Below are positions 1 through 42,780 of a stretch of DNA of 42,780 bases, piece by piece. Made by a program: the position numbers and the translations under genes. A model generated the notes under the pieces. It worked only from the letters and a program-made list of their open reading frames with translations. It did not search any database and had not been told where the DNA came from. How positions within the stretch are numbered: position 1 is the first letter of the stretch; each line of letters opens with the position of its first letter. Source of the stretch: Synergistaceae bacterium (GTDB taxonomy: Bacteria > Synergistota > Synergistia > Synergistales > Aminobacteriaceae); assembly GCA_017540085.1 (NCBI GenBank), contig JAFYBQ010000036.1, positions 1-42,780 of the forward strand, in the 5' to 3' direction.

Positions 1-22
1 GACAGCAGACAGCAGACAGCAG
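1..22 (+). repeat. Three tandem copies of 7-base unit GACAGCA at window edge
   Basis: Three perfect copies of GACAGCA, plus one extra base, start at the first base of the window, and more may lie beyond it. The array lies in the reading frame of the acyltransferase just before its first conserved motif. Because the unit is 7 bases long, gain or loss of one copy shifts the frame. Three units encode seven codons without a stop in any frame. Confidence 0.6.
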
Positions 23-1034
23 ATGCCACTACTTTGACTTTTTGAGGATAGCAGCAGCATTCGGAGTAATCGTTATGCATACGTCTATGTGGCGTATATA
101 TTTGAGGGAGGTAAACTCATTTAGTTTTCTGTCTTCAATCATCTATACATATCTGTGTGAATGGTCTGTTCCTGTGTTTGTCATGATAAGCGGGGGATTA
201 TTCCTCAGCAGGGATATACCCATCAGGAAAATTTACGGCAAGTACATATTCAGGATATTTACGGCGTTCATATTCTGGTCATTCGTTTATAGCGTATTAT
301 TGTTTATATTCAAGAAAGCCGGATTTCTGGAATGCCTTAAACACTTTATAAAGGGCAACTATCACATGTGGTTTCTTTTCATGATTGCGTGGATGTATGC
401 TGTAATGCCTATTGCGAAGAAGATTGCAGAATCTGAACACTTAGCGAAATATTTCATTGTGTTATGGTTCATATCGTTTATCGTACTACCCCAGTCAGCA
501 AATATAGCCGGATTGTTCTCAAAAAGTCTCAGGGATTTCATGAAGGAAATTACCGACAGTTTTTATTTCGGCTTCACAATGGGATTTACGGGATATTTTA
601 TTCTGGGCTACAAGCTGAACAACACAGAGATAAGCGCGAGGACTGAACGTTTAATTTATGCCGCCGGGATATTTAGTTTTCTGGCTTCCTGCATGACCGG
701 CGTAATATTTTCCAGAATAACAGGCAATGCTTATACTTCATTGAGAGGAAATAATATCTGGAATGTGTTTGAGAGCATCGCGGTTTTTGTATTCTTCATG
801 AAACATTTTCGCAGCGGCAGCAAGTTGATTGCTAAATTATCACAATACAGCTTCGGTGTGTATCTGGTTCATGATGCCGCTATACAGTTTGTCATAAAAA
901 TTTGCAGAGTTACCCCGTTTTCATTCAATGCTGTTTTATCAGTCCTTGTAATTTCTGTGATAGTGTTTGTGATTTCGTTCGCAATTTCCGCAGTGCTGAA
1001 TCATATTCCATTCATCAACAAGTACATTGTGTAA
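3..1034 (+). CDS. Acyltransferase family 3 membrane protein, 5' truncated by window edge
   Basis: Integral-membrane O-acyltransferase of the acyltransferase-3 family, which moves acyl (usually acetyl) groups onto cell-surface sugars. The protein begins with the family's N-terminal signature, read as HYFDFLRIAAAFGVIVMHTS, including the conserved His after the first helix. About ten hydrophobic segments follow. The frame is open from base 3, and a TTG at 42 lies inside the conserved motif, so TTG is not the true start and the real start is upstream of the window. The first 22 bases are three copies of a 7-base unit (GACAGCA) in the open frame. An ATG at 23 is out of frame and meets a stop after three codons. 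The gene converges on leuD across a hairpin. The acceptor substrate cannot be told from sequence. Confidence 0.8.
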   Translation, partial: QQTADSRCHYFDFLRIAAAFGVIVMHTSMWRIYLREVNSFSFLSSIIYTYLCEWSVPVFVMISGGLFLSRDIPIRKIYGKYIFRIFTAFIFWSFVYSVLLFIFKKAGFLECLKHFIKGNYHMWFLFMIAWMYAVMPIAKKIAESEHLAKYFIVLWFISFIVLPQSANIAGLFSKSLRDFMKEITDSFYFGFTMGFTGYFILGYKLNNTEISARTERLIYAAGIFSFLASCMTGVIFSRITGNAYTSLRGNNIWNVFESIAVFVFFMKHFRSGSKLIAKLSQYSFGVYLVHDAAIQFVIKICRVTPFSFNAVLSVLVISVIVFVISFAISAVLNHIPFINKYIV

Positions 1035-1041
1035 AGTAAAT

Positions 1042-1076
1042 ACAGCCCGTGAATCATTCCCGGACTCACAGGCTGT
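1042..1076. terminator. Hairpin between convergent acyltransferase and leuD
   Basis: ACAGCC at 1042 pairs with GGCTGT at 1071, extended inward by GTGA/TCAC after one mismatch. It sits between two convergent stop codons. On the minus strand a T-rich stretch (TATTTACTTT) follows it, so it may terminate leuCD better than the acyltransferase. The T tract is imperfect. Confidence 0.5.
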
Positions 1077-1084
1077 GAACTTCT

Positions 1085-1591
1085 TCATGATTTCCCGGCA
1101 AACTTAGCGCGCATTAACGGCTTGATTCCCCCGGCCTCAAGAATCTTCATGGCCTGATCTCCGAGCTTCTCGCACGGGAAAATTTCCCCGGTGTCCTCAG
1201 ATTTCACGGTCCCTGCTTCAAGGTCAAGCGTGAGAGTCTCCCCGGCCTTCACGTGCTGATTGATACCCTTGCAGACTATCGGCAATAATCCCAAATTCAC
1301 GGCGTTGCGGAAAAAGATTCTTGCGAACGAATCAGCAAGCACCGCCCGCGCTCCCATGTTGAGCAGGGCAATCGGGGCATGTTCCCGCGATGACCCGCAC
1401 CCGAAATTCCGCCCGGCAACAACGAATCCCCCCGCCGGAAAATTCGCGGCTATGTCCTCATTCACACCGCAGAGGCAGTGAGAGCCGATCTCTTTCGGGT
1501 CAGTGATTGCGAGGAAACGCCCGGGGTAAATCTGATCCGTGTCGATATTGTCGCCGATTACGATACATTTTCCCGTCAAAACTTTCTGCAT
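1085..1591 (-). CDS. leuD: 3-isopropylmalate dehydratase small subunit
   Basis: Small (swivel) subunit of an aconitase-family hydro-lyase. With LeuC it isomerises 2- to 3-isopropylmalate in leucine synthesis. It shows the small-subunit signature GRNFGCGSSREHAPIAL, and its 168 residues are normal for the short bacterial/archaeal type. An ATG at 1606 overlaps the leuC stop codon, but a GGAGG lies just 3' of it and 8 bases before a second ATG at 1591, so 1591 is preferred. It is translationally close-coupled to leuC. No leuA or leuB is nearby, so a sister reaction (homoaconitase, 2,3-dimethylmalate or citraconate-type dehydratase) is not excluded. Confidence 0.9.
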   Translation of the reverse strand: MQKVLTGKCIVIGDNIDTDQIYPGRFLAITDPKEIGSHCLCGVNEDIAANFPAGGFVVAGRNFGCGSSREHAPIALLNMGARAVLADSFARIFFRNAVNLGLLPIVCKGINQHVKAGETLTLDLEAGTVKSEDTGEIFPCEKLGDQAMKILEAGGIKPLMRAKFAGKS

Positions 1592-1605
1592 GATATGAGC
1601 CTCCA

Positions 1606-2868
1606 TTAGCCGAGATATTCGCGGGGGTCTGTGATTTTCCCGTTCAGCATACTTGCCGCGACAGTCGCAGGACTCGCAAGGTACATCAATGCTTCCGTTG
1701 AACCCATGCGGCCGGGGAAATTCCTGTTCGTGCTGGTAATGCAGACTTCCCCCGGAGCAAGTATCCCTTCATGCGCTCCGAGGCACGCCCCGCAGCCCGG
1801 AGTCGAAATCGTTGCGCCCGCGTTCATTAAGTCCGTGATATATCCTCTTGCTATGCACTCAAGCATTACTTCACGGGAGGCCGGAATCACAACAAGCCGC
1901 GTGTATTCGGGAATGTGTTTGCCTCTGAGAATCTTTGCGGCGATCTCTATATCCTCGACTCTTCCGCCCGTGCATGAGCCTATATAGCCCTGGTTGAGTT
2001 TCACGTCTCCCTCAGCAACAACGCTCCTCAGTGTGTGAACGTTCTCGACACTGCTGGGACATGCTAATTCCGGCTCTAATGTCGACACGTCAAATATATA
2101 GCTCTCGGCGTACTTATAGCCCTTGTCGGTGTGCTGGACTTCATACGGTCTTACGGCTCTTTTGCTGACGAAAGCAATCACATCATCATTCGGCTGCATG
2201 TAGGCAGTTTTCGCGCCCATTTCTACGGCCATGTTGCAGATTGTCATTCTCCCGGCAACGTTAAGCCCGTCAACGTAGCTTCCTGTGAAATCGATTGCCT
2301 TGTAGACAGCACCGTCAGCGCGTATTCTCCCAAGCACAGCGAGTACGACATCTTTCGGGAAAACGCCCTTGGGAGTCTCGCCCTCTAATCTGACCTCGAT
2401 AACTTCCGGGACTCTGAACCATAATTCCCCGGTCATCAGAATCGTAGCCATGTCGGTAGCACCGCAGCCCGTACCCATTGCGCCGAAAGCCCCCTGAGTC
2501 GTGGTGTGGCTGTCAGTCTCAACAACAATCATCCCCGGATAGATGAGTCCGGCTTCCGCCAAGACCTGATGACAGACTCCGGCGTTTGTGTCAAAGTGAT
2601 ACTTCAGATTATTCTTCACGGCAAATTCGCGCATGGCCTTGTGATTTTCCGCGCTCTTAATGTCGGGGCATGGGGCGTAATGATCAAACACGAAAGCGCA
2701 CCGCGTATTGTCCCAGACTTTTACCCCGCCCATCTCGTAGAATGAGTAGACAGTCTGCAAATACAAGTCGTTGATTTCGGCAAAGTCAATTTTTGCGCTG
2801 ACTATTTCGCCTGTCTGAATGGATGATTTTCCGCTGTTCCTCATCAAAATTTTTTCGATGGCGTGCAA
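1606..2868 (-). CDS. leuC: 3-isopropylmalate dehydratase large subunit
   Basis: Large subunit of an aconitase-family dehydratase carrying the [4Fe-4S] cluster. The three cluster cysteines are visible in GSCTGGR and in PGCGACLGAHEG. The substrate-loop signatures DSHTTTQGAFGAMGTG and TSTNRNFPGRMGS are also present. At 420 residues it has the length of the LeuC2/HacA-like short class. The start is a TTG at 2868 preceded by GGAGG with 8 bases of spacing; the next Met is residue 9. It forms an operon with leuD and is divergent from radA with only 50 bases between them. Substrate assignment to leucine synthesis rests on family similarity only, because the neighbours do not belong to that pathway. 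Confidence 0.88.
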   Translation of the reverse strand: MHAIEKILMRNSGKSSIQTGEIVSAKIDFAEINDLYLQTVYSFYEMGGVKVWDNTRCAFVFDHYAPCPDIKSAENHKAMREFAVKNNLKYHFDTNAGVCHQVLAEAGLIYPGMIVVETDSHTTTQGAFGAMGTGCGATDMATILMTGELWFRVPEVIEVRLEGETPKGVFPKDVVLAVLGRIRADGAVYKAIDFTGSYVDGLNVAGRMTICNMAVEMGAKTAYMQPNDDVIAFVSKRAVRPYEVQHTDKGYKYAESYIFDVSTLEPELACPSSVENVHTLRSVVAEGDVKLNQGYIGSCTGGRVEDIEIAAKILRGKHIPEYTRLVVIPASREVMLECIARGYITDLMNAGATISTPGCGACLGAHEGILAPGEVCITSTNRNFPGRMGSTEALMYLASPATVAASMLNGKITDPREYLG

Positions 2869-2902
2869 ACAGATTCCCTCCTCTGAAATTTTTTGTGTGA
2901 AT

Positions 2903-2910
2903 GCTATGAT
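2903..2910 (+). promoter_or_regulatory. Extended -10 promoter directly upstream of radA
   Basis: TGCTATGAT is an extended -10 element (TGn plus TATGAT). It ends 8 bases before the radA ATG, so transcription would begin at or next to the start codon. No Shine-Dalgarno sequence is visible between this element and the ATG. A leaderless or almost leaderless radA mRNA is inferred. Confidence 0.45.
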
Positions 2911-2918
2911 TATATATT

Positions 2919-4268
2919 ATGGCGACTAACAAAATCACAAAATACATTTGCACAGAATGCGGCCATGTTACGACAACGAAAACGGGAAAATGTCCCTCCT
3001 GTGATTCGTGGGGAACGCTTGAAATTTTGCAGGAGACGAAAGCCGAGTCCCAGTCCCAGAATCTTCCGGGCGTGAAAATCATCAGCGCGCTTGACGTTAA
3101 AGCCCCTCCGAGAATCGCGACAGGTATCGGCGAGCTTGACCGGGTATTAGGGGGCGGGTTAGTGCCGGGGGGAGTCGTGCTTATCGGAGGCCAGCCGGGA
3201 ATCGGGAAATCGACTCTTCTTTTGCAGGCGGCCGGGAGTGTTGCACGGAGTCAGAACAAGCCGGTGCTGTACATTTCCGGGGAGGAGGCAGAAGCTCAGG
3301 TAGCATTGAGGGCTTCACGGATTAACGTTGCGGCGGAGAATTTGTACCTTTACTCAGGTGCGAATCTTGATGACGCGCTGAGGAATGCTGACGGGGGAAA
3401 ATTTGCGTTCATTGTATTGGACAGCGTACAGGCCATGACGACAGGAGGCGACTCAGGCTGGCCGGGGACGGTTACGCAGGTTAGAGCGGTCGCGCAAAGG
3501 GTAGTAGAAACAGCGAGGCAGCAAATGATTCCGGCGGTAGTAATCGGACACATCACAAAGGACGGAAAAATAGCCGGGCCGATGATGCTTGAGCATATGG
3601 TTGACACTGTGCTTAGTTTTTCGGGCGAGGGGTATTCGTCATACAGAATGCTGCGGGCTGTGAAGAACCGTTACGGGAGTACGGACGAGCTTGGAGTGTT
3701 TGAGATGACGGAGGGCGGGTTGTCGCCTGTTGCTGACAAAAGCGGGCTGTACTGGAATCGTGATGATGCGGCTGTGGCGGGAGTGGCTATGACGATTGCG
3801 TTAGAGGGGAACACGCCACTTGCAGCGGAGATTCAGACATTGGCGGTCAGGACAATATTCCAATATCCGCGGCGGACATCACGAGGGATTGAGCTTAACC
3901 GATTTCAATTGCTGACGGCTGTAATAGATCGGCGGTGCAGTATCTCAACGAACAATCACGATTTATACATTAATGTTGCGGGCGGGTTAAGCCTTCAGGA
4001 TCCGAGCGCGGATCTTCCTGCATGTGCGGCGATAGCCTCAGCCCTGAAGAATATTCCGCTGGCGGCGGGAACGTGCTGGCTTGGCGAGGTTGGACTCGCT
4101 GGTGAAGTCCGGCCTGTTACGCGGATTGATTTGCGTCTGAAGGAGGCTGCCAGGCTTGGTTTTCACACGGCGGTAGTAAGCTCGCGGGAGAATGTGAAAT
4201 TTGACGGTATAAAGATTGTGCGCGTTACTCACATTGACCGGGCATTAGCGGGAATGATTACCAGCTGA
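2919..4268 (+). CDS. radA: DNA repair protein RadA (Sms)
   Basis: RecA-like DNA-branch-migration ATPase that helps process recombination intermediates. Domains in order: an N-terminal four-Cys zinc finger (CTECG and CPSCDSWG); a RecA-type ATPase with Walker A GGQPGIGKST near residue 90; the RadA-specific KNRYGS motif near residue 245; and a C-terminal Lon-protease-like domain lacking a need for proteolysis in this family. The length of 449 residues is typical. No Shine-Dalgarno lies upstream, and an extended -10 element ends 8 bases before the ATG. The 3' end overlaps the convergent pilin-like gene by 11 bases. Confidence 0.96.
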   Translation: MATNKITKYICTECGHVTTTKTGKCPSCDSWGTLEILQETKAESQSQNLPGVKIISALDVKAPPRIATGIGELDRVLGGGLVPGGVVLIGGQPGIGKSTLLLQAAGSVARSQNKPVLYISGEEAEAQVALRASRINVAAENLYLYSGANLDDALRNADGGKFAFIVLDSVQAMTTGGDSGWPGTVTQVRAVAQRVVETARQQMIPAVVIGHITKDGKIAGPMMLEHMVDTVLSFSGEGYSSYRMLRAVKNRYGSTDELGVFEMTEGGLSPVADKSGLYWNRDDAAVAGVAMTIALEGNTPLAAEIQTLAVRTIFQYPRRTSRGIELNRFQLLTAVIDRRCSISTNNHDLYINVAGGLSLQDPSADLPACAAIASALKNIPLAAGTCWLGEVGLAGEVRPVTRIDLRLKEAARLGFHTAVVSSRENVKFDGIKIVRVTHIDRALAGMITS

Positions 4269-5364
4269 AGCCCTCAAGATTATTGAGCTTCCACGATGCG
4301 CGGGAAACGTAGACTATATGATGAGAGTATGTGCTGTAGTCTCCTGTTCCCCATTCTGATTCTGTCGGGTGAGCGTCCTTCGGCCATGTTTCCGGGCGTT
4401 TGTTGTTGAGGCTCTCATCATATCCGCCGGTGGCAAGAACCCAGAGCGTGAAAGTGTTGCTGTCTTTGTCGCGCTCCATGTAAATGTCGAGGATTCCCTT
4501 CTCCTGATTATATGTCTTGTCCCAGGCACTGCCGCCCTCCTGAAGCTCACGGTACGCGAACTGCCTGCCCTCTCCCTCGTCAGTCCCGTGTACGAACATC
4601 TGCATACAGTCGAGTCCCATAAGCTCGCCTGCCGATGGCAATATTATATTTGTCGACTCTGATTCCGGCACACCATAGACTCTTATGGTCAGCCCCGCAG
4701 AAATTGCCGAGCCGTACAAATGTATAGGGTATCCGAATGATTCCATGACAGCATATGATTTTATGTTTCCCTCACTGCCGCCAAGTTTGAACAGACTGCT
4801 TTTGTTAAGGAGATTTATGTTTTTGGAGCTGTTATCAAGCAACGGTGCTGTGCCATATACAAATCCGGCATAAGCTCCGTTTGAATATTTATAGGGAGTA
4901 AGCGTTGTTGCTGACTTAAACGCTGAAATAACCTCATAATCTCCGCCCGCCGATAAATCTCTCTGCGCGTAAAGTAACGTAAGCACATCGCCTTTTGCCT
5001 GATTGTCGCTCTGGAGTGGCATATCATCTTTATTTGTCCCATTTATACCCCATTTGAGCGAAACAGGCAGCTTATAGCCGTGGCTTGCGTAATGCGTCCA
5101 GCTCAACATGTTTATCTTACTGAGACTTGCTGCTATTGTCTCAGAATTTCCGCACCTCCACAAACCCAGCCCCGCATAGCGTATTTTGTTGTCCACGAAC
5201 GAAATAACCCTCTCGGCGTGATTCCTAGCGGTCATAATCTGCTGAGTCTGGGTGTAAAATGTGGTGAGCATATAGAACGACATGCACAGCACGAGGATGA
5301 ACCCTGCCTGAAGCAACATAGTCATCAATTGTTCCGTCAGAATGAAAGCTCTTGAACGTTTCAT
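4258..5364 (-). CDS. PilW-like type IV prepilin/pseudopilin
   Basis: Probable minor pilin or pseudopilin that would enter the inner membrane and be cut by a prepilin peptidase. A short basic leader (MKRSRA) is followed by FILTEQLM and a hydrophobic helix. This gives Phe at +1 and the key Glu at +5 of the mature protein. Ala replaces the usual Gly at -1. The segment VISFVDNKIRYAGLGL after the helix matches the 'R.AGY' region of PilW proteins. The rest is a poorly conserved globular domain. A GTG nine bases upstream is in frame, but AAGG lies 8 bases before the ATG at 5364, so the ATG is preferred. No other pilus genes are nearby. It could instead be a type II secretion pseudopilin. Confidence 0.6.
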   Translation of the reverse strand: MKRSRAFILTEQLMTMLLQAGFILVLCMSFYMLTTFYTQTQQIMTARNHAERVISFVDNKIRYAGLGLWRCGNSETIAASLSKINMLSWTHYASHGYKLPVSLKWGINGTNKDDMPLQSDNQAKGDVLTLLYAQRDLSAGGDYEVISAFKSATTLTPYKYSNGAYAGFVYGTAPLLDNSSKNINLLNKSSLFKLGGSEGNIKSYAVMESFGYPIHLYGSAISAGLTIRVYGVPESESTNIILPSAGELMGLDCMQMFVHGTDEGEGRQFAYRELQEGGSAWDKTYNQEKGILDIYMERDKDSNTFTLWVLATGGYDESLNNKRPETWPKDAHPTESEWGTGDYSTYSHHIVYVSRASWKLNNLEGFSW

Positions 5365-5393
5365 GATATGCACCTTATTTGCGTAAATTATTC

Positions 5394-5422
5394 TTGCCTA
5401 AAATTTTGACACAGGATATTAT
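5394..5422 (+). promoter_or_regulatory. Putative promoter of the desulfoferrodoxin-ferritin pair
   Basis: TTGCCT and TATTAT are separated by 17 bases upstream of dfx. A consensus TTGACA at 5406 lacks a good -10. On the opposite strand TTGTAT and TAATAA, also 17 bases apart (5447 to 5419), could serve the divergent pilin-like gene using the same AT-rich core. Confidence 0.35.
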
Positions 5423-5464
5423 TATTAGCATTCTACCAAAAATACAATAGGGGGTAAAATCATA

Positions 5465-5830
5465 ATGGAGAAACTGAGCGTATACAAGTGCGGGAAGTGC
5501 GGCAACATCGTTGAAGTCATGCATGTCGGTGGGGGAACTCTGTCCTGCTGCGGCGAGCCTATGAAGCAGCTGAAGGAGAACACGACAGACGCGGCAACGG
5601 AGAAGCATGTGCCAGTGTTTGACGGCGGAAAGGTGAAAGTCGGAAGCGTTGCCCACCCGATGGCGGAAGATCACTATATCGAGTGGGTAGAAGTCATCAA
5701 CGGCGAGAGGGTATGCCGTCAGTTCCTGAAGCCGAATGAGTCGCCCGAAGCGGGATTCGAGTGCGTGAAGGCCGGAACGGTAATGCGGGAGTACTGCAAC
5801 AAGCACGGACTCTGGAAGGCCGAAGCGTAA
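5465..5830 (+). CDS. dfx: Desulfoferrodoxin (superoxide reductase)
   Basis: Reduces superoxide to peroxide without making oxygen, a hallmark defence of anaerobes. An N-terminal desulforedoxin-like domain has four Cys iron ligands (CGKC near residue 10 and the adjacent CC near residue 29). The C-terminal catalytic domain shows EKHVPV with the active-site Glu-Lys-His, then HPM and HYI, and ends with the Cys/His ligands in YCNKHGLW. The 121 residues are normal for the two-iron class. A strong AGGGGG lies 10 bases upstream of the ATG. The stop codon directly abuts the ferritin ATG, so the two are one operon linking superoxide removal to iron storage. Confidence 0.96.
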
Positions 5831-6319
5831 ATGAAGCTGTCCGACTCAATGGTCGCCGCCATAAATGACCAGATAAAGGCGGAATTTGACTCAGCGTATA
5901 TCTATCTTGCGATGTCGGCATATTTCGAGGACTGCGGGCTTTCGGGAATGGCTCACTGGATGCACAAGCAGTACAAAGAGGAAGAAGAACACGCCGAGAA
6001 GTTCATAGAGTATCTTTACAGGCGCGGTGCAAGGGTGATAATCCCTGAGATTGCCCGCCCGAAAGAGTCCTACAATGACGCGCTTGATGTTTTCAGGACG
6101 GCTTACGCTCACGAGCAGTATGTTACCTCGCGTATCTACAAGCTGGTTGACATGGCCGAATCCGAGAAGGATTACGCAACGCTGTCAATGCTGAAGTGGT
6201 TTGTTGACGAGCAGGCAGAGGAAGAAGAGAACGCCGGCGCGATAGTGTCAAAGCTGGAATTTCTCGGTTCGGACAAGCACGGTGTCTACATTGTTGACCG
6301 GGAATTATCAGCAAGGTAA
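5831..6319 (+). CDS. ftnA: Ferritin (non-haem iron storage)
   Basis: Four-helix-bundle ferritin that oxidises and stores iron in a 24-mer cage in the cytoplasm. Ferroxidase-centre residues are visible in the first helix (DQIKAEFDSAYIYLAM, with Glu and Tyr), in EEEEHAEKF with the metal-binding Glu and His, and in DEQAEEEENA. The length is 162 residues, typical for FtnA. The start codon follows the dfx stop without a gap. A purine-rich stretch inside the dfx end (GGAAGG) is the likely ribosome binding site, though spaced somewhat far, which suggests translational coupling. Confidence 0.95.
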   Translation: MKLSDSMVAAINDQIKAEFDSAYIYLAMSAYFEDCGLSGMAHWMHKQYKEEEEHAEKFIEYLYRRGARVIIPEIARPKESYNDALDVFRTAYAHEQYVTSRIYKLVDMAESEKDYATLSMLKWFVDEQAEEEENAGAIVSKLEFLGSDKHGVYIVDRELSAR

Positions 6320-6327
6320 TGTGAATT

Positions 6328-7149
6328 TTGACGGGGGAGTCTTACGGGGCTTCCCTGTTTTTTGCTGACATGGACACAAGGCTGAAAGCATTTCTTGACG
6401 GACTATATTACGTATACCAGCGGCGCGAATTAATCAACCCTGACCCGCTTTATTTCCTGTATAAGTATGATGATGTGCGGGACAGGGAGATTGCCGGGCT
6501 AGTTGCTTCATCGCTTGCGTATGGGCGAGTAGCTCAGATAATGAAGAGTGTTGAGCGAGTATTGTCCTGCCTGACTGAAGAGCCGCATAAATTTCTTCTC
6601 ACAAATAATAGGTTTGACATAGTGCCGGAGGATTTCAAGCACCGTTTCACGACAAGCGAGGACATTAACATACTGCTGAAGAACTCTGCTGAAATTCTGC
6701 GTGAATATGGAACTCTTGAAGAATTTTTGCGTGAATGCCTGAAGATTTCTGACGGTGATATATTTTGTGCGCTTGATGAATTTTCGCTGAGACTGTCGCG
6801 GGGGAGGAAGCCGGGAAGTTTTTCGCTTGTTACAGCACCTAGGGATGGGAGTGCGTGCAAGCGTTTATTTTTGTTCCTGAAATGGTTAGTGAGAAGTGAT
6901 GAAGTTGATCCTGGCGGATGGAAAGTGTTGCGGCCGGGGAATTTAGTTGTGCCTACTGACACTCACATGCATAGCATAGCGATGAAGCTGGGATTTACGC
7001 GGAGGAAGAACGCTGATTTGCGGTGTGCAATTGAGATAACGGAAGGTTTTCGAGAAGTCTGTCCAGAAGATCCTGCGAAGTATGATTTTGTGCTTACGAG
7101 ATTTGGTATAAGAGCGGGGCTGAGTATTTCCGAAATATGTATGACCTAG
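6328..7149 (+). CDS. TIGR02757 family protein (DUF2400)
   Basis: Member of a conserved family of unknown function found in many anaerobes and Bacteroidota. Family landmarks are visible: DREIAGLVASSLAYGRVAQI near residue 50, the segment FLKWLVRSDEVDPGGW near residue 185, PTDTHMHSIAMKLG, and a C-terminal CPEDPAKYDFVLTRFG. The length (273) fits the family. The proposed start is a TTG at 6328, with AAGG about ten bases upstream; an ATG at 6370 is an alternative that would still retain the conserved part. It follows ferritin by 8 bases and may be co-transcribed. It ends in TAG, showing that TAG works as a stop in this genome. Confidence 0.85.
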   Translation: MTGESYGASLFFADMDTRLKAFLDGLYYVYQRRELINPDPLYFLYKYDDVRDREIAGLVASSLAYGRVAQIMKSVERVLSCLTEEPHKFLLTNNRFDIVPEDFKHRFTTSEDINILLKNSAEILREYGTLEEFLRECLKISDGDIFCALDEFSLRLSRGRKPGSFSLVTAPRDGSACKRLFLFLKWLVRSDEVDPGGWKVLRPGNLVVPTDTHMHSIAMKLGFTRRKNADLRCAIEITEGFREVCPEDPAKYDFVLTRFGIRAGLSISEICMT

Positions 7150-7197
7150 CGAGCGCGAGAGCGCATACGCCTATATTGCAGACTGGCTTGTTTGTGC

Positions 7198-7227
7198 TTG
7201 ACATTTTGCGGGGGGATTGCGTATAAT
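7198..7227 (+). promoter_or_regulatory. Near-perfect sigma70 promoter of tRNA-Ala
   Basis: TTGACA at 7198 and TATAAT at 7222 are both exact consensus hexamers, separated by 18 bases that include a run of six G. The predicted start lies about 15 bases before the mature tRNA 5' end. This is the strongest promoter in the window, as expected for a stable RNA gene. Confidence 0.9.
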
Positions 7228-7248
7228 TCTTGCCGTTGTTCACATACC

Positions 7249-7324
<76 letters not shown>

Positions 7325-7467
7325 GTAAAGACTTCGACACAAAATTTGATTGTCGATTTAAGATAGATACAGGGTTTCTCGATTTTAACGGGAAGCCCTT
7401 GAAATTTTTTGTGGCCTTCTTACGTTGCACTTATCTGACACAAATAACGTACACAATTTTTTAAGAG

Positions 7468-7500
7468 CAAAAAAAGAGTACCCCGTGTGTGAGATACTCT
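7468..7500 (-). terminator. Rho-independent terminator of the recombinase gene
   Basis: AGAGTA and TACTCT form a stem around a 14-base loop. On the minus strand the stem is followed by a run of seven T. It lies about 57 bases past the recombinase stop codon. A weaker T tract on the plus strand (ATTTTT) could also stop read-through from the tRNA. Confidence 0.7.
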
Positions 7501-7556
7501 AAAGATTTTTCATCACTTCAGCACTTTTACTCGTAATTATCAGTTATTGCAAGTAT

Positions 7557-9318
7557 TTACGCGACTTCACTCTCAAAAATTCGTCCCTTTTTCGGCACTA
7601 TTCCGGCACTGCTATGACCTTTTTCAACGTCCTGATACTCAAGCCGTAAATTTTTCACGGTCTCTTCGCTTTTCATCGGGGCTACTTCACCAGTCCCTTT
7701 ATCAAAGACATTGACCTTAAAAAATACCTCAACTTTTTCATTGTAATCTATAACATTTTCAACGTATGACTTAATGAAGTTTCGACACTCTGAGATATTA
7801 TGCGCCCTGATAAATTCGCCTGACCTGATAAATATCTCTTTTACCTGTTCTTCTGATATTAGGCTTGCTTTGTTCTTGAGTTCAAGCTCTTTAAGCGTAT
7901 CTTCAAATTTTTGTCTTTGCGCCTCTAATTCTTTCAGCTTGCCCCCTATAGTGTCAATTTTAACGCCTCCATCTGATACTAAATCGAGAAGATTGCCAAT
8001 CTTACGGTCTATATCCTGAATTTGCGTTTTTATGGCGGTTATTTCGTTGTCTGACTGAGAAGACATCATAGCGTTATAGTCATTCAACATCTCCGTCAAG
8101 TTCTTTAAGGAAACTTTAGAGAACAGACGGTTATATAGCTCATCAAGTACGTAATTATCTACATAGTCCCTTCGGATTTCCTTATTGTGGCAGCCCTGCT
8201 TATTATGTTGCCTTGAACATCTATAAGAGGCATAATTACCTGACCGCCTGCCGTTAGTCCTGACATTTCCGCACATGCTCCGACCGCACTCACCGCAGAA
8301 AATTAACCCTGATAATAAATAAATCTCTTTTGCTGTGTATTGTCCGGCTTTGCATTTATTCTCTGACTTTTTGGCTTGAACTATGTCAAATGTCCTCTGG
8401 TCAATTATCGCAGGTATTACATCTTCAGCAATAATCCATTCTTCTCTTGGTCTGACTGTCGGATTTCGTTTCCTGCTACGTTTTTCTCAAGTCGCTTATT
8501 GAAAACATAAGTCCCAACGTACTTTTCATTTTCAAGTATGGAGTACAGGCTATTTTTACCGAACTGGTTACCTCTCTTTGTACGATAGCCAATACTGTTG
8601 AGATAATTCAAGATTTGATTATAACCTATTCCGTCTGCATACTTTTCAAAAATTATCCGTACTATTTCGGCTTCTTTCTCGTTGAGAGACATATTTTCGT
8701 GTATCTGGGTCAACTTCAAGACCTAAAGGCGGAGTTCCTCCGAGATGTTTATGCTGTAAAGCCGTTTCTCTCTGCCCTTTTCTGACTTCACGGGCTAAAT
8801 TTGAACTGTAATATTGCGCCATGCCCTCAATCACTGACTCAAGCATTATGCTTTCTGGCGAGTCATAGAGATTTTCTGTTACTGATATGATAGTTACGCC
8901 ATTCATGCGTAGTTTTTTCTTAAAAATTACAGCATCGTACTTATTACGAGAAAATCTATCTAATTTGTGAATTAAGAGATAACGGAATTTTTTATCTCCG
9001 CTGTCCTTTATCATTCGCTGAAACTCTTCACGTTCTGAACTTGTACTAGATTTTGCCCTGTCTGCATAAATTTCAATAATTTGCAAACCATTACGTTGAG
9101 CATATTCACGGCAAGCTCTTTCCTGAGCATCTATTGACTCGTCTCTTGGGTTATGGCTTGAAAATCTCGCATAAATTACCGCTATTAGAGTCTGTAAAGT
9201 TTTCTGTGTATAGGCACAATTTTTTCTAGATTTTCTAGAATTTGCAAGGTGTTCGTTTCATCAAAACACACTTTTCTGCACAGACTCCTCTATTATCAGA
9301 ATTATTGGTGTTTAACAT
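7557..9318 (-). pseudogene. Large serine recombinase, broken by at least two frameshifts
   Basis: Remnant of a resolvase/invertase-type large serine integrase. From the 5' side: a catalytic domain (IYARFSSHNPRDES, then LIHKLDRFSRNKYD) read in one frame from about 9190 to 8690; a recombinase domain (EAEIVRIIFEKYADGIGYNQIL, in part) in a second frame to about 8450; then the zinc-ribbon part (LSGLIFCGECGRSMCGNVR) and a long coiled coil in a third frame to the stop at 7557. The breaks near 8688 and 8450 are single-base shifts. No ATG opens the catalytic frame. A well-placed ATG with AGGAG at 9318 begins an out-of-frame 27-codon stretch that one deleted base in its AAA run would join to the catalytic frame, which would make a third break. 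The nucleophile Ser and the Arg region are intact. Confidence 0.85.
9224..9240. repeat. Perfect inverted repeat TTCTAGA-TTT-TCTAGAA
   Basis: Seven-base arms with a three-base centre lie inside the 5' part of the recombinase region. It is nested within a wider inverted repeat, GAGTCTGT at 9188 and ACAGACTC at 9280. The role is unknown. It might be a recombinase or repressor binding site, or chance in AT-rich DNA. Confidence 0.4.
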
Positions 9319-9340
9319 ATTATTGTCTCCTTAGTGTATA

Positions 9341-9356
9341 AACTATGTTCATAGTT
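9341..9356. promoter_or_regulatory. 16-bp perfect palindrome, operator-like
   Basis: AACTATG-TT-CATAGTT is a perfect dyad 22 bases upstream of the ribosome-bound ATG at 9318 and next to AT-rich promoter-like DNA. Phage-type repressors bind sites of this size and symmetry. No repressor gene remains nearby, so this is an inference from form and position. Confidence 0.45.
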
Positions 9357-9396
9357 ATAATATCTTTCTATCATGCTTATTCTTACGGCGGAAAGA

Positions 9397-9421
9397 AGCC
9401 GGAAATAATAAATCTCCGGCT
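9397..9421 (-). terminator. Hairpin after the 57-residue gene
   Basis: AGCCGGA and TCCGGCT form a perfect 7-bp stem with an 11-base AT-rich loop, followed on the minus strand by TCTTT. It sits 18 bases past the stop of the small gene and before the recombinase start, as expected of a terminator or attenuator. Confidence 0.5.
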
Positions 9422-9439
9422 CTCGGTCTTTCATACCGT

Positions 9440-9613
9440 TTAGCAGTTTTTCACTTGCTGATAGACCGCATAAAGCATTTTAATCATTGGCATTATTCCG
9501 CCTCGGTCTAAATTTATTGCGTACACTCTACCTTTATCAAAAGCTATCCCTTTTCTATTGCTGTTCTGATAGTCAGCTTTTATCTTCTGTCTTGTTGTAG
9601 TACTAATCATCAT
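9440..9613 (-). CDS. Small hypothetical protein, 57 residues
   Basis: This small gene is supported by an excellent ribosome binding site (AGGAG, 8 bases before the ATG), a downstream hairpin, and overlap of its first codons with the stop of the preceding frame. The product begins MMISTTTRQKIKADYQ and ends AVYQQVKNC. It is basic, has no transmembrane segment, and I do not recognise it. It lies between the recombinase and another gene end on the same strand, so it is probably cargo or a control gene of the decayed mobile element. Confidence 0.5.
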   Translation of the reverse strand: MMISTTTRQKIKADYQNSNRKGIAFDKGRVYAINLDRGGIMPMIKMLYAVYQQVKNC

Positions 9614-9740
9614 TTAGCAACTCCTCTCCGTCGTTCTTCTTGAAGCTAATTCCACGAATATACGGCTTGCCTCCGCTTTTATAGGGTTTACCGTTACTGC
9701 CAGTATCCTCATAAATCAAGCCGGAATCACACTCACCGTT
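9603..9740 (-). pseudogene. C-terminal end of an unrecognised gene upstream of the 57-residue gene
   Basis: An open frame of 45 codons without a convincing start ends in TAG that overlaps the ATG ATG of the 57-residue gene. It reads like a hydrophilic protein tail (YEDTGSNGKPYKSGGKPY, then FKKNDGEELLNDD). The in-frame TGA at 9743 cuts it off on the upstream side, so it is probably the remnant of a longer gene. No function can be given. Confidence 0.35.
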
Positions 9741-9751
9741 TCAGGAGTCTC

Positions 9752-9838
9752 GTGGAAAAATATTATCCTGCTTGGCGCGAGGCAAAACAAATTTTAGCGG
9801 ACATGCCTTTAGATTATTGGGAAAAAAACTATGCGTAA
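9752..9838 (+). pseudogene. C-terminal gene fragment on the plus strand
   Basis: A short frame reads VEKYYPAWREAKQILADMPL and ends DYWEKNYA before TAA. It has natural protein-like composition but no ribosome binding site or sensible start. It is most simply the tail of a gene whose beginning was removed by the neighbouring insertion, marking a likely right border of the decayed element. The family is not recognised. Confidence 0.3.
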
Positions 9839-9988
9839 ATTTCCCCTTTTGTTTTCATAGCTGGCAGGGATTATTTTTTCCGCGTATTTTTCGTTAATGA
9901 CGCTTGCCAAAAATTGTTATCGTAGTGTAATATTCACTCATCCAAAAAATTTTTTGACAACCAATCTTCACAGAAAAGAGATGCAGCT
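9839..9988 (+). promoter_or_regulatory. Leader with promoter of the sugar operon
   Basis: TTGCCA at 9904 and TAATAT at 9928 are 18 bases apart and form the best promoter upstream of the isomerase gene. A TTGACA at 9954 has no partner -10. The predicted transcript has a leader of about 50 bases with a weak GAG as ribosome binding site 8 bases before the ATG at 9989. Confidence 0.45.
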
Positions 9989-10936
9989 ATGTCATTCAAG
10001 TATGCAGGGCGTTTCAACTCCTTTGTGTTCAAGAATGCGACTGTTTATGACGCAATAGACAGCTACACGAACATGAAGGGAATAACACATCTTGAGTTCA
10101 ATTACCCGGAACATTTCACGGGCTATGACATTGAGGAGATAATCAAGCGCAAAAAGCATTTGGGCGTGAACGGACTCGCGGTTCGCTGGCGCGGTGCTGA
10201 CTTTAAGCCCGGAGATTTCACGAACGAGAATCCCAAAACACGCGAAAGAGTCATCACAATGTGCCGTGAAGCTGTTGACGTTTGCAGAAAACTTGACGGC
10301 TCTGTAGTAACTTTGTGGCTTGAGAATGATGGATTTGATTACCCGTTTCAGATGGATTACTCGCGGGCATGGGAGCAAATTGTAGAGGGCGTGAGAGATG
10401 TCGCGGATTATGCGGCGGGCAGTGAGGGCAAAAAGGAGATAAAAATATCGATTGAGTACAAGCCCTACGAGGAACGTAATTTTGCGATGATCGACAGCAC
10501 CGGGATGACAATGTATCTTCTTGAGGAAATCGCCCGGGATAATGTCGGCTGTACTCTCGACTTCTGCCACATGCTAATGAAGCACGATAACCCGTCATTC
10601 GGAATCGCACTTGCGGCGCGGAAGGGAAAACTTTTCGGCCTCCACATGAATGACGGCTACGGATGGCAGGACAGCGGGATGATTTTCGGCTCGGTGAATC
10701 CTGTTTTAGCGTTAGAGTTCATATATTATCTCAGGAAGTATGACTATCAGGGAGTCGTATTCTTTGACACATTCCCGATTCGTGAAGACCCGTTCAAAGA
10801 GACTCAGGCCAATATTGACGCATTCGAGAAAATCAACGGGATAATTGACCGCATAGGCATGGAGGAATTTGCAGAGGTAATACGCGCTAAAGACGGCGTG
10901 AAGGTTAGCGGGCTTGTGCTTGACATGTTCAAGTGA
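9989..10936 (+). CDS. Sugar phosphate isomerase/epimerase family TIM-barrel protein
   Basis: Xylose-isomerase-like TIM barrel (AP endonuclease 2 superfamily), the fold of D-psicose/tagatose 3-epimerases, inosose dehydratase and related rare-sugar isomerases. Likely metal ligands are the Glu in SIEYKPYEERN, the Asp and His in CTLDFCHM, and the His in FGLHMNDGYG. The 315 residues have no signal peptide, so it is cytoplasmic. It is the first gene of a plus-strand operon with a ribose-type ABC transporter and two kinases, so it most likely converts the imported sugar between ketose and aldose forms. The exact substrate is not readable. Confidence 0.8.
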   Translation: MSFKYAGRFNSFVFKNATVYDAIDSYTNMKGITHLEFNYPEHFTGYDIEEIIKRKKHLGVNGLAVRWRGADFKPGDFTNENPKTRERVITMCREAVDVCRKLDGSVVTLWLENDGFDYPFQMDYSRAWEQIVEGVRDVADYAAGSEGKKEIKISIEYKPYEERNFAMIDSTGMTMYLLEEIARDNVGCTLDFCHMLMKHDNPSFGIALAARKGKLFGLHMNDGYGWQDSGMIFGSVNPVLALEFIYYLRKYDYQGVVFFDTFPIREDPFKETQANIDAFEKINGIIDRIGMEEFAEVIRAKDGVKVSGLVLDMFK

Positions 10937-10967
10937 AAGCATAAATACACAAGGAGGAATAATCGTA

Positions 10968-12005
10968 ATGAAGAGAAGTTACACCGCGTTAATTTTGGCT
11001 GTGCTTGCAGTAATGGCACTCGTATTCACGGCATTTGCTGACGAGTTCAACCCCGACTCAGATCCCAGCGCAAAGACAATCGAGCAGGTTCGCGCGGAAT
11101 TGGGCGAAGAAGTTCCCGTAAAAGATGTGCATAACCTTTCAGCCATCATGAAATCAATCTCAAATGAATTTTGGCGCAGTCTCAAAGAAGGCTATGACCT
11201 TGCGGCGAAAAATTCAGGCGTGAATATCCGCGTTGACGCAACAACAGATGAAGGCGACGAGATCGGCCAGCAGACAATGATGGACAACGCAGTGAATCAG
11301 GGAGTCAAAGCTGTAATGGCAAGCCCGATTTCAGACTCTAATCTCGCGGCGGCTGTCGATAATGCAAAGTCAGCCAAAATTCCTGTCGTCAATGTCAACG
11401 ATGGATTAATCGCAAATTGTGATTACTACGTCGGCCCTAACGCCTACATGAACGGACAGCTCGCGGCTGAATGGATCTCAAAGAAGCTCGGCGACAAAGG
11501 CCAGGTGGGAATCGTTATCGGAATGGCGAAAGCGTTTGCGGCTCGTGAAAGGACTCAGGGCTTCGAGGACTGGATAAAGGATCACAAATCAGGACTCGAA
11601 ATCGTTGCGAAACAGAATGCAGACTGGGACAGGCAGAGGGCTAAAGAGCTTGCGTCAACATGGATAATGCGCTTCCCTGATATGAAGGCTATCTTCTGCA
11701 ACAATGACGATATGGCACTGGGAGTCGTCGAGGCTGTCGATGAGGTTGACGCAGATATTCTTGTGGTCGGTGTTGACGGAATCGGCGAGGCTTATACGTC
11801 AATCAAGGAAGGCAAACTTGACGCGACTGTCGACTCATTCCCCTACTACATGTCGCAGGTTGCTGTCGAATGCACGCTGAGAGTCTTGGCAGGCCAGAAA
11901 GTTCCGCATGTCGTTGCGACTCCTCAGGCGTTAATCGACAAGGACAACGTGAACAAGCCCGCAAAAGAGATAATCAACTGGGTAGATACAGTGTACACGA
12001 AATAG
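10968..12005 (+). CDS. Sugar ABC transporter periplasmic binding protein (ribose/galactose type)
   Basis: Substrate-binding protein of the Peripla_BP_4 (RbsB-like) family. The start is the ATG at 10968, supported by AGGAGG ten bases upstream; an in-frame GTG at 10914 inside the previous gene has no such support. An N-terminal Sec signal (MKRSYTALILAVLAVMALVF, then TAFADEF) has no lipobox Cys, so the protein is free in the periplasm, in agreement with a diderm cell. Family landmarks include DEGDEIGQQTMMDNAVNQGV, PVVNVNDG, GIVIGMAKAFAARERTQGF and FCNNDDMALGVVEA. It is followed by a hairpin that probably sets a high ratio of binding protein to the ATPase and permease. Confidence 0.92.
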   Translation: MKRSYTALILAVLAVMALVFTAFADEFNPDSDPSAKTIEQVRAELGEEVPVKDVHNLSAIMKSISNEFWRSLKEGYDLAAKNSGVNIRVDATTDEGDEIGQQTMMDNAVNQGVKAVMASPISDSNLAAAVDNAKSAKIPVVNVNDGLIANCDYYVGPNAYMNGQLAAEWISKKLGDKGQVGIVIGMAKAFAARERTQGFEDWIKDHKSGLEIVAKQNADWDRQRAKELASTWIMRFPDMKAIFCNNDDMALGVVEAVDEVDADILVVGVDGIGEAYTSIKEGKLDATVDSFPYYMSQVAVECTLRVLAGQKVPHVVATPQALIDKDNVNKPAKEIINWVDTVYTK

Positions 12006-12019
12006 CATAAGGCAAAAGC

Positions 12020-12054
12020 AAACGGGGTGTGAAAGACTGCATCCCGTTTTTGTT
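12020..12054 (+). terminator. Intra-operon hairpin after the binding-protein gene
   Basis: ACGGGGTG pairs with CATCCCGT (one G-U) around an 10-base loop, followed by TTTTTGTTT. It sits between the binding protein and the ATPase genes. Partial terminators or mRNA-stabilising hairpins are common at this place in sugar ABC operons. Confidence 0.6.
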
Positions 12055-12074
12055 TAACAGAATGGAGCGTGTCA

Positions 12075-13577
12075 ATGTCTAAGGCAGTAGAATTTGTGAA
12101 AATCAACAAGCACTTCCCCGGCGCACACGTCCTAAAGGATATATCATTCAGCGTTGAGGAAGGAGAAGTAACAGCTCTTCTCGGTGAAAACGGCGCAGGA
12201 AAATCTACAATCCTCAACATACTTCACGGCGTTTACCCCGAATATGAAGGCGATGTGTTACTGCACGGGAAAAAAGTACAGTTCCGCAACCCGAATCAGG
12301 CAATCGTTGACGGCAAAATCTCAAAGGTACATCAGGAGACATTAATCGTCAGAGATTTGACGGTCGGCCAAAACGTAACACTCGGCCATGAACCTACAAA
12401 GGGATTCTTTATCGACTACGCGAAAATGCACCGTGATGTGAACGCGATACTGACGGAATTACACTGCAACTTCAGAAGCGAGGAATTAGCCGACAAATTA
12501 ACGTCCGGCCAAATGCAGATGATGGCGATTGCGAGGGCGTTATATCACAAGTCAAACATAATTTCTCTTGACGAGCCTACAGCGTCATTGTCGATTCGTG
12601 AGACTGAAGCACTTTTTGACGTAATCAAGCAGCTAAAATCTCAGGGAGTAACAATCCTCTACGTTTCACACAGGCTTGAAGAGATATTCAGGATTTGCGA
12701 CAAGGCCGTTATCATGAGAGACGGAGAATATATCACGACTCTTGAGGTCGCAAAGACAACCCGCGATGAATTGATACATGCGATGGTCGGGCGTGCGGTG
12801 AGTGCTGTTGCGTCGCGTAATGTTCCCTGCATGGCAAGTGATGAAGTTGTGCTGAAGGCTGAGAATCTCACAGGGCCGACGGGATTCAAGGATGTATCAT
12901 TCGAGCTTCACAAGGGGGAAATTCTCGGCTTCTTTGGGCTTGTCGGCGCGGGACGTACTGAAACAATGCGGGCGATTTTCGGGGCTGACATGATTACGGG
13001 CGGAAAAGTCTACATGAAGGGCAAGCGCATTCCTACAGGCTCGTGGAACACGTCAAAGGCTCTGAAGGCAGGTATCGGACTCATTCCTGAAGACAGAAAG
13101 ACTCAGGGCTTCATGAAACTCTCAAGCAACACACAGAATATTTCAATCTCAAGCCTTGAGGATTACGCAAACGCATTCGGATTCCTCAGCGATGACAAAA
13201 AGCTGAAGAACGCCGAGCACTTTTTCAAGGAGCTAGAGATTCACCCGAACAAGCCCGACTATCTCACGCTGAACATGTCAGGCGGGAATCAGCAGAAAGT
13301 AATTCTTGCGCGGTGGATGAGTACGAAAGTCGACATAATAATATTCGATGAGCCGACAAAGGGAGTCGACGTAGGAGCAAAGGCCGAAATTTATCGCCTC
13401 ATGGAAGAAATGATACAGAACGGAAAAAGTATCATCGTCATATCATCGGAGCTTCCTGAAGTAATGGGACTCAGCGACAGGATAATTGTCATGGGTGAGG
13501 GAAAAGTGAACGCGGTCTTGAACCGAGGGGAATACGGAACAAGTGATCAGATGCTTGACTATGCTATAGGAGGATAA
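12075..13577 (+). CDS. Sugar ABC transporter ATP-binding protein (RbsA/MglA type, two ABC domains)
   Basis: Energises import by the neighbouring permease. It has two nucleotide-binding domains, as in RbsA, MglA and AlsA. The first has Walker A GENGAGKST, signature TSGQMQMMAIARAL and Walker B IISLDEPTAS. The second has a degenerate Walker A (GLVGAGRTETM), a canonical signature LSGGNQQKVILARW and Walker B IIIFDEPTKGVD. The start is the ATG at 12075 with GGAG seven bases upstream; a GTG two codons earlier is less likely. The 500 residues are standard. It is followed after 6 bases by the permease. Confidence 0.95.
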   Translation: MSKAVEFVKINKHFPGAHVLKDISFSVEEGEVTALLGENGAGKSTILNILHGVYPEYEGDVLLHGKKVQFRNPNQAIVDGKISKVHQETLIVRDLTVGQNVTLGHEPTKGFFIDYAKMHRDVNAILTELHCNFRSEELADKLTSGQMQMMAIARALYHKSNIISLDEPTASLSIRETEALFDVIKQLKSQGVTILYVSHRLEEIFRICDKAVIMRDGEYITTLEVAKTTRDELIHAMVGRAVSAVASRNVPCMASDEVVLKAENLTGPTGFKDVSFELHKGEILGFFGLVGAGRTETMRAIFGADMITGGKVYMKGKRIPTGSWNTSKALKAGIGLIPEDRKTQGFMKLSSNTQNISISSLEDYANAFGFLSDDKKLKNAEHFFKELEIHPNKPDYLTLNMSGGNQQKVILARWMSTKVDIIIFDEPTKGVDVGAKAEIYRLMEEMIQNGKSIIVISSELPEVMGLSDRIIVMGEGKVNAVLNRGEYGTSDQMLDYAIGG

Positions 13578-13583
13578 CGACAG

Positions 13584-14555
13584 GTGAAAAACTTTGTGAA
13601 CAAATACAAACGCGAGCTTGTAGTTCTGCTTGCGACATTCGGAATGGGATTAATCTTCACGGTAATGAACCCTAACTTTATGCGGGTCAGCAACATCATT
13701 ACGATACTTCAGCAGATGGTGTTGAACGGAGTATTAGCCGCGGGGATAATGTTTGCGATAATCACGGGCGGTATTGACCTGTCTATAGGCTGTACGTTCG
13801 CGATTACTGGAATCGTTACGGCCTCGATGGCGGTGAAGGGGATTAATCCGTGGATCGCGATTCTTGCGGGGCTTGCGGTCGGCGCGGTTCTCGGTGCGTT
13901 CAACGGCTTTCTTGTTACAGGTCTCAAGCTACAGCCGTTTATAGCGACTCTCGGCACAATGTCATTATATCGCGGTATTGCTTACGTAATCACAGGAGGA
14001 ATGCCCGTAACAGGAGTCCCGTCAGTGTATCGCGACATCTTCAACGGCAGGATGTTCGGTAATGTCCGCTGGTATATCCTCGTAATGATAATCATATTCA
14101 TTCTCATTCACATAATGCTCTCACGGACTCGCACGGGCGATTACCTTTACGCTGTGGGCGACAATGAAGAGGCCGCGAAATTATCGGGCGTTAATGTCGT
14201 GAAAGTGAAGTATGTCGCGTATATCGTCTGCGGAATCTGCTCGGCTGCTGCGGGGTTAATCATGCTTGCGAGTCTGGGAAGCGCGGAGTCAACAGCGGGA
14301 CTCGGCTATGAGACTAACGCAATTGCGGCGGCGGCTATCGGCGGGACTCGTATGGCGGGCGGACGCGGTACGGCATTCGGGACGTTTGTCGGAGCGTTAA
14401 TGCTCGCGGTTCTCCGTGTCGGAATGGTAGTCATTAATGTTGACTCATTCTGGCAGTATGTCGTTACGGGTATCATCATCATAGTAGCGTCATATTTCGA
14501 GTTCATTCAGCAGGACATCGCTAACTTCCTCGCGAGAAGAAGAGCCGCGAAATAA
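13584..14555 (+). CDS. Sugar ABC transporter permease (RbsC type)
   Basis: Inner-membrane permease of the BPD_transp_2 family, with 8-10 hydrophobic segments in 323 residues. Signature regions include GGIDLSIG near residue 66, FIATLGTMSLYRGIAYVITG, and a C-terminal GGTRMAGGRGTAFGTFVGA. The start is GTG at 13584 with AGGAGG upstream. Its stop TAA overlaps the next ATG (TAATG), so translation of the following binding-protein-like gene is coupled. Confidence 0.94.
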   Translation: MKNFVNKYKRELVVLLATFGMGLIFTVMNPNFMRVSNIITILQQMVLNGVLAAGIMFAIITGGIDLSIGCTFAITGIVTASMAVKGINPWIAILAGLAVGAVLGAFNGFLVTGLKLQPFIATLGTMSLYRGIAYVITGGMPVTGVPSVYRDIFNGRMFGNVRWYILVMIIIFILIHIMLSRTRTGDYLYAVGDNEEAAKLSGVNVVKVKYVAYIVCGICSAAAGLIMLASLGSAESTAGLGYETNAIAAAAIGGTRMAGGRGTAFGTFVGALMLAVLRVGMVVINVDSFWQYVVTGIIIIVASYFEFIQQDIANFLARRRAAK

Positions 14556-15394
14556 TGAAGAGAGTCATAGCTTTAGTATTAGCGTCATTGCTTGTTACGG
14601 GCGTTTGTTTCGGTGCTGAAAATGAAATGATTCTCGGACACCTTACGAAACTTGGAGTCGATGAGGAGACTCTTAACGCAAATCTTGCAGAGCCGTTTTT
14701 CTCTCTGACTCCGTTTTCCCGCTTCAAGTATTTCAACACTCTTTACGGAATGATTGCGGCGTTGATGAGCGGAAGAATAGCGGCTCTTGAGATTGACAAG
14801 AACACAGCTGATTACCTAATTTCACGGACGAAACGATATGCAGTATTCGGCCTTCCGAAAACATCGGTGTACAACGTGAAATTTTCGATGCTTCTCCGTG
14901 AGGAGGACGCGGAATTTTGCGAACGTATCTCATCAGCAATCAGGGACATTAAATCAGATGGCACACTTGCGGCCATAAAGAAGAAGTACATTGACGACTG
15001 CATAGCCGGAACAGACCCTGAAACCGTGAAGCCTGAACATTTTGACGGAGCTTTGACATTCAAAGTAGCGTTGACGGGAGATCATCCGCCGATGGATTAC
15101 TTTGCTGATGCTGGCGACCCGATAGGCTTTAACACAGCATTAGTCTCTGAGATTGCGAAACGCCTCAAAATGAACGCAGTATTTATTTCTGTACACAGCG
15201 GAGCGCGCGCGATCTGCCTTGAGTCAAAGGCTTGCGATGTAGTTTTATGGACAGAGGAAGGAGACTACAAAGACCGTGAGGGCTGGGAACTGGATGACAG
15301 ACCCGAACATACGCTAGCAACAGAGTCTTACTTGGACAGCACGCTGACTTACGTAACAATGTCAGACTCACCGCTGCTGAAGAAGTTAGCATAA
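14555..15394 (+). CDS. Exported family-3 solute-binding-like protein with halves in swapped order
   Basis: A Sec signal peptide (MKRVIALVLASLLVTGVCFG) precedes two unequal parts. Residues about 55-150 look like the second half of an amino-acid-type binding protein: AALMSGRIAALEIDKNTADYL followed by SAIRDIKSDGTLAAIKKKYI, the usual C-terminal end of that fold. Residues about 168-279 look like the first half: FKVALTGDHPPMDYF, then DPIGFNTALVSEIAKRL, the usual N-terminal start. So a C-terminal half precedes an N-terminal half. This could be a circular permutation or the remains of a tandem duplication. It is coupled to a ribose-type permease, an unusual partner. It may be a regulatory or accessory ligand sensor. 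Confidence 0.65.
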   Translation: MKRVIALVLASLLVTGVCFGAENEMILGHLTKLGVDEETLNANLAEPFFSLTPFSRFKYFNTLYGMIAALMSGRIAALEIDKNTADYLISRTKRYAVFGLPKTSVYNVKFSMLLREEDAEFCERISSAIRDIKSDGTLAAIKKKYIDDCIAGTDPETVKPEHFDGALTFKVALTGDHPPMDYFADAGDPIGFNTALVSEIAKRLKMNAVFISVHSGARAICLESKACDVVLWTEEGDYKDREGWELDDRPEHTLATESYLDSTLTYVTMSDSPLLKKLA

Positions 15395-15407
15395 CGATCA
15401 ACATTTA

Positions 15408-15436
15408 TCCCCCTTCGGCGCGAGGGGGGTTTTTTG
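15408..15436 (+). terminator. Rho-independent terminator-like hairpin inside the sugar operon
   Basis: CCCCC at 15409 and GGGGG at 15424 form a strong stem around TTCGGCGCGA, followed by six T. It separates the transporter genes from the kinase and dehydrogenase genes. The next start codon lies only about 22 bases after the T run, so read-through or a second promoter must feed the downstream genes. Confidence 0.8.
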
Positions 15437-15457
15437 TGGAGAATGGAGAGCGAACAA

Positions 15458-16366
15458 ATGATAGTAGTAGCAGGAAGCATGAATTATGACATTATCCTGA
15501 AGGTTAAGAGAATGCCTCGTGAGGGCGAAACAATGACGTGCGAGTCAGCGTCAACATCTGCGGGCGGGAAAGGCGCGAATCAGGCTGTGCAGTCGGCAAA
15601 ACTCGGAGTCAAAACGTTCATGATCGGCGCGGTAGGTAATGACAACATGGGAGAATTTCTGCTTTCTGAAGCTGTGAAATACGGCCTCGATGTCTCACAC
15701 GTGAAAAAGTCTTCAGTGTCGAGCGGTATGGGATGTGTTCACGCATTGGAGGACGGGAGAGTCTTTGCGACAATCAACAGAGGCGCGAATTACGACATTA
15801 ACGCGAAAGATATTGACATGGCCGATGAATTATTCCGTCAGTCAAAAATATTAATCCTGCAGAATGAAATCCCGCATGAAGTAAACATTTACGCCGCGAA
15901 AAAAGCAAAAGATTCCGGCCTCAAAGTTTTGTACAACGCCGCTCCGTCATTCACAGACCGCCGGGAAGTTCTGCCCCTCTCAGATGTCGTAATCGTGAAT
16001 GAAGTTGAAGCCTCTGAATATTTAGGCGTGAAAATTTCTTCCGTTGATGATGCTGTTCGTGAGGGACTCAAAGTTTCAGCGTCAATGAAAAATACGTGGG
16101 TTATCACTATGGGCGGCCAGGGTTCTGTGATATGCTCTGAGGGAAAATCGGAAACCGTGAGGCCGTACAAAGTTGACGCAATAGAAACGACAGGCGCAGG
16201 CGACTCGTATATCGGCGGACTCGGTTATGCACTGCTTCAGGGAATGGATATATTCACGGCGGCGAAATTCGCGACAAAGTGCAGTGCGGTTACAGTCTGC
16301 GGAATCGGTGCACAGTCATCAATGCCGACACTTTCACAGATTCACGAAAAATTCGGGGAGGAATAG
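15458..16366 (+). CDS. PfkB-family sugar kinase, ribokinase-like
   Basis: Phosphorylates a pentose or related sugar with ATP. It begins with the ribokinase pattern MIVVAGSMNYDIIL, has AGGKGANQAVQSAKLG (first PfkB signature), GRVFATINRGANYDI, and the catalytic second signature ETTGAGDSYIGGLGYAL with the base Asp. The 302 residues are typical. The start at 15458 is chosen because GGAG lies 9 bases upstream and the protein begins exactly like ribokinases; two earlier in-frame starts at 15434 and 15443 would add odd residues. The next gene begins 2 bases after the stop. Whether the substrate is ribose or the operon's special sugar is not clear. Confidence 0.88.
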   Translation: MIVVAGSMNYDIILKVKRMPREGETMTCESASTSAGGKGANQAVQSAKLGVKTFMIGAVGNDNMGEFLLSEAVKYGLDVSHVKKSSVSSGMGCVHALEDGRVFATINRGANYDINAKDIDMADELFRQSKILILQNEIPHEVNIYAAKKAKDSGLKVLYNAAPSFTDRREVLPLSDVVIVNEVEASEYLGVKISSVDDAVREGLKVSASMKNTWVITMGGQGSVICSEGKSETVRPYKVDAIETTGAGDSYIGGLGYALLQGMDIFTAAKFATKCSAVTVCGIGAQSSMPTLSQIHEKFGEE

Positions 16367-16368
16367 TC

Positions 16369-17385
16369 ATGCTCAACATTGCGTATGTAGGATTCGGAGT
16401 AAGCGTGAGGGAGTATCACATACCCTACGTAGAACACAGGAAGGATTGCAGGGTCAAGTACGTATTCAGGCGCGAGGAAGATATAGCGCAGTTCGCGGAA
16501 TATGAGCCGTTTTACCCGGAAATAACATTCACGACAGACTTCAGCACGGTGCTGAATGACCCGGATGTTAATCTCGTTGTCGTGAGTGCGCCGGATAAAT
16601 TTCACGTCTCATACGCTGAACAGATTCTCAACGCCGGAAAACATGCGCTCATTGAGAAACCTTTTGCACCCACAGCAGAGGAAGCCCGCAAAGTTTTCAC
16701 GCTCGCAAAAGAGAAGGGGCTAATATGTATGCCGAATCAGAACAGGAGATTTGACGCAGATTTTCTTGCGCTGAAGGAAGTATTAGCCTCCGGGAAAATC
16801 GGTAAGCTCGTCAGGCTTGAGAGTCATTACGATTACTTCAAGACTAACGGATGGTATGACCATCTCGGAACGCTCTACAATCTCGGAGTTCACACAACCG
16901 ACCAGATAATAAGCCTCTTGGGAATGCCCGACAGTGTTCGCTACGATGTGAGGAGCATACATCATCCGGGTGTCGGCGATGACTATTACGACATAGAATT
17001 ATTCTACGGGAACGCGAAAGCCTCCGTGAACACGTCAATGTGCGTATTGATTGATTACCCGCGATTCACACTTCACGGCACAAACGGCAGCTTCACATTA
17101 CCGCCCGTAATCCACAACTCCGGCAAAAAGAAAGTTATCGGCCGTCATGTTATCGACACATCACCCGCTCCCGAATCGCGCTGGGGGACTCTCGTCTACA
17201 TGAAGGACGGCGAAAAAGTTACGGAGAAAATCCCGGTCGGCTGCGCTCACTATGAACGGATATATGACAGCCTGATTGACGCAATCGAAAACGGCGGGGA
17301 AAAATGCGTGAAAGATTCTGAGGTCGTGAAGGTGCTTGAGATATTAGAGTCAGCAACGGAGGTCGCAAAGTCATGGAAGCAATAA
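16369..17385 (+). CDS. Gfo/Idh/MocA-family oxidoreductase (first of two)
   Basis: NAD(P)-dependent sugar or cyclitol dehydrogenase. An N-terminal Rossmann fold starts IAYVGFGVS. The EKP motif (ALIEKPFAPTAEEA) carries the catalytic Lys near residue 98, and NLGVHTTDQ carries the catalytic His region. The start at 16369 has GGGGAGGA upstream; an in-frame start at 16279 would lie wholly inside the ribokinase gene. The 338 residues are normal. It overlaps the next dehydrogenase by 13 bases. Pairing of two such enzymes with an isomerase and kinases resembles pathways for inositol or rare hexoses. Confidence 0.9.
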   Translation: MLNIAYVGFGVSVREYHIPYVEHRKDCRVKYVFRREEDIAQFAEYEPFYPEITFTTDFSTVLNDPDVNLVVVSAPDKFHVSYAEQILNAGKHALIEKPFAPTAEEARKVFTLAKEKGLICMPNQNRRFDADFLALKEVLASGKIGKLVRLESHYDYFKTNGWYDHLGTLYNLGVHTTDQIISLLGMPDSVRYDVRSIHHPGVGDDYYDIELFYGNAKASVNTSMCVLIDYPRFTLHGTNGSFTLPPVIHNSGKKKVIGRHVIDTSPAPESRWGTLVYMKDGEKVTEKIPVGCAHYERIYDSLIDAIENGGEKCVKDSEVVKVLEILESATEVAKSWKQ

Positions 17386-18359
17386 GGCTCGGCACAATAG
17401 GATCGGGCGTTATCGTTCATTCGGTTCTCGACAATGTAATGAAGACTGACGGGATTTCGCTTGAGGCTGTCTATTCCCGCACAAAGGACAAAGCCGAATC
17501 CCTCGCAAAAGTCTACAACGCTCCGAAAATTTACACGGACATTAACGCGCTGTTGAGTGATGAGAGAGTCAACACGATATACATTGCGACACCGAATCTA
17601 TTGCACTATGAGCAGGCAAAAATTTCACTCATGGCCGGGAAAAATGTCATCTGCGAGAAGCCTTTTACGACAAAATTCACACACGCTCAGGAGCTTTTCA
17701 CCCTCGCAAAGTCAAAAGGACTCTTCATCTTTGAGGCTGCTCCGACAATTTACCTTCCGAACTTCCGTCTATTGCGCGAAAAATTGAGTCTCATAGGCCG
17801 TATACGTCTCGTAATGTCGAACTACAGCCAGTACTCAAGCCGATATGATTTAGTGCTGAAAGGTGAACGCCCGAATATCTTTAACCCCGAATTTGCCGGC
17901 GGGTGTCTCATGGATATAAATTTCTACAACGTATTACTGAACACGGCATTGTTCGGACGGCCTGAGAGCGCGAAATATTACCCGAATATTTACCCGGGAC
18001 TCGCGGACACTTCCGGGGTATTTGTGATGAGATATGACGGATTCGTTTCGACGAACGCGGGCGCAAAGGACACATTCGGGCTCAATCACTTCACGATTGA
18101 GGGGGAAAAGGGATTTATCTATGTCGATGAGCCGAACGGGTTAAAGAGCGTCAGAGTCGTAACAAAAACTTCTGACGAGACATTCAATCTTCAGCCAGTC
18201 CCGGACAGATGGCACTACGAGATTGAAGAGATTGCGCGCTTAATGCTGAGTGATGATTACGAGTCTGCATATTCATTCATGGGCGTAACACTCGACAACG
18301 TAGCAACGATTGAGACTGCCCGCAAGAATGCAGGAATAATTTTCCCCGGCGATGAATAA
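17373..18359 (+). CDS. Gfo/Idh/MocA-family oxidoreductase (second of two)
   Basis: Second NAD(P)-dependent dehydrogenase of the operon, 328 residues. It has a Rossmann start (LGTIGSGVIVHSVLD), IATPNLLHYEQA, the EKP motif in VICEKPFTTKFTHA, and a C-terminal alpha/beta domain with GGCLMDINFYNV in place of the usual GxxxDxGxH. The His of that motif is replaced, so chemistry may differ from the first enzyme. It starts inside the end of the upstream gene and overlaps the ROK kinase start by 8 bases, indicating tight translational coupling. Confidence 0.88.
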   Translation: MEAIRLGTIGSGVIVHSVLDNVMKTDGISLEAVYSRTKDKAESLAKVYNAPKIYTDINALLSDERVNTIYIATPNLLHYEQAKISLMAGKNVICEKPFTTKFTHAQELFTLAKSKGLFIFEAAPTIYLPNFRLLREKLSLIGRIRLVMSNYSQYSSRYDLVLKGERPNIFNPEFAGGCLMDINFYNVLLNTALFGRPESAKYYPNIYPGLADTSGVFVMRYDGFVSTNAGAKDTFGLNHFTIEGEKGFIYVDEPNGLKSVRVVTKTSDETFNLQPVPDRWHYEIEEIARLMLSDDYESAYSFMGVTLDNVATIETARKNAGIIFPGDE

Positions 18360-19248
18360 GATAATCGGAATCGACATAGGCGGGACGAATTTCCGAATCG
18401 GTTTTGCTGACGACTCCGGGAATGTTCGAGATTTCCGCAAACAGCCAGTGAAGAGCATACTGAAATCAGATGATGTACTGAGAGATGTTGCGGACTTCAT
18501 AGAGAGTTACGCGGGAGGCCGGGAATTTGACGCTGTTGCGGCCGGTTTCCCCGCGACTCTTAACCGTGAACGCACGAAAATTTTGCAGGCTCCGAATCTC
18601 AGCTACATGGAAAATCTGCCTGTCGTTGAATATCTTTCAGGCCGTCTGAATGTTCCTGTCTTTGCCGAGCATGATGTAACATTCGCGCTTTATTACGACA
18701 TGAGGAAGTATGATGTACCTTCAGAGGGAATAACCTGCGGGATATATTTCGGGACAGGGATCGGGAACGCGATAATGATTGACGGAGTGCCGCTGCTGGG
18801 CCGTAACGGAGTCGCGGGTGAACTGGGACATATTCCCGTTTATGGGAGTGATGAGCCGTGCGGGTGCGGTCTGAAAGGGTGCATGGAGAATGTTGCGGGC
18901 GGGAAATATCTTGCGCGTATTCGGCGTGAATTGTGGCCTGAGTCTGACATCGCAGAAATTTTCACGGAACACGGAAATGATTCGGCTGTGCGTGAATTTG
19001 TCGCGATGATCGCGGCGTGTTCTGTAACGGAGATAAACATTCTTGATCCTGATTACGTGATAATAGGCGGGGGAGTCGTGAACATGAAGGGATTTCCGCG
19101 AGAGACTCTTCACCGTGAAATTATTGCGGGGACTCGAAAGCCATACCCTGCGGAAAATCTCAGGATAATATATGCTGATGATGAGCCTGAAAAATGTGTT
19201 GCGGGAGCGGGGTATTATGCCTGTGATAGGATGATGGCCGATTCGTGA
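18352..19248 (+). CDS. ROK-family sugar kinase
   Basis: Cytoplasmic hexose kinase of the ROK family. Visible features are the phosphate-binding start IGIDIGGTNFRIGFAD, the catalytic Asp in AEHDVTFAL near residue 107, the adenosine loop YFGTGIGNAIMIDG, ELGHIPV with the zinc-binding His, and the Cys cluster CGCGLKGCMEN. No DNA-binding domain is present, so it is an enzyme and not a ROK repressor. The 298 residues and the general pattern resemble D-allose or N-acetylmannosamine kinases. As last gene of the operon, it overlaps its neighbour by 8 bases. With a ribose/allose-type transporter, D-allose or another rare hexose is a reasonable guess only. Confidence 0.88.
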   Translation: MNKIIGIDIGGTNFRIGFADDSGNVRDFRKQPVKSILKSDDVLRDVADFIESYAGGREFDAVAAGFPATLNRERTKILQAPNLSYMENLPVVEYLSGRLNVPVFAEHDVTFALYYDMRKYDVPSEGITCGIYFGTGIGNAIMIDGVPLLGRNGVAGELGHIPVYGSDEPCGCGLKGCMENVAGGKYLARIRRELWPESDIAEIFTEHGNDSAVREFVAMIAACSVTEINILDPDYVIIGGGVVNMKGFPRETLHREIIAGTRKPYPAENLRIIYADDEPEKCVAGAGYYACDRMMADS

Positions 19249-19272
19249 TAAAGTTACGCATTGAATCCTATT

Positions 19273-19581
19273 TTAGCTGGCTTGAGATGGCAAGGGCATA
19301 AGAAATGTACGGAGTTGTGTAAAAGGCGACTCCTTATTTTTATGAAGGAATGAAGACGAGCGGAAGTGAAAATACTCGGTGAGATTAAAAGCATCGTCCG
19401 AATTGAAAACAGATTTGCCCGCTACACGGCTCGCGCTGTTCTCAATTTTGCCGTCCTTCCACCAGCTAGGCCGTGAAGCGTAAAAGTCTCCCGAAATGTT
19501 ATACAGTATGTCGGCGATAATGAGCTGTGCTTTCGGCAGGCCGTAAGAGTGTATAATCATCACCATATTCAGGAAAATCAC
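19273..19581 (-). CDS. Hypothetical protein or gene remnant with one membrane segment
   Basis: A 102-codon frame on the opposite strand to all neighbours. It begins with a hydrophobic stretch (VIFLNMVMIIHSYGLPKAQL) and continues as a polar domain with DFYASRPSWWKDG and FNLTEYFHFRSS. The start is a GTG without a clear ribosome binding site, and the frame is open a few codons further up to a TAG. It may be the tail of a truncated membrane protein. No family is recognised, and it may not be expressed. Confidence 0.3.
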   Translation of the reverse strand: MIFLNMVMIIHSYGLPKAQLIIADILYNISGDFYASRPSWWKDGKIENSASRVAGKSVFNSDDAFNLTEYFHFRSSSFLHKNKESPFTQLRTFLMPLPSQAS

Positions 19582-19676
19582 GAGAATGAGGTATAGCTAG
19601 ACAGCCAAATAGTATGAACAGGTAAAATAAAGTATCCTGAAAAGCACGGTTGACGAAAGGCTAAAGGAGGGTTAAT
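19582..19676 (+). promoter_or_regulatory. Upstream region and possible promoter of the structured RNA and MATE-NRPS operon
   Basis: TTGACG at 19650 and TAATCT at 19673 are 17 bases apart, giving a start near 19685, close to the beginning of the folded element. CAGG at 19619 and CCTG at 19636 form a hairpin just upstream, and AGCACGGTTGACGAAAGG follows. The AGCACGGTTG string resembles part of domain I of group II introns, but this is weak. Confidence 0.35.
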
Positions 19677-19886
19677 CTGCTACGTAATGTTAGGTGCTGG
19701 ACAGGCATCACCAAACCTGAGAAATCAGGCTACCTCCGGCTAGGGGGGAAGTAAAAGCCTCTGGACTGCCGTACAAACTCAAGTAGGCTCGCCGAACGAG
19801 GGCAGGAAATGTCTCAGAAATGAGGAAAGAACGAGGAAAACTCGAAAGAGTGTACACAGCACTTTATTACACTTTTTACGTAGCAG
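19677..19886 (+). ncRNA. Structured RNA element, about 210 nt, closed by an 11-bp stem
   Basis: No gene-like frame is seen. CTGCTACGTAA at 19677 is a perfect complement of TTACGTAGCAG at 19876. Inside, GTGCTG (19694) pairs with CAGCAC (19857), GGTG (19693) with CACC (19709), and CTGCC (19765) with GGCAG (19801). Small hairpins are CCTGA-GAAA-TCAGG, CCTCC-GGCTA-GGGGG, CTCG-CCGAA-CGAG, CTCA-GAAA-TGAG and CGAG-GAAAA-CTCG. Two have GNRA loops, common in RNAs with tertiary folding. The element ends 10 bases before the MATE start codon. It could be a cis-acting leader (riboswitch-like) for the NRPS operon or a remnant of a ribozyme-type element. No known riboswitch signature was recognised. Confidence 0.6.
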
Positions 19887-19896
19887 AGAAAAAGCA

Positions 19897-21570
19897 ATGT
19901 TCTCCGACAAATCAGACGGGACTTTCTTCACGGGCTACGTGAAATCTGGCGCACTCGTAAACAGAAAGTTTCTTGAATTTCTTATTCCCACGTTCTTAAT
20001 GTCAATGTCAGCACAGCTAGGAGTCGTCATGGACGGCGTAATAGTCAGCTACCTTATCAGCGCAGTGGCTATGGCCAGTGTAGAAGCGTCAATGCCATTG
20101 ACTCAAACCGCCGCGGCCCTGTCTGTAATGATTTCGGTCGGGGCTGTCGGGCATATCACAACAGCATTAGGACTCGGCGAAAAGGAAAAGGCTAACCGCA
20201 TATTCAGCACAGTGTTCTCTTCGTCGTTAGGAATCGGCATATTGCTGACGGCCTTTCTTTTTACGTTCACTGATGAGCTGTCAGAATTCATATCTCCTGC
20301 TAAATCTATGACAGATAACTGTGAAGATTATATTGAAGTTTTATTGTTCCGTTTTCCGTTCAGCGTTTCATTAATGGTTATGTGTGATATTGTCCGCTCC
20401 GATGGCATGGCTAAACTTGCAAGCTACTCAGTTATGATTCAGCAGTGTTCAAATATCATCATGGATTTCATATTCATAAAATTTTTCGGACTCGGTCTTG
20501 GAGGTGCCGCGCTCGCTACTGTACTTAGTGATGTTGCCGGAATCGTTTTCCTTCTCCGGGTATACAGCCGCTCAAAGGAACGTACACTCAGATTCATTAA
20601 TCCCCTGTCAGAAGGAATCATGAGATTCATATCGCGAACGTTCGAGATATGCCGCACAGGTCTTCCCGCTACATTCGGCATGATATGCATTGCTGTGAAA
20701 GTATGGTGCATATACAAGATTTTAGGGTCAACAGGCGGAGTCGGGGCGACTGAGATTTACGCGGCCTGTATGCTTTATCTCTCTCTGCTCTCGATGTTCG
20801 TTTTAGGTACGAATGACTCCGCGTATCCTATAGTGGGAGTGCTTTACGGAGAGAAAGATTACCGCGGTATTCGTATGTTCATGAGGTATGTATTCAGGTT
20901 CACGATGATGATTGCCGGTTTCTTTTTGCTTCTGTCGTTCCTGTTCCCGCGTGAGTTTCTGACTCTGTTTGGGCTTTCTGATGAGCTGGCCTTATCCGGC
21001 GCGGCGGCGGTTCGGCTTTTCTCCGTGAGTCTTGCTGGCGTGGCGATGACATTCATTATGATTTACTACTACACGGCAGTGAATCAGAACACAGCGGGCA
21101 ATATATTATCGCTGACGGAGGGATTTTTTGCGGTGATTCCGGCGGCGTGGGTGTTCTCGCGATTATTCGGGCAGATTGGCGTGTGGGCCGCGCTTGTTTT
21201 TGCGGAAATTGCCGGGTTCGCTGCGATATGGATTTACGTCAAGTACAAATGCTCTCATTCTGACGGAAAATTATCGGACTTCTATCTCATCGAGAAAAAC
21301 GGAAGCGAGCTTCTTTATGATGTCTCACTCAAAGCTACGGAGTCTGACGCGTCGAAATTGTCGCAGGAGTCAATTAGTGTTCTTGAGTCTCGCGGAATGG
21401 ATCACAGCACGGCCATGAAGGTCGGAATCGCTCTTGAGGAAATCACCGCGAACATGGCACTCATTAACGCAAAGCCGGTTGATTTTGACGTGAGAATTTT
21501 GGACAGCGGCAGGGATATTCTTCTTGCATTACGCGACAACGGAATAGAATTTAACCCGATAGAATATTAG
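19897..21570 (+). CDS. MATE-family efflux protein fused to a RsbW-like ATPase domain
   Basis: Cation-coupled multidrug exporter, the probable exporter of the peptide made by the next genes. Residues about 20-450 carry twelve hydrophobic segments with the MATE pattern of two similar halves (KFLEFLIPTFLMSMSAQLG; FEICRTGLPATFGMI). The C-terminal part after about residue 460 is a HATPase_c_2 domain, as in anti-sigma kinases: N box GIALEEITANM and G1 box LRDNGIEFNP. A TAG stops the frame at 21568 within this domain, yet 46 further codons fit its missing end. The ribosome binding site is weak (AGAG, about ten bases before the ATG). The gene begins right after the structured RNA and leads the NRPS operon. 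Confidence 0.88.
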   Translation: MFSDKSDGTFFTGYVKSGALVNRKFLEFLIPTFLMSMSAQLGVVMDGVIVSYLISAVAMASVEASMPLTQTAAALSVMISVGAVGHITTALGLGEKEKANRIFSTVFSSSLGIGILLTAFLFTFTDELSEFISPAKSMTDNCEDYIEVLLFRFPFSVSLMVMCDIVRSDGMAKLASYSVMIQQCSNIIMDFIFIKFFGLGLGGAALATVLSDVAGIVFLLRVYSRSKERTLRFINPLSEGIMRFISRTFEICRTGLPATFGMICIAVKVWCIYKILGSTGGVGATEIYAACMLYLSLLSMFVLGTNDSAYPIVGVLYGEKDYRGIRMFMRYVFRFTMMIAGFFLLLSFLFPREFLTLFGLSDELALSGAAAVRLFSVSLAGVAMTFIMIYYYTAVNQNTAGNILSLTEGFFAVIPAAWVFSRLFGQIGVWAALVFAEIAGFAAIWIYVKYKCSHSDGKLSDFYLIEKNGSELLYDVSLKATESDASKLSQESISVLESRGMDHSTAMKVGIALEEITANMALINAKPVDFDVRILDSGRDILLALRDNGIEFNPIEY

Positions 21571-21708
21571 CCGTCAGCAGAAGAGAAATCCGATTACCGC
21601 AGTGATAGAATTATGGTTCTCCGTGCTTTGTCAGGCGACATCAAATATGACCGAGTTTTGTCGCTGAATCAGACACTCATCACGATAAATATTTCAATGA
21701 AAGGTTAA
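21571..21708 (+). other. In-frame continuation of the MATE-ATPase gene after an amber stop
   Basis: Directly after TAG the same frame continues for 45 codons plus TAA. It reads SDRIMVLRALSGDIKYDRVL and then LNQTLITINI, which are the usual last strands and helix of RsbW-like ATPase domains. The TAA lies six bases before the NRPS start codon, the spacing expected inside an operon. So the segment was, or still is, part of the protein: either a recent nonsense mutation or stop-codon read-through. TAG ends other genes here (for example at 7147 and 12003), so general recoding is unlikely. Confidence 0.7.
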
Positions 21709-21714
21709 GCAGTA

Positions 21715-24700
21715 ATGGAAACAAAAATTAGGAAAGTCCCATTATCGCAGACTCAGTTAGGGATGTATTTCGAGTCCGTGAGGATGGGCGGATGTGCGTA
21801 CAATAGGCACTACCTTTACACGCTCGACAAGAGTCTTGACATGGAACGATTAGCGCGGGCAATCGAAAAAACCGTGCAGGCTCATCCCTATATGGAAGTC
21901 CGAATCTCCCAAGACGATAACAGCGGAGCAATCACTCAGTCAATCCCCGAATCTGAATCCCAATATCAGCAAACCGTAATGAAGATGTCAGAATCACAAT
22001 GGCAGGAGCGTCTGAAGACTCTCACTTCCGAACCTCTGACGTTAAACGGCGGGCGTTTGTTCCGTTTTGATCTCGCTGAGACCGAATGCGGGAAATACAT
22101 GCTGAGGACGACTCATCACGCAGCCTTTGACGGTATATCGTACAATGTCATAATGAACGATATTGCGGCGGCGTATAACGGTGAGAATCTGACTCAGGAA
22201 ACGTATAACGCTCTCGATGTTGCGGAGGAAGAGTCAAAACTCAGAGAAGGCGAAGAATACCAGCGCGCAAAAGAATGGTACGTGAAAAATTTTTCCGGGC
22301 TTGATGTCGTAAGTTCACCTCTTGCGGGTAACAGCGGGAATAATTCGGGCGAATGTTTTGTTTACACGTTCGATTTGTCCGAAGCTGACATGAAGAATTT
22401 TTGCCGTGAAAAGCACATCAGCACCTCAGCTTTGACTTCAGCAGCATTCGCCATTCTCACAGGAATTTACACGAACCAGCAGGAGTCATTGTTCTCGACA
22501 ATATATCATGGCCGCAGCAAGAACGCCGCGCATATCATCGGAATGTTCGTTAAGACTCTCCCGGTCTATGCGAAATGGGACAACGACACACGCACCGGGG
22601 ACTTTCTCGCGGGACTGTCGGAACAGATTCAGGGCGCAAGGGACAATGATATATTCTCGTTTGCTGAAGTGAATACCATATGCCCGCTGAATGAAGCTCC
22701 CTTGTTCGCGTGGCACGGGTCTGTGAGGACTCATGTTGAAGTCTGCGGAATGCCGGCAAGCGAGGATCTGTTAGACAAAACTACTGATGACACCGCGCTG
22801 TCTGTAGAGTTGATGTCTGTAGCTTCGGGAATGTCGTTGAGAGTCGAATACGATTCGGGGAAATATACACGTGAATTTATAGAGACGCTCGCAGAAACTT
22901 ACGGCAATATTCTCCGCCAGCTTATGACAAAAGAATTTGTGCGCGAGATTTACCCGTGCCCTGAAGGAACAAAGGCCGGGAATTTCAACGATACAGATTA
23001 CCCCGTAGAGCTTTGCGCCGTTCATGTACTTTTCGAGGAACAAGCGAGGAAGACTCCCGACACTGTAGCATTTGTTGCGGACGGTGAACGACTCACTTAC
23101 AGAGAGCTTAACGGAAGGGCGAATCGGCTCGCGCATTCCCTCATTGAGCGGGGCATTCAGCCGGAGGCAATTGTCGGATTGTTACTGCCGAGAACGATTG
23201 CCGTCCCGGTCTGCGAATATGGCGTATGGAAAGCGGGCGGAGCGTTTCTGCCTATGTCGGCGGAATATCCTGATGAACGAATTGATGTCTGCCTGCGTGA
23301 TGCCGGGTGCAAATTCTGTATCACAACTGAGGCGGTAAAGAATCAGCGCAAAAATCTTTTCACGTCCGACAAGCCTTATACCGTCCTGACCGTCGAGGAG
23401 CTTTGCGGGAATGACAACGCGGAGAATCCCGGCTTGACGGTGAGTCCCTCATCGCTTGCCTACGTGATATACACATCAGGCTCAACAGGCCGTCCCAAAG
23501 GCGTAATGCTTGAGCATGGGAACTTGTGCAATTTCGTCAACGCAAACGAAAAGAACATGGAGACCCGCGAATTTGTCGGGGGCGGAAAAACAGCTCTTGC
23601 TCTTGCGGCTGTGTCGTTCGACGTGTCAATGATGGAGATTCATATCTCGCTGACTCACGGCATGACATGCGTTATGGCGACTGAGGAAGAAATACATAAT
23701 CCGCTGCTTTTGGCCAAACTGATAAAGAATGAAGCTGTTGATATTGTATGTTTCACGCCTTCATATCTCGCTAATCTCTTGCAGTTCCCGGAGGCTGAAG
23801 AGGCTTTGCACAGGGTGAAAATGTACGATATGGGCGCAGAGGCTTTCCCGCCATCGCTTTACGGCAAAGTGCGCTCTGCGAGTCCTGACGCTGTAATAGT
23901 CAACGGCTACGGCCCTACAGAGGCAACAATAAGCTGTGTCGCCCGCATACTTTCAGGCGGTGAGAAAATCACCATCGGCAGACCTTCAGCGAACGTGAAA
24001 GCGTGGGTTATGGACAAATTCGGCCATGAGCTTCCCGCCGGGGCTGTCGGTGAATTAGTGATTGGCGGACTCGGTGTAGGACGGGGGTATGTGAATCTCC
24101 CTGATAAGACTTCAGCGGTATTCTTCACGCACAGGGGAGTCCGGGCTTACCGCACTGGCGATGTAGTGAGGCTTCTGCGTGATTCTGACGGCTTTACGGC
24201 TGACTATACTGACTATATCGGACGCGGAGACAGGCAGGTGAAAATACGCGGGCTGAGGATTGAGCTTGACGAAGTGGAGTCGGTGATACGTGAATTTCCA
24301 GGCGTGAGTGATGTTTCTGTCGTTGCGTTTGACGGGGACTCAGGCAAATTCATGGCCGCTTATGTCGTGTCATCCGGGAAAATTGACATTCCCGCGCTCA
24401 ATGACTTTATACGCGACAGGAAGCCGCCGTATATGATTCCTTCAGCAACGATTCAGATTGACGCAATCCCCCTCACGCCGTCTAGGAAAGTAGACCGCAA
24501 AGCCCTGCCGAAGCCGGACATTTCAGCCCTTACATCAGGCGCGGAAATCATACAGCCAAGAACAGACTCAGAGAAGAGAGTCTGCGCTGTAATTTCAGGG
24601 ATCACGGGCGGAAATAATTTCGGTGTGAATATGACGCTTGAGGAAATCGGCATAAACTCGCTGGCTATGATGAGGCTTGCAGTAACACTCAGCAGGGAAT

Positions 24701-27700
24701 TTTCGCATCCCATGAATTTCGCGGATCTTCAGCAGAACAACACGCCGGAGAAATTAGCGGCATTTCTTGAGGGCGGGACAAACGATGAGGATTTCCCCGT
24801 TCTTGATGATTCCCCGCTGACAAAGATACAGGAAGGAATATTTTTCGAGACGCAATCACATCCCGGGACAACAATCTACAACATTGCCACACTGCTTGAG
24901 CTTGCCGGGACTCCTGATGTTTCGCGAATAAGGGACGCTGTAATCTCTGCGGTGAAGGCTCATCCGTATTTGCTGACTCGATTTTTCCTGAATGACAACG
25001 GGGAAATACGGCAGAAACGCCCGGAAGATTTCGCGTTTGACGTTGAGGAGTCTCGCTTCAGAAATCTTGACGAGCTAAGGAAAAATCTTTTGCGGCCCTA
25101 TGACTTGCTGAATGACAGACTCATACGCGCCAATATTGCCCGGACTGATGACGGGAAAATTTACGTTTACTTTGACATGAATCACGCTGTCTTTGACGGA
25201 ATGTCGCAGCAAATTTTCATGCGTGATATTGAGCGGGCATATAACGGTGAGACATTAGAGCCGGAGAAATTCAGCGGATGGGAGGCGGCTATTCTTGAGG
25301 AGCGTTTGAGGAGCAGTCCTCAGTATCAGAAAGCGAAAGACTATTACACCGGGCTGTTCAGGGATTGCGAGCCTGACTGTCTGCCCTTGCCCGACATGCA
25401 GGAGGACGCAGAAGGAAGCCTCTCGATGATTATTCCCGGCCATGCTGACGCGGAGTCGATCAGAAAATTCTGCGATGATAACGGCATAAGCGAGAATGAT
25501 TTTTACACGGCGGCTTTCGGGTATGTCATCGCAGGTTTCAGCGGGCGCGAGGACTCAATCTTCACGACAAACAACAGCGGACGGAGCGACTCCAGATTCA
25601 TGGACAGCGTTTCAATGTTCGTGAGGACTTACCCGGTAATCTGCAAAACCGCAAAAGGCACTGTGCTTGATTATATCCGTGAGACAAAACGACAGCTAAC
25701 CGACAGCCTTTCTTACGGGGCGTACTCATTCGCAGAAATAAGCCATGACTTAGGTATTCCGGCTGATATTCTCTTTGCGTTTCAGGGTGCTGTGAGCGGA
25801 AAAATAGAGTCATTCTGCGGCTGTCCCTGCGTTGAAGTGGATGTATCACTTGACGAGGCAAAAGCGGGTATTGAGATGTCAGTATTCCCGGAGAACGGCG
25901 GACTCTCATATCATTTCACATGCCGTAAAAATCTCTATACTGATGACTTCATTCGGAATTTCGCGGGCATTTATGATAATGTTCTCACGGAGTTTACGCG
26001 AAAAGTGAATCTCAATGACGCAGAATTTCTTGACGCTGAAACAGAGTCCCTTCTCGACAAAGCCAATGACACAGCAACAGACTACGACAAATCGGACATT
26101 GTAACCCAGTTCAGGGGGACAGCAGAGAAATTCCCGGATAATATCGCAGTAGTGTACAGGGAGAAGCGTTACACCTACAGAGAGACGGACGAAATCACCG
26201 AAAGAATCGCGGCATACCTGAAGGGGCGCGGAATAGGTGCGGAAGATGTCGTGTCGGTTCTGATTCCCCGCTGTGAGTATATGGTGATTGCCTCGCTTGG
26301 AGTCCTCAAGACTTGTGCCGCCTATCAGCCGTTAGATCCATCGTACCCTCCTGAACGGCTCGAATTTATGATTACGGACGCTTCCGCAAAATTGTTGATT
26401 GCTGACAGGAGTCTCATCAAAGACTGTGTGCCGAATTATCACGGGGATATACTCTTCACTGACGAAATACCCGCATTGCCACCCGCGCAGAAACTCACGG
26501 AGACTCCGAGTCCGTCAAGCCTCTTCATTATGCTTTACACTTCCGGCTCAACAGGAGTCCCGAAAGGCGTAATGCTCGAACATGGAAACCTCGCCTGCTT
26601 CACAGCGTGGTACAGTAAGACGACTCATCTAACGGAAAAATCAAGAGTCGCGGCTTATGCGAGTTACGGATTTGACGCTTGCATGATGGACATATATCCC
26701 GCTCTCACATCGGGCGCGGCTGTTCATATACTTGACGAGGAAATAAGGCTTGATTTCGCGGCTATTCAGAAATATTTTGATGACGCTGGAATCACTCACT
26801 GCTTCATGACAACACAAGTCGGGCGGCAGTTCGCGGAATATTACACCGGGCAATCGCTGAAATATTTATCTGTCGGCGGTGAGAGGCTTGCTCCAATTTT
26901 CCCGGAGAATAAGAGCTTTGCTTTGCTCAATGGCTACGGGCCTACAGAATGCACAATCTTTACGACAATTTTCCCCGTGAAGAAACTTTACAGACGGATT
27001 CCAATCGGCGCGGCTCTCGACAATGTGAAGCTGTATGTTGTCGACAAGAACGGGCGCAGGCTTCCTCCGTATATGCCCGGCGAGCTTTGGGTTTCAGGTC
27101 ATCAGGTCGGGCGCGGCTATTTCAACAGGCCGGAGAAAAACGCAGAGAGTTTCACCGCAAATCCTTTCACGAATGAGGAAGGCTGCACGAGAATTTACAG
27201 GACGGGCGATATTGTCCGCAATGTTTATGACGGCGGGAAAATGGTCATTGATTTTGTCGGCAGGAATGACGCTCAGGTGAAAATTCGCGGTTTCCGTATT
27301 GAGCTGACAGAGGTTGAAGCGGTCATCAGAGATTTTCCGGGCGTGAAGGATGTTACTGTTCAGGCGTTCGACTCAGACAGCGGGGAAAAATATCTTGCGG
27401 CTTATGTCGTGAGTGAGGGGAAAATTGATGTTAATGCGCTGAATGAGTTTATCGGCCGGAACAAACCGCCCTATATGATTCCCGCCGTAACAATGCAGAT
27501 TGACGCAATCCCGCTCAAGCAGAATCAGAAAGTCAACCGCAAAGCCCTTCCCAAGCCCGAAATCACAGCCACGCGCAAAGAATCCGAGTCAGTCTCAGCA
27601 CCGCTAAATCTCTTGGAGAAAGACATAAAGGCCATAATCGCTGAGATAATCGGCACGGACTCTTTCAGCATAACAGACGCTCTCGGCAATTTCGGACTCA

Positions 27701-30700
27701 CGTCAATATCAAGCATACGGCTTGCGACTCAGATCTACAAGAAATACGGCGTTCAGTTGCAGGTGAGAAAGCTCGTCTCAGAAGGAAGCATACAGAGCAT
27801 AGAGAATGAAATTCTGCGTAAAGTTTTTGCTGAGACTCACGAGGAAAAATCAGAGCCGGAAAAATCACATGAGCCGTCAAAAAATTCATGCCCCCTCACG
27901 TTTGAACAGCAGGGTGTTTACGCGGAGTGCATGATTGACCCGTCATCGACAGTCTACAACACTCCTTTTTCCGTGAAGATTCCCGATGGCATAACAGCAG
28001 GACAGCTCAAAGAGGCGTTGCGGGAAGTCATCGAGGCGCACCCGTATATACTTTGCAGGTTCACGGCAAATGACAGAAACGAGATAATACAGGAGGCAAT
28101 TCCCGATTTCACGCTCGACATTCCCGAAAAAGAAATGACTCCTGAGGATTACGAGTCCTACTGCAAAGAAGGCTTTGTGCGTCCGTTCAATCTCGCTGAA
28201 GGGCCGCTTGTGCGTTTCGAGATCGTGAAGTCTGACGGGCTATATTTGCTGATGGATATGCACCATCTTGTTACTGACGGTGCGTCTGTTGATATTTTCC
28301 TTCAGCAGTTGTGCGCGAAACTTGACGGCCATGACATAGAGCATGAAGAATACAGCTACTACGATTACGCCGCCGATGAGAGAATGACGGACGGAGCAGA
28401 CGAATTTTTTGCCGGAAGAATGGCACTCTCAGACGAAGCGACTCAGATTATCCCGGATGTTTATGCGGAAAATCTCACGCACTCGGAAGACTCCGTGAGC
28501 GTCAAGACAGACATCAAAGCCGTGAAAGAATTTGCCCTCAAGCACGGCGCAACACCCGCTGAAATTTACCTTGCAGCCGGATATATTACGTTCTCGCGTT
28601 TCGTGTGTGATGATACTGTCTCAATAATGACAATCTCAAACGGTCGCGGAAACATGAAGATTGCCGGCACTCTCGGAATGTTCGTTAATTCACTGCCTCT
28701 CGTTGAAACTGTTGACAATTCCGAAAATGTTGCGGACTTTATCAAGCGTTCAGCAAAAAATTTCAGCGATACACTTCTTCATGAAAATTACCCGTTTGCG
28801 CGCGCTGCCTCAAAGTTCGATTTCCATCCGAGTATCTCATACGCATACCAGATAGGAGTCCTCAGCGAGTACAGGACAAAATACGGAGCATTAACCGCAG
28901 AAGAGCTTACATCGGACAAGGCAAAAATCCCCGTCGCGGTCTTCATCACAGGAACAGAGGACGAAGCCGAAATCAAGATAAGCTACGATACAGCCATGTA
29001 CAGCCGTGAAATCATGCAGGGCCTGACAGAGTGCTACGAAAACGCCGTGCAGGGACTCCTGACTCATGACAAAATTTCTGACATCAGCATAACGGACTCG
29101 CACCAGTGGGAAATTCTCGACTCGTACAATCCTGAATGGGATCTGAATTATGACATGAACGACACGCCCGTGTCAGCCTTCAGGAGGAACGCAAAGAACA
29201 ATCCCGACAAAGTTGCGGCGGTATTCAGGGATAAGCAGTACACATACAGGGAGCTTGACAAGCTGACAGACAGACTCGCGGCGAAAATCTACAGCAGAAT
29301 GAAAGCCATCACAGGCAGGGAAAATTTATCAGAAGAAGTAATCTCAATCATCATCCCCCGAAATGAAAACGTATTCATTCTCCCTCTTGCTGTCGTGAAA
29401 GCCGGGTGCGCTTATGAGCCGTTAGATCCTTCATACCCGCAGGAGAGGCTCAATTTCATGGTGAAAGATTCCGGCGCAAGACTCCTAATCGCTGATGACT
29501 CTTTGCGCTCACTCGTGAATGAATACGCGGGCGATGTGCTGACTGTCAGCGAGTTATACAGCATGAATGACTCGAACGACATACCGCCGTGTCCGTCCCC
29601 TGATGATTTATTCGTCATGCTCTACACATCTGGGTCAACCGGGACTCCGAAAGGCTGTCAGATCGAACACCGCAATGTTGTCGCGCTCGCTCACGGAATC
29701 GAATTGGCCGGATTCTACCGTGAAGACGACAGAATCGCCGACTATGCGTCATTCGGTTTTGACGTGAACATGGCCGATGTCTTCTGCACGCTCATTAACG
29801 GCGGGACGGTTTATATCATTCCTGAGGATATACGCATGAATCTTGACTCACTCGCAGAATATTTCGATGACGCGGGAATTACGGCGTTACTTCTCACGAC
29901 TCAGGTCGGCGTTCAGTTCATGCAGAATTACCCGCACTGCAAGACGCTGCGACTCCTCTTAATCGCCGGGGAAAAACTCCCTGCTGTTGACCCTTCCGGC
30001 CTGAGCTACACAATCGCTAACGGCTACGGCCCTACGGAGAACTGTTACGGCGTTAGTATCTTCCCGATTCGCAAATGGGAGAAGAATATCCCAATCGGCA
30101 AGCCATTCCCGACAATTCACGGCTACATTCTCGACAAGACAGGACACAGACTCCCGGCAGGCGCGGCGGGTGAATACTGCCTCTCAGGGCCGCAGGTCAG
30201 CAGAGGTTATCTCAACCGCCCGGACAAAACAGCAGAGGCTTACGAGCAATGCCCCTATAACAATTTCCGCATGTATCACACCGGGGATATTGTGCGTTAT
30301 CGTCAGGACGGAAATGTTGAGTTTGTCGGGCGCAAGGACGGACAAGTGAAGATTCGCGGCTTCAGGATTGAGACGAAAGAAATCGAGGCGGTGATTCGGA
30401 ATTTCGGCGGCGTGAAGGACGCTACTGTTCAGGCTTACGATTACGAATCAGGCGGTAAGTATCTTGCGGCGTTCGTTGTGAGTGATGAGGCAGTCGACAC
30501 TGAGAAATTGCGCGACTACATCAAGAGCCAGAAGCCCGCGTACATGGTGCCTGCGGTGATAATGCAGATCGACAAAGTTCCGCTGACGGTGAATCAGAAA
30601 GTCGACAGGAAAGCGTTACCCAAGCCGGAATTACAGAGGCGTGAATATGTTGCTCCTGCCGGAAAAACTGAGGAAGATTTCTGCGGGATATTCGGCGAAA

Positions 30701-32130
30701 TTCTAGGGCTTGAGAGAGTCGGCGCGGAAGATGATTTCTTTGAGCTTGGCGGAAGCTCCGTTATCGCAATGAAGGTTGTTATCGCCGCGGGCAAAAAGGG
30801 ATATTCCATCGTCTACAATGACGTATTCACGTACACGACTCCGAGACTCCTCGCTGAGTTTGTTACGGGGTCAGAGAGTCAGACGCAAGAAATTTCAGCG
30901 GACATAGCACCGTCAGCAGGGAAAATTACGGAGATAGACTCGGAAGGCTACGACTATTCCGCAATAAATGCACTTCTCGCGAAAAACACGATGGAGTCAT
31001 TCAGGAATGGCGAGCGTCAGAGATTGGGCGATGTACTTTTAGCGGGTGCGACGGGGTATCTTGGGATTCACGTGCTTGAAGAGTTGCTCACGTCAACAGA
31101 GTCAAAAGTTTTCTGCCTCATCAGACCAAAAGAAGGCAGCAGCGGTGAAAAACGTCTGAGAAATCTTCTTGAGTATTACTTTGGCCATGACCACGCGGAA
31201 TATTTTGCCTCTCGTATAACAGTCATTGAAGGCGACGCGACAGACCCGGACTCGCTGAGAGATTTTACGCCCGACTCAAACATGACGGTGATAAACTGCG
31301 CGGCCTCCGTAAAGCATTTCGCAAAAGGCAACGAGATCGAACGCACTAACGTTGACTCAGTGAAGAATCTTGTCGCATGGTGTGAGGAAAATGATTCGCG
31401 TCTCGTCCACATCTCAACAGGCAGCATTATCGGCGGACGGAAAAACGGACTTCCCCCTGAAGGCTACCGCTTTGATGAGCATGTACTCTTTGCGGGTCAG
31501 ACAGTGAAGCATAATCAGTACATTCACTCGAAATTCATGGCCGAGAGATTCATTTACGAGGAAATTTTGACGCATGGACTGAACGCAAAAGTATTCAGAG
31601 TCGGAGACCTTGCACCGCGTTTGTCGGACGGAAAATTTCAGGTCAACTTCAGAACGAACAACATCATGAACACGCTTAGAGCCTATAAGATTCTCGGAGT
31701 GGTGAATTTCGGCGCGCTCACAAATGAGATAGAGTTCTCGCCGATTGACTCCCTCGCAAAAGCTGTTATCGCACTCGCAGGAACTCCGAAAGAATGTATA
31801 TGCTTCATGCCGATTAACCCGCACCGGGCGTTAATGCAGGATGTTTTCACGGAGATTCGCGGACTCGGCTATGAGATTCGCGCGGTTGAAGATGACGAAA
31901 TGAAACAGGCACTTGACGCGGCATTGTCAGACAGCAGGAACAGCGCGGTTTCTCCGTTAGTCGCATACGCAGACAACAGCGGAGTAAAAGAACTCGGACT
32001 TGATGACATTGATACGGGCTTCACATCGCAGGTGCTGTACCGTTTGGGCTTCTCATGGCCGGAAACAGGCGCGGAATACATCAGGCAGTTTATCAGGAAA
32101 CTTGACGGGCTTTCATTTTTTGACGAGTAA
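21715..32130 (+). CDS. Trimodular nonribosomal peptide synthetase with terminal reductase, (C-A-T)x3-Re
   Basis: Giant assembly-line enzyme of 3,471 residues. Module 1: C with HHAAFDG at 134; A with YTSGSTGRPKG near 586; T with Ser 982 in IGINSLAMM. Module 2: C with NHAVFDG at 1156 (first His replaced by Asn, second and catalytic His kept); A with YTSGSTGVPKG near 1608; T with Ser 1997. Module 3: C with HHLVTDG at 2183; A with YTSGSTGTPKG near 2637; T with LGGSS at 3011-3015. The end is a thioester reductase with NADPH motif AGATGYLG near 3112 and catalytic Thr 3235, Tyr 3269 and Lys 3273 (YIHSK). No epimerase or methyltransferase domain is seen. The terminal reductase implies release of an aldehyde or alcohol. 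An N-terminal C domain suggests that an acyl or aminoacyl starter is supplied in trans. The ribosome binding site is weak (AAAGG), so coupling to the MATE gene is likely. Confidence 0.95.
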   Translation: METKIRKVPLSQTQLGMYFESVRMGGCAYNRHYLYTLDKSLDMERLARAIEKTVQAHPYMEVRISQDDNSGAITQSIPESESQYQQTVMKMSESQWQERLKTLTSEPLTLNGGRLFRFDLAETECGKYMLRTTHHAAFDGISYNVIMNDIAAAYNGENLTQETYNALDVAEEESKLREGEEYQRAKEWYVKNFSGLDVVSSPLAGNSGNNSGECFVYTFDLSEADMKNFCREKHISTSALTSAAFAILTGIYTNQQESLFSTIYHGRSKNAAHIIGMFVKTLPVYAKWDNDTRTGDFLAGLSEQIQGARDNDIFSFAEVNTICPLNEAPLFAWHGSVRTHVEVCGMPASEDLLDKTTDDTALSVELMSVASGMSLRVEYDSGKYTREFIETLAETYGNILRQLMTKEFVREIYPCPEGTKAGNFNDTDYPVELCAVHVLFEEQARKTPDTVAFVADGERLTYRELNGRANRLAHSLIERGIQPEAIVGLLLPRTIAVPVCEYGVWKAGGAFLPMSAEYPDERIDVCLRDAGCKFCITTEAVKNQRKNLFTSDKPYTVLTVEELCGNDNAENPGLTVSPSSLAYVIYTSGSTGRPKGVMLEHGNLCNFVNANEKNMETREFVGGGKTALALAAVSFDVSMMEIHISLTHGMTCVMATEEEIHNPLLLAKLIKNEAVDIVCFTPSYLANLLQFPEAEEALHRVKMYDMGAEAFPPSLYGKVRSASPDAVIVNGYGPTEATISCVARILSGGEKITIGRPSANVKAWVMDKFGHELPAGAVGELVIGGLGVGRGYVNLPDKTSAVFFTHRGVRAYRTGDVVRLLRDSDGFTADYTDYIGRGDRQVKIRGLRIELDEVESVIREFPGVSDVSVVAFDGDSGKFMAAYVVSSGKIDIPALNDFIRDRKPPYMIPSATIQIDAIPLTPSRKVDRKALPKPDISALTSGAEIIQPRTDSEKRVCAVISGITGGNNFGVNMTLEEIGINSLAMMRLAVTLSREFSHPMNFADLQQNNTPEKLAAFLEGGTNDEDFPVLDDSPLTKIQEGIFFETQSHPGTTIYNIATLLELAGTPDVSRIRDAVISAVKAHPYLLTRFFLNDNGEIRQKRPEDFAFDVEESRFRNLDELRKNLLRPYDLLNDRLIRANIARTDDGKIYVYFDMNHAVFDGMSQQIFMRDIERAYNGETLEPEKFSGWEAAILEERLRSSPQYQKAKDYYTGLFRDCEPDCLPLPDMQEDAEGSLSMIIPGHADAESIRKFCDDNGISENDFYTAAFGYVIAGFSGREDSIFTTNNSGRSDSRFMDSVSMFVRTYPVICKTAKGTVLDYIRETKRQLTDSLSYGAYSFAEISHDLGIPADILFAFQGAVSGKIESFCGCPCVEVDVSLDEAKAGIEMSVFPENGGLSYHFTCRKNLYTDDFIRNFAGIYDNVLTEFTRKVNLNDAEFLDAETESLLDKANDTATDYDKSDIVTQFRGTAEKFPDNIAVVYREKRYTYRETDEITERIAAYLKGRGIGAEDVVSVLIPRCEYMVIASLGVLKTCAAYQPLDPSYPPERLEFMITDASAKLLIADRSLIKDCVPNYHGDILFTDEIPALPPAQKLTETPSPSSLFIMLYTSGSTGVPKGVMLEHGNLACFTAWYSKTTHLTEKSRVAAYASYGFDACMMDIYPALTSGAAVHILDEEIRLDFAAIQKYFDDAGITHCFMTTQVGRQFAEYYTGQSLKYLSVGGERLAPIFPENKSFALLNGYGPTECTIFTTIFPVKKLYRRIPIGAALDNVKLYVVDKNGRRLPPYMPGELWVSGHQVGRGYFNRPEKNAESFTANPFTNEEGCTRIYRTGDIVRNVYDGGKMVIDFVGRNDAQVKIRGFRIELTEVEAVIRDFPGVKDVTVQAFDSDSGEKYLAAYVVSEGKIDVNALNEFIGRNKPPYMIPAVTMQIDAIPLKQNQKVNRKALPKPEITATRKESESVSAPLNLLEKDIKAIIAEIIGTDSFSITDALGNFGLTSISSIRLATQIYKKYGVQLQVRKLVSEGSIQSIENEILRKVFAETHEEKSEPEKSHEPSKNSCPLTFEQQGVYAECMIDPSSTVYNTPFSVKIPDGITAGQLKEALREVIEAHPYILCRFTANDRNEIIQEAIPDFTLDIPEKEMTPEDYESYCKEGFVRPFNLAEGPLVRFEIVKSDGLYLLMDMHHLVTDGASVDIFLQQLCAKLDGHDIEHEEYSYYDYAADERMTDGADEFFAGRMALSDEATQIIPDVYAENLTHSEDSVSVKTDIKAVKEFALKHGATPAEIYLAAGYITFSRFVCDDTVSIMTISNGRGNMKIAGTLGMFVNSLPLVETVDNSENVADFIKRSAKNFSDTLLHENYPFARAASKFDFHPSISYAYQIGVLSEYRTKYGALTAEELTSDKAKIPVAVFITGTEDEAEIKISYDTAMYSREIMQGLTECYENAVQGLLTHDKISDISITDSHQWEILDSYNPEWDLNYDMNDTPVSAFRRNAKNNPDKVAAVFRDKQYTYRELDKLTDRLAAKIYSRMKAITGRENLSEEVISIIIPRNENVFILPLAVVKAGCAYEPLDPSYPQERLNFMVKDSGARLLIADDSLRSLVNEYAGDVLTVSELYSMNDSNDIPPCPSPDDLFVMLYTSGSTGTPKGCQIEHRNVVALAHGIELAGFYREDDRIADYASFGFDVNMADVFCTLINGGTVYIIPEDIRMNLDSLAEYFDDAGITALLLTTQVGVQFMQNYPHCKTLRLLLIAGEKLPAVDPSGLSYTIANGYGPTENCYGVSIFPIRKWEKNIPIGKPFPTIHGYILDKTGHRLPAGAAGEYCLSGPQVSRGYLNRPDKTAEAYEQCPYNNFRMYHTGDIVRYRQDGNVEFVGRKDGQVKIRGFRIETKEIEAVIRNFGGVKDATVQAYDYESGGKYLAAFVVSDEAVDTEKLRDYIKSQKPAYMVPAVIMQIDKVPLTVNQKVDRKALPKPELQRREYVAPAGKTEEDFCGIFGEILGLERVGAEDDFFELGGSSVIAMKVVIAAGKKGYSIVYNDVFTYTTPRLLAEFVTGSESQTQEISADIAPSAGKITEIDSEGYDYSAINALLAKNTMESFRNGERQRLGDVLLAGATGYLGIHVLEELLTSTESKVFCLIRPKEGSSGEKRLRNLLEYYFGHDHAEYFASRITVIEGDATDPDSLRDFTPDSNMTVINCAASVKHFAKGNEIERTNVDSVKNLVAWCEENDSRLVHISTGSIIGGRKNGLPPEGYRFDEHVLFAGQTVKHNQYIHSKFMAERFIYEEILTHGLNAKVFRVGDLAPRLSDGKFQVNFRTNNIMNTLRAYKILGVVNFGALTNEIEFSPIDSLAKAVIALAGTPKECICFMPINPHRALMQDVFTEIRGLGYEIRAVEDDEMKQALDAALSDSRNSAVSPLVAYADNSGVKELGLDDIDTGFTSQVLYRLGFSWPETGAEYIRQFIRKLDGLSFFDE

Positions 32131-32139
32131 AATATCATC

Positions 32140-35100
32140 ATGACACTAATTCACGAAATCGTATCACAATACGCCGTGAACAATCCCAAAAAGAAGGCTG
32201 CTGAGGACTCATTCGGCAGTCTCTCTTACAGGGAGCTTGACGGCAAAAGCAATTCAGGCGCAAAAATACTTTATGGACTCGGAGTCAGCGCGGGGGATTC
32301 TATCGGCGTTTATGTTCCGTATGTGAAAGACGTAATCACCGGGGCTTTGTCCGTGTGGAAGGCTGGCGGGGTCTATATCCCTATGGATGACGCATATCCC
32401 GCTGAGAGACTCGAATACATCCTCAGAGACTCAAACGCAAAAGCTATCCTCACATGCCGGACTCTTTGGGAGAAAAAGCCGCTCAGTTTTCCGGCGGAAA
32501 ATGTGATATTCCTCGATGACATCACAGACATCACATCATCATTCACCCCTTGCGCGGACATCACCGAAAAATCCCCGGCCATGATTCTCTACACTTCCGG
32601 CACAACTGGCAGGCCTAAAGGAGTCCTTCACAGGCACGAATTTTTGACTCACATTGTCGATTGGATGAACGTAACGGAAGATTTCTGCATGACAAAAGAC
32701 TCACGAGTCGGACTCATTTCGCGGTTTACGTTTGTTGCGACTGTAACATTCATGTTCGGCGCGTTGCTGAAGGGAGGAACGTTATATTTTGCCCCCGAAA
32801 ACGCAAGGAATGATATTGAGCAGCTCTATAAATTTCTCGCGGACAAAAAGATTTCTCACATATTCATTGCTTCAGGGCTTGCGGCAATTCTCGCTGAGGA
32901 TTACGACATTTCCGGCGTGAATGTTTTTGCGGCGGGTGAAAAGCTCCCTAACTTCCGGGCGCATTCAGACTCCGTATATCTCCGAAATATTTACGGCTCA
33001 ACAGAAATCGGCGTTGTTACGTCAGCGGAAATTCACGGCCAAGAGAATCCCATCACAATCGGCAAGCCCGGCCCCGGCACAAAAGCAATGCTCATTGATG
33101 AAAATCTCAGTCCGTCAAAACCTGATGAAGCTGGCGAACTCCTCATAGCGAATGAATACATGTCGAGGCAATATCTCAATCTCCCGGAGCAGACAGCGGA
33201 GAAATGGATTCAGATTGACGGCCTCACCTGGTACAGGACAGGCGACAGGGCTACAATGACTCATGAAGGGGATATATGCATTCTCGGACGAACCGACAAC
33301 ATGATAAAGCTGCGGGGATTCAGAATCGAAACGGGCGAGGTTGAGTCGCAAGTGTCAAAAGCTGTAACAGGAATCAGGCGCGATGACGTGAAAAACATTG
33401 TCGTGTGTCTTCGAACCGTAAGCAGGAATGATTATCTTGTCTGCTACTACGAGTCGGGAAATGACCTTGCCCCTGACGAAATCAGCGCGGTGAAAAATGA
33501 GTCCGCAAAATATCTCGCTGACTACATGATTCCAGATATATTCATGAGAGTCGCCCAAATGCCCCGAAACCTTAACGGCAAAATCATACGCAGAGACCTT
33601 CCGCAGCCAAAATCGCACACGCACGAAATCACAGCTCTTGACAGTGAGACTCTTGCGCGAGTCGTGTGGGCTGTTTCTGACGTTCTCGGAATCTCATCGG
33701 CTGAACCTGAAGACACATTCACGGAGCTTGGCGGGTCATCAATCACGGCCATGAAGCTGGCGGCGTTGTTGCGTCCGCAGGGCATAAAGATTACGACAGC
33801 GCAAATACTGAAGCTGAATGTATTGCGGAAAATTGCTGACGCGGCTGAAGTCGATTACGCTAAATTGTGGTCAGAGGAAGAATACAGCGCGGTTATTGCC
33901 GATTTTGCCTCACGCGGTGAACACATACAGAAAGTGCTTCCCATTACGGCGGAGCAAGATGATATGCTGTTCGACTATATACTTTCCCCGGACAGAAACA
34001 GCTTCAGATCTGTTTACATGCTTCAGGTTGACAGCGTTATAACGGAGGAAAATTTGCGGCTCGCTCTTGATACTGTCTCACAAGAAAATGAAGAGTTGCG
34101 CTCATCTATCGTATTTCACCGCACGCGAGTTATACAGCAGGTGATAACAGACAGGAAGATTCCCGCAAAATTCGTGAACATAAATAATCTTGATGACAAG
34201 AATCTCGAAGTCGCATGGAATATATTTCAAAGTCCCATTGATTTGCAGAGAGACACATTAATGCGTGTCGTTTGCGGAGAGTTTTTCGGGAAAAGTTTCC
34301 TGTACATAATGACGAGTCATATCAGCTTCACGAAAGCGCAGGCGCGGAAATATTTTGCCCGTATAATGTCGGTGCTTGAGGAAAAATATCCGAGCGACAA
34401 AGCGATTCATGACTGGCGGGAAATTTTTGACGGGACTCTAACGGAAGATTTGACGGAAAAACCGAAACCCCGCGGCGAGTCAAAGCTGAGACAACTTGAC
34501 CGCCCAAGAAGCAATATCCCCCCGGAAATCTGCGTATACTCCGAGAACAGCGGCCCTAAAATGACGTTCATTCACACAGGCAACACAGGAAGCGAGGCAT
34601 ATTACAGGCTGGCCGACAGAATCAGGGATAAGATTTCTTTCTCGGTGATTGAGCCGTTCAACCTGTGGCACATTGAGCAGGCGACATACGGTATACCGAA
34701 CATCGCAAAAAGGTATGTAGAGATTCTCAAGCGTCATCAGCCCGAAGGCCCGTATATTCTCGGCGGCTGGTGCTACGGCGGAATGATAGCCCACGAAATG
34801 GCATGTCAGCTTCAGGACGCAGGCGAGGAAGTGAAATATCTGTTCATGCTGGACTCACACGCTACGACAGATCCGGCATTAAGGCAAATGGCTAAAAGCA
34901 TGTATGAAGCGTCGGGGCGGGAATATTTCGAGACAAGCCCGCTGTTTTCTGACCTGCGGGAATCAGGAATGCTTGAAGCTATGATAATCAACTCGGAGCA
35001 TGTATATCACGACATGGCCACTCATATGCCGTCATTCTTCAGCGGCTCTGTAACATACTTCAAGCCCGATGTTGTTCCGGCAGAATCTTCCGGGAACGCT

Positions 35101-35271
35101 CGTAAATATTGGGAGAAAATGATGGAGTTCCCCGCCGGTAATTACAGGCCATTCTGCAACAAAGATTTATTCCGAATCATTCACACACCGCACGAGCATG
35201 ATTTGATGATGGATGATCCCTCGCTTGAGATTATTGTCCCGGAAATTTACAGGGCATTGGGCATAAAGTGA
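32140..35271 (+). CDS. NRPS-like protein A-T-partial C-thioesterase
   Basis: 1,043 residues. The A domain (about 1-505) has YTSGTTGRPKG near 151, IYGSTE, the YRTGD hinge, and the A10 Lys in NGKIIRRDLP. The region that normally carries the alpha-amino-binding Asp reads RFTFVATVTF (195-204), so an alpha-amino acid is an unlikely substrate. The T domain has LGGSS at 530-534. A shortened C-like N-lobe (about 610-770) has SHISFTK at 726 in place of HHxxxDG and no C-lobe. The thioesterase (about 800-1043) has GGWCYGG, with Cys 878 as nucleophile instead of Ser, Asp 905 (MLDSHA) and His 1020 (HEHDLM). It may load the starter unit for the large synthetase. The thioesterase may edit, hydrolyse or cyclise. 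The gene begins 9 bases after the NRPS stop. Confidence 0.92.
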   Translation: MTLIHEIVSQYAVNNPKKKAAEDSFGSLSYRELDGKSNSGAKILYGLGVSAGDSIGVYVPYVKDVITGALSVWKAGGVYIPMDDAYPAERLEYILRDSNAKAILTCRTLWEKKPLSFPAENVIFLDDITDITSSFTPCADITEKSPAMILYTSGTTGRPKGVLHRHEFLTHIVDWMNVTEDFCMTKDSRVGLISRFTFVATVTFMFGALLKGGTLYFAPENARNDIEQLYKFLADKKISHIFIASGLAAILAEDYDISGVNVFAAGEKLPNFRAHSDSVYLRNIYGSTEIGVVTSAEIHGQENPITIGKPGPGTKAMLIDENLSPSKPDEAGELLIANEYMSRQYLNLPEQTAEKWIQIDGLTWYRTGDRATMTHEGDICILGRTDNMIKLRGFRIETGEVESQVSKAVTGIRRDDVKNIVVCLRTVSRNDYLVCYYESGNDLAPDEISAVKNESAKYLADYMIPDIFMRVAQMPRNLNGKIIRRDLPQPKSHTHEITALDSETLARVVWAVSDVLGISSAEPEDTFTELGGSSITAMKLAALLRPQGIKITTAQILKLNVLRKIADAAEVDYAKLWSEEEYSAVIADFASRGEHIQKVLPITAEQDDMLFDYILSPDRNSFRSVYMLQVDSVITEENLRLALDTVSQENEELRSSIVFHRTRVIQQVITDRKIPAKFVNINNLDDKNLEVAWNIFQSPIDLQRDTLMRVVCGEFFGKSFLYIMTSHISFTKAQARKYFARIMSVLEEKYPSDKAIHDWREIFDGTLTEDLTEKPKPRGESKLRQLDRPRSNIPPEICVYSENSGPKMTFIHTGNTGSEAYYRLADRIRDKISFSVIEPFNLWHIEQATYGIPNIAKRYVEILKRHQPEGPYILGGWCYGGMIAHEMACQLQDAGEEVKYLFMLDSHATTDPALRQMAKSMYEASGREYFETSPLFSDLRESGMLEAMIINSEHVYHDMATHMPSFFSGSVTYFKPDVVPAESSGNARKYWEKMMEFPAGNYRPFCNKDLFRIIHTPHEHDLMMDDPSLEIIVPEIYRALGIK

Positions 35272-35849
35272 TAAGGCTGACTCTTCTCGACATTCGCGGA
35301 CTTAGGCCAAAAGCTGAAGAGTTACTGCGGGGACTGCCTGAAGAGTTGCGGAAAAAGGCATTGCGTTACAGAAAAGAAGATGACCAACTACGCAGCATAG
35401 GGTCATCTTTTTTGTTGCTGAAAGCCGCAAAGGGTCAAGAGATTCATTACAGCCTTGAAGGAAAGCCGTTTGTTGACGGAGAAAAATACTTCAGCATTTC
35501 ACACAGCGGGGATTATGTCGTTCTCGCTGAAGCTGATTCGCCTATTGGTGTTGACGTTGAGAGAGTCGCGGACATTGGGATTAATGATGACTTGAAGAAT
35601 GTCGCATTGACTGAGAGGGAAAAACTTTGGGTGAAAGATTCACTGCTGAGATTCTATGTTGTGTGGACGAGAAAAGAGAGCCTCATAAAATGCGAGGGAC
35701 ACGGCTTCATTTCAGAGCCTTGCGAAATTGACGCACTTCCTGAGAATGATTTTGATGACCTTGTGAAGTATGAGGGAAAATTTTACCGCATTGAAAGTTT
35801 TATGTTTGACGGGCATATAATATCACTTGCCATAGAGACTGTACAATGA
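35268..35849 (+). CDS. 4'-phosphopantetheinyl transferase, Sfp type
   Basis: Attaches the phosphopantetheine arm to the carrier domains of the two synthetases. Family motifs are FSISHSGDYVVLA, IGVDVERV with the Mg-binding Asp and Glu, and WTRKESLIKCEGHGF. Its 193 residues are slightly short for the Sfp class. The start GTG overlaps the stop of the previous gene (GTGA), so it is the last gene of the operon. The final codons (TVQ and the stop) lie inside an IS256-like terminal sequence starting at 35837. The natural C-terminus was therefore probably replaced by insertion of a mobile element, without loss of the catalytic part. Confidence 0.93.
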   Translation: MIRLTLLDIRGLRPKAEELLRGLPEELRKKALRYRKEDDQLRSIGSSFLLLKAAKGQEIHYSLEGKPFVDGEKYFSISHSGDYVVLAEADSPIGVDVERVADIGINDDLKNVALTEREKLWVKDSLLRFYVVWTRKESLIKCEGHGFISEPCEIDALPENDFDDLVKYEGKFYRIESFMFDGHIISLAIETVQ

Positions 35850-35861
35850 ACTGTGTAAGAG
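35837..35861 (+). repeat. IS256-like terminal sequence at the 3' end of the PPTase gene
   Basis: The sequence opens GACTGTACAATGAACTGTGT and is 25 bases long. It stands 25 bases before the start of an IS256-type transposase, the right place for a left inverted repeat. Nineteen of 25 positions match a second copy at 35974 in the same orientation. The PPTase stop codon lies within it. Confidence 0.55.
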
Positions 35862-35885
35862 GAAAATACACAGGAGGTTAGCATA

Positions 35886-36026
35886 ATGAAAGAGGAAAGA
35901 CAGGAAAAACTCAAGATTAGCAACGACTTGCTCGATGCCATGCTCGTAGGGGTCAAAACTCAAGACGATTTGGGTCTGTCAAGTAAACTGTGTATGAGAT
36001 TTTTCTATGACACTTTCCGGCTTTGA
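35886..36026 (+). pseudogene. IS256-family transposase, N-terminal fragment
   Basis: With AGGAGG 8 bases upstream, an ATG begins MKEERQEKLKISNDLLDAML and then VGVKTQDDL, the typical start of IS256-type (mutator) transposases of about 400 residues. Homology stops after about 29 codons, where a second IS256-like end begins at 35974. The rest of the frame to TGA at 36024 is junction sequence. No catalytic DDE residues remain, so it is inactive. Confidence 0.75.
35974..35998 (+). repeat. Second IS256-like terminal sequence
   Basis: This 25-base stretch opens GTCTGTCAAGTAAACTGTGT and matches the copy at 35837 at 19 positions. Read on the minus strand it ends CAGTTTACTTGACAGAC, like the outer right end of IS256 elements. 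It cuts into the transposase frame on one side and adjoins the phage fragment on the other, suggesting nested insertion followed by deletion. Confidence 0.5.
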
Positions 36027-36402
36027 AGGGTACATAATCAATTTCCGCAAGTTTTTTCAGGACGGCTTTTCTCATGGTGCTTAGAGAATGCGAGACTGCA
36101 TTCTGCAAATACGGGTTAGAGCCTAGATTGTATGTCAGCCCGTCATCAGGTGAGACAGCGTAATAGCTAGTGGTCTGCTTCCTGATGTTGACAACAGAAA
36201 TGCCCGTGTATCTAGTGGAAAAGTCGGAGAAAGTACAGCCCGTGAATCTGTGAGCATCATCGATAACATCAGCGGGCTGACCGCCGTACTGTCTGAAGAG
36301 AATCCCGCCCGACCTCGAAGCTGTAACGAAACAGCAGCAGGTTTGAGCAATCCACGATAAAGCGTCCCTGTAAGTCTTGATGTCATTCTCCGCGTAAGCC
36401 AA
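36013..36402 (-). pseudogene. Phage tail structural protein fragment
   Basis: A minus-strand frame reads TYRDALSWIAQTCCCFVTAS, then FRQYGGQPADVIDDAHRFTG, TRYTGISVVNI and DGLTYNLGSNPYLQNAV, up to DYVPFKAG. I recognise this pattern from tail or minor structural proteins of prophages in gut Firmicutes-like hosts. Both ends are missing: the C-terminal side meets an IS-like end and the N-terminal side meets a glycosyltransferase fragment at about 36402. No other phage gene is near. The whole minus-strand frame runs to 35953 through junction sequence. Confidence 0.65.
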
Positions 36403-36924
36403 GCCCTTACGGGTTCAGAGATACGCGGCATTCTCGCAAAGCATAAAATAATACTCCCCCTCCGGCGAAAATATTACATTGAGACAGTCTACAGCCATTA
36501 CGCGCACACTCATGACAGAAGACACCTTGACACCGCCCGTGAAATTATTGCCTCTGACTGCCCCGAATACCTGCCTTCATTCGACAAAGTTATGTCGCGG
36601 AACTGGGCGCACATCTTCAACATGTTTATTATGCCCAAAGCACTGGCGGATGATTATTGCTCATGGCTATTCCCGCTGCTTAAAGGAGTTGAGGAGTGTA
36701 CAGACAAAAGCAGGTTCAACGATTTCCAGAAGCGATTTGTCGGAGTGGTCAGCGAAATGATGCTTGATGTATGGATTGTACGGCAGATTGAAACAGGGAG
36801 TATAACGCCCGGCGATATAACCGAAGTTCCGTATATTTACACCAGAAAAATAAACTGGCTGAGGAAAATAACCTCATTCCTCCTTGCAAAATTTTTCGGT
36901 GTTAAGTACTATCGCAATTTCTGA
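36403..36924 (+). pseudogene. DUF4422 capsular polysaccharide glycosyltransferase-like gene, 5' truncated
   Basis: The open frame starts abruptly as ALTGSEIRGILAKHKIILPL and continues RRKYYIETVYSHYAHTHD, CPEYLPSFDKVMSRNWAHIF and NMFIMPKALADDYCSWLF, matching the second half of DUF4422 proteins, which occur in capsule and exopolysaccharide loci. The N-terminal nucleotide-sugar-binding half is missing, replaced by the phage fragment at about 36402. An internal ATG at 36592 could give a 110-residue product but is not a natural start. It suggests that this strand once formed a polysaccharide cluster with the next two genes. Confidence 0.75.
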
Positions 36925-36960
36925 CACTCTGCGGACATGAGCGCGCACACGGTAATTTTT

Positions 36961-36993
36961 CTCCCGGCAGACAGCAGGCAGGGAGATTTTTTT
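36961..36993 (+). terminator. Terminator after the DUF4422 remnant
   Basis: CTCCC at 36961 and GGGAG at 36981 form a stem around a 15-base loop, followed by ATTTTTTT. It separates the remnant from the next operon. Confidence 0.6.
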
Positions 36994-37006
36994 GTACACA
37001 TTAAGC

Positions 37007-37012
37007 TATAAT
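37007..37012 (+). promoter_or_regulatory. -10 element upstream of the MenD-like gene
   Basis: An exact TATAAT lies 32 bases before the ATG at 37045. No good -35 is seen at 16-18 bases, where the sequence is the T-rich tail of the terminator. The start codon is backed by AGGAGG seven bases upstream. Confidence 0.4.
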
Positions 37013-37044
37013 CTATGCAAAATCCCAAGTCAGGAGGCAGTTTA

Positions 37045-38805
37045 ATGGCAGAAAAATTCTACACGTCAGAGGTCAACAAGCAGATACTAATTCAGCTCCT
37101 TAAAGCCCACAACATTCACAAAGTCATAGCCAGTCCCGGCGCAACAAACATAACATTTATAGGCAGCATACAGAATGATCCGTGGTTCGAGATATATTCG
37201 AGCGTTGACGAGAGATCAGCGGCGTACATGGCCTGCGGAATGGCGGCTGAGTCCGGGGAGCCTGTAGTCCTGACATGCACGGGTGCTACAGCCTCGCGGA
37301 ACTATATCCCCGGACTGACTGAGGCATTTTACCGCAAACTTCCTGTACTGGCCGTAACAGCGAGCCAGCATTTTGGCCGGGCAGGGCAGTACATCCCGCA
37401 GATGTTAGACCGCTCGCGCCCGCCGATAGACTGTGTGAAAATGAATGTCAACATACCGATGATACACACGGACGAAGACAGGCAGCTATATACGGTCAAG
37501 ATGAACGATGCAATATTAGAGCTTAGGCACAGCGGAGGCGGCCCGGTTCTGATAAATATTGTTACGGAATACAGCCCGGATTTTTCCGTTCACGAGCTTC
37601 CCCCGGTCAAAGTAATCAACAGGATAGAGCCTGAAGACGAAATGCCCCCGATAAAAGCCGGGACTGTCGGAATATTCATCGGCGCACATCCGGCCATGTC
37701 AGAGAGACTCACAGGGCTTATTGACTCGTTCTGCGAGAAATATAACGGTGCTGTACTCTGTTCCCATATCAGCAACTACAGGGGGAAATATGAAATTCAC
37801 CCGAATCTTGTCCCGCTGTCGCCGCGTCAGGGAATGGACTTGATGATTTATATCGGCACTACTGAGGGAGCGTATACAAGTCTGAGGCCGAGTGAAGTAT
37901 GGCAGGTTAATCCTGACGGTGTTGTGAGGGATAGATTCGGGAAACTGCGCTATGTGTTTCAGATGAGCGATGAAGAATTTTTCTCTCGGTACGTAAATAT
38001 GCCTACCCGTGGGGGGGGGGTCAATTGCAGTTATTATACGGCGTGGCGTAATGATTATGATTATGTCCGCGCAAGAGTCCCGGAATTGCCCTTCTCAAAT
38101 GCTTGGATAGCACAGAACACGATCGACAAACTTCCCGCAAATTCGGTACTCCACTTAGGAGTCAGCAATACCCGCCGTTGCTGGAATATGTTTGAGCTTC
38201 CCAAAACTGTAAACGGTTACTGTAATACTGGCTGTTGCGGCATTGACGGCTGTATTTCCTCTCTGATTGGCGCGTCTCTTGCGTCTCCCGGAAAATTATT
38301 TTTCGGGGTAACAGGAGATTTGACATTCTTCTACGACATGAACTCAATCGGGAATCGTCATGTCGGCAAAAATCTGCGTATCATGATCATCAATAACGGT
38401 ATTGGTGCTGAGTTCAAGCTATACACGCACCCGGCCGCAAGTTTCGGCGATGACGCTGACAGGTTCATGGCCGCACGGGGTCATTTCGGGCAGCAGTCGC
38501 GGGACTTAGTGAGGCACTACGCGCAGGATTTAGGGTTTGAGTACATGACAGCCGCGAACAAGGAAGAGTATCTAGCGAACGTGATACGCTTCACGACACC
38601 TGAGACGCTGGACAGGCCGATGCTTTTCGAGGTCTTCACGAATCCCAAAGACGAGAGCGATGCACTATACGCAATCAACAATATTGACGTTACGGACATT
38701 CTTCCGCCGTCAATGAGGGCAAAGAATCTCGCAAAACAGACAGTAAAAAGCGTACTGGGTTCTGACGGAGTGAAAACGCTCAAAAAAATTATAGGGAGGC
38801 AGTAA
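37045..38805 (+). CDS. Thiamine diphosphate-dependent enzyme, MenD/acetolactate-synthase-like
   Basis: Cytoplasmic decarboxylase or ligase of the thiamine diphosphate superfamily, 586 residues. The N-terminal pyrimidine-binding domain has ASPGATNITF and the catalytic Glu in SSVDERSAAYMACGMA. The C-terminal cofactor domain has GVTGDLTFFYDMNSIGNR, where Leu replaces the third-position Gly of the usual GDG and the downstream Asn is kept. Relatives occur in capsule and lipopolysaccharide loci as MenD-like proteins, making branched or keto sugars or phosphonate precursors. The start at 37045 follows AGGAGG. A run of ten G at 38011 lies in the coding frame (residues PTRGGGVN), a hot spot for frame slippage. 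It is followed after 2 bases by an SDR gene. Confidence 0.82.
   Translation: MAEKFYTSEVNKQILIQLLKAHNIHKVIASPGATNITFIGSIQNDPWFEIYSSVDERSAAYMACGMAAESGEPVVLTCTGATASRNYIPGLTEAFYRKLPVLAVTASQHFGRAGQYIPQMLDRSRPPIDCVKMNVNIPMIHTDEDRQLYTVKMNDAILELRHSGGGPVLINIVTEYSPDFSVHELPPVKVINRIEPEDEMPPIKAGTVGIFIGAHPAMSERLTGLIDSFCEKYNGAVLCSHISNYRGKYEIHPNLVPLSPRQGMDLMIYIGTTEGAYTSLRPSEVWQVNPDGVVRDRFGKLRYVFQMSDEEFFSRYVNMPTRGGGVNCSYYTAWRNDYDYVRARVPELPFSNAWIAQNTIDKLPANSVLHLGVSNTRRCWNMFELPKTVNGYCNTGCCGIDGCISSLIGASLASPGKLFFGVTGDLTFFYDMNSIGNRHVGKNLRIMIINNGIGAEFKLYTHPAASFGDDADRFMAARGHFGQQSRDLVRHYAQDLGFEYMTAANKEEYLANVIRFTTPETLDRPMLFEVFTNPKDESDALYAINNIDVTDILPPSMRAKNLAKQTVKSVLGSDGVKTLKKIIGRQ
38011..38020 (+). repeat. Poly-G tract of ten inside the MenD-like coding sequence
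   Basis: Ten consecutive G encode Gly-Gly-Gly and the first base of Val about 55% into the gene. With ten G the frame is intact; nine or eleven would put the rest out of frame. Such tracts are classical contingency loci in host-associated bacteria. Confidence 0.8.
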
Positions 38806-38807
38806 CG

Positions 38808-39893
38808 GTGAAAGTGTTAGTTACAGGCGGCACCGGGGCAATGGGCGGCTATCTTGTGAAGATACTGTCAGAGGCCGGGAATACAGTAGACGTTACAACG
38901 AGGCAGAATCGCGAATCCTCAGCGGAAAATGTGAGATACATACAGGGGGACGCGCATAATATTGACTTCATCAGGAAGACTCTTGAGGCCGGGAGCTATG
39001 ACGCTATTGTAGACTTCATGAGCTACACGACAGAAGAATTTAGGAAACGCGCTGAGATTATGACGGGTGGGACGGGGCATTATATGTTTCTCAGCTCGGC
39101 GAGGGTGTACGCAAAATCAGATGTCCCGATAAAAGAGACTTCACCGCGTCTTCTTGACGTATGCACGGACAAAGAATATCTCGCAACAGACGAGTACGCG
39201 CTCGCGAAGGCAAGGGAAGAAAATATACTGCTTGAAGGGAAAGCGGGCAACTTCACCATAATACGCCCTACTATCACGTACAGCACTGAAAGATTACAGC
39301 TCGGAGTCTACGAGAAGGAATCGTGGCTTTACCGGGCAATACACGGAAGGCCGGTTGTATTCTCGCGGGACATTGCCGGGAAATATACTACTATGACATA
39401 TGGCCATGACGTTGCCGGAGCGATTGCGGGTCTTGCGGGCAGGCGTGAGGCTTTCGGGCAGGCATATCATATTACGGCTGATGACTCGATGAAGTGGAGC
39501 GGCATTGCGGAAATCTACAGGGAAGTTTTTGCTGACGTTACCGGGCGTGAAATGGAGATTGTGTACATTGACCGGGCATTTGATGACACACCGCAGCTGA
39601 GATACAGCAGGCTTTATGACAGGAGATTTGACATCAGCAAAATCAAAGAGGCCGTGAAAAGTTTTTCCCCAGTTCCAATCCGCGAGGGACTCACGAAATG
39701 CCTGCGTGAATTTCTGACTGGCAGGCAGGTTTTCAGGGGAATTAATGCCGCGAATGAGGCAAGAATGGACAGGATTGCAGGAAGTTTCACGCCGCTGAAG
39801 GAATTTCCGGCATTCAGGCAGAAGGCAAAATATTTCCTTTACCGTTACGCGCCCAAACTGGCCGGAGTAATCAGCCGTATTCACTCGTCATAG
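38808..39893 (+). CDS. NAD-dependent epimerase/dehydratase (extended SDR)
   Basis: Nucleotide-sugar-type short-chain dehydrogenase, 361 residues. The N-terminal NAD motif is VTGGTGAMGGYL, followed by LSSARVY with the active-site Ser and DEYALAKAREE with the Tyr-xxx-Lys pair. A C-terminal substrate domain follows. The start is GTG at 38808 with GGGAGG about eight bases upstream. It is two bases from the MenD-like gene, so the two are co-translated and probably act in the same surface-sugar pathway. It overlaps the convergent CitG-like gene by 13 bases. The substrate is unknown. Confidence 0.85.
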   Translation: MKVLVTGGTGAMGGYLVKILSEAGNTVDVTTRQNRESSAENVRYIQGDAHNIDFIRKTLEAGSYDAIVDFMSYTTEEFRKRAEIMTGGTGHYMFLSSARVYAKSDVPIKETSPRLLDVCTDKEYLATDEYALAKAREENILLEGKAGNFTIIRPTITYSTERLQLGVYEKESWLYRAIHGRPVVFSRDIAGKYTTMTYGHDVAGAIAGLAGRREAFGQAYHITADDSMKWSGIAEIYREVFADVTGREMEIVYIDRAFDDTPQLRYSRLYDRRFDISKIKEAVKSFSPVPIREGLTKCLREFLTGRQVFRGINAANEARMDRIAGSFTPLKEFPAFRQKAKYFLYRYAPKLAGVISRIHSS

Positions 39894-40777
39894 CCTGAGC
39901 GCGTCAGCTTCATTTTCACCAGCTCAGGAATAAGCACAGCGCACGAAAGTATTACCCCGCTTCCATTGGGAGCAGCTCCCCTTGAGCGCAAAGCCCTGTC
40001 GAACTCCATCACAGCCGCTATGCCTTCAGGGGTGAGCATTCCGCCCGCGTCAAGCACTCTTTTTGCCTCGTCCTGTATCCGCATAAGCTCACTGATTCCC
40101 ATTCTCCCGGCTATTTCTGTGTCTTGGTTCTCCGCCATTATCGTTATAAGCGTGTGGGACAGCCTTTCGCGCAGGGATAAATTTCCGTGCATGGCCTCAA
40201 GTTTCCTGAGAGTCTCAACAGCTTTCAGCGTCTGAATATATCCGTTCTCAGCTTCTCCCCGGCAGCCTTCAAGACCGTATGACATGTACGCCTTTTCCCC
40301 CGGTGTCAGAACTTTCATGTTTCCCGTGTCAGTCAGAGGCCACAATTCCCGCGCCGTTATCCCCTGAGCGAACGCCGAGGCCGTGAGAGCCAATGCGCCC
40401 GGAGTCAGTATGCGTTTCTGCGCGATGAGTTTCCCAGCCGCCGCGCACAATAATCCCATGCAGAATATATGACCCTTCACGGCGAATTTTCCGCGAGTGG
40501 CAAGAAGTGAGTCATTGCTGCCGATTCTGCCCGGTGATTTCAGGATGGTATATGCCTCCGAGGGTCTGAGGGACTCTGTGTCGGCACCTGCTGAAGCAAG
40601 ATTTATGAAGCACTGAAACAATGACATTGCCGAGTCGACAAGGCCGGGGAAGTCTGAGCCGTCAAGCGCGTTATTGTCGAGCGGTGTAACAAGTCCCGGC
40701 TTGGGATATGCTGAGGCTGAAAGGATTATTGATTTCACGGCCAAACTTGCTATGTTGAATATGTACACTTCATTCAT
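39881..40777 (-). CDS. citG: CitG-like triphosphoribosyl-dephospho-CoA synthase family protein
   Basis: CitG/MdcB enzymes make the 2'-(5''-triphosphoribosyl)-3'-dephospho-CoA prosthetic group of citrate or malonate decarboxylase acyl carriers. The family pattern is visible in SAYPKPGLVTPLDNNALDGS near residue 23 and in SLLATRGKFAVKGHIFCMGL, where the typical NTHKG is changed to FAVKG. Another landmark is the Asp/Thr region TARELWPLTDTG. The start at 40777 has GGGAGG eight bases upstream; an earlier in-frame start at 40846 overlaps the promoter. No citrate lyase or malonate decarboxylase genes are near. The changed motif leaves the reaction uncertain. Confidence 0.72.
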   Translation of the reverse strand: MNEVYIFNIASLAVKSIILSASAYPKPGLVTPLDNNALDGSDFPGLVDSAMSLFQCFINLASAGADTESLRPSEAYTILKSPGRIGSNDSLLATRGKFAVKGHIFCMGLLCAAAGKLIAQKRILTPGALALTASAFAQGITARELWPLTDTGNMKVLTPGEKAYMSYGLEGCRGEAENGYIQTLKAVETLRKLEAMHGNLSLRERLSHTLITIMAENQDTEIAGRMGISELMRIQDEAKRVLDAGGMLTPEGIAAVMEFDRALRSRGAAPNGSGVILSCAVLIPELVKMKLTRSGYDE

Positions 40778-40808
40778 GATTGAGTCCTCCCTGCGTATTT
40801 TACACTCT

Positions 40809-40837
40809 GCTATATTTTCGGACACAAAAAGCGTCAA
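40809..40837 (-). promoter_or_regulatory. Promoter of the CitG-like gene
   Basis: On the minus strand TTGACG (40837-40832) and TATAGC (40814-40809) are 17 bases apart. Its -35 box forms an inverted repeat with that of the opposite promoter (CGTCAAG at 40832 and CTTGACG at 40854). Confidence 0.55.
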
Positions 40838-40854
40838 GCCCCGCAAAATTTCTC

Positions 40855-40883
40855 TTGACGTAAAGCCCGCTTCAGCGTTTATT
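40855..40883 (+). promoter_or_regulatory. Promoter of the DUF362-permease pair
   Basis: TTGACG at 40855 and TTTATT at 40878 are 17 bases apart. The two back-to-back promoters share a dyad made of their -35 boxes, 15 bases apart, which could also be one regulator site. Confidence 0.45.
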
Positions 40884-40920
40884 TTTCCCTCATCCCAAAA
40901 ATTACAGGAGGAACAATAAC

Positions 40921-41856
40921 ATGAAGCACATCACGCTAATCATCACAGCAATATTCGCGCTCATAGCATCATCAGCATACGCCGCGCCCGCAGTATATTT
41001 CACCAAAGACATATCACCCGCCGGAATCATGGCCGTGTATAACGCATTAGGCCGTGAAGCGTCCGGGAAAGTCGCCGTAAAACTCAGCACAGGCGAGGCC
41101 GGGAATACTCATTACCTTTCGCCCGCATTGATTGAGGGACTCGTGAAGAAGGTGAACGGGACAATCATCGAGGGAAATACGGCTTACGGAGGTTCGCGCT
41201 CACGCACAGCCCTTCACAGGCAGGTAGCTGAGGATCACGGGTTCACGAAAATCGCAAAGGTTGACATTCTCGACGAGGAAGGCGACACAGAATTACCCGT
41301 AACAGGCAAGGGAGTAAAGCACCTCAAATTTGACGCTGTAGGCTCTCACTTCAAGAACTATGATTTTGTCCTCGTCCTGACTCACTTCAAGGGTCATGCT
41401 ATGGGCGGTTTCGGCGGGGCAATCAAGAACATCTCAATCGGCATAGCCTCTCCCCGCGGGAAAGTCAACATTCACACAGCAGGCACGAAAGAGTCCGGCT
41501 CAATATGGTACGACAAGCAGGACGACTTCCTTGAATCAATGGCTGAAGCGGCAAAAGCTATCTCCGACAGTCTCGGAAACGGAAAGCGCATAATGTATAT
41601 CAGCGTCATGAATCATCTTTCTGTTGACTGCGACTGTGACGGAAACCCGGCAGCACCCGACATGCACGACATTGGTATTCTCGGCTCTCTTGACCCTGTT
41701 GCGCTCGATCAGGCATGTGTTGATTTAGTGTACAAAGCCCCGGACGGAGCGTCCCTCATTAAGCGCATGGAGTCCCGCCACGGCATTCACACACTTGAAC
41801 ACGCCGCTGAAATCGGACTCGGCTCTCGTGAATATGACCTTGTGAGCATTGATTAA
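40921..41856 (+). CDS. Exported DUF362 domain protein
   Basis: DUF362 proteins are poorly understood and often sit beside iron-sulphur proteins. This one has a Sec signal (MKHITLIITAIFALIASSAY ending in AAPA), so it acts outside the cytoplasm, unlike many relatives. Conserved parts are FGGAIKNISIGIASPRGK, VLTHFKGHAMGG, and NHLSVDCDCDGNPAAPDMHD with two Cys and nearby His/Asp that may bind metal. AGGAGG lies eight bases before the ATG. The stop overlaps the TTG start of the downstream permease, so the two form an operon and may handle the same compound. Confidence 0.85.
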   Translation: MKHITLIITAIFALIASSAYAAPAVYFTKDISPAGIMAVYNALGREASGKVAVKLSTGEAGNTHYLSPALIEGLVKKVNGTIIEGNTAYGGSRSRTALHRQVAEDHGFTKIAKVDILDEEGDTELPVTGKGVKHLKFDAVGSHFKNYDFVLVLTHFKGHAMGGFGGAIKNISIGIASPRGKVNIHTAGTKESGSIWYDKQDDFLESMAEAAKAISDSLGNGKRIMYISVMNHLSVDCDCDGNPAAPDMHDIGILGSLDPVALDQACVDLVYKAPDGASLIKRMESRHGIHTLEHAAEIGLGSREYDLVSID

Positions 41857-42760
41857 CATCATCCGCAGGGAGTCTATATATCTCTGGTACTATTTCTCCC
41901 TCCAGTTTGAGCAGATATATTTATACTGGCTGGCGGGAATGGCAATAGGCTCGTTTGTGTCAGTTTTCGGCAAAAGGAAAATTCACGCCCTCTTTGAGTC
42001 GATGAACGGCAGAAAATGGAGCTTGTTCGGGATTGTTCCGGCGTGTATCTTGGGCATTGCGTCTCCTCTTTGCATGTACGGGACAATTCCCATAGCCGCG
42101 TCATTCAGCGAGAAGGGAATGCGCGAGGACTGGCTAGCGTCCTTCATGATGTCATCAATTCTGCTCAACCCTCAATTAATCGTATATTCAACAGCGTTAG
42201 GCACTACGGCGGTAACAGTCCGTATAATTTCGTGCTTCATGTGCGGAATAACGGCGGGGCTTGCGGTGAATCTTTACGGGAAATTGACGGGGGAAAAATT
42301 CTTCAGCTTCTCAGGATTCTACGAGACATCAAACCGCGACACAGACCCGAATATATTTCTCCGTTACGTGAAAAATTTCGGGCGCAATGTGAAAGCTACA
42401 GGCGTGTATTTCCTGCTGGGAATATTTCTGACGGCGTTATTCATGCGCTATGTACCTGCGGAGTCATTCGCGAGGCTATTCGGGAGGCGGAACGGATTCG
42501 GGGTTCTCATGGCCGCTACTGTGGGAGTGCCGTTATACGCCTGCGGGGGAGGGACGATACCGTTATTGCAGATGTGGCTTGCTGACGGTATGAGCATGGC
42601 GAGCGCGAGCGCGTTCATGATTACGGGGCCTGCGACAAAGATAACGAACTTGGGCGCGCTGAAAATAGTATTGGGAGCGTGGAAATTCGCGGGGTATATA
42701 GCATTCGTGATTCTGTACTCACTTCTGAACGGATTAATTGTTGATTTAGCCGTGCAGTAA
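41849..42760 (+). CDS. Permease of the YraQ/ArsP-like family (DUF318)
   Basis: Polytopic inner-membrane permease, 303 residues, with about eight hydrophobic segments. The two family repeats are seen as SPLCMYGTIPIAASFSEKG with its Pro-Cys region, and VPLYACGGGTIPLLQMWLADG. The diagnostic GPATKITNLGAL follows near the C-terminus. Relatives export organoarsenicals or unknown substrates and often use Cys residues. The start is a TTG inside the end of the DUF362 gene, with translational coupling as the likely mode. The gene is complete. The window then ends after 20 bases in ten C. Confidence 0.8.
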   Translation: MINIIRRESIYLWYYFSLQFEQIYLYWLAGMAIGSFVSVFGKRKIHALFESMNGRKWSLFGIVPACILGIASPLCMYGTIPIAASFSEKGMREDWLASFMMSSILLNPQLIVYSTALGTTAVTVRIISCFMCGITAGLAVNLYGKLTGEKFFSFSGFYETSNRDTDPNIFLRYVKNFGRNVKATGVYFLLGIFLTALFMRYVPAESFARLFGRRNGFGVLMAATVGVPLYACGGGTIPLLQMWLADGMSMASASAFMITGPATKITNLGALKIVLGAWKFAGYIAFVILYSLLNGLIVDLAVQ

Positions 42761-42770
42761 CCGCAAACTA

Positions 42771-42780
42771 CCCCCCCCCC
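42771..42780. repeat. Poly-C tract of ten at the window end
   Basis: The window stops in a run of ten C, equal to a poly-G tract on the other strand and the same length as that at 38011. It lies 10 bases past the permease stop codon. The true length is unknown because the sequence ends here. Confidence 0.7.

Follow-up and report, generated by a model that had tools for sequence, protein, structure and literature searches.

A reductase-terminated nonribosomal peptide synthetase and its putatively co-inherited A-T-C*-TE companion protein in a Synergistaceae bacterium

Introduction

Peptide aldehydes are inhibitors of proteases, and dipeptide forms are known to be produced by gut bacteria. Nonribosomal peptide synthetases (NRPSs) with peptide aldehydes as predicted products have been described from gut bacteria, namely those of the dipeptide-aldehyde type from Clostridia and that for ruminopeptin of Ruminococcus bromii (PMC12327764). 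In Methanobrevibacter ruminantium, the loci mru0066-0071 and mru0351 comprise an NRPS with a releasing domain beside MATE and serine-phosphatase/anti-sigma genes; this releasing domain is a reductase (Re) according to the supplement legend and a thioesterase (TE) according to the main text (PMC2812497).

The locus analysed here is located on contig C36 of a Synergistaceae genome (GCA_017540085.1; 2.17 Mb, 99.8% complete), and this contig of 42,780 nucleotides is the whole stretch that was analysed, hereafter the window. It resembles the gut dipeptide-aldehyde systems in being a short gut NRPS with a predicted peptide aldehyde as product, whereas three modules and an additional protein, designated SP2, distinguish it from them in a comparison by description only.

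Results

On the plus strand, the genes for a MATE-family exporter, a (C-A-T)x3-Re synthetase (NRPS1), the A-T-C*-TE protein SP2 and an Sfp-type 4'-phosphopantetheinyl transferase (PPTase, 35268..35849) follow each other in this order, and in this respect the domain searches agree with the first-pass annotation of this DNA. The E-values of the domains mostly ranged from 1e-9 to 1e-229, with 1e-7 for the partial C domain of SP2; the domain content is therefore not due to chance. The condensation domains of the entire genome are solely those of NRPS1 and SP2. Gaps of at most 10 bases had been claimed for the locus, and this applies to NRPS1 and SP2, which are 9 bp apart, and to SP2 and the PPTase gene, which overlap by 4 bp. 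It does not apply to the distance between MATE and NRPS1, which amounts to 144 bp as called because an in-frame TAG cuts the C-terminal HATPase domain of the exporter, and to 6 bp if the TAG is read through. Position 19677, previously given as the start of the locus, lies inside a dispersed repeat of about 300 bp, and no gene begins there. When Rfam was applied to the window at gathering score, a tRNA was the sole match.

The relatives of the host fall within a single family and order, in one large genus of which 43 genomes were searched. An SP2 of 81-90% identity is encoded at named loci of MAGs labelled 'uncultured Fretibacterium' and 'Synergistaceae'; the 'Synergistaceae' MAGs come from goat reticulum. 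Because of these order-level relatives and named loci, the host is assigned to the Synergistaceae, and the Synergistota-like origin considered earlier was thus corroborated.

NRPS1 (21715..32130, plus strand) consists of 3471 amino acids. The first module comprises C1 (21715..23004; HHAAFDG), A1 (23026..24564; code DVMCDGGISK) and T1 (24565..24804), the second C2 (24805..26109; NHAVFDG), A2 (26110..27639; DAMFSGGIFK) and T2 (27640..27864), and the third C3 (27865..29169; HHLVTDG), A3 (29170..30669; DVALLAGYGK) and T3 (30670..30894), so that the condensation motif is retained as HHxxxDG in C1 and C3 and as NHxxxDG in C2. As in other reductase-terminated NRPSs, these C/A/T modules are followed by a terminal thioester reductase of the SDR type (Re, 30982..32127), which retains the NADPH (nucleotide) motif GxxGxxG (GATGYLG) as well as YxxxK (YIHSK). 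In a comparison with the PDB, made without a typed reference tree, C1 matched BacC, TycC and others, and RzmA was absent among the matches listed.

The ten-letter codes of the A domains were read in the register of GrsA, and their last letter, Lys517, was assumed rather than aligned. The code obtained for GrsA itself matches the table in PMC11355689. A2 shares six of ten positions with the Val code DAFWIGGTFK and probably has a Val/Ile-like substrate. For A1 and A3 no close match occurred in the few known codes compared; the A3 residue is conserved and probably bulky.

Among solved structures, T3-Re is most closely related to the T-Re didomain 6vtj (312 bits), which presumably stems from the archaeon M. 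ruminantium, and then to the AusA reductase (107 bits for Re). The 6vtj paper is cited in PMC12783407. Because Re is intact in its motifs and has these two nearest solved relatives, release of a three-residue chain as aldehyde or alcohol is predicted. We consider a reductase-released product of three residues likely, which on the basis of the domain content would probably be a tripeptide aldehyde or alcohol. The intact Re and the three modules of the window are in agreement with the tripeptide (acyl-)aldehyde proposed at first, whereas the sister clusters, possessing two or three A domains, do not all conform to this length.

The exporter gene (19897..21570, plus strand) covers, in comparison to a full-length homologue, the MATE part and the beginning of a HATPase domain of the RsbW-like type. 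The TAG at 21568-21570 interrupts this C-terminal domain of the MATE-HATPase fusion, as seen from the MATE of a second genome of the host genus (G020), to which the homology continues past the TAG in the same frame up to position 21708 (21571..21708). Due to the TAG, a MATE protein fused to an intact HATPase is not present in the window. A frameshift as the reason for the truncation was ruled out, as the homology stays in frame beyond the TAG, and so was a reassignment of TAG, as five of the 25 window genes as called, MATE included, end in this codon. The repeat upstream (19590..19889, plus strand) is dispersed and non-autonomous, shows a weak match to RAGATH-18 (TnpB guide RNA) and has about eight other copies elsewhere in the genome; its sharp right end (...TTTTTACGTAGCAG) is located 7 bp 5' of the MATE start codon. 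Since the TAG truncates the HATPase part and the repeat adjoins the MATE start, export or its regulation may be impaired. SpoIIE or STAS genes, or remnants of them, were not found in the window, and the SpoIIE genes of this genome sit on another contig.

Taken together with a mosaic front, the damaged exporter could mean that the cluster is decaying in the window and forms no product. The in-frame TAG, the nearby repeat, the lack of adjoining SpoIIE/STAS partners and the shrinkage of MATE to a remnant in the sister genome G031 are consistent with decay. However, the reading frames of NRPS1, SP2 and the PPTase are uninterrupted from end to end and evolve under purifying selection, and pairwise dN/dS was 0.06-0.20 for every NRPS1 and SP2 domain tested. 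We consider decay quite improbable and a working cluster the better reading.

In comparison to Prevotella, the first C domain (C2 against its Prevotella equivalent) is 30% identical, A2 57-60%, C3 54-58%, A3 70-77% and Re 58-60%. Compared to the cluster of a further relative (G010), identity rises from about 30% to 80-97%, with the step at the C2-A2 linker. MATE and C1 are 52% and 54% identical to those of the G020 cluster, which consists of a SpoIIE phosphatase, MATE-HATPase, C-A-T-C-A-T-Re and a STAS-A fusion and provides the nearest outside relative of C1. In G031, exactly A1-T1 is missing (604 codons, in frame), C1 and C2 are left in tandem, the breakpoints lie in short similarity (DTDYP/DDSP before LTK), and upstream only a 72-nt remnant of MATE is present. 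Either a loss in G031 or a gain in the window accounts for this difference. The sequences show that the front (MATE, C1, A1-T1, C2) was assembled from other sources. The sister clusters provide cases of natural NRPS re-engineering, in that genes with about 90% identity in their remaining parts differ by one A-T unit, cleanly and in frame, and show an exchange at the C-A linker. A 'self-contained' fixed unit, as the locus had been described, is at variance with the MATE remnant of G031 and with G010, where the synthetase and SP2 plus PPTase lie on different contigs, both away from the contig ends; the two are apparently unlinked, and both are retained.

The back half of NRPS1, A2-T2-C3-A3-T3-Re, followed by SP2 also occurs in Prevotella/Bacteroidaceae and Firmicutes MAGs, mostly from ruminant samples, with identities to the window of 65-77% for A3 and of 49-54%, in one case 38%, for SP2. 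As the aldehyde-forming half and SP2 are common to these groups, the novelty formerly attributed to the host could not be upheld. A scan of 84,980 species, which picks up close SP2 relatives only, yielded relatives of 50-57% identity in MAGs of Prevotella (red deer, sheep abomasum, buffalo rumen), Eubacterium (goat rumen) and Oscillospiraceae (buffalo rumen). Profile searches in four groups centred on scan-positive genomes gave 2/299, 2/300, 2/299 and 6/399 positive genomes; the SP2/Re pair is therefore rare and patchy. Three of the hits in the group of 399 genomes are A-T-TE cousins free of C* (L107-L109), two of which adjoin a reductase NRPS whose terminal A domain is of another type; MATE-HATPase and SpoIIE lie nearby. 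A beta-lactamase-fold protein is also present in the neighbourhood of L108.

Wherever the flanking DNA is long enough, SP2 with C* follows a reductase NRPS, G010 excepted. Five of the 101 Synergistales genomes carry the SP2 orthologue, and exactly these five also carry the T-Re orthologue (at least 85%); the remaining reductase NRPSs of the host genus are without SP2. The trees of TE and T-Re are concordant (Mantel r 0.98, p below 0.001, 14 clusters), and all Re domains linked to SP2 fall into a single clade (100/99), which excludes the Re domains of G020, from the same genus, and of G046, from the same family, both without SP2. The terminal A code DV[AS]Lx[AG]GxGK was present in all SP2-linked synthetases read (12/12), whereas the codes of reductase NRPSs without SP2-C* depart from it. 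These comparative data show that SP2 and the back half of NRPS1 constitute an inherited pair, which occurs in three phyla. Tree concordance, the Re clade, the common A3 code and the co-occurrence suggest that the terminal module was transferred between phyla together with SP2.

SP2 (32140..35271, plus strand, 1043 aa) begins with an A domain (32140..33609), in which Asp235 is replaced by Val; in all SP2 relatives read, this position is occupied by Val, Ile or Ser. An aliphatic residue in place of Asp235 is typical of A domains for keto acids (PMC10949194). Because Asp235 is absent, a substrate other than an amino acid is probable, and Val235 is compatible with a keto acid and also with other acids. 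The T domain (33652..33855) carries GGSS with Ser534 for the phosphopantetheine. C* (33895..34434) is the N-lobe of a condensation domain and covers positions 2-122 of the 456-position C model, and the TE domain (34507..35268; Cys878 in GGWCYGG, Asp905, His1020) follows directly. HHxxxDG and the entire C-lobe are absent from C* in all relatives possessing it, which justifies the label chosen in the first-pass annotation. The pairwise dN/dS of C* (0.15-0.16) is similar to that of active domains, indicating that it is kept for a reason; judged by its motifs, this half-C domain is dead, and purifying selection acts on it.

An AlphaFold arrangement of the SP2 domains was discarded as too weak (pLDDT 69 and pTM 0.47 for C*-TE; 65.6 and 0.36 for full SP2). 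The modelled TE (residues 791-1043) was usable and matched the NocB TE (Z 24.9, 2.5 Å over 220), and so was the C* N-lobe, which Foldseek aligned over about 160 columns at 2.5-3.3 Å. Cys nucleophiles are found among solved NRPS thioesterases in AB3403, ObiF and SulM.

Discussion

SP2 might be regarded as a starter loader, as had been supposed before: its A-T part would pass an acyl group on to the C domain at the start of NRPS1, the product would be an N-acyl peptide aldehyde, and the TE would serve only to clear misloaded T domains. NRPS1 and most Prevotella forms indeed open with an intact, donor-requiring C domain, and the absent Asp235 fits an acyl starter. However, the synthetases of L105 and L106 open with an Asp235-containing A domain of their own and have no starter C domain, that of L051 opens with its own A domain lacking Asp235, and all three still carry SP2; a general starter loader is thus unlikely. 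Moreover, SP2 follows the terminal A3-Re rather than the front end, and a TE right behind the T domain would compete with delivery.

As SP2 goes with the terminal module and not with the front, acyl transfer to a finished or nearly finished product is preferred. In the proposed pathway, the PPTase would arm the T domains, and NRPS1 would couple three amino acids, the substrates of A1, A2 and A3, as its intact domains and the known families imply. Re would then use NAD(P)H to release the chain from T3 as a tripeptide aldehyde, which may undergo further reduction to the alcohol. The A domain of SP2 would activate a carboxylic acid without an alpha-amino group, perhaps an alpha-keto acid, to be held as acyl group by its own T domain. 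From there, the Cys-TE would transfer this group to the chain or product of the NRPS as a cap in trans, with C* serving as structural spacer or docking piece, and MATE would carry the product out. This capping role of SP2 is put forward tentatively, and the Cys-TE could instead hydrolyse or cyclise. The whole model, a working reductase-type NRPS cluster of mosaic origin with SP2 capping in trans, has in our view nearly as much for it as against it.

Non-reducing NRPS-like enzymes are known to join aromatic keto acids (PMC12105029), and SP2 could be such an independent A-T-TE enzyme, converting two alpha-keto acids to a furanone- or quinone-type compound, so that the cluster would have two products. 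The A-T-TE layout, the lack of Asp235 and the plain A-T-TE relatives L107-L109 would fit this; SP2 itself contains a half C domain, and is in this respect not an A-T-TE enzyme without condensation domain, as its C*-free cousins are. Against it stand the conservation of C* and the fact that SP2 is strictly inherited together with a single Re/A3 type, also where the two are unlinked; furthermore, no aminotransferase was noticed beside the clusters. An independent role of SP2 appears hardly probable to us.

We prefer the capping of the reductase product by SP2. A bolder and rather unlikely extension would be that SP2 represents a new class of helper proteins, A-T-(half-C)-TE, which acylate the product of a reductase NRPS in trans, are paired with the aldehyde-forming module and have been passed on with it between at least three phyla of the ruminant gut, with free exchange of the front of the synthetase. 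That Synergistota, Bacteroidota and Firmicutes share a related terminal module together with its dedicated companion is indicative of a small-molecule trait which ruminant-gut microbes have in common, though it is rare. In the literature searched, whose coverage mostly leaves out subscription journals, a partner protein of the A-T-C*-TE type was not found described for reductase NRPSs. Relative to this literature, the constant pair of A3-Re and SP2 across phyla is new, whereas gut reductase NRPSs and aldehydes were already known.

Comparison with known systems

The G020 cluster is much like mru0066-0071 of Methanobrevibacter. SpoIIE/STAS genes beside the NRPS, as in this cassette type, are present in G020 and G007 and absent in the window, which retains solely the MATE-HATPase part of the regulatory set; an A-T-C*-TE companion is not described for the mru clusters. 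AusAB of Staphylococcus aureus shares the A-T/C-A-T/Re logic and the PPTase partner, but is dimodular, starts with an A domain and has neither SP2 nor MATE. The best NCBIfam models of NRPS1 and PPTase are NF047350 (AusA) and NF047349 (AusB), with 1392.9 and 52.8 bits, below the cut-offs of 2500 and 225, respectively. With AB3403 of Acinetobacter baumannii (4zxh), the TE of SP2 has the GGWC nucleophile and the Asp after beta-6 in common; AB3403, however, is a C-A-T-TE module, and its A domain and function are unlike those of SP2. The non-reducing A-T-TE enzymes for polyporic acid and atromentin resemble SP2 in their layout and in the probable use of a non-amino-acid substrate, from which SP2 is set apart by the C* insert, the Cys nucleophile and its pairing with a reductase-terminated NRPS.

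Genes of related clusters

The sister synthetase of the Synergistales genome G010 (L027, 8793-16814) possesses an N-terminal C-like domain followed by half a C domain, and the HxxxDG motif is missing from both. At L108, a locus with a C*-free A-T-TE cousin of the companion protein SP2, a serine hydrolase with a beta-lactamase fold (8936-10024) is encoded between the A-T-TE protein and a MATE-HATPase fusion. This hydrolase is possibly an enzyme for maturation or self-protection.

An AMP-binding ligase fused to a STAS domain was detected in genome G020 (L030, 4918-6879) near the NRPS genes and the genes for SpoIIE and a MATE-HATPase fusion. It is an odd connection of acyl activation with partner-switch signalling.

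RsbW-like HATPases are fused to MATE transporters at L076, L075, L030, L051 and L108. Such fusions adjoin SpoIIE phosphatases, and often also NRPS, and were found in Synergistota, Firmicutes and Bacteroidota; some from Synergistaceae occur without NRPS (L079, L080).

The different NRPS clusters of G031 (L025) and G020 (L030) are flanked by the same sugar-kinase genes, which possibly mark an exchange site.

Remnants and repeats around the cluster

Remnants 3' of the NRPS cluster (window 35886-36924) comprise a short open stretch (MKEERQEKLKISNDLLDAM...) similar to a transposase start and the 3' end of a DUF4422 gene (E 2.5e-19). A second type of repeat (window 19350-19550) shares 90% identity with contig C37 of G000 (840-1039).

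The MATE start codon adjoins a non-autonomous dispersed repeat of ~300 bp with a sharp right end (window 19590-19889). Its full-length copies are 82-90% identical, and partial copies occur at contig ends. The repeat might be a TnpB-less element still carrying its guide RNA: it gave a sub-threshold match (E 0.018) to RAGATH-18, the guide RNA of the IS607 TnpB (PMC11061315).

Follow-up and report, generated by a model that had tools for sequence, protein, structure and literature searches.

What does a thioesterase with a cysteine nucleophile do in an NRPS locus whose products already appear to be released by a reductase (R) domain? The question is raised by a DNA stretch of 42,780 nucleotides from a Synergistaceae genome (G000), hereafter called the window. 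In it, a protein of 1043 residues with the layout A-T-C'-TE, as deduced from Pfam matches and from reading the sequence, is encoded beside a larger partner NRPS that ends in an R domain (Table 1). The first-pass annotation of this DNA had suggested that the thioesterase might do something other than simple off-loading, an idea that is supported by the strict pairing with one terminal module described below.

Table 1. Features of the A-T-C'-TE locus, with positions counted from the first letter of the window
Feature	Position	Strand	Basis or remark
MATE-family exporter, upstream of the NRPS	19897..21570	+	
Partner NRPS, C-A-T-C-A-T-C-A-T-R, 3471 aa	21715..32130	+	
Terminal C-A-T-R module of the partner	27880..32127	+	Orthologous in all carriers
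A-T-C'-TE open reading frame, 1043 residues	32140..35271	+	Pfam; reading of the sequence
A domain of the A-T-C'-TE protein	32140..33624 (residues 1-495)	+	Pfam AMP-binding; pocket begins V-A
T (carrier) domain	33637..33849 (residues 500-570)	+	Pfam PP-binding; alignment; GGSS with the attachment serine
C', condensation N-lobe only	33922..34404 (approximately residues 595-755)	+	Pfam Condensation; structure match
Thioesterase domain (Cys878/Asp905/His1020)	34525..35268 (residues 796-1043)	+	Pfam Thioesterase
Codon of the nucleophile Cys878	34771..34773	+	Reading of the sequence
4'-Phosphopantetheinyl transferase	35268..35849	+	Pfam ACPS; 4-base overlap with the end of the A-T-C'-TE gene

MATE genes adjoin the cassette not only in the window but also in genomes G914 and G467 and at a Prevotella paralogue, and in two Bacillota genomes it is adjoined by genes for SpoIIE-type phosphatases (L081:14602-16446 and L082:11227-12801), which are possibly regulatory. 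Downstream of the cassette in the window, positions 37015-39893 encode a ThDP-binding protein with a MenD-like N-terminal domain and an SDR-like protein, followed on the minus strand by a gene for a CitG/MdcB-like triphosphoribosyl-dephospho-CoA synthase (39881-40846). The ThDP-enzyme gene (37015-38805) and the SDR genes were considered as members of the cluster and set aside, as no counterparts of them were seen next to the cassette in L041, L043 or L044, where the comparison covered N-terminal sequences only.

The thioesterase and its relatives

Searches of whole genomes and of a species-level genome collection yielded at least 13 A-T-C'-TE proteins. With that of the window counted, five belong to the genus of the window (one being truncated where a contig ends), four to Prevotella, two to the family of a MAG named Eubacterium and two to the Oscillospiraceae. 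The carriers thus span three phyla (Synergistota, Bacteroidota and Bacillota) from gut and rumen; several are ruminant MAGs, and nearly all are metagenome bins, some of which are cut by contig ends. Plasmid records returned only distant NRPS matches, with less than 30% identity among the best matches listed, and a rumen gene-cluster survey made no mention of thioesterases or reductase domains.

The thioesterase domain matches Pfam PF00975 with 78.6 bits (cut-off, 26.4). It had initially been placed at positions 34741-35271, an interval that does lie within the domain and yet covers residues 868-1043 only, the domain beginning near residue 796 (position 34525). As the first-pass annotation had claimed, Cys878 in GGWCYGG (residues 875-881), Asp905 in MLDSHA (codon 34852-34854) and His1020 in PHEHD (codon 35197-35199) follow the canonical order and occupy the canonical places of a Ser/Cys-Asp-His triad. 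When 12 A-T-C'-TE proteins (including that of the window) were aligned with one C-A-T-C'-TE paralogue, Cys878 and Asp905 were invariant in 13 of 13 sequences and His1020 was kept in all 12 that reach that far; because the paralogue has KQEHD in place of PHEHD, His1020 is the sole invariant His of its motif. Every member that covers the nucleophile motif has GGWCYGG, and no close relative carries Ser instead. The paralogue, which also has GGWCYGG, belongs to Prevotella genome G389, where its gene is split over two contig ends (L067:6221-8938 and L063:8749-10566) that overlap in sequence and would join into one whole gene, followed by a MATE exporter gene.

Two AlphaFold models, with low to middling mean pLDDT values of 63 and 65, predicted an alpha/beta-hydrolase fold in which Cys878 lies at the nucleophile elbow, the strand that follows ends with Asp905, and His1020 is in the loop after the last strand. 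This loop was modeled at low confidence, and the triad was judged by topology rather than by distances; neither model separates Cys878 topologically from Asp905 and His1020. Such a separation, or relatives with Ser at this place and ordinary hydrolysis, had been named in the first-pass annotation as speaking against its reading. An intact triad is supported in this way, more by conservation than by model geometry. Moreover, the thioesterase is the best-conserved domain of the protein. Relatives outside the genus are 50 to 67% identical to the window's protein in the thioesterase, 36 to 54% in the A domain and 29 to 48% in C'; for the members from Prevotella and Eubacterium and the first Oscillospiraceae member, the corresponding values are 62 to 67%, 49 to 54% and 29 to 48%. 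Since the best-conserved domain also carries an invariant motif, the thioesterase does not appear to be a dead remnant. A Cys nucleophile was also present in 4 of approximately 18 more distant thioesterases sampled, so that the view that nearly all NRPS thioesterases have Ser at this place was somewhat overstated. One thioesterase gene, in genome G993 (L076:514-2370), has Ala at the nucleophile position (GGYAAGG).

The Cys nucleophile had first been likened to those of the obafluorin and sulfazecin thioesterases, ObiF and SulM, and this comparison was not supported. In ObiF and SulM, the catalytic Asp has been relocated to the loop that follows beta7, and at the beta6 position, where other thioesterases carry Asp, ObiF has Gly (PMC6668435, PMC11298585). 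In the A-T-C'-TE family, the Cys is present and the invariant Asp905 belongs to beta6, its place being the one seen in AB3403 and EntF, whereas the position following beta7 holds D, E, R or A in the alignment; because of this, the likeness to ObiF and SulM is one of the nucleophile alone. Closure of a beta-lactone or beta-lactam ring, as in those two enzymes, is therefore favored by nothing except the Cys and is extremely unlikely, given that the catalytic Asp is at another position, that no Asp is conserved after beta7 and that the loaded acid seems to be bound by a pocket without the alpha-amino contact (see below). Instead, AB3403 and NocB stood at or near the top of both the profile search and the structure comparison, AB3403 (PDB 4zxh) tying for the best structural match to the thioesterase (Z, 17.4; rmsd, 2.5; 157 residues). 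ObiF and SulM were absent among the best structure matches listed for either model, which is not evidence that they are excluded.

The C' and A domains

Between the carrier domain and the thioesterase lies C', which matches the Pfam Condensation profile at positions 2-122 of 456 only and, in the structure comparison, a condensation N-lobe over approximately 160 residues. At the place expected for HHxxxDG, the window's protein has SHISFTK, as had been pointed out before; the stretch is not special, in that it differs in almost every relative (SHISFTK, CYVSFNK, HNIAISQ, YSISVDE, HRIAFGE and others). An NRPS condensation domain would have both lobes and HHxxxDG, whereas only the N-lobe is found here and the motif is degenerate in every member. 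Truncation by an assembly error was ruled out, since the same C' occurs in every relative. These observations support the earlier description of C' as a truncated condensation domain; judging by its motif, it is catalytically dead, and it may serve as a noncatalytic spacer or docking piece.

The A domain pocket was read by eye from an alignment to the pocket positions of GrsA, including position 235. No Asp is found at position 235 in the window's pocket, in which Val is first in the code. The residue at code position 1 is Val in the window and in G010, G031, G390, G391, G467 and G392, Ile in G389 and G1060, and Ser in G914; Asp235 is thus missing in all relatives that cover the A domain, the other pocket residues are uncharged with the exception of the catalytic Lys, and the pocket varies between subclades. 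A domains for beta-amino acids carry a shifted Asp; this possibility was discarded, no such Asp being present in the alignment. Because Asp235 is lost and the pocket is uncharged, the likely substrate is an acid that has no alpha-amino group. An alpha-keto acid is the most probable candidate, an alpha-hydroxy acid or another acid lacking the amine being alternatives. The residue that the window has in place of Asp235, Val at code position 1, has been reported as a mark of alpha-keto-acid activators (PMC10316625). A search of the available literature for keto-acid code strings gave no match.

The A-T-TE layout, together with Val at code position 1, might suggest that the protein dimerizes alpha-keto acids in the way of the A-T-TE quinone and furanone synthetases, with the NRPS serving a separate pathway or a later step. 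We regard this as very unlikely, as C' has no counterpart in those synthetases and a self-contained dimerizing enzyme would not be expected to show the strict pairing with a C-A-T-R module that is described next.

The A-T-C'-TE protein is strictly paired with one terminal C-A-T-R module

The second release domain noted in the first-pass annotation is borne out: the R domain of the partner NRPS matches Pfam PF07993 with 111.7 bits (cut-off, 20.1) and, as read from the sequence, keeps GxxGxxG and YxxxK. In the same protein, the first C domain has an intact HHxxxDG, and every T domain is paired with its own A domain. When the C domains of the partner NRPSs were placed in a tree, the terminal ones formed one clade (support, 96/98), whereas the upstream C domains formed no matching clades, and the upstream modules vary freely. 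The terminal A domains are 65 to 97% identical to that of the window and share the pocket FDVNM[AS]D ... NGYGPTENC[YCA]G, in which Asp235 is present.

Both the thioesterase profile and the terminal A domain were scanned in 592 genomes (the Oscillospiraceae sample was scanned for the thioesterase only). A terminal A domain with at least 70% identity was found in 10 of the 592, and exactly these 10 carry an A-T-C'-TE protein, counting G023, in which the protein is cut by a contig end within C'; among approximately 100 genomes whose best terminal A match is 55% or less, none carries one. In view of shared descent and transfer, a formal probability for this pattern would have no meaning, but it does span three phyla. 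Identities of the thioesterase and of the R domain rise and fall with each other (r = 0.98 for 36 nonindependent pairs). In nine loci the two genes overlap or lie next to each other, and in G010 they lie on different contigs of one genome, which indicates that linkage is not required and fits action in trans. Together, these results show a strict pairing of the A-T-C'-TE protein with a single terminal C-A-T-R module, orthologous among carriers, and this is the main new result of the analysis. In G010 (L049:9198-12926 and L050:5793-13814), the A-T-C'-TE and transferase genes stand alone on their contig, beside apparent restriction-modification genes. The partner NRPS of G914 has an extra N-terminal A-T without Asp235 (L081:580-1100), with an apparent frameshift near base 980 that is either real or due to assembly.

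The pairing bears on three further explanations. Our first idea, a simple N-terminal acyl loader, lost ground once the C-domain tree showed the terminal module to be the conserved partner. In its fuller form, the A-T part would supply, in trans, an amine-free acyl group with which the first C domain of the NRPS would cap the N terminus, and the thioesterase would be an auxiliary. The NRPS does begin with a C domain that has its HHxxxDG and is in need of a donor, and an amine-free acid is normally an N-terminal cap in peptide synthesis; however, it is the last and not the first C domains that are orthologous among carriers, so that the pairing is at the wrong end, G914 carries the A-T-C'-TE protein despite its own (apparently frameshifted) N-terminal A-T, and the strong conservation of the thioesterase is left unexplained. 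We therefore consider a starter role to be quite unlikely.

Alternatively, the T domain might be the site where a building block is made, which the thioesterase would then set free as a monomer for the terminal A domain, following the logic of BarA/BarC and of novobiocin. There is precedent for such supply (PMC8748450, PMC7966384), and it is precisely the terminal A domain, with its unusual pocket, that the pairing involves. The substrate, however, apparently lacks the amine that a terminal A domain with Asp235 requires, and the two-gene cassette includes no conserved modifying enzyme; a supply of precursor is accordingly a rather improbable role.

Finally, the thioesterase might edit in cis, hydrolyzing a wrong or stalled acyl group from the adjacent T domain, like a type II thioesterase that has been fused with its client. 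A single protein does hold T, C' and TE, two release domains in a pathway make an editor natural, and LgnA both transfers and edits (PMC8748450). Against this, type II thioesterases are free-standing proteins, and the editors RifR and LgnA have their Asp after beta7, neither of which applies to the A-T-C'-TE protein; an invariant Cys, the highest conservation of any domain and a tie to one terminal module would also not be expected of an editor. On balance, editing appears unlikely.

Acyl transfer in trans and comparison with known systems

Tentatively, and with a probability of roughly 0.4, we favor the reading that the A-T-C'-TE protein is a trans-acting acyl-loading subunit whose Cys thioesterase hands an amine-free acyl group on to an intermediate of the terminal module or to its product. 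The A domain would activate the amine-free acid and load it onto the T domain, and the Cys thioesterase would take the acyl group from there by thioester exchange and pass it in trans to an acceptor from the terminal module, either the carrier-bound terminal residue or the released aldehyde or alcohol. The R domain would perform the actual chain release, with the thioesterase as an acyl transferase beside it rather than a second off-loading hydrolase. Action on the terminal residue or on the R-released product seems most likely because the pairing is with the terminal and not the first module, and the strictness of this pairing across three phyla points to a thioesterase that contributes or passes on a building block instead of simply cleaving a product. 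Transfer is favored over hydrolysis because three features coincide: the nucleophile is Cys, the acyl group would lack an amine and chain release has a domain of its own. In ObiF, a change of the Cys to Ser led mainly to hydrolysis (PMC6668435), which counts in favor of Cys thioesterases preferring nonhydrolytic transfer.

Several points weigh against acyl transfer. A textbook shuttle from T to T finds no empty acceptor T domain in the partner, and the A pocket, as described above, is not the same in all subclades. The Prevotella C-A-T-C'-TE paralogue is a one-module synthetase that ends in the same C'-TE, and plain release is possible there. The hydrolysis seen with Ser in place of Cys comes from one enzyme, ObiF, and by analogy need not apply here; likewise, the nearest solved relatives, AB3403 (with no known product) and NocB (an epimerase-hydrolase), would not by their example suggest acyl transfer. 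A more specific version, in which a Cys-bound keto-acyl group would be joined to the aldehyde or terminal residue of the R module to give an undescribed class of reactive peptide end groups common to the gut and rumen Synergistota, Bacteroidota and Bacillota, with C' as the docking element, is speculative and a good deal less probable than not.

The locus shows an NRPS logic divided between two proteins, in which a Cys thioesterase is combined by design with release through reduction. Over three phyla, the thioesterase subunit accompanies one terminal module, the other parts of the assembly line being exchanged, and this pairing yields a concrete prediction of the part of the product that the thioesterase touches. 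The expected products are peptides from gut and rumen, where reductively released peptides are often protease inhibitors. At approximately 115 kDa, the A-T-C'-TE protein is moreover a small, testable enzyme for the role of Cys versus Ser in thioesterases that do not form rings.

Among known systems, the C-A-T-C-A-T-R synthetases of gut bacteria have the same layout as the Prevotella partner and likewise release their products by R, but in the genomes sampled most of them end with another type of A domain and are not accompanied by an A-T-C'-TE protein. The A-T-TE quinone and furanone synthetases, likened here by description, share the domain order and the Val that is first in the code (PMC10316625); in these enzymes, the thioesterase makes C-C bonds, and there is neither a half C domain nor an obligate NRPS-R partner. 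ObiF and SulM, compared by their published descriptions, have the Cys nucleophile in common with the A-T-C'-TE protein and differ in the place of the Asp (after beta7 versus on beta6); their thioesterases are ring-forming terminal domains of a peptide-carrying module. AB3403 is closer in its active site, with a Cys nucleophile in GGWC[FY]GG and the Asp after beta6, but it is an ordinary C-A-T-TE module of Acinetobacter baumannii, without C' between T and TE, and its product is uncharacterized (PMC11298585). For the proposed function, the nearest parallel is offered by thioesterase-like proteins with an established role in shuttling acyl groups between carrier domains, namely LgnA (PMC8748450) and CysB, a homologue of SyrC/CmaE (PMC7966384). 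These are free-standing, LgnA having Ser and the type II Asp, and their acceptor T domains, unlike those of the partner NRPS, lack a working A domain; what they share with the activity proposed here is the use of a thioesterase-like fold to move an acyl group from one NRPS subunit to another.
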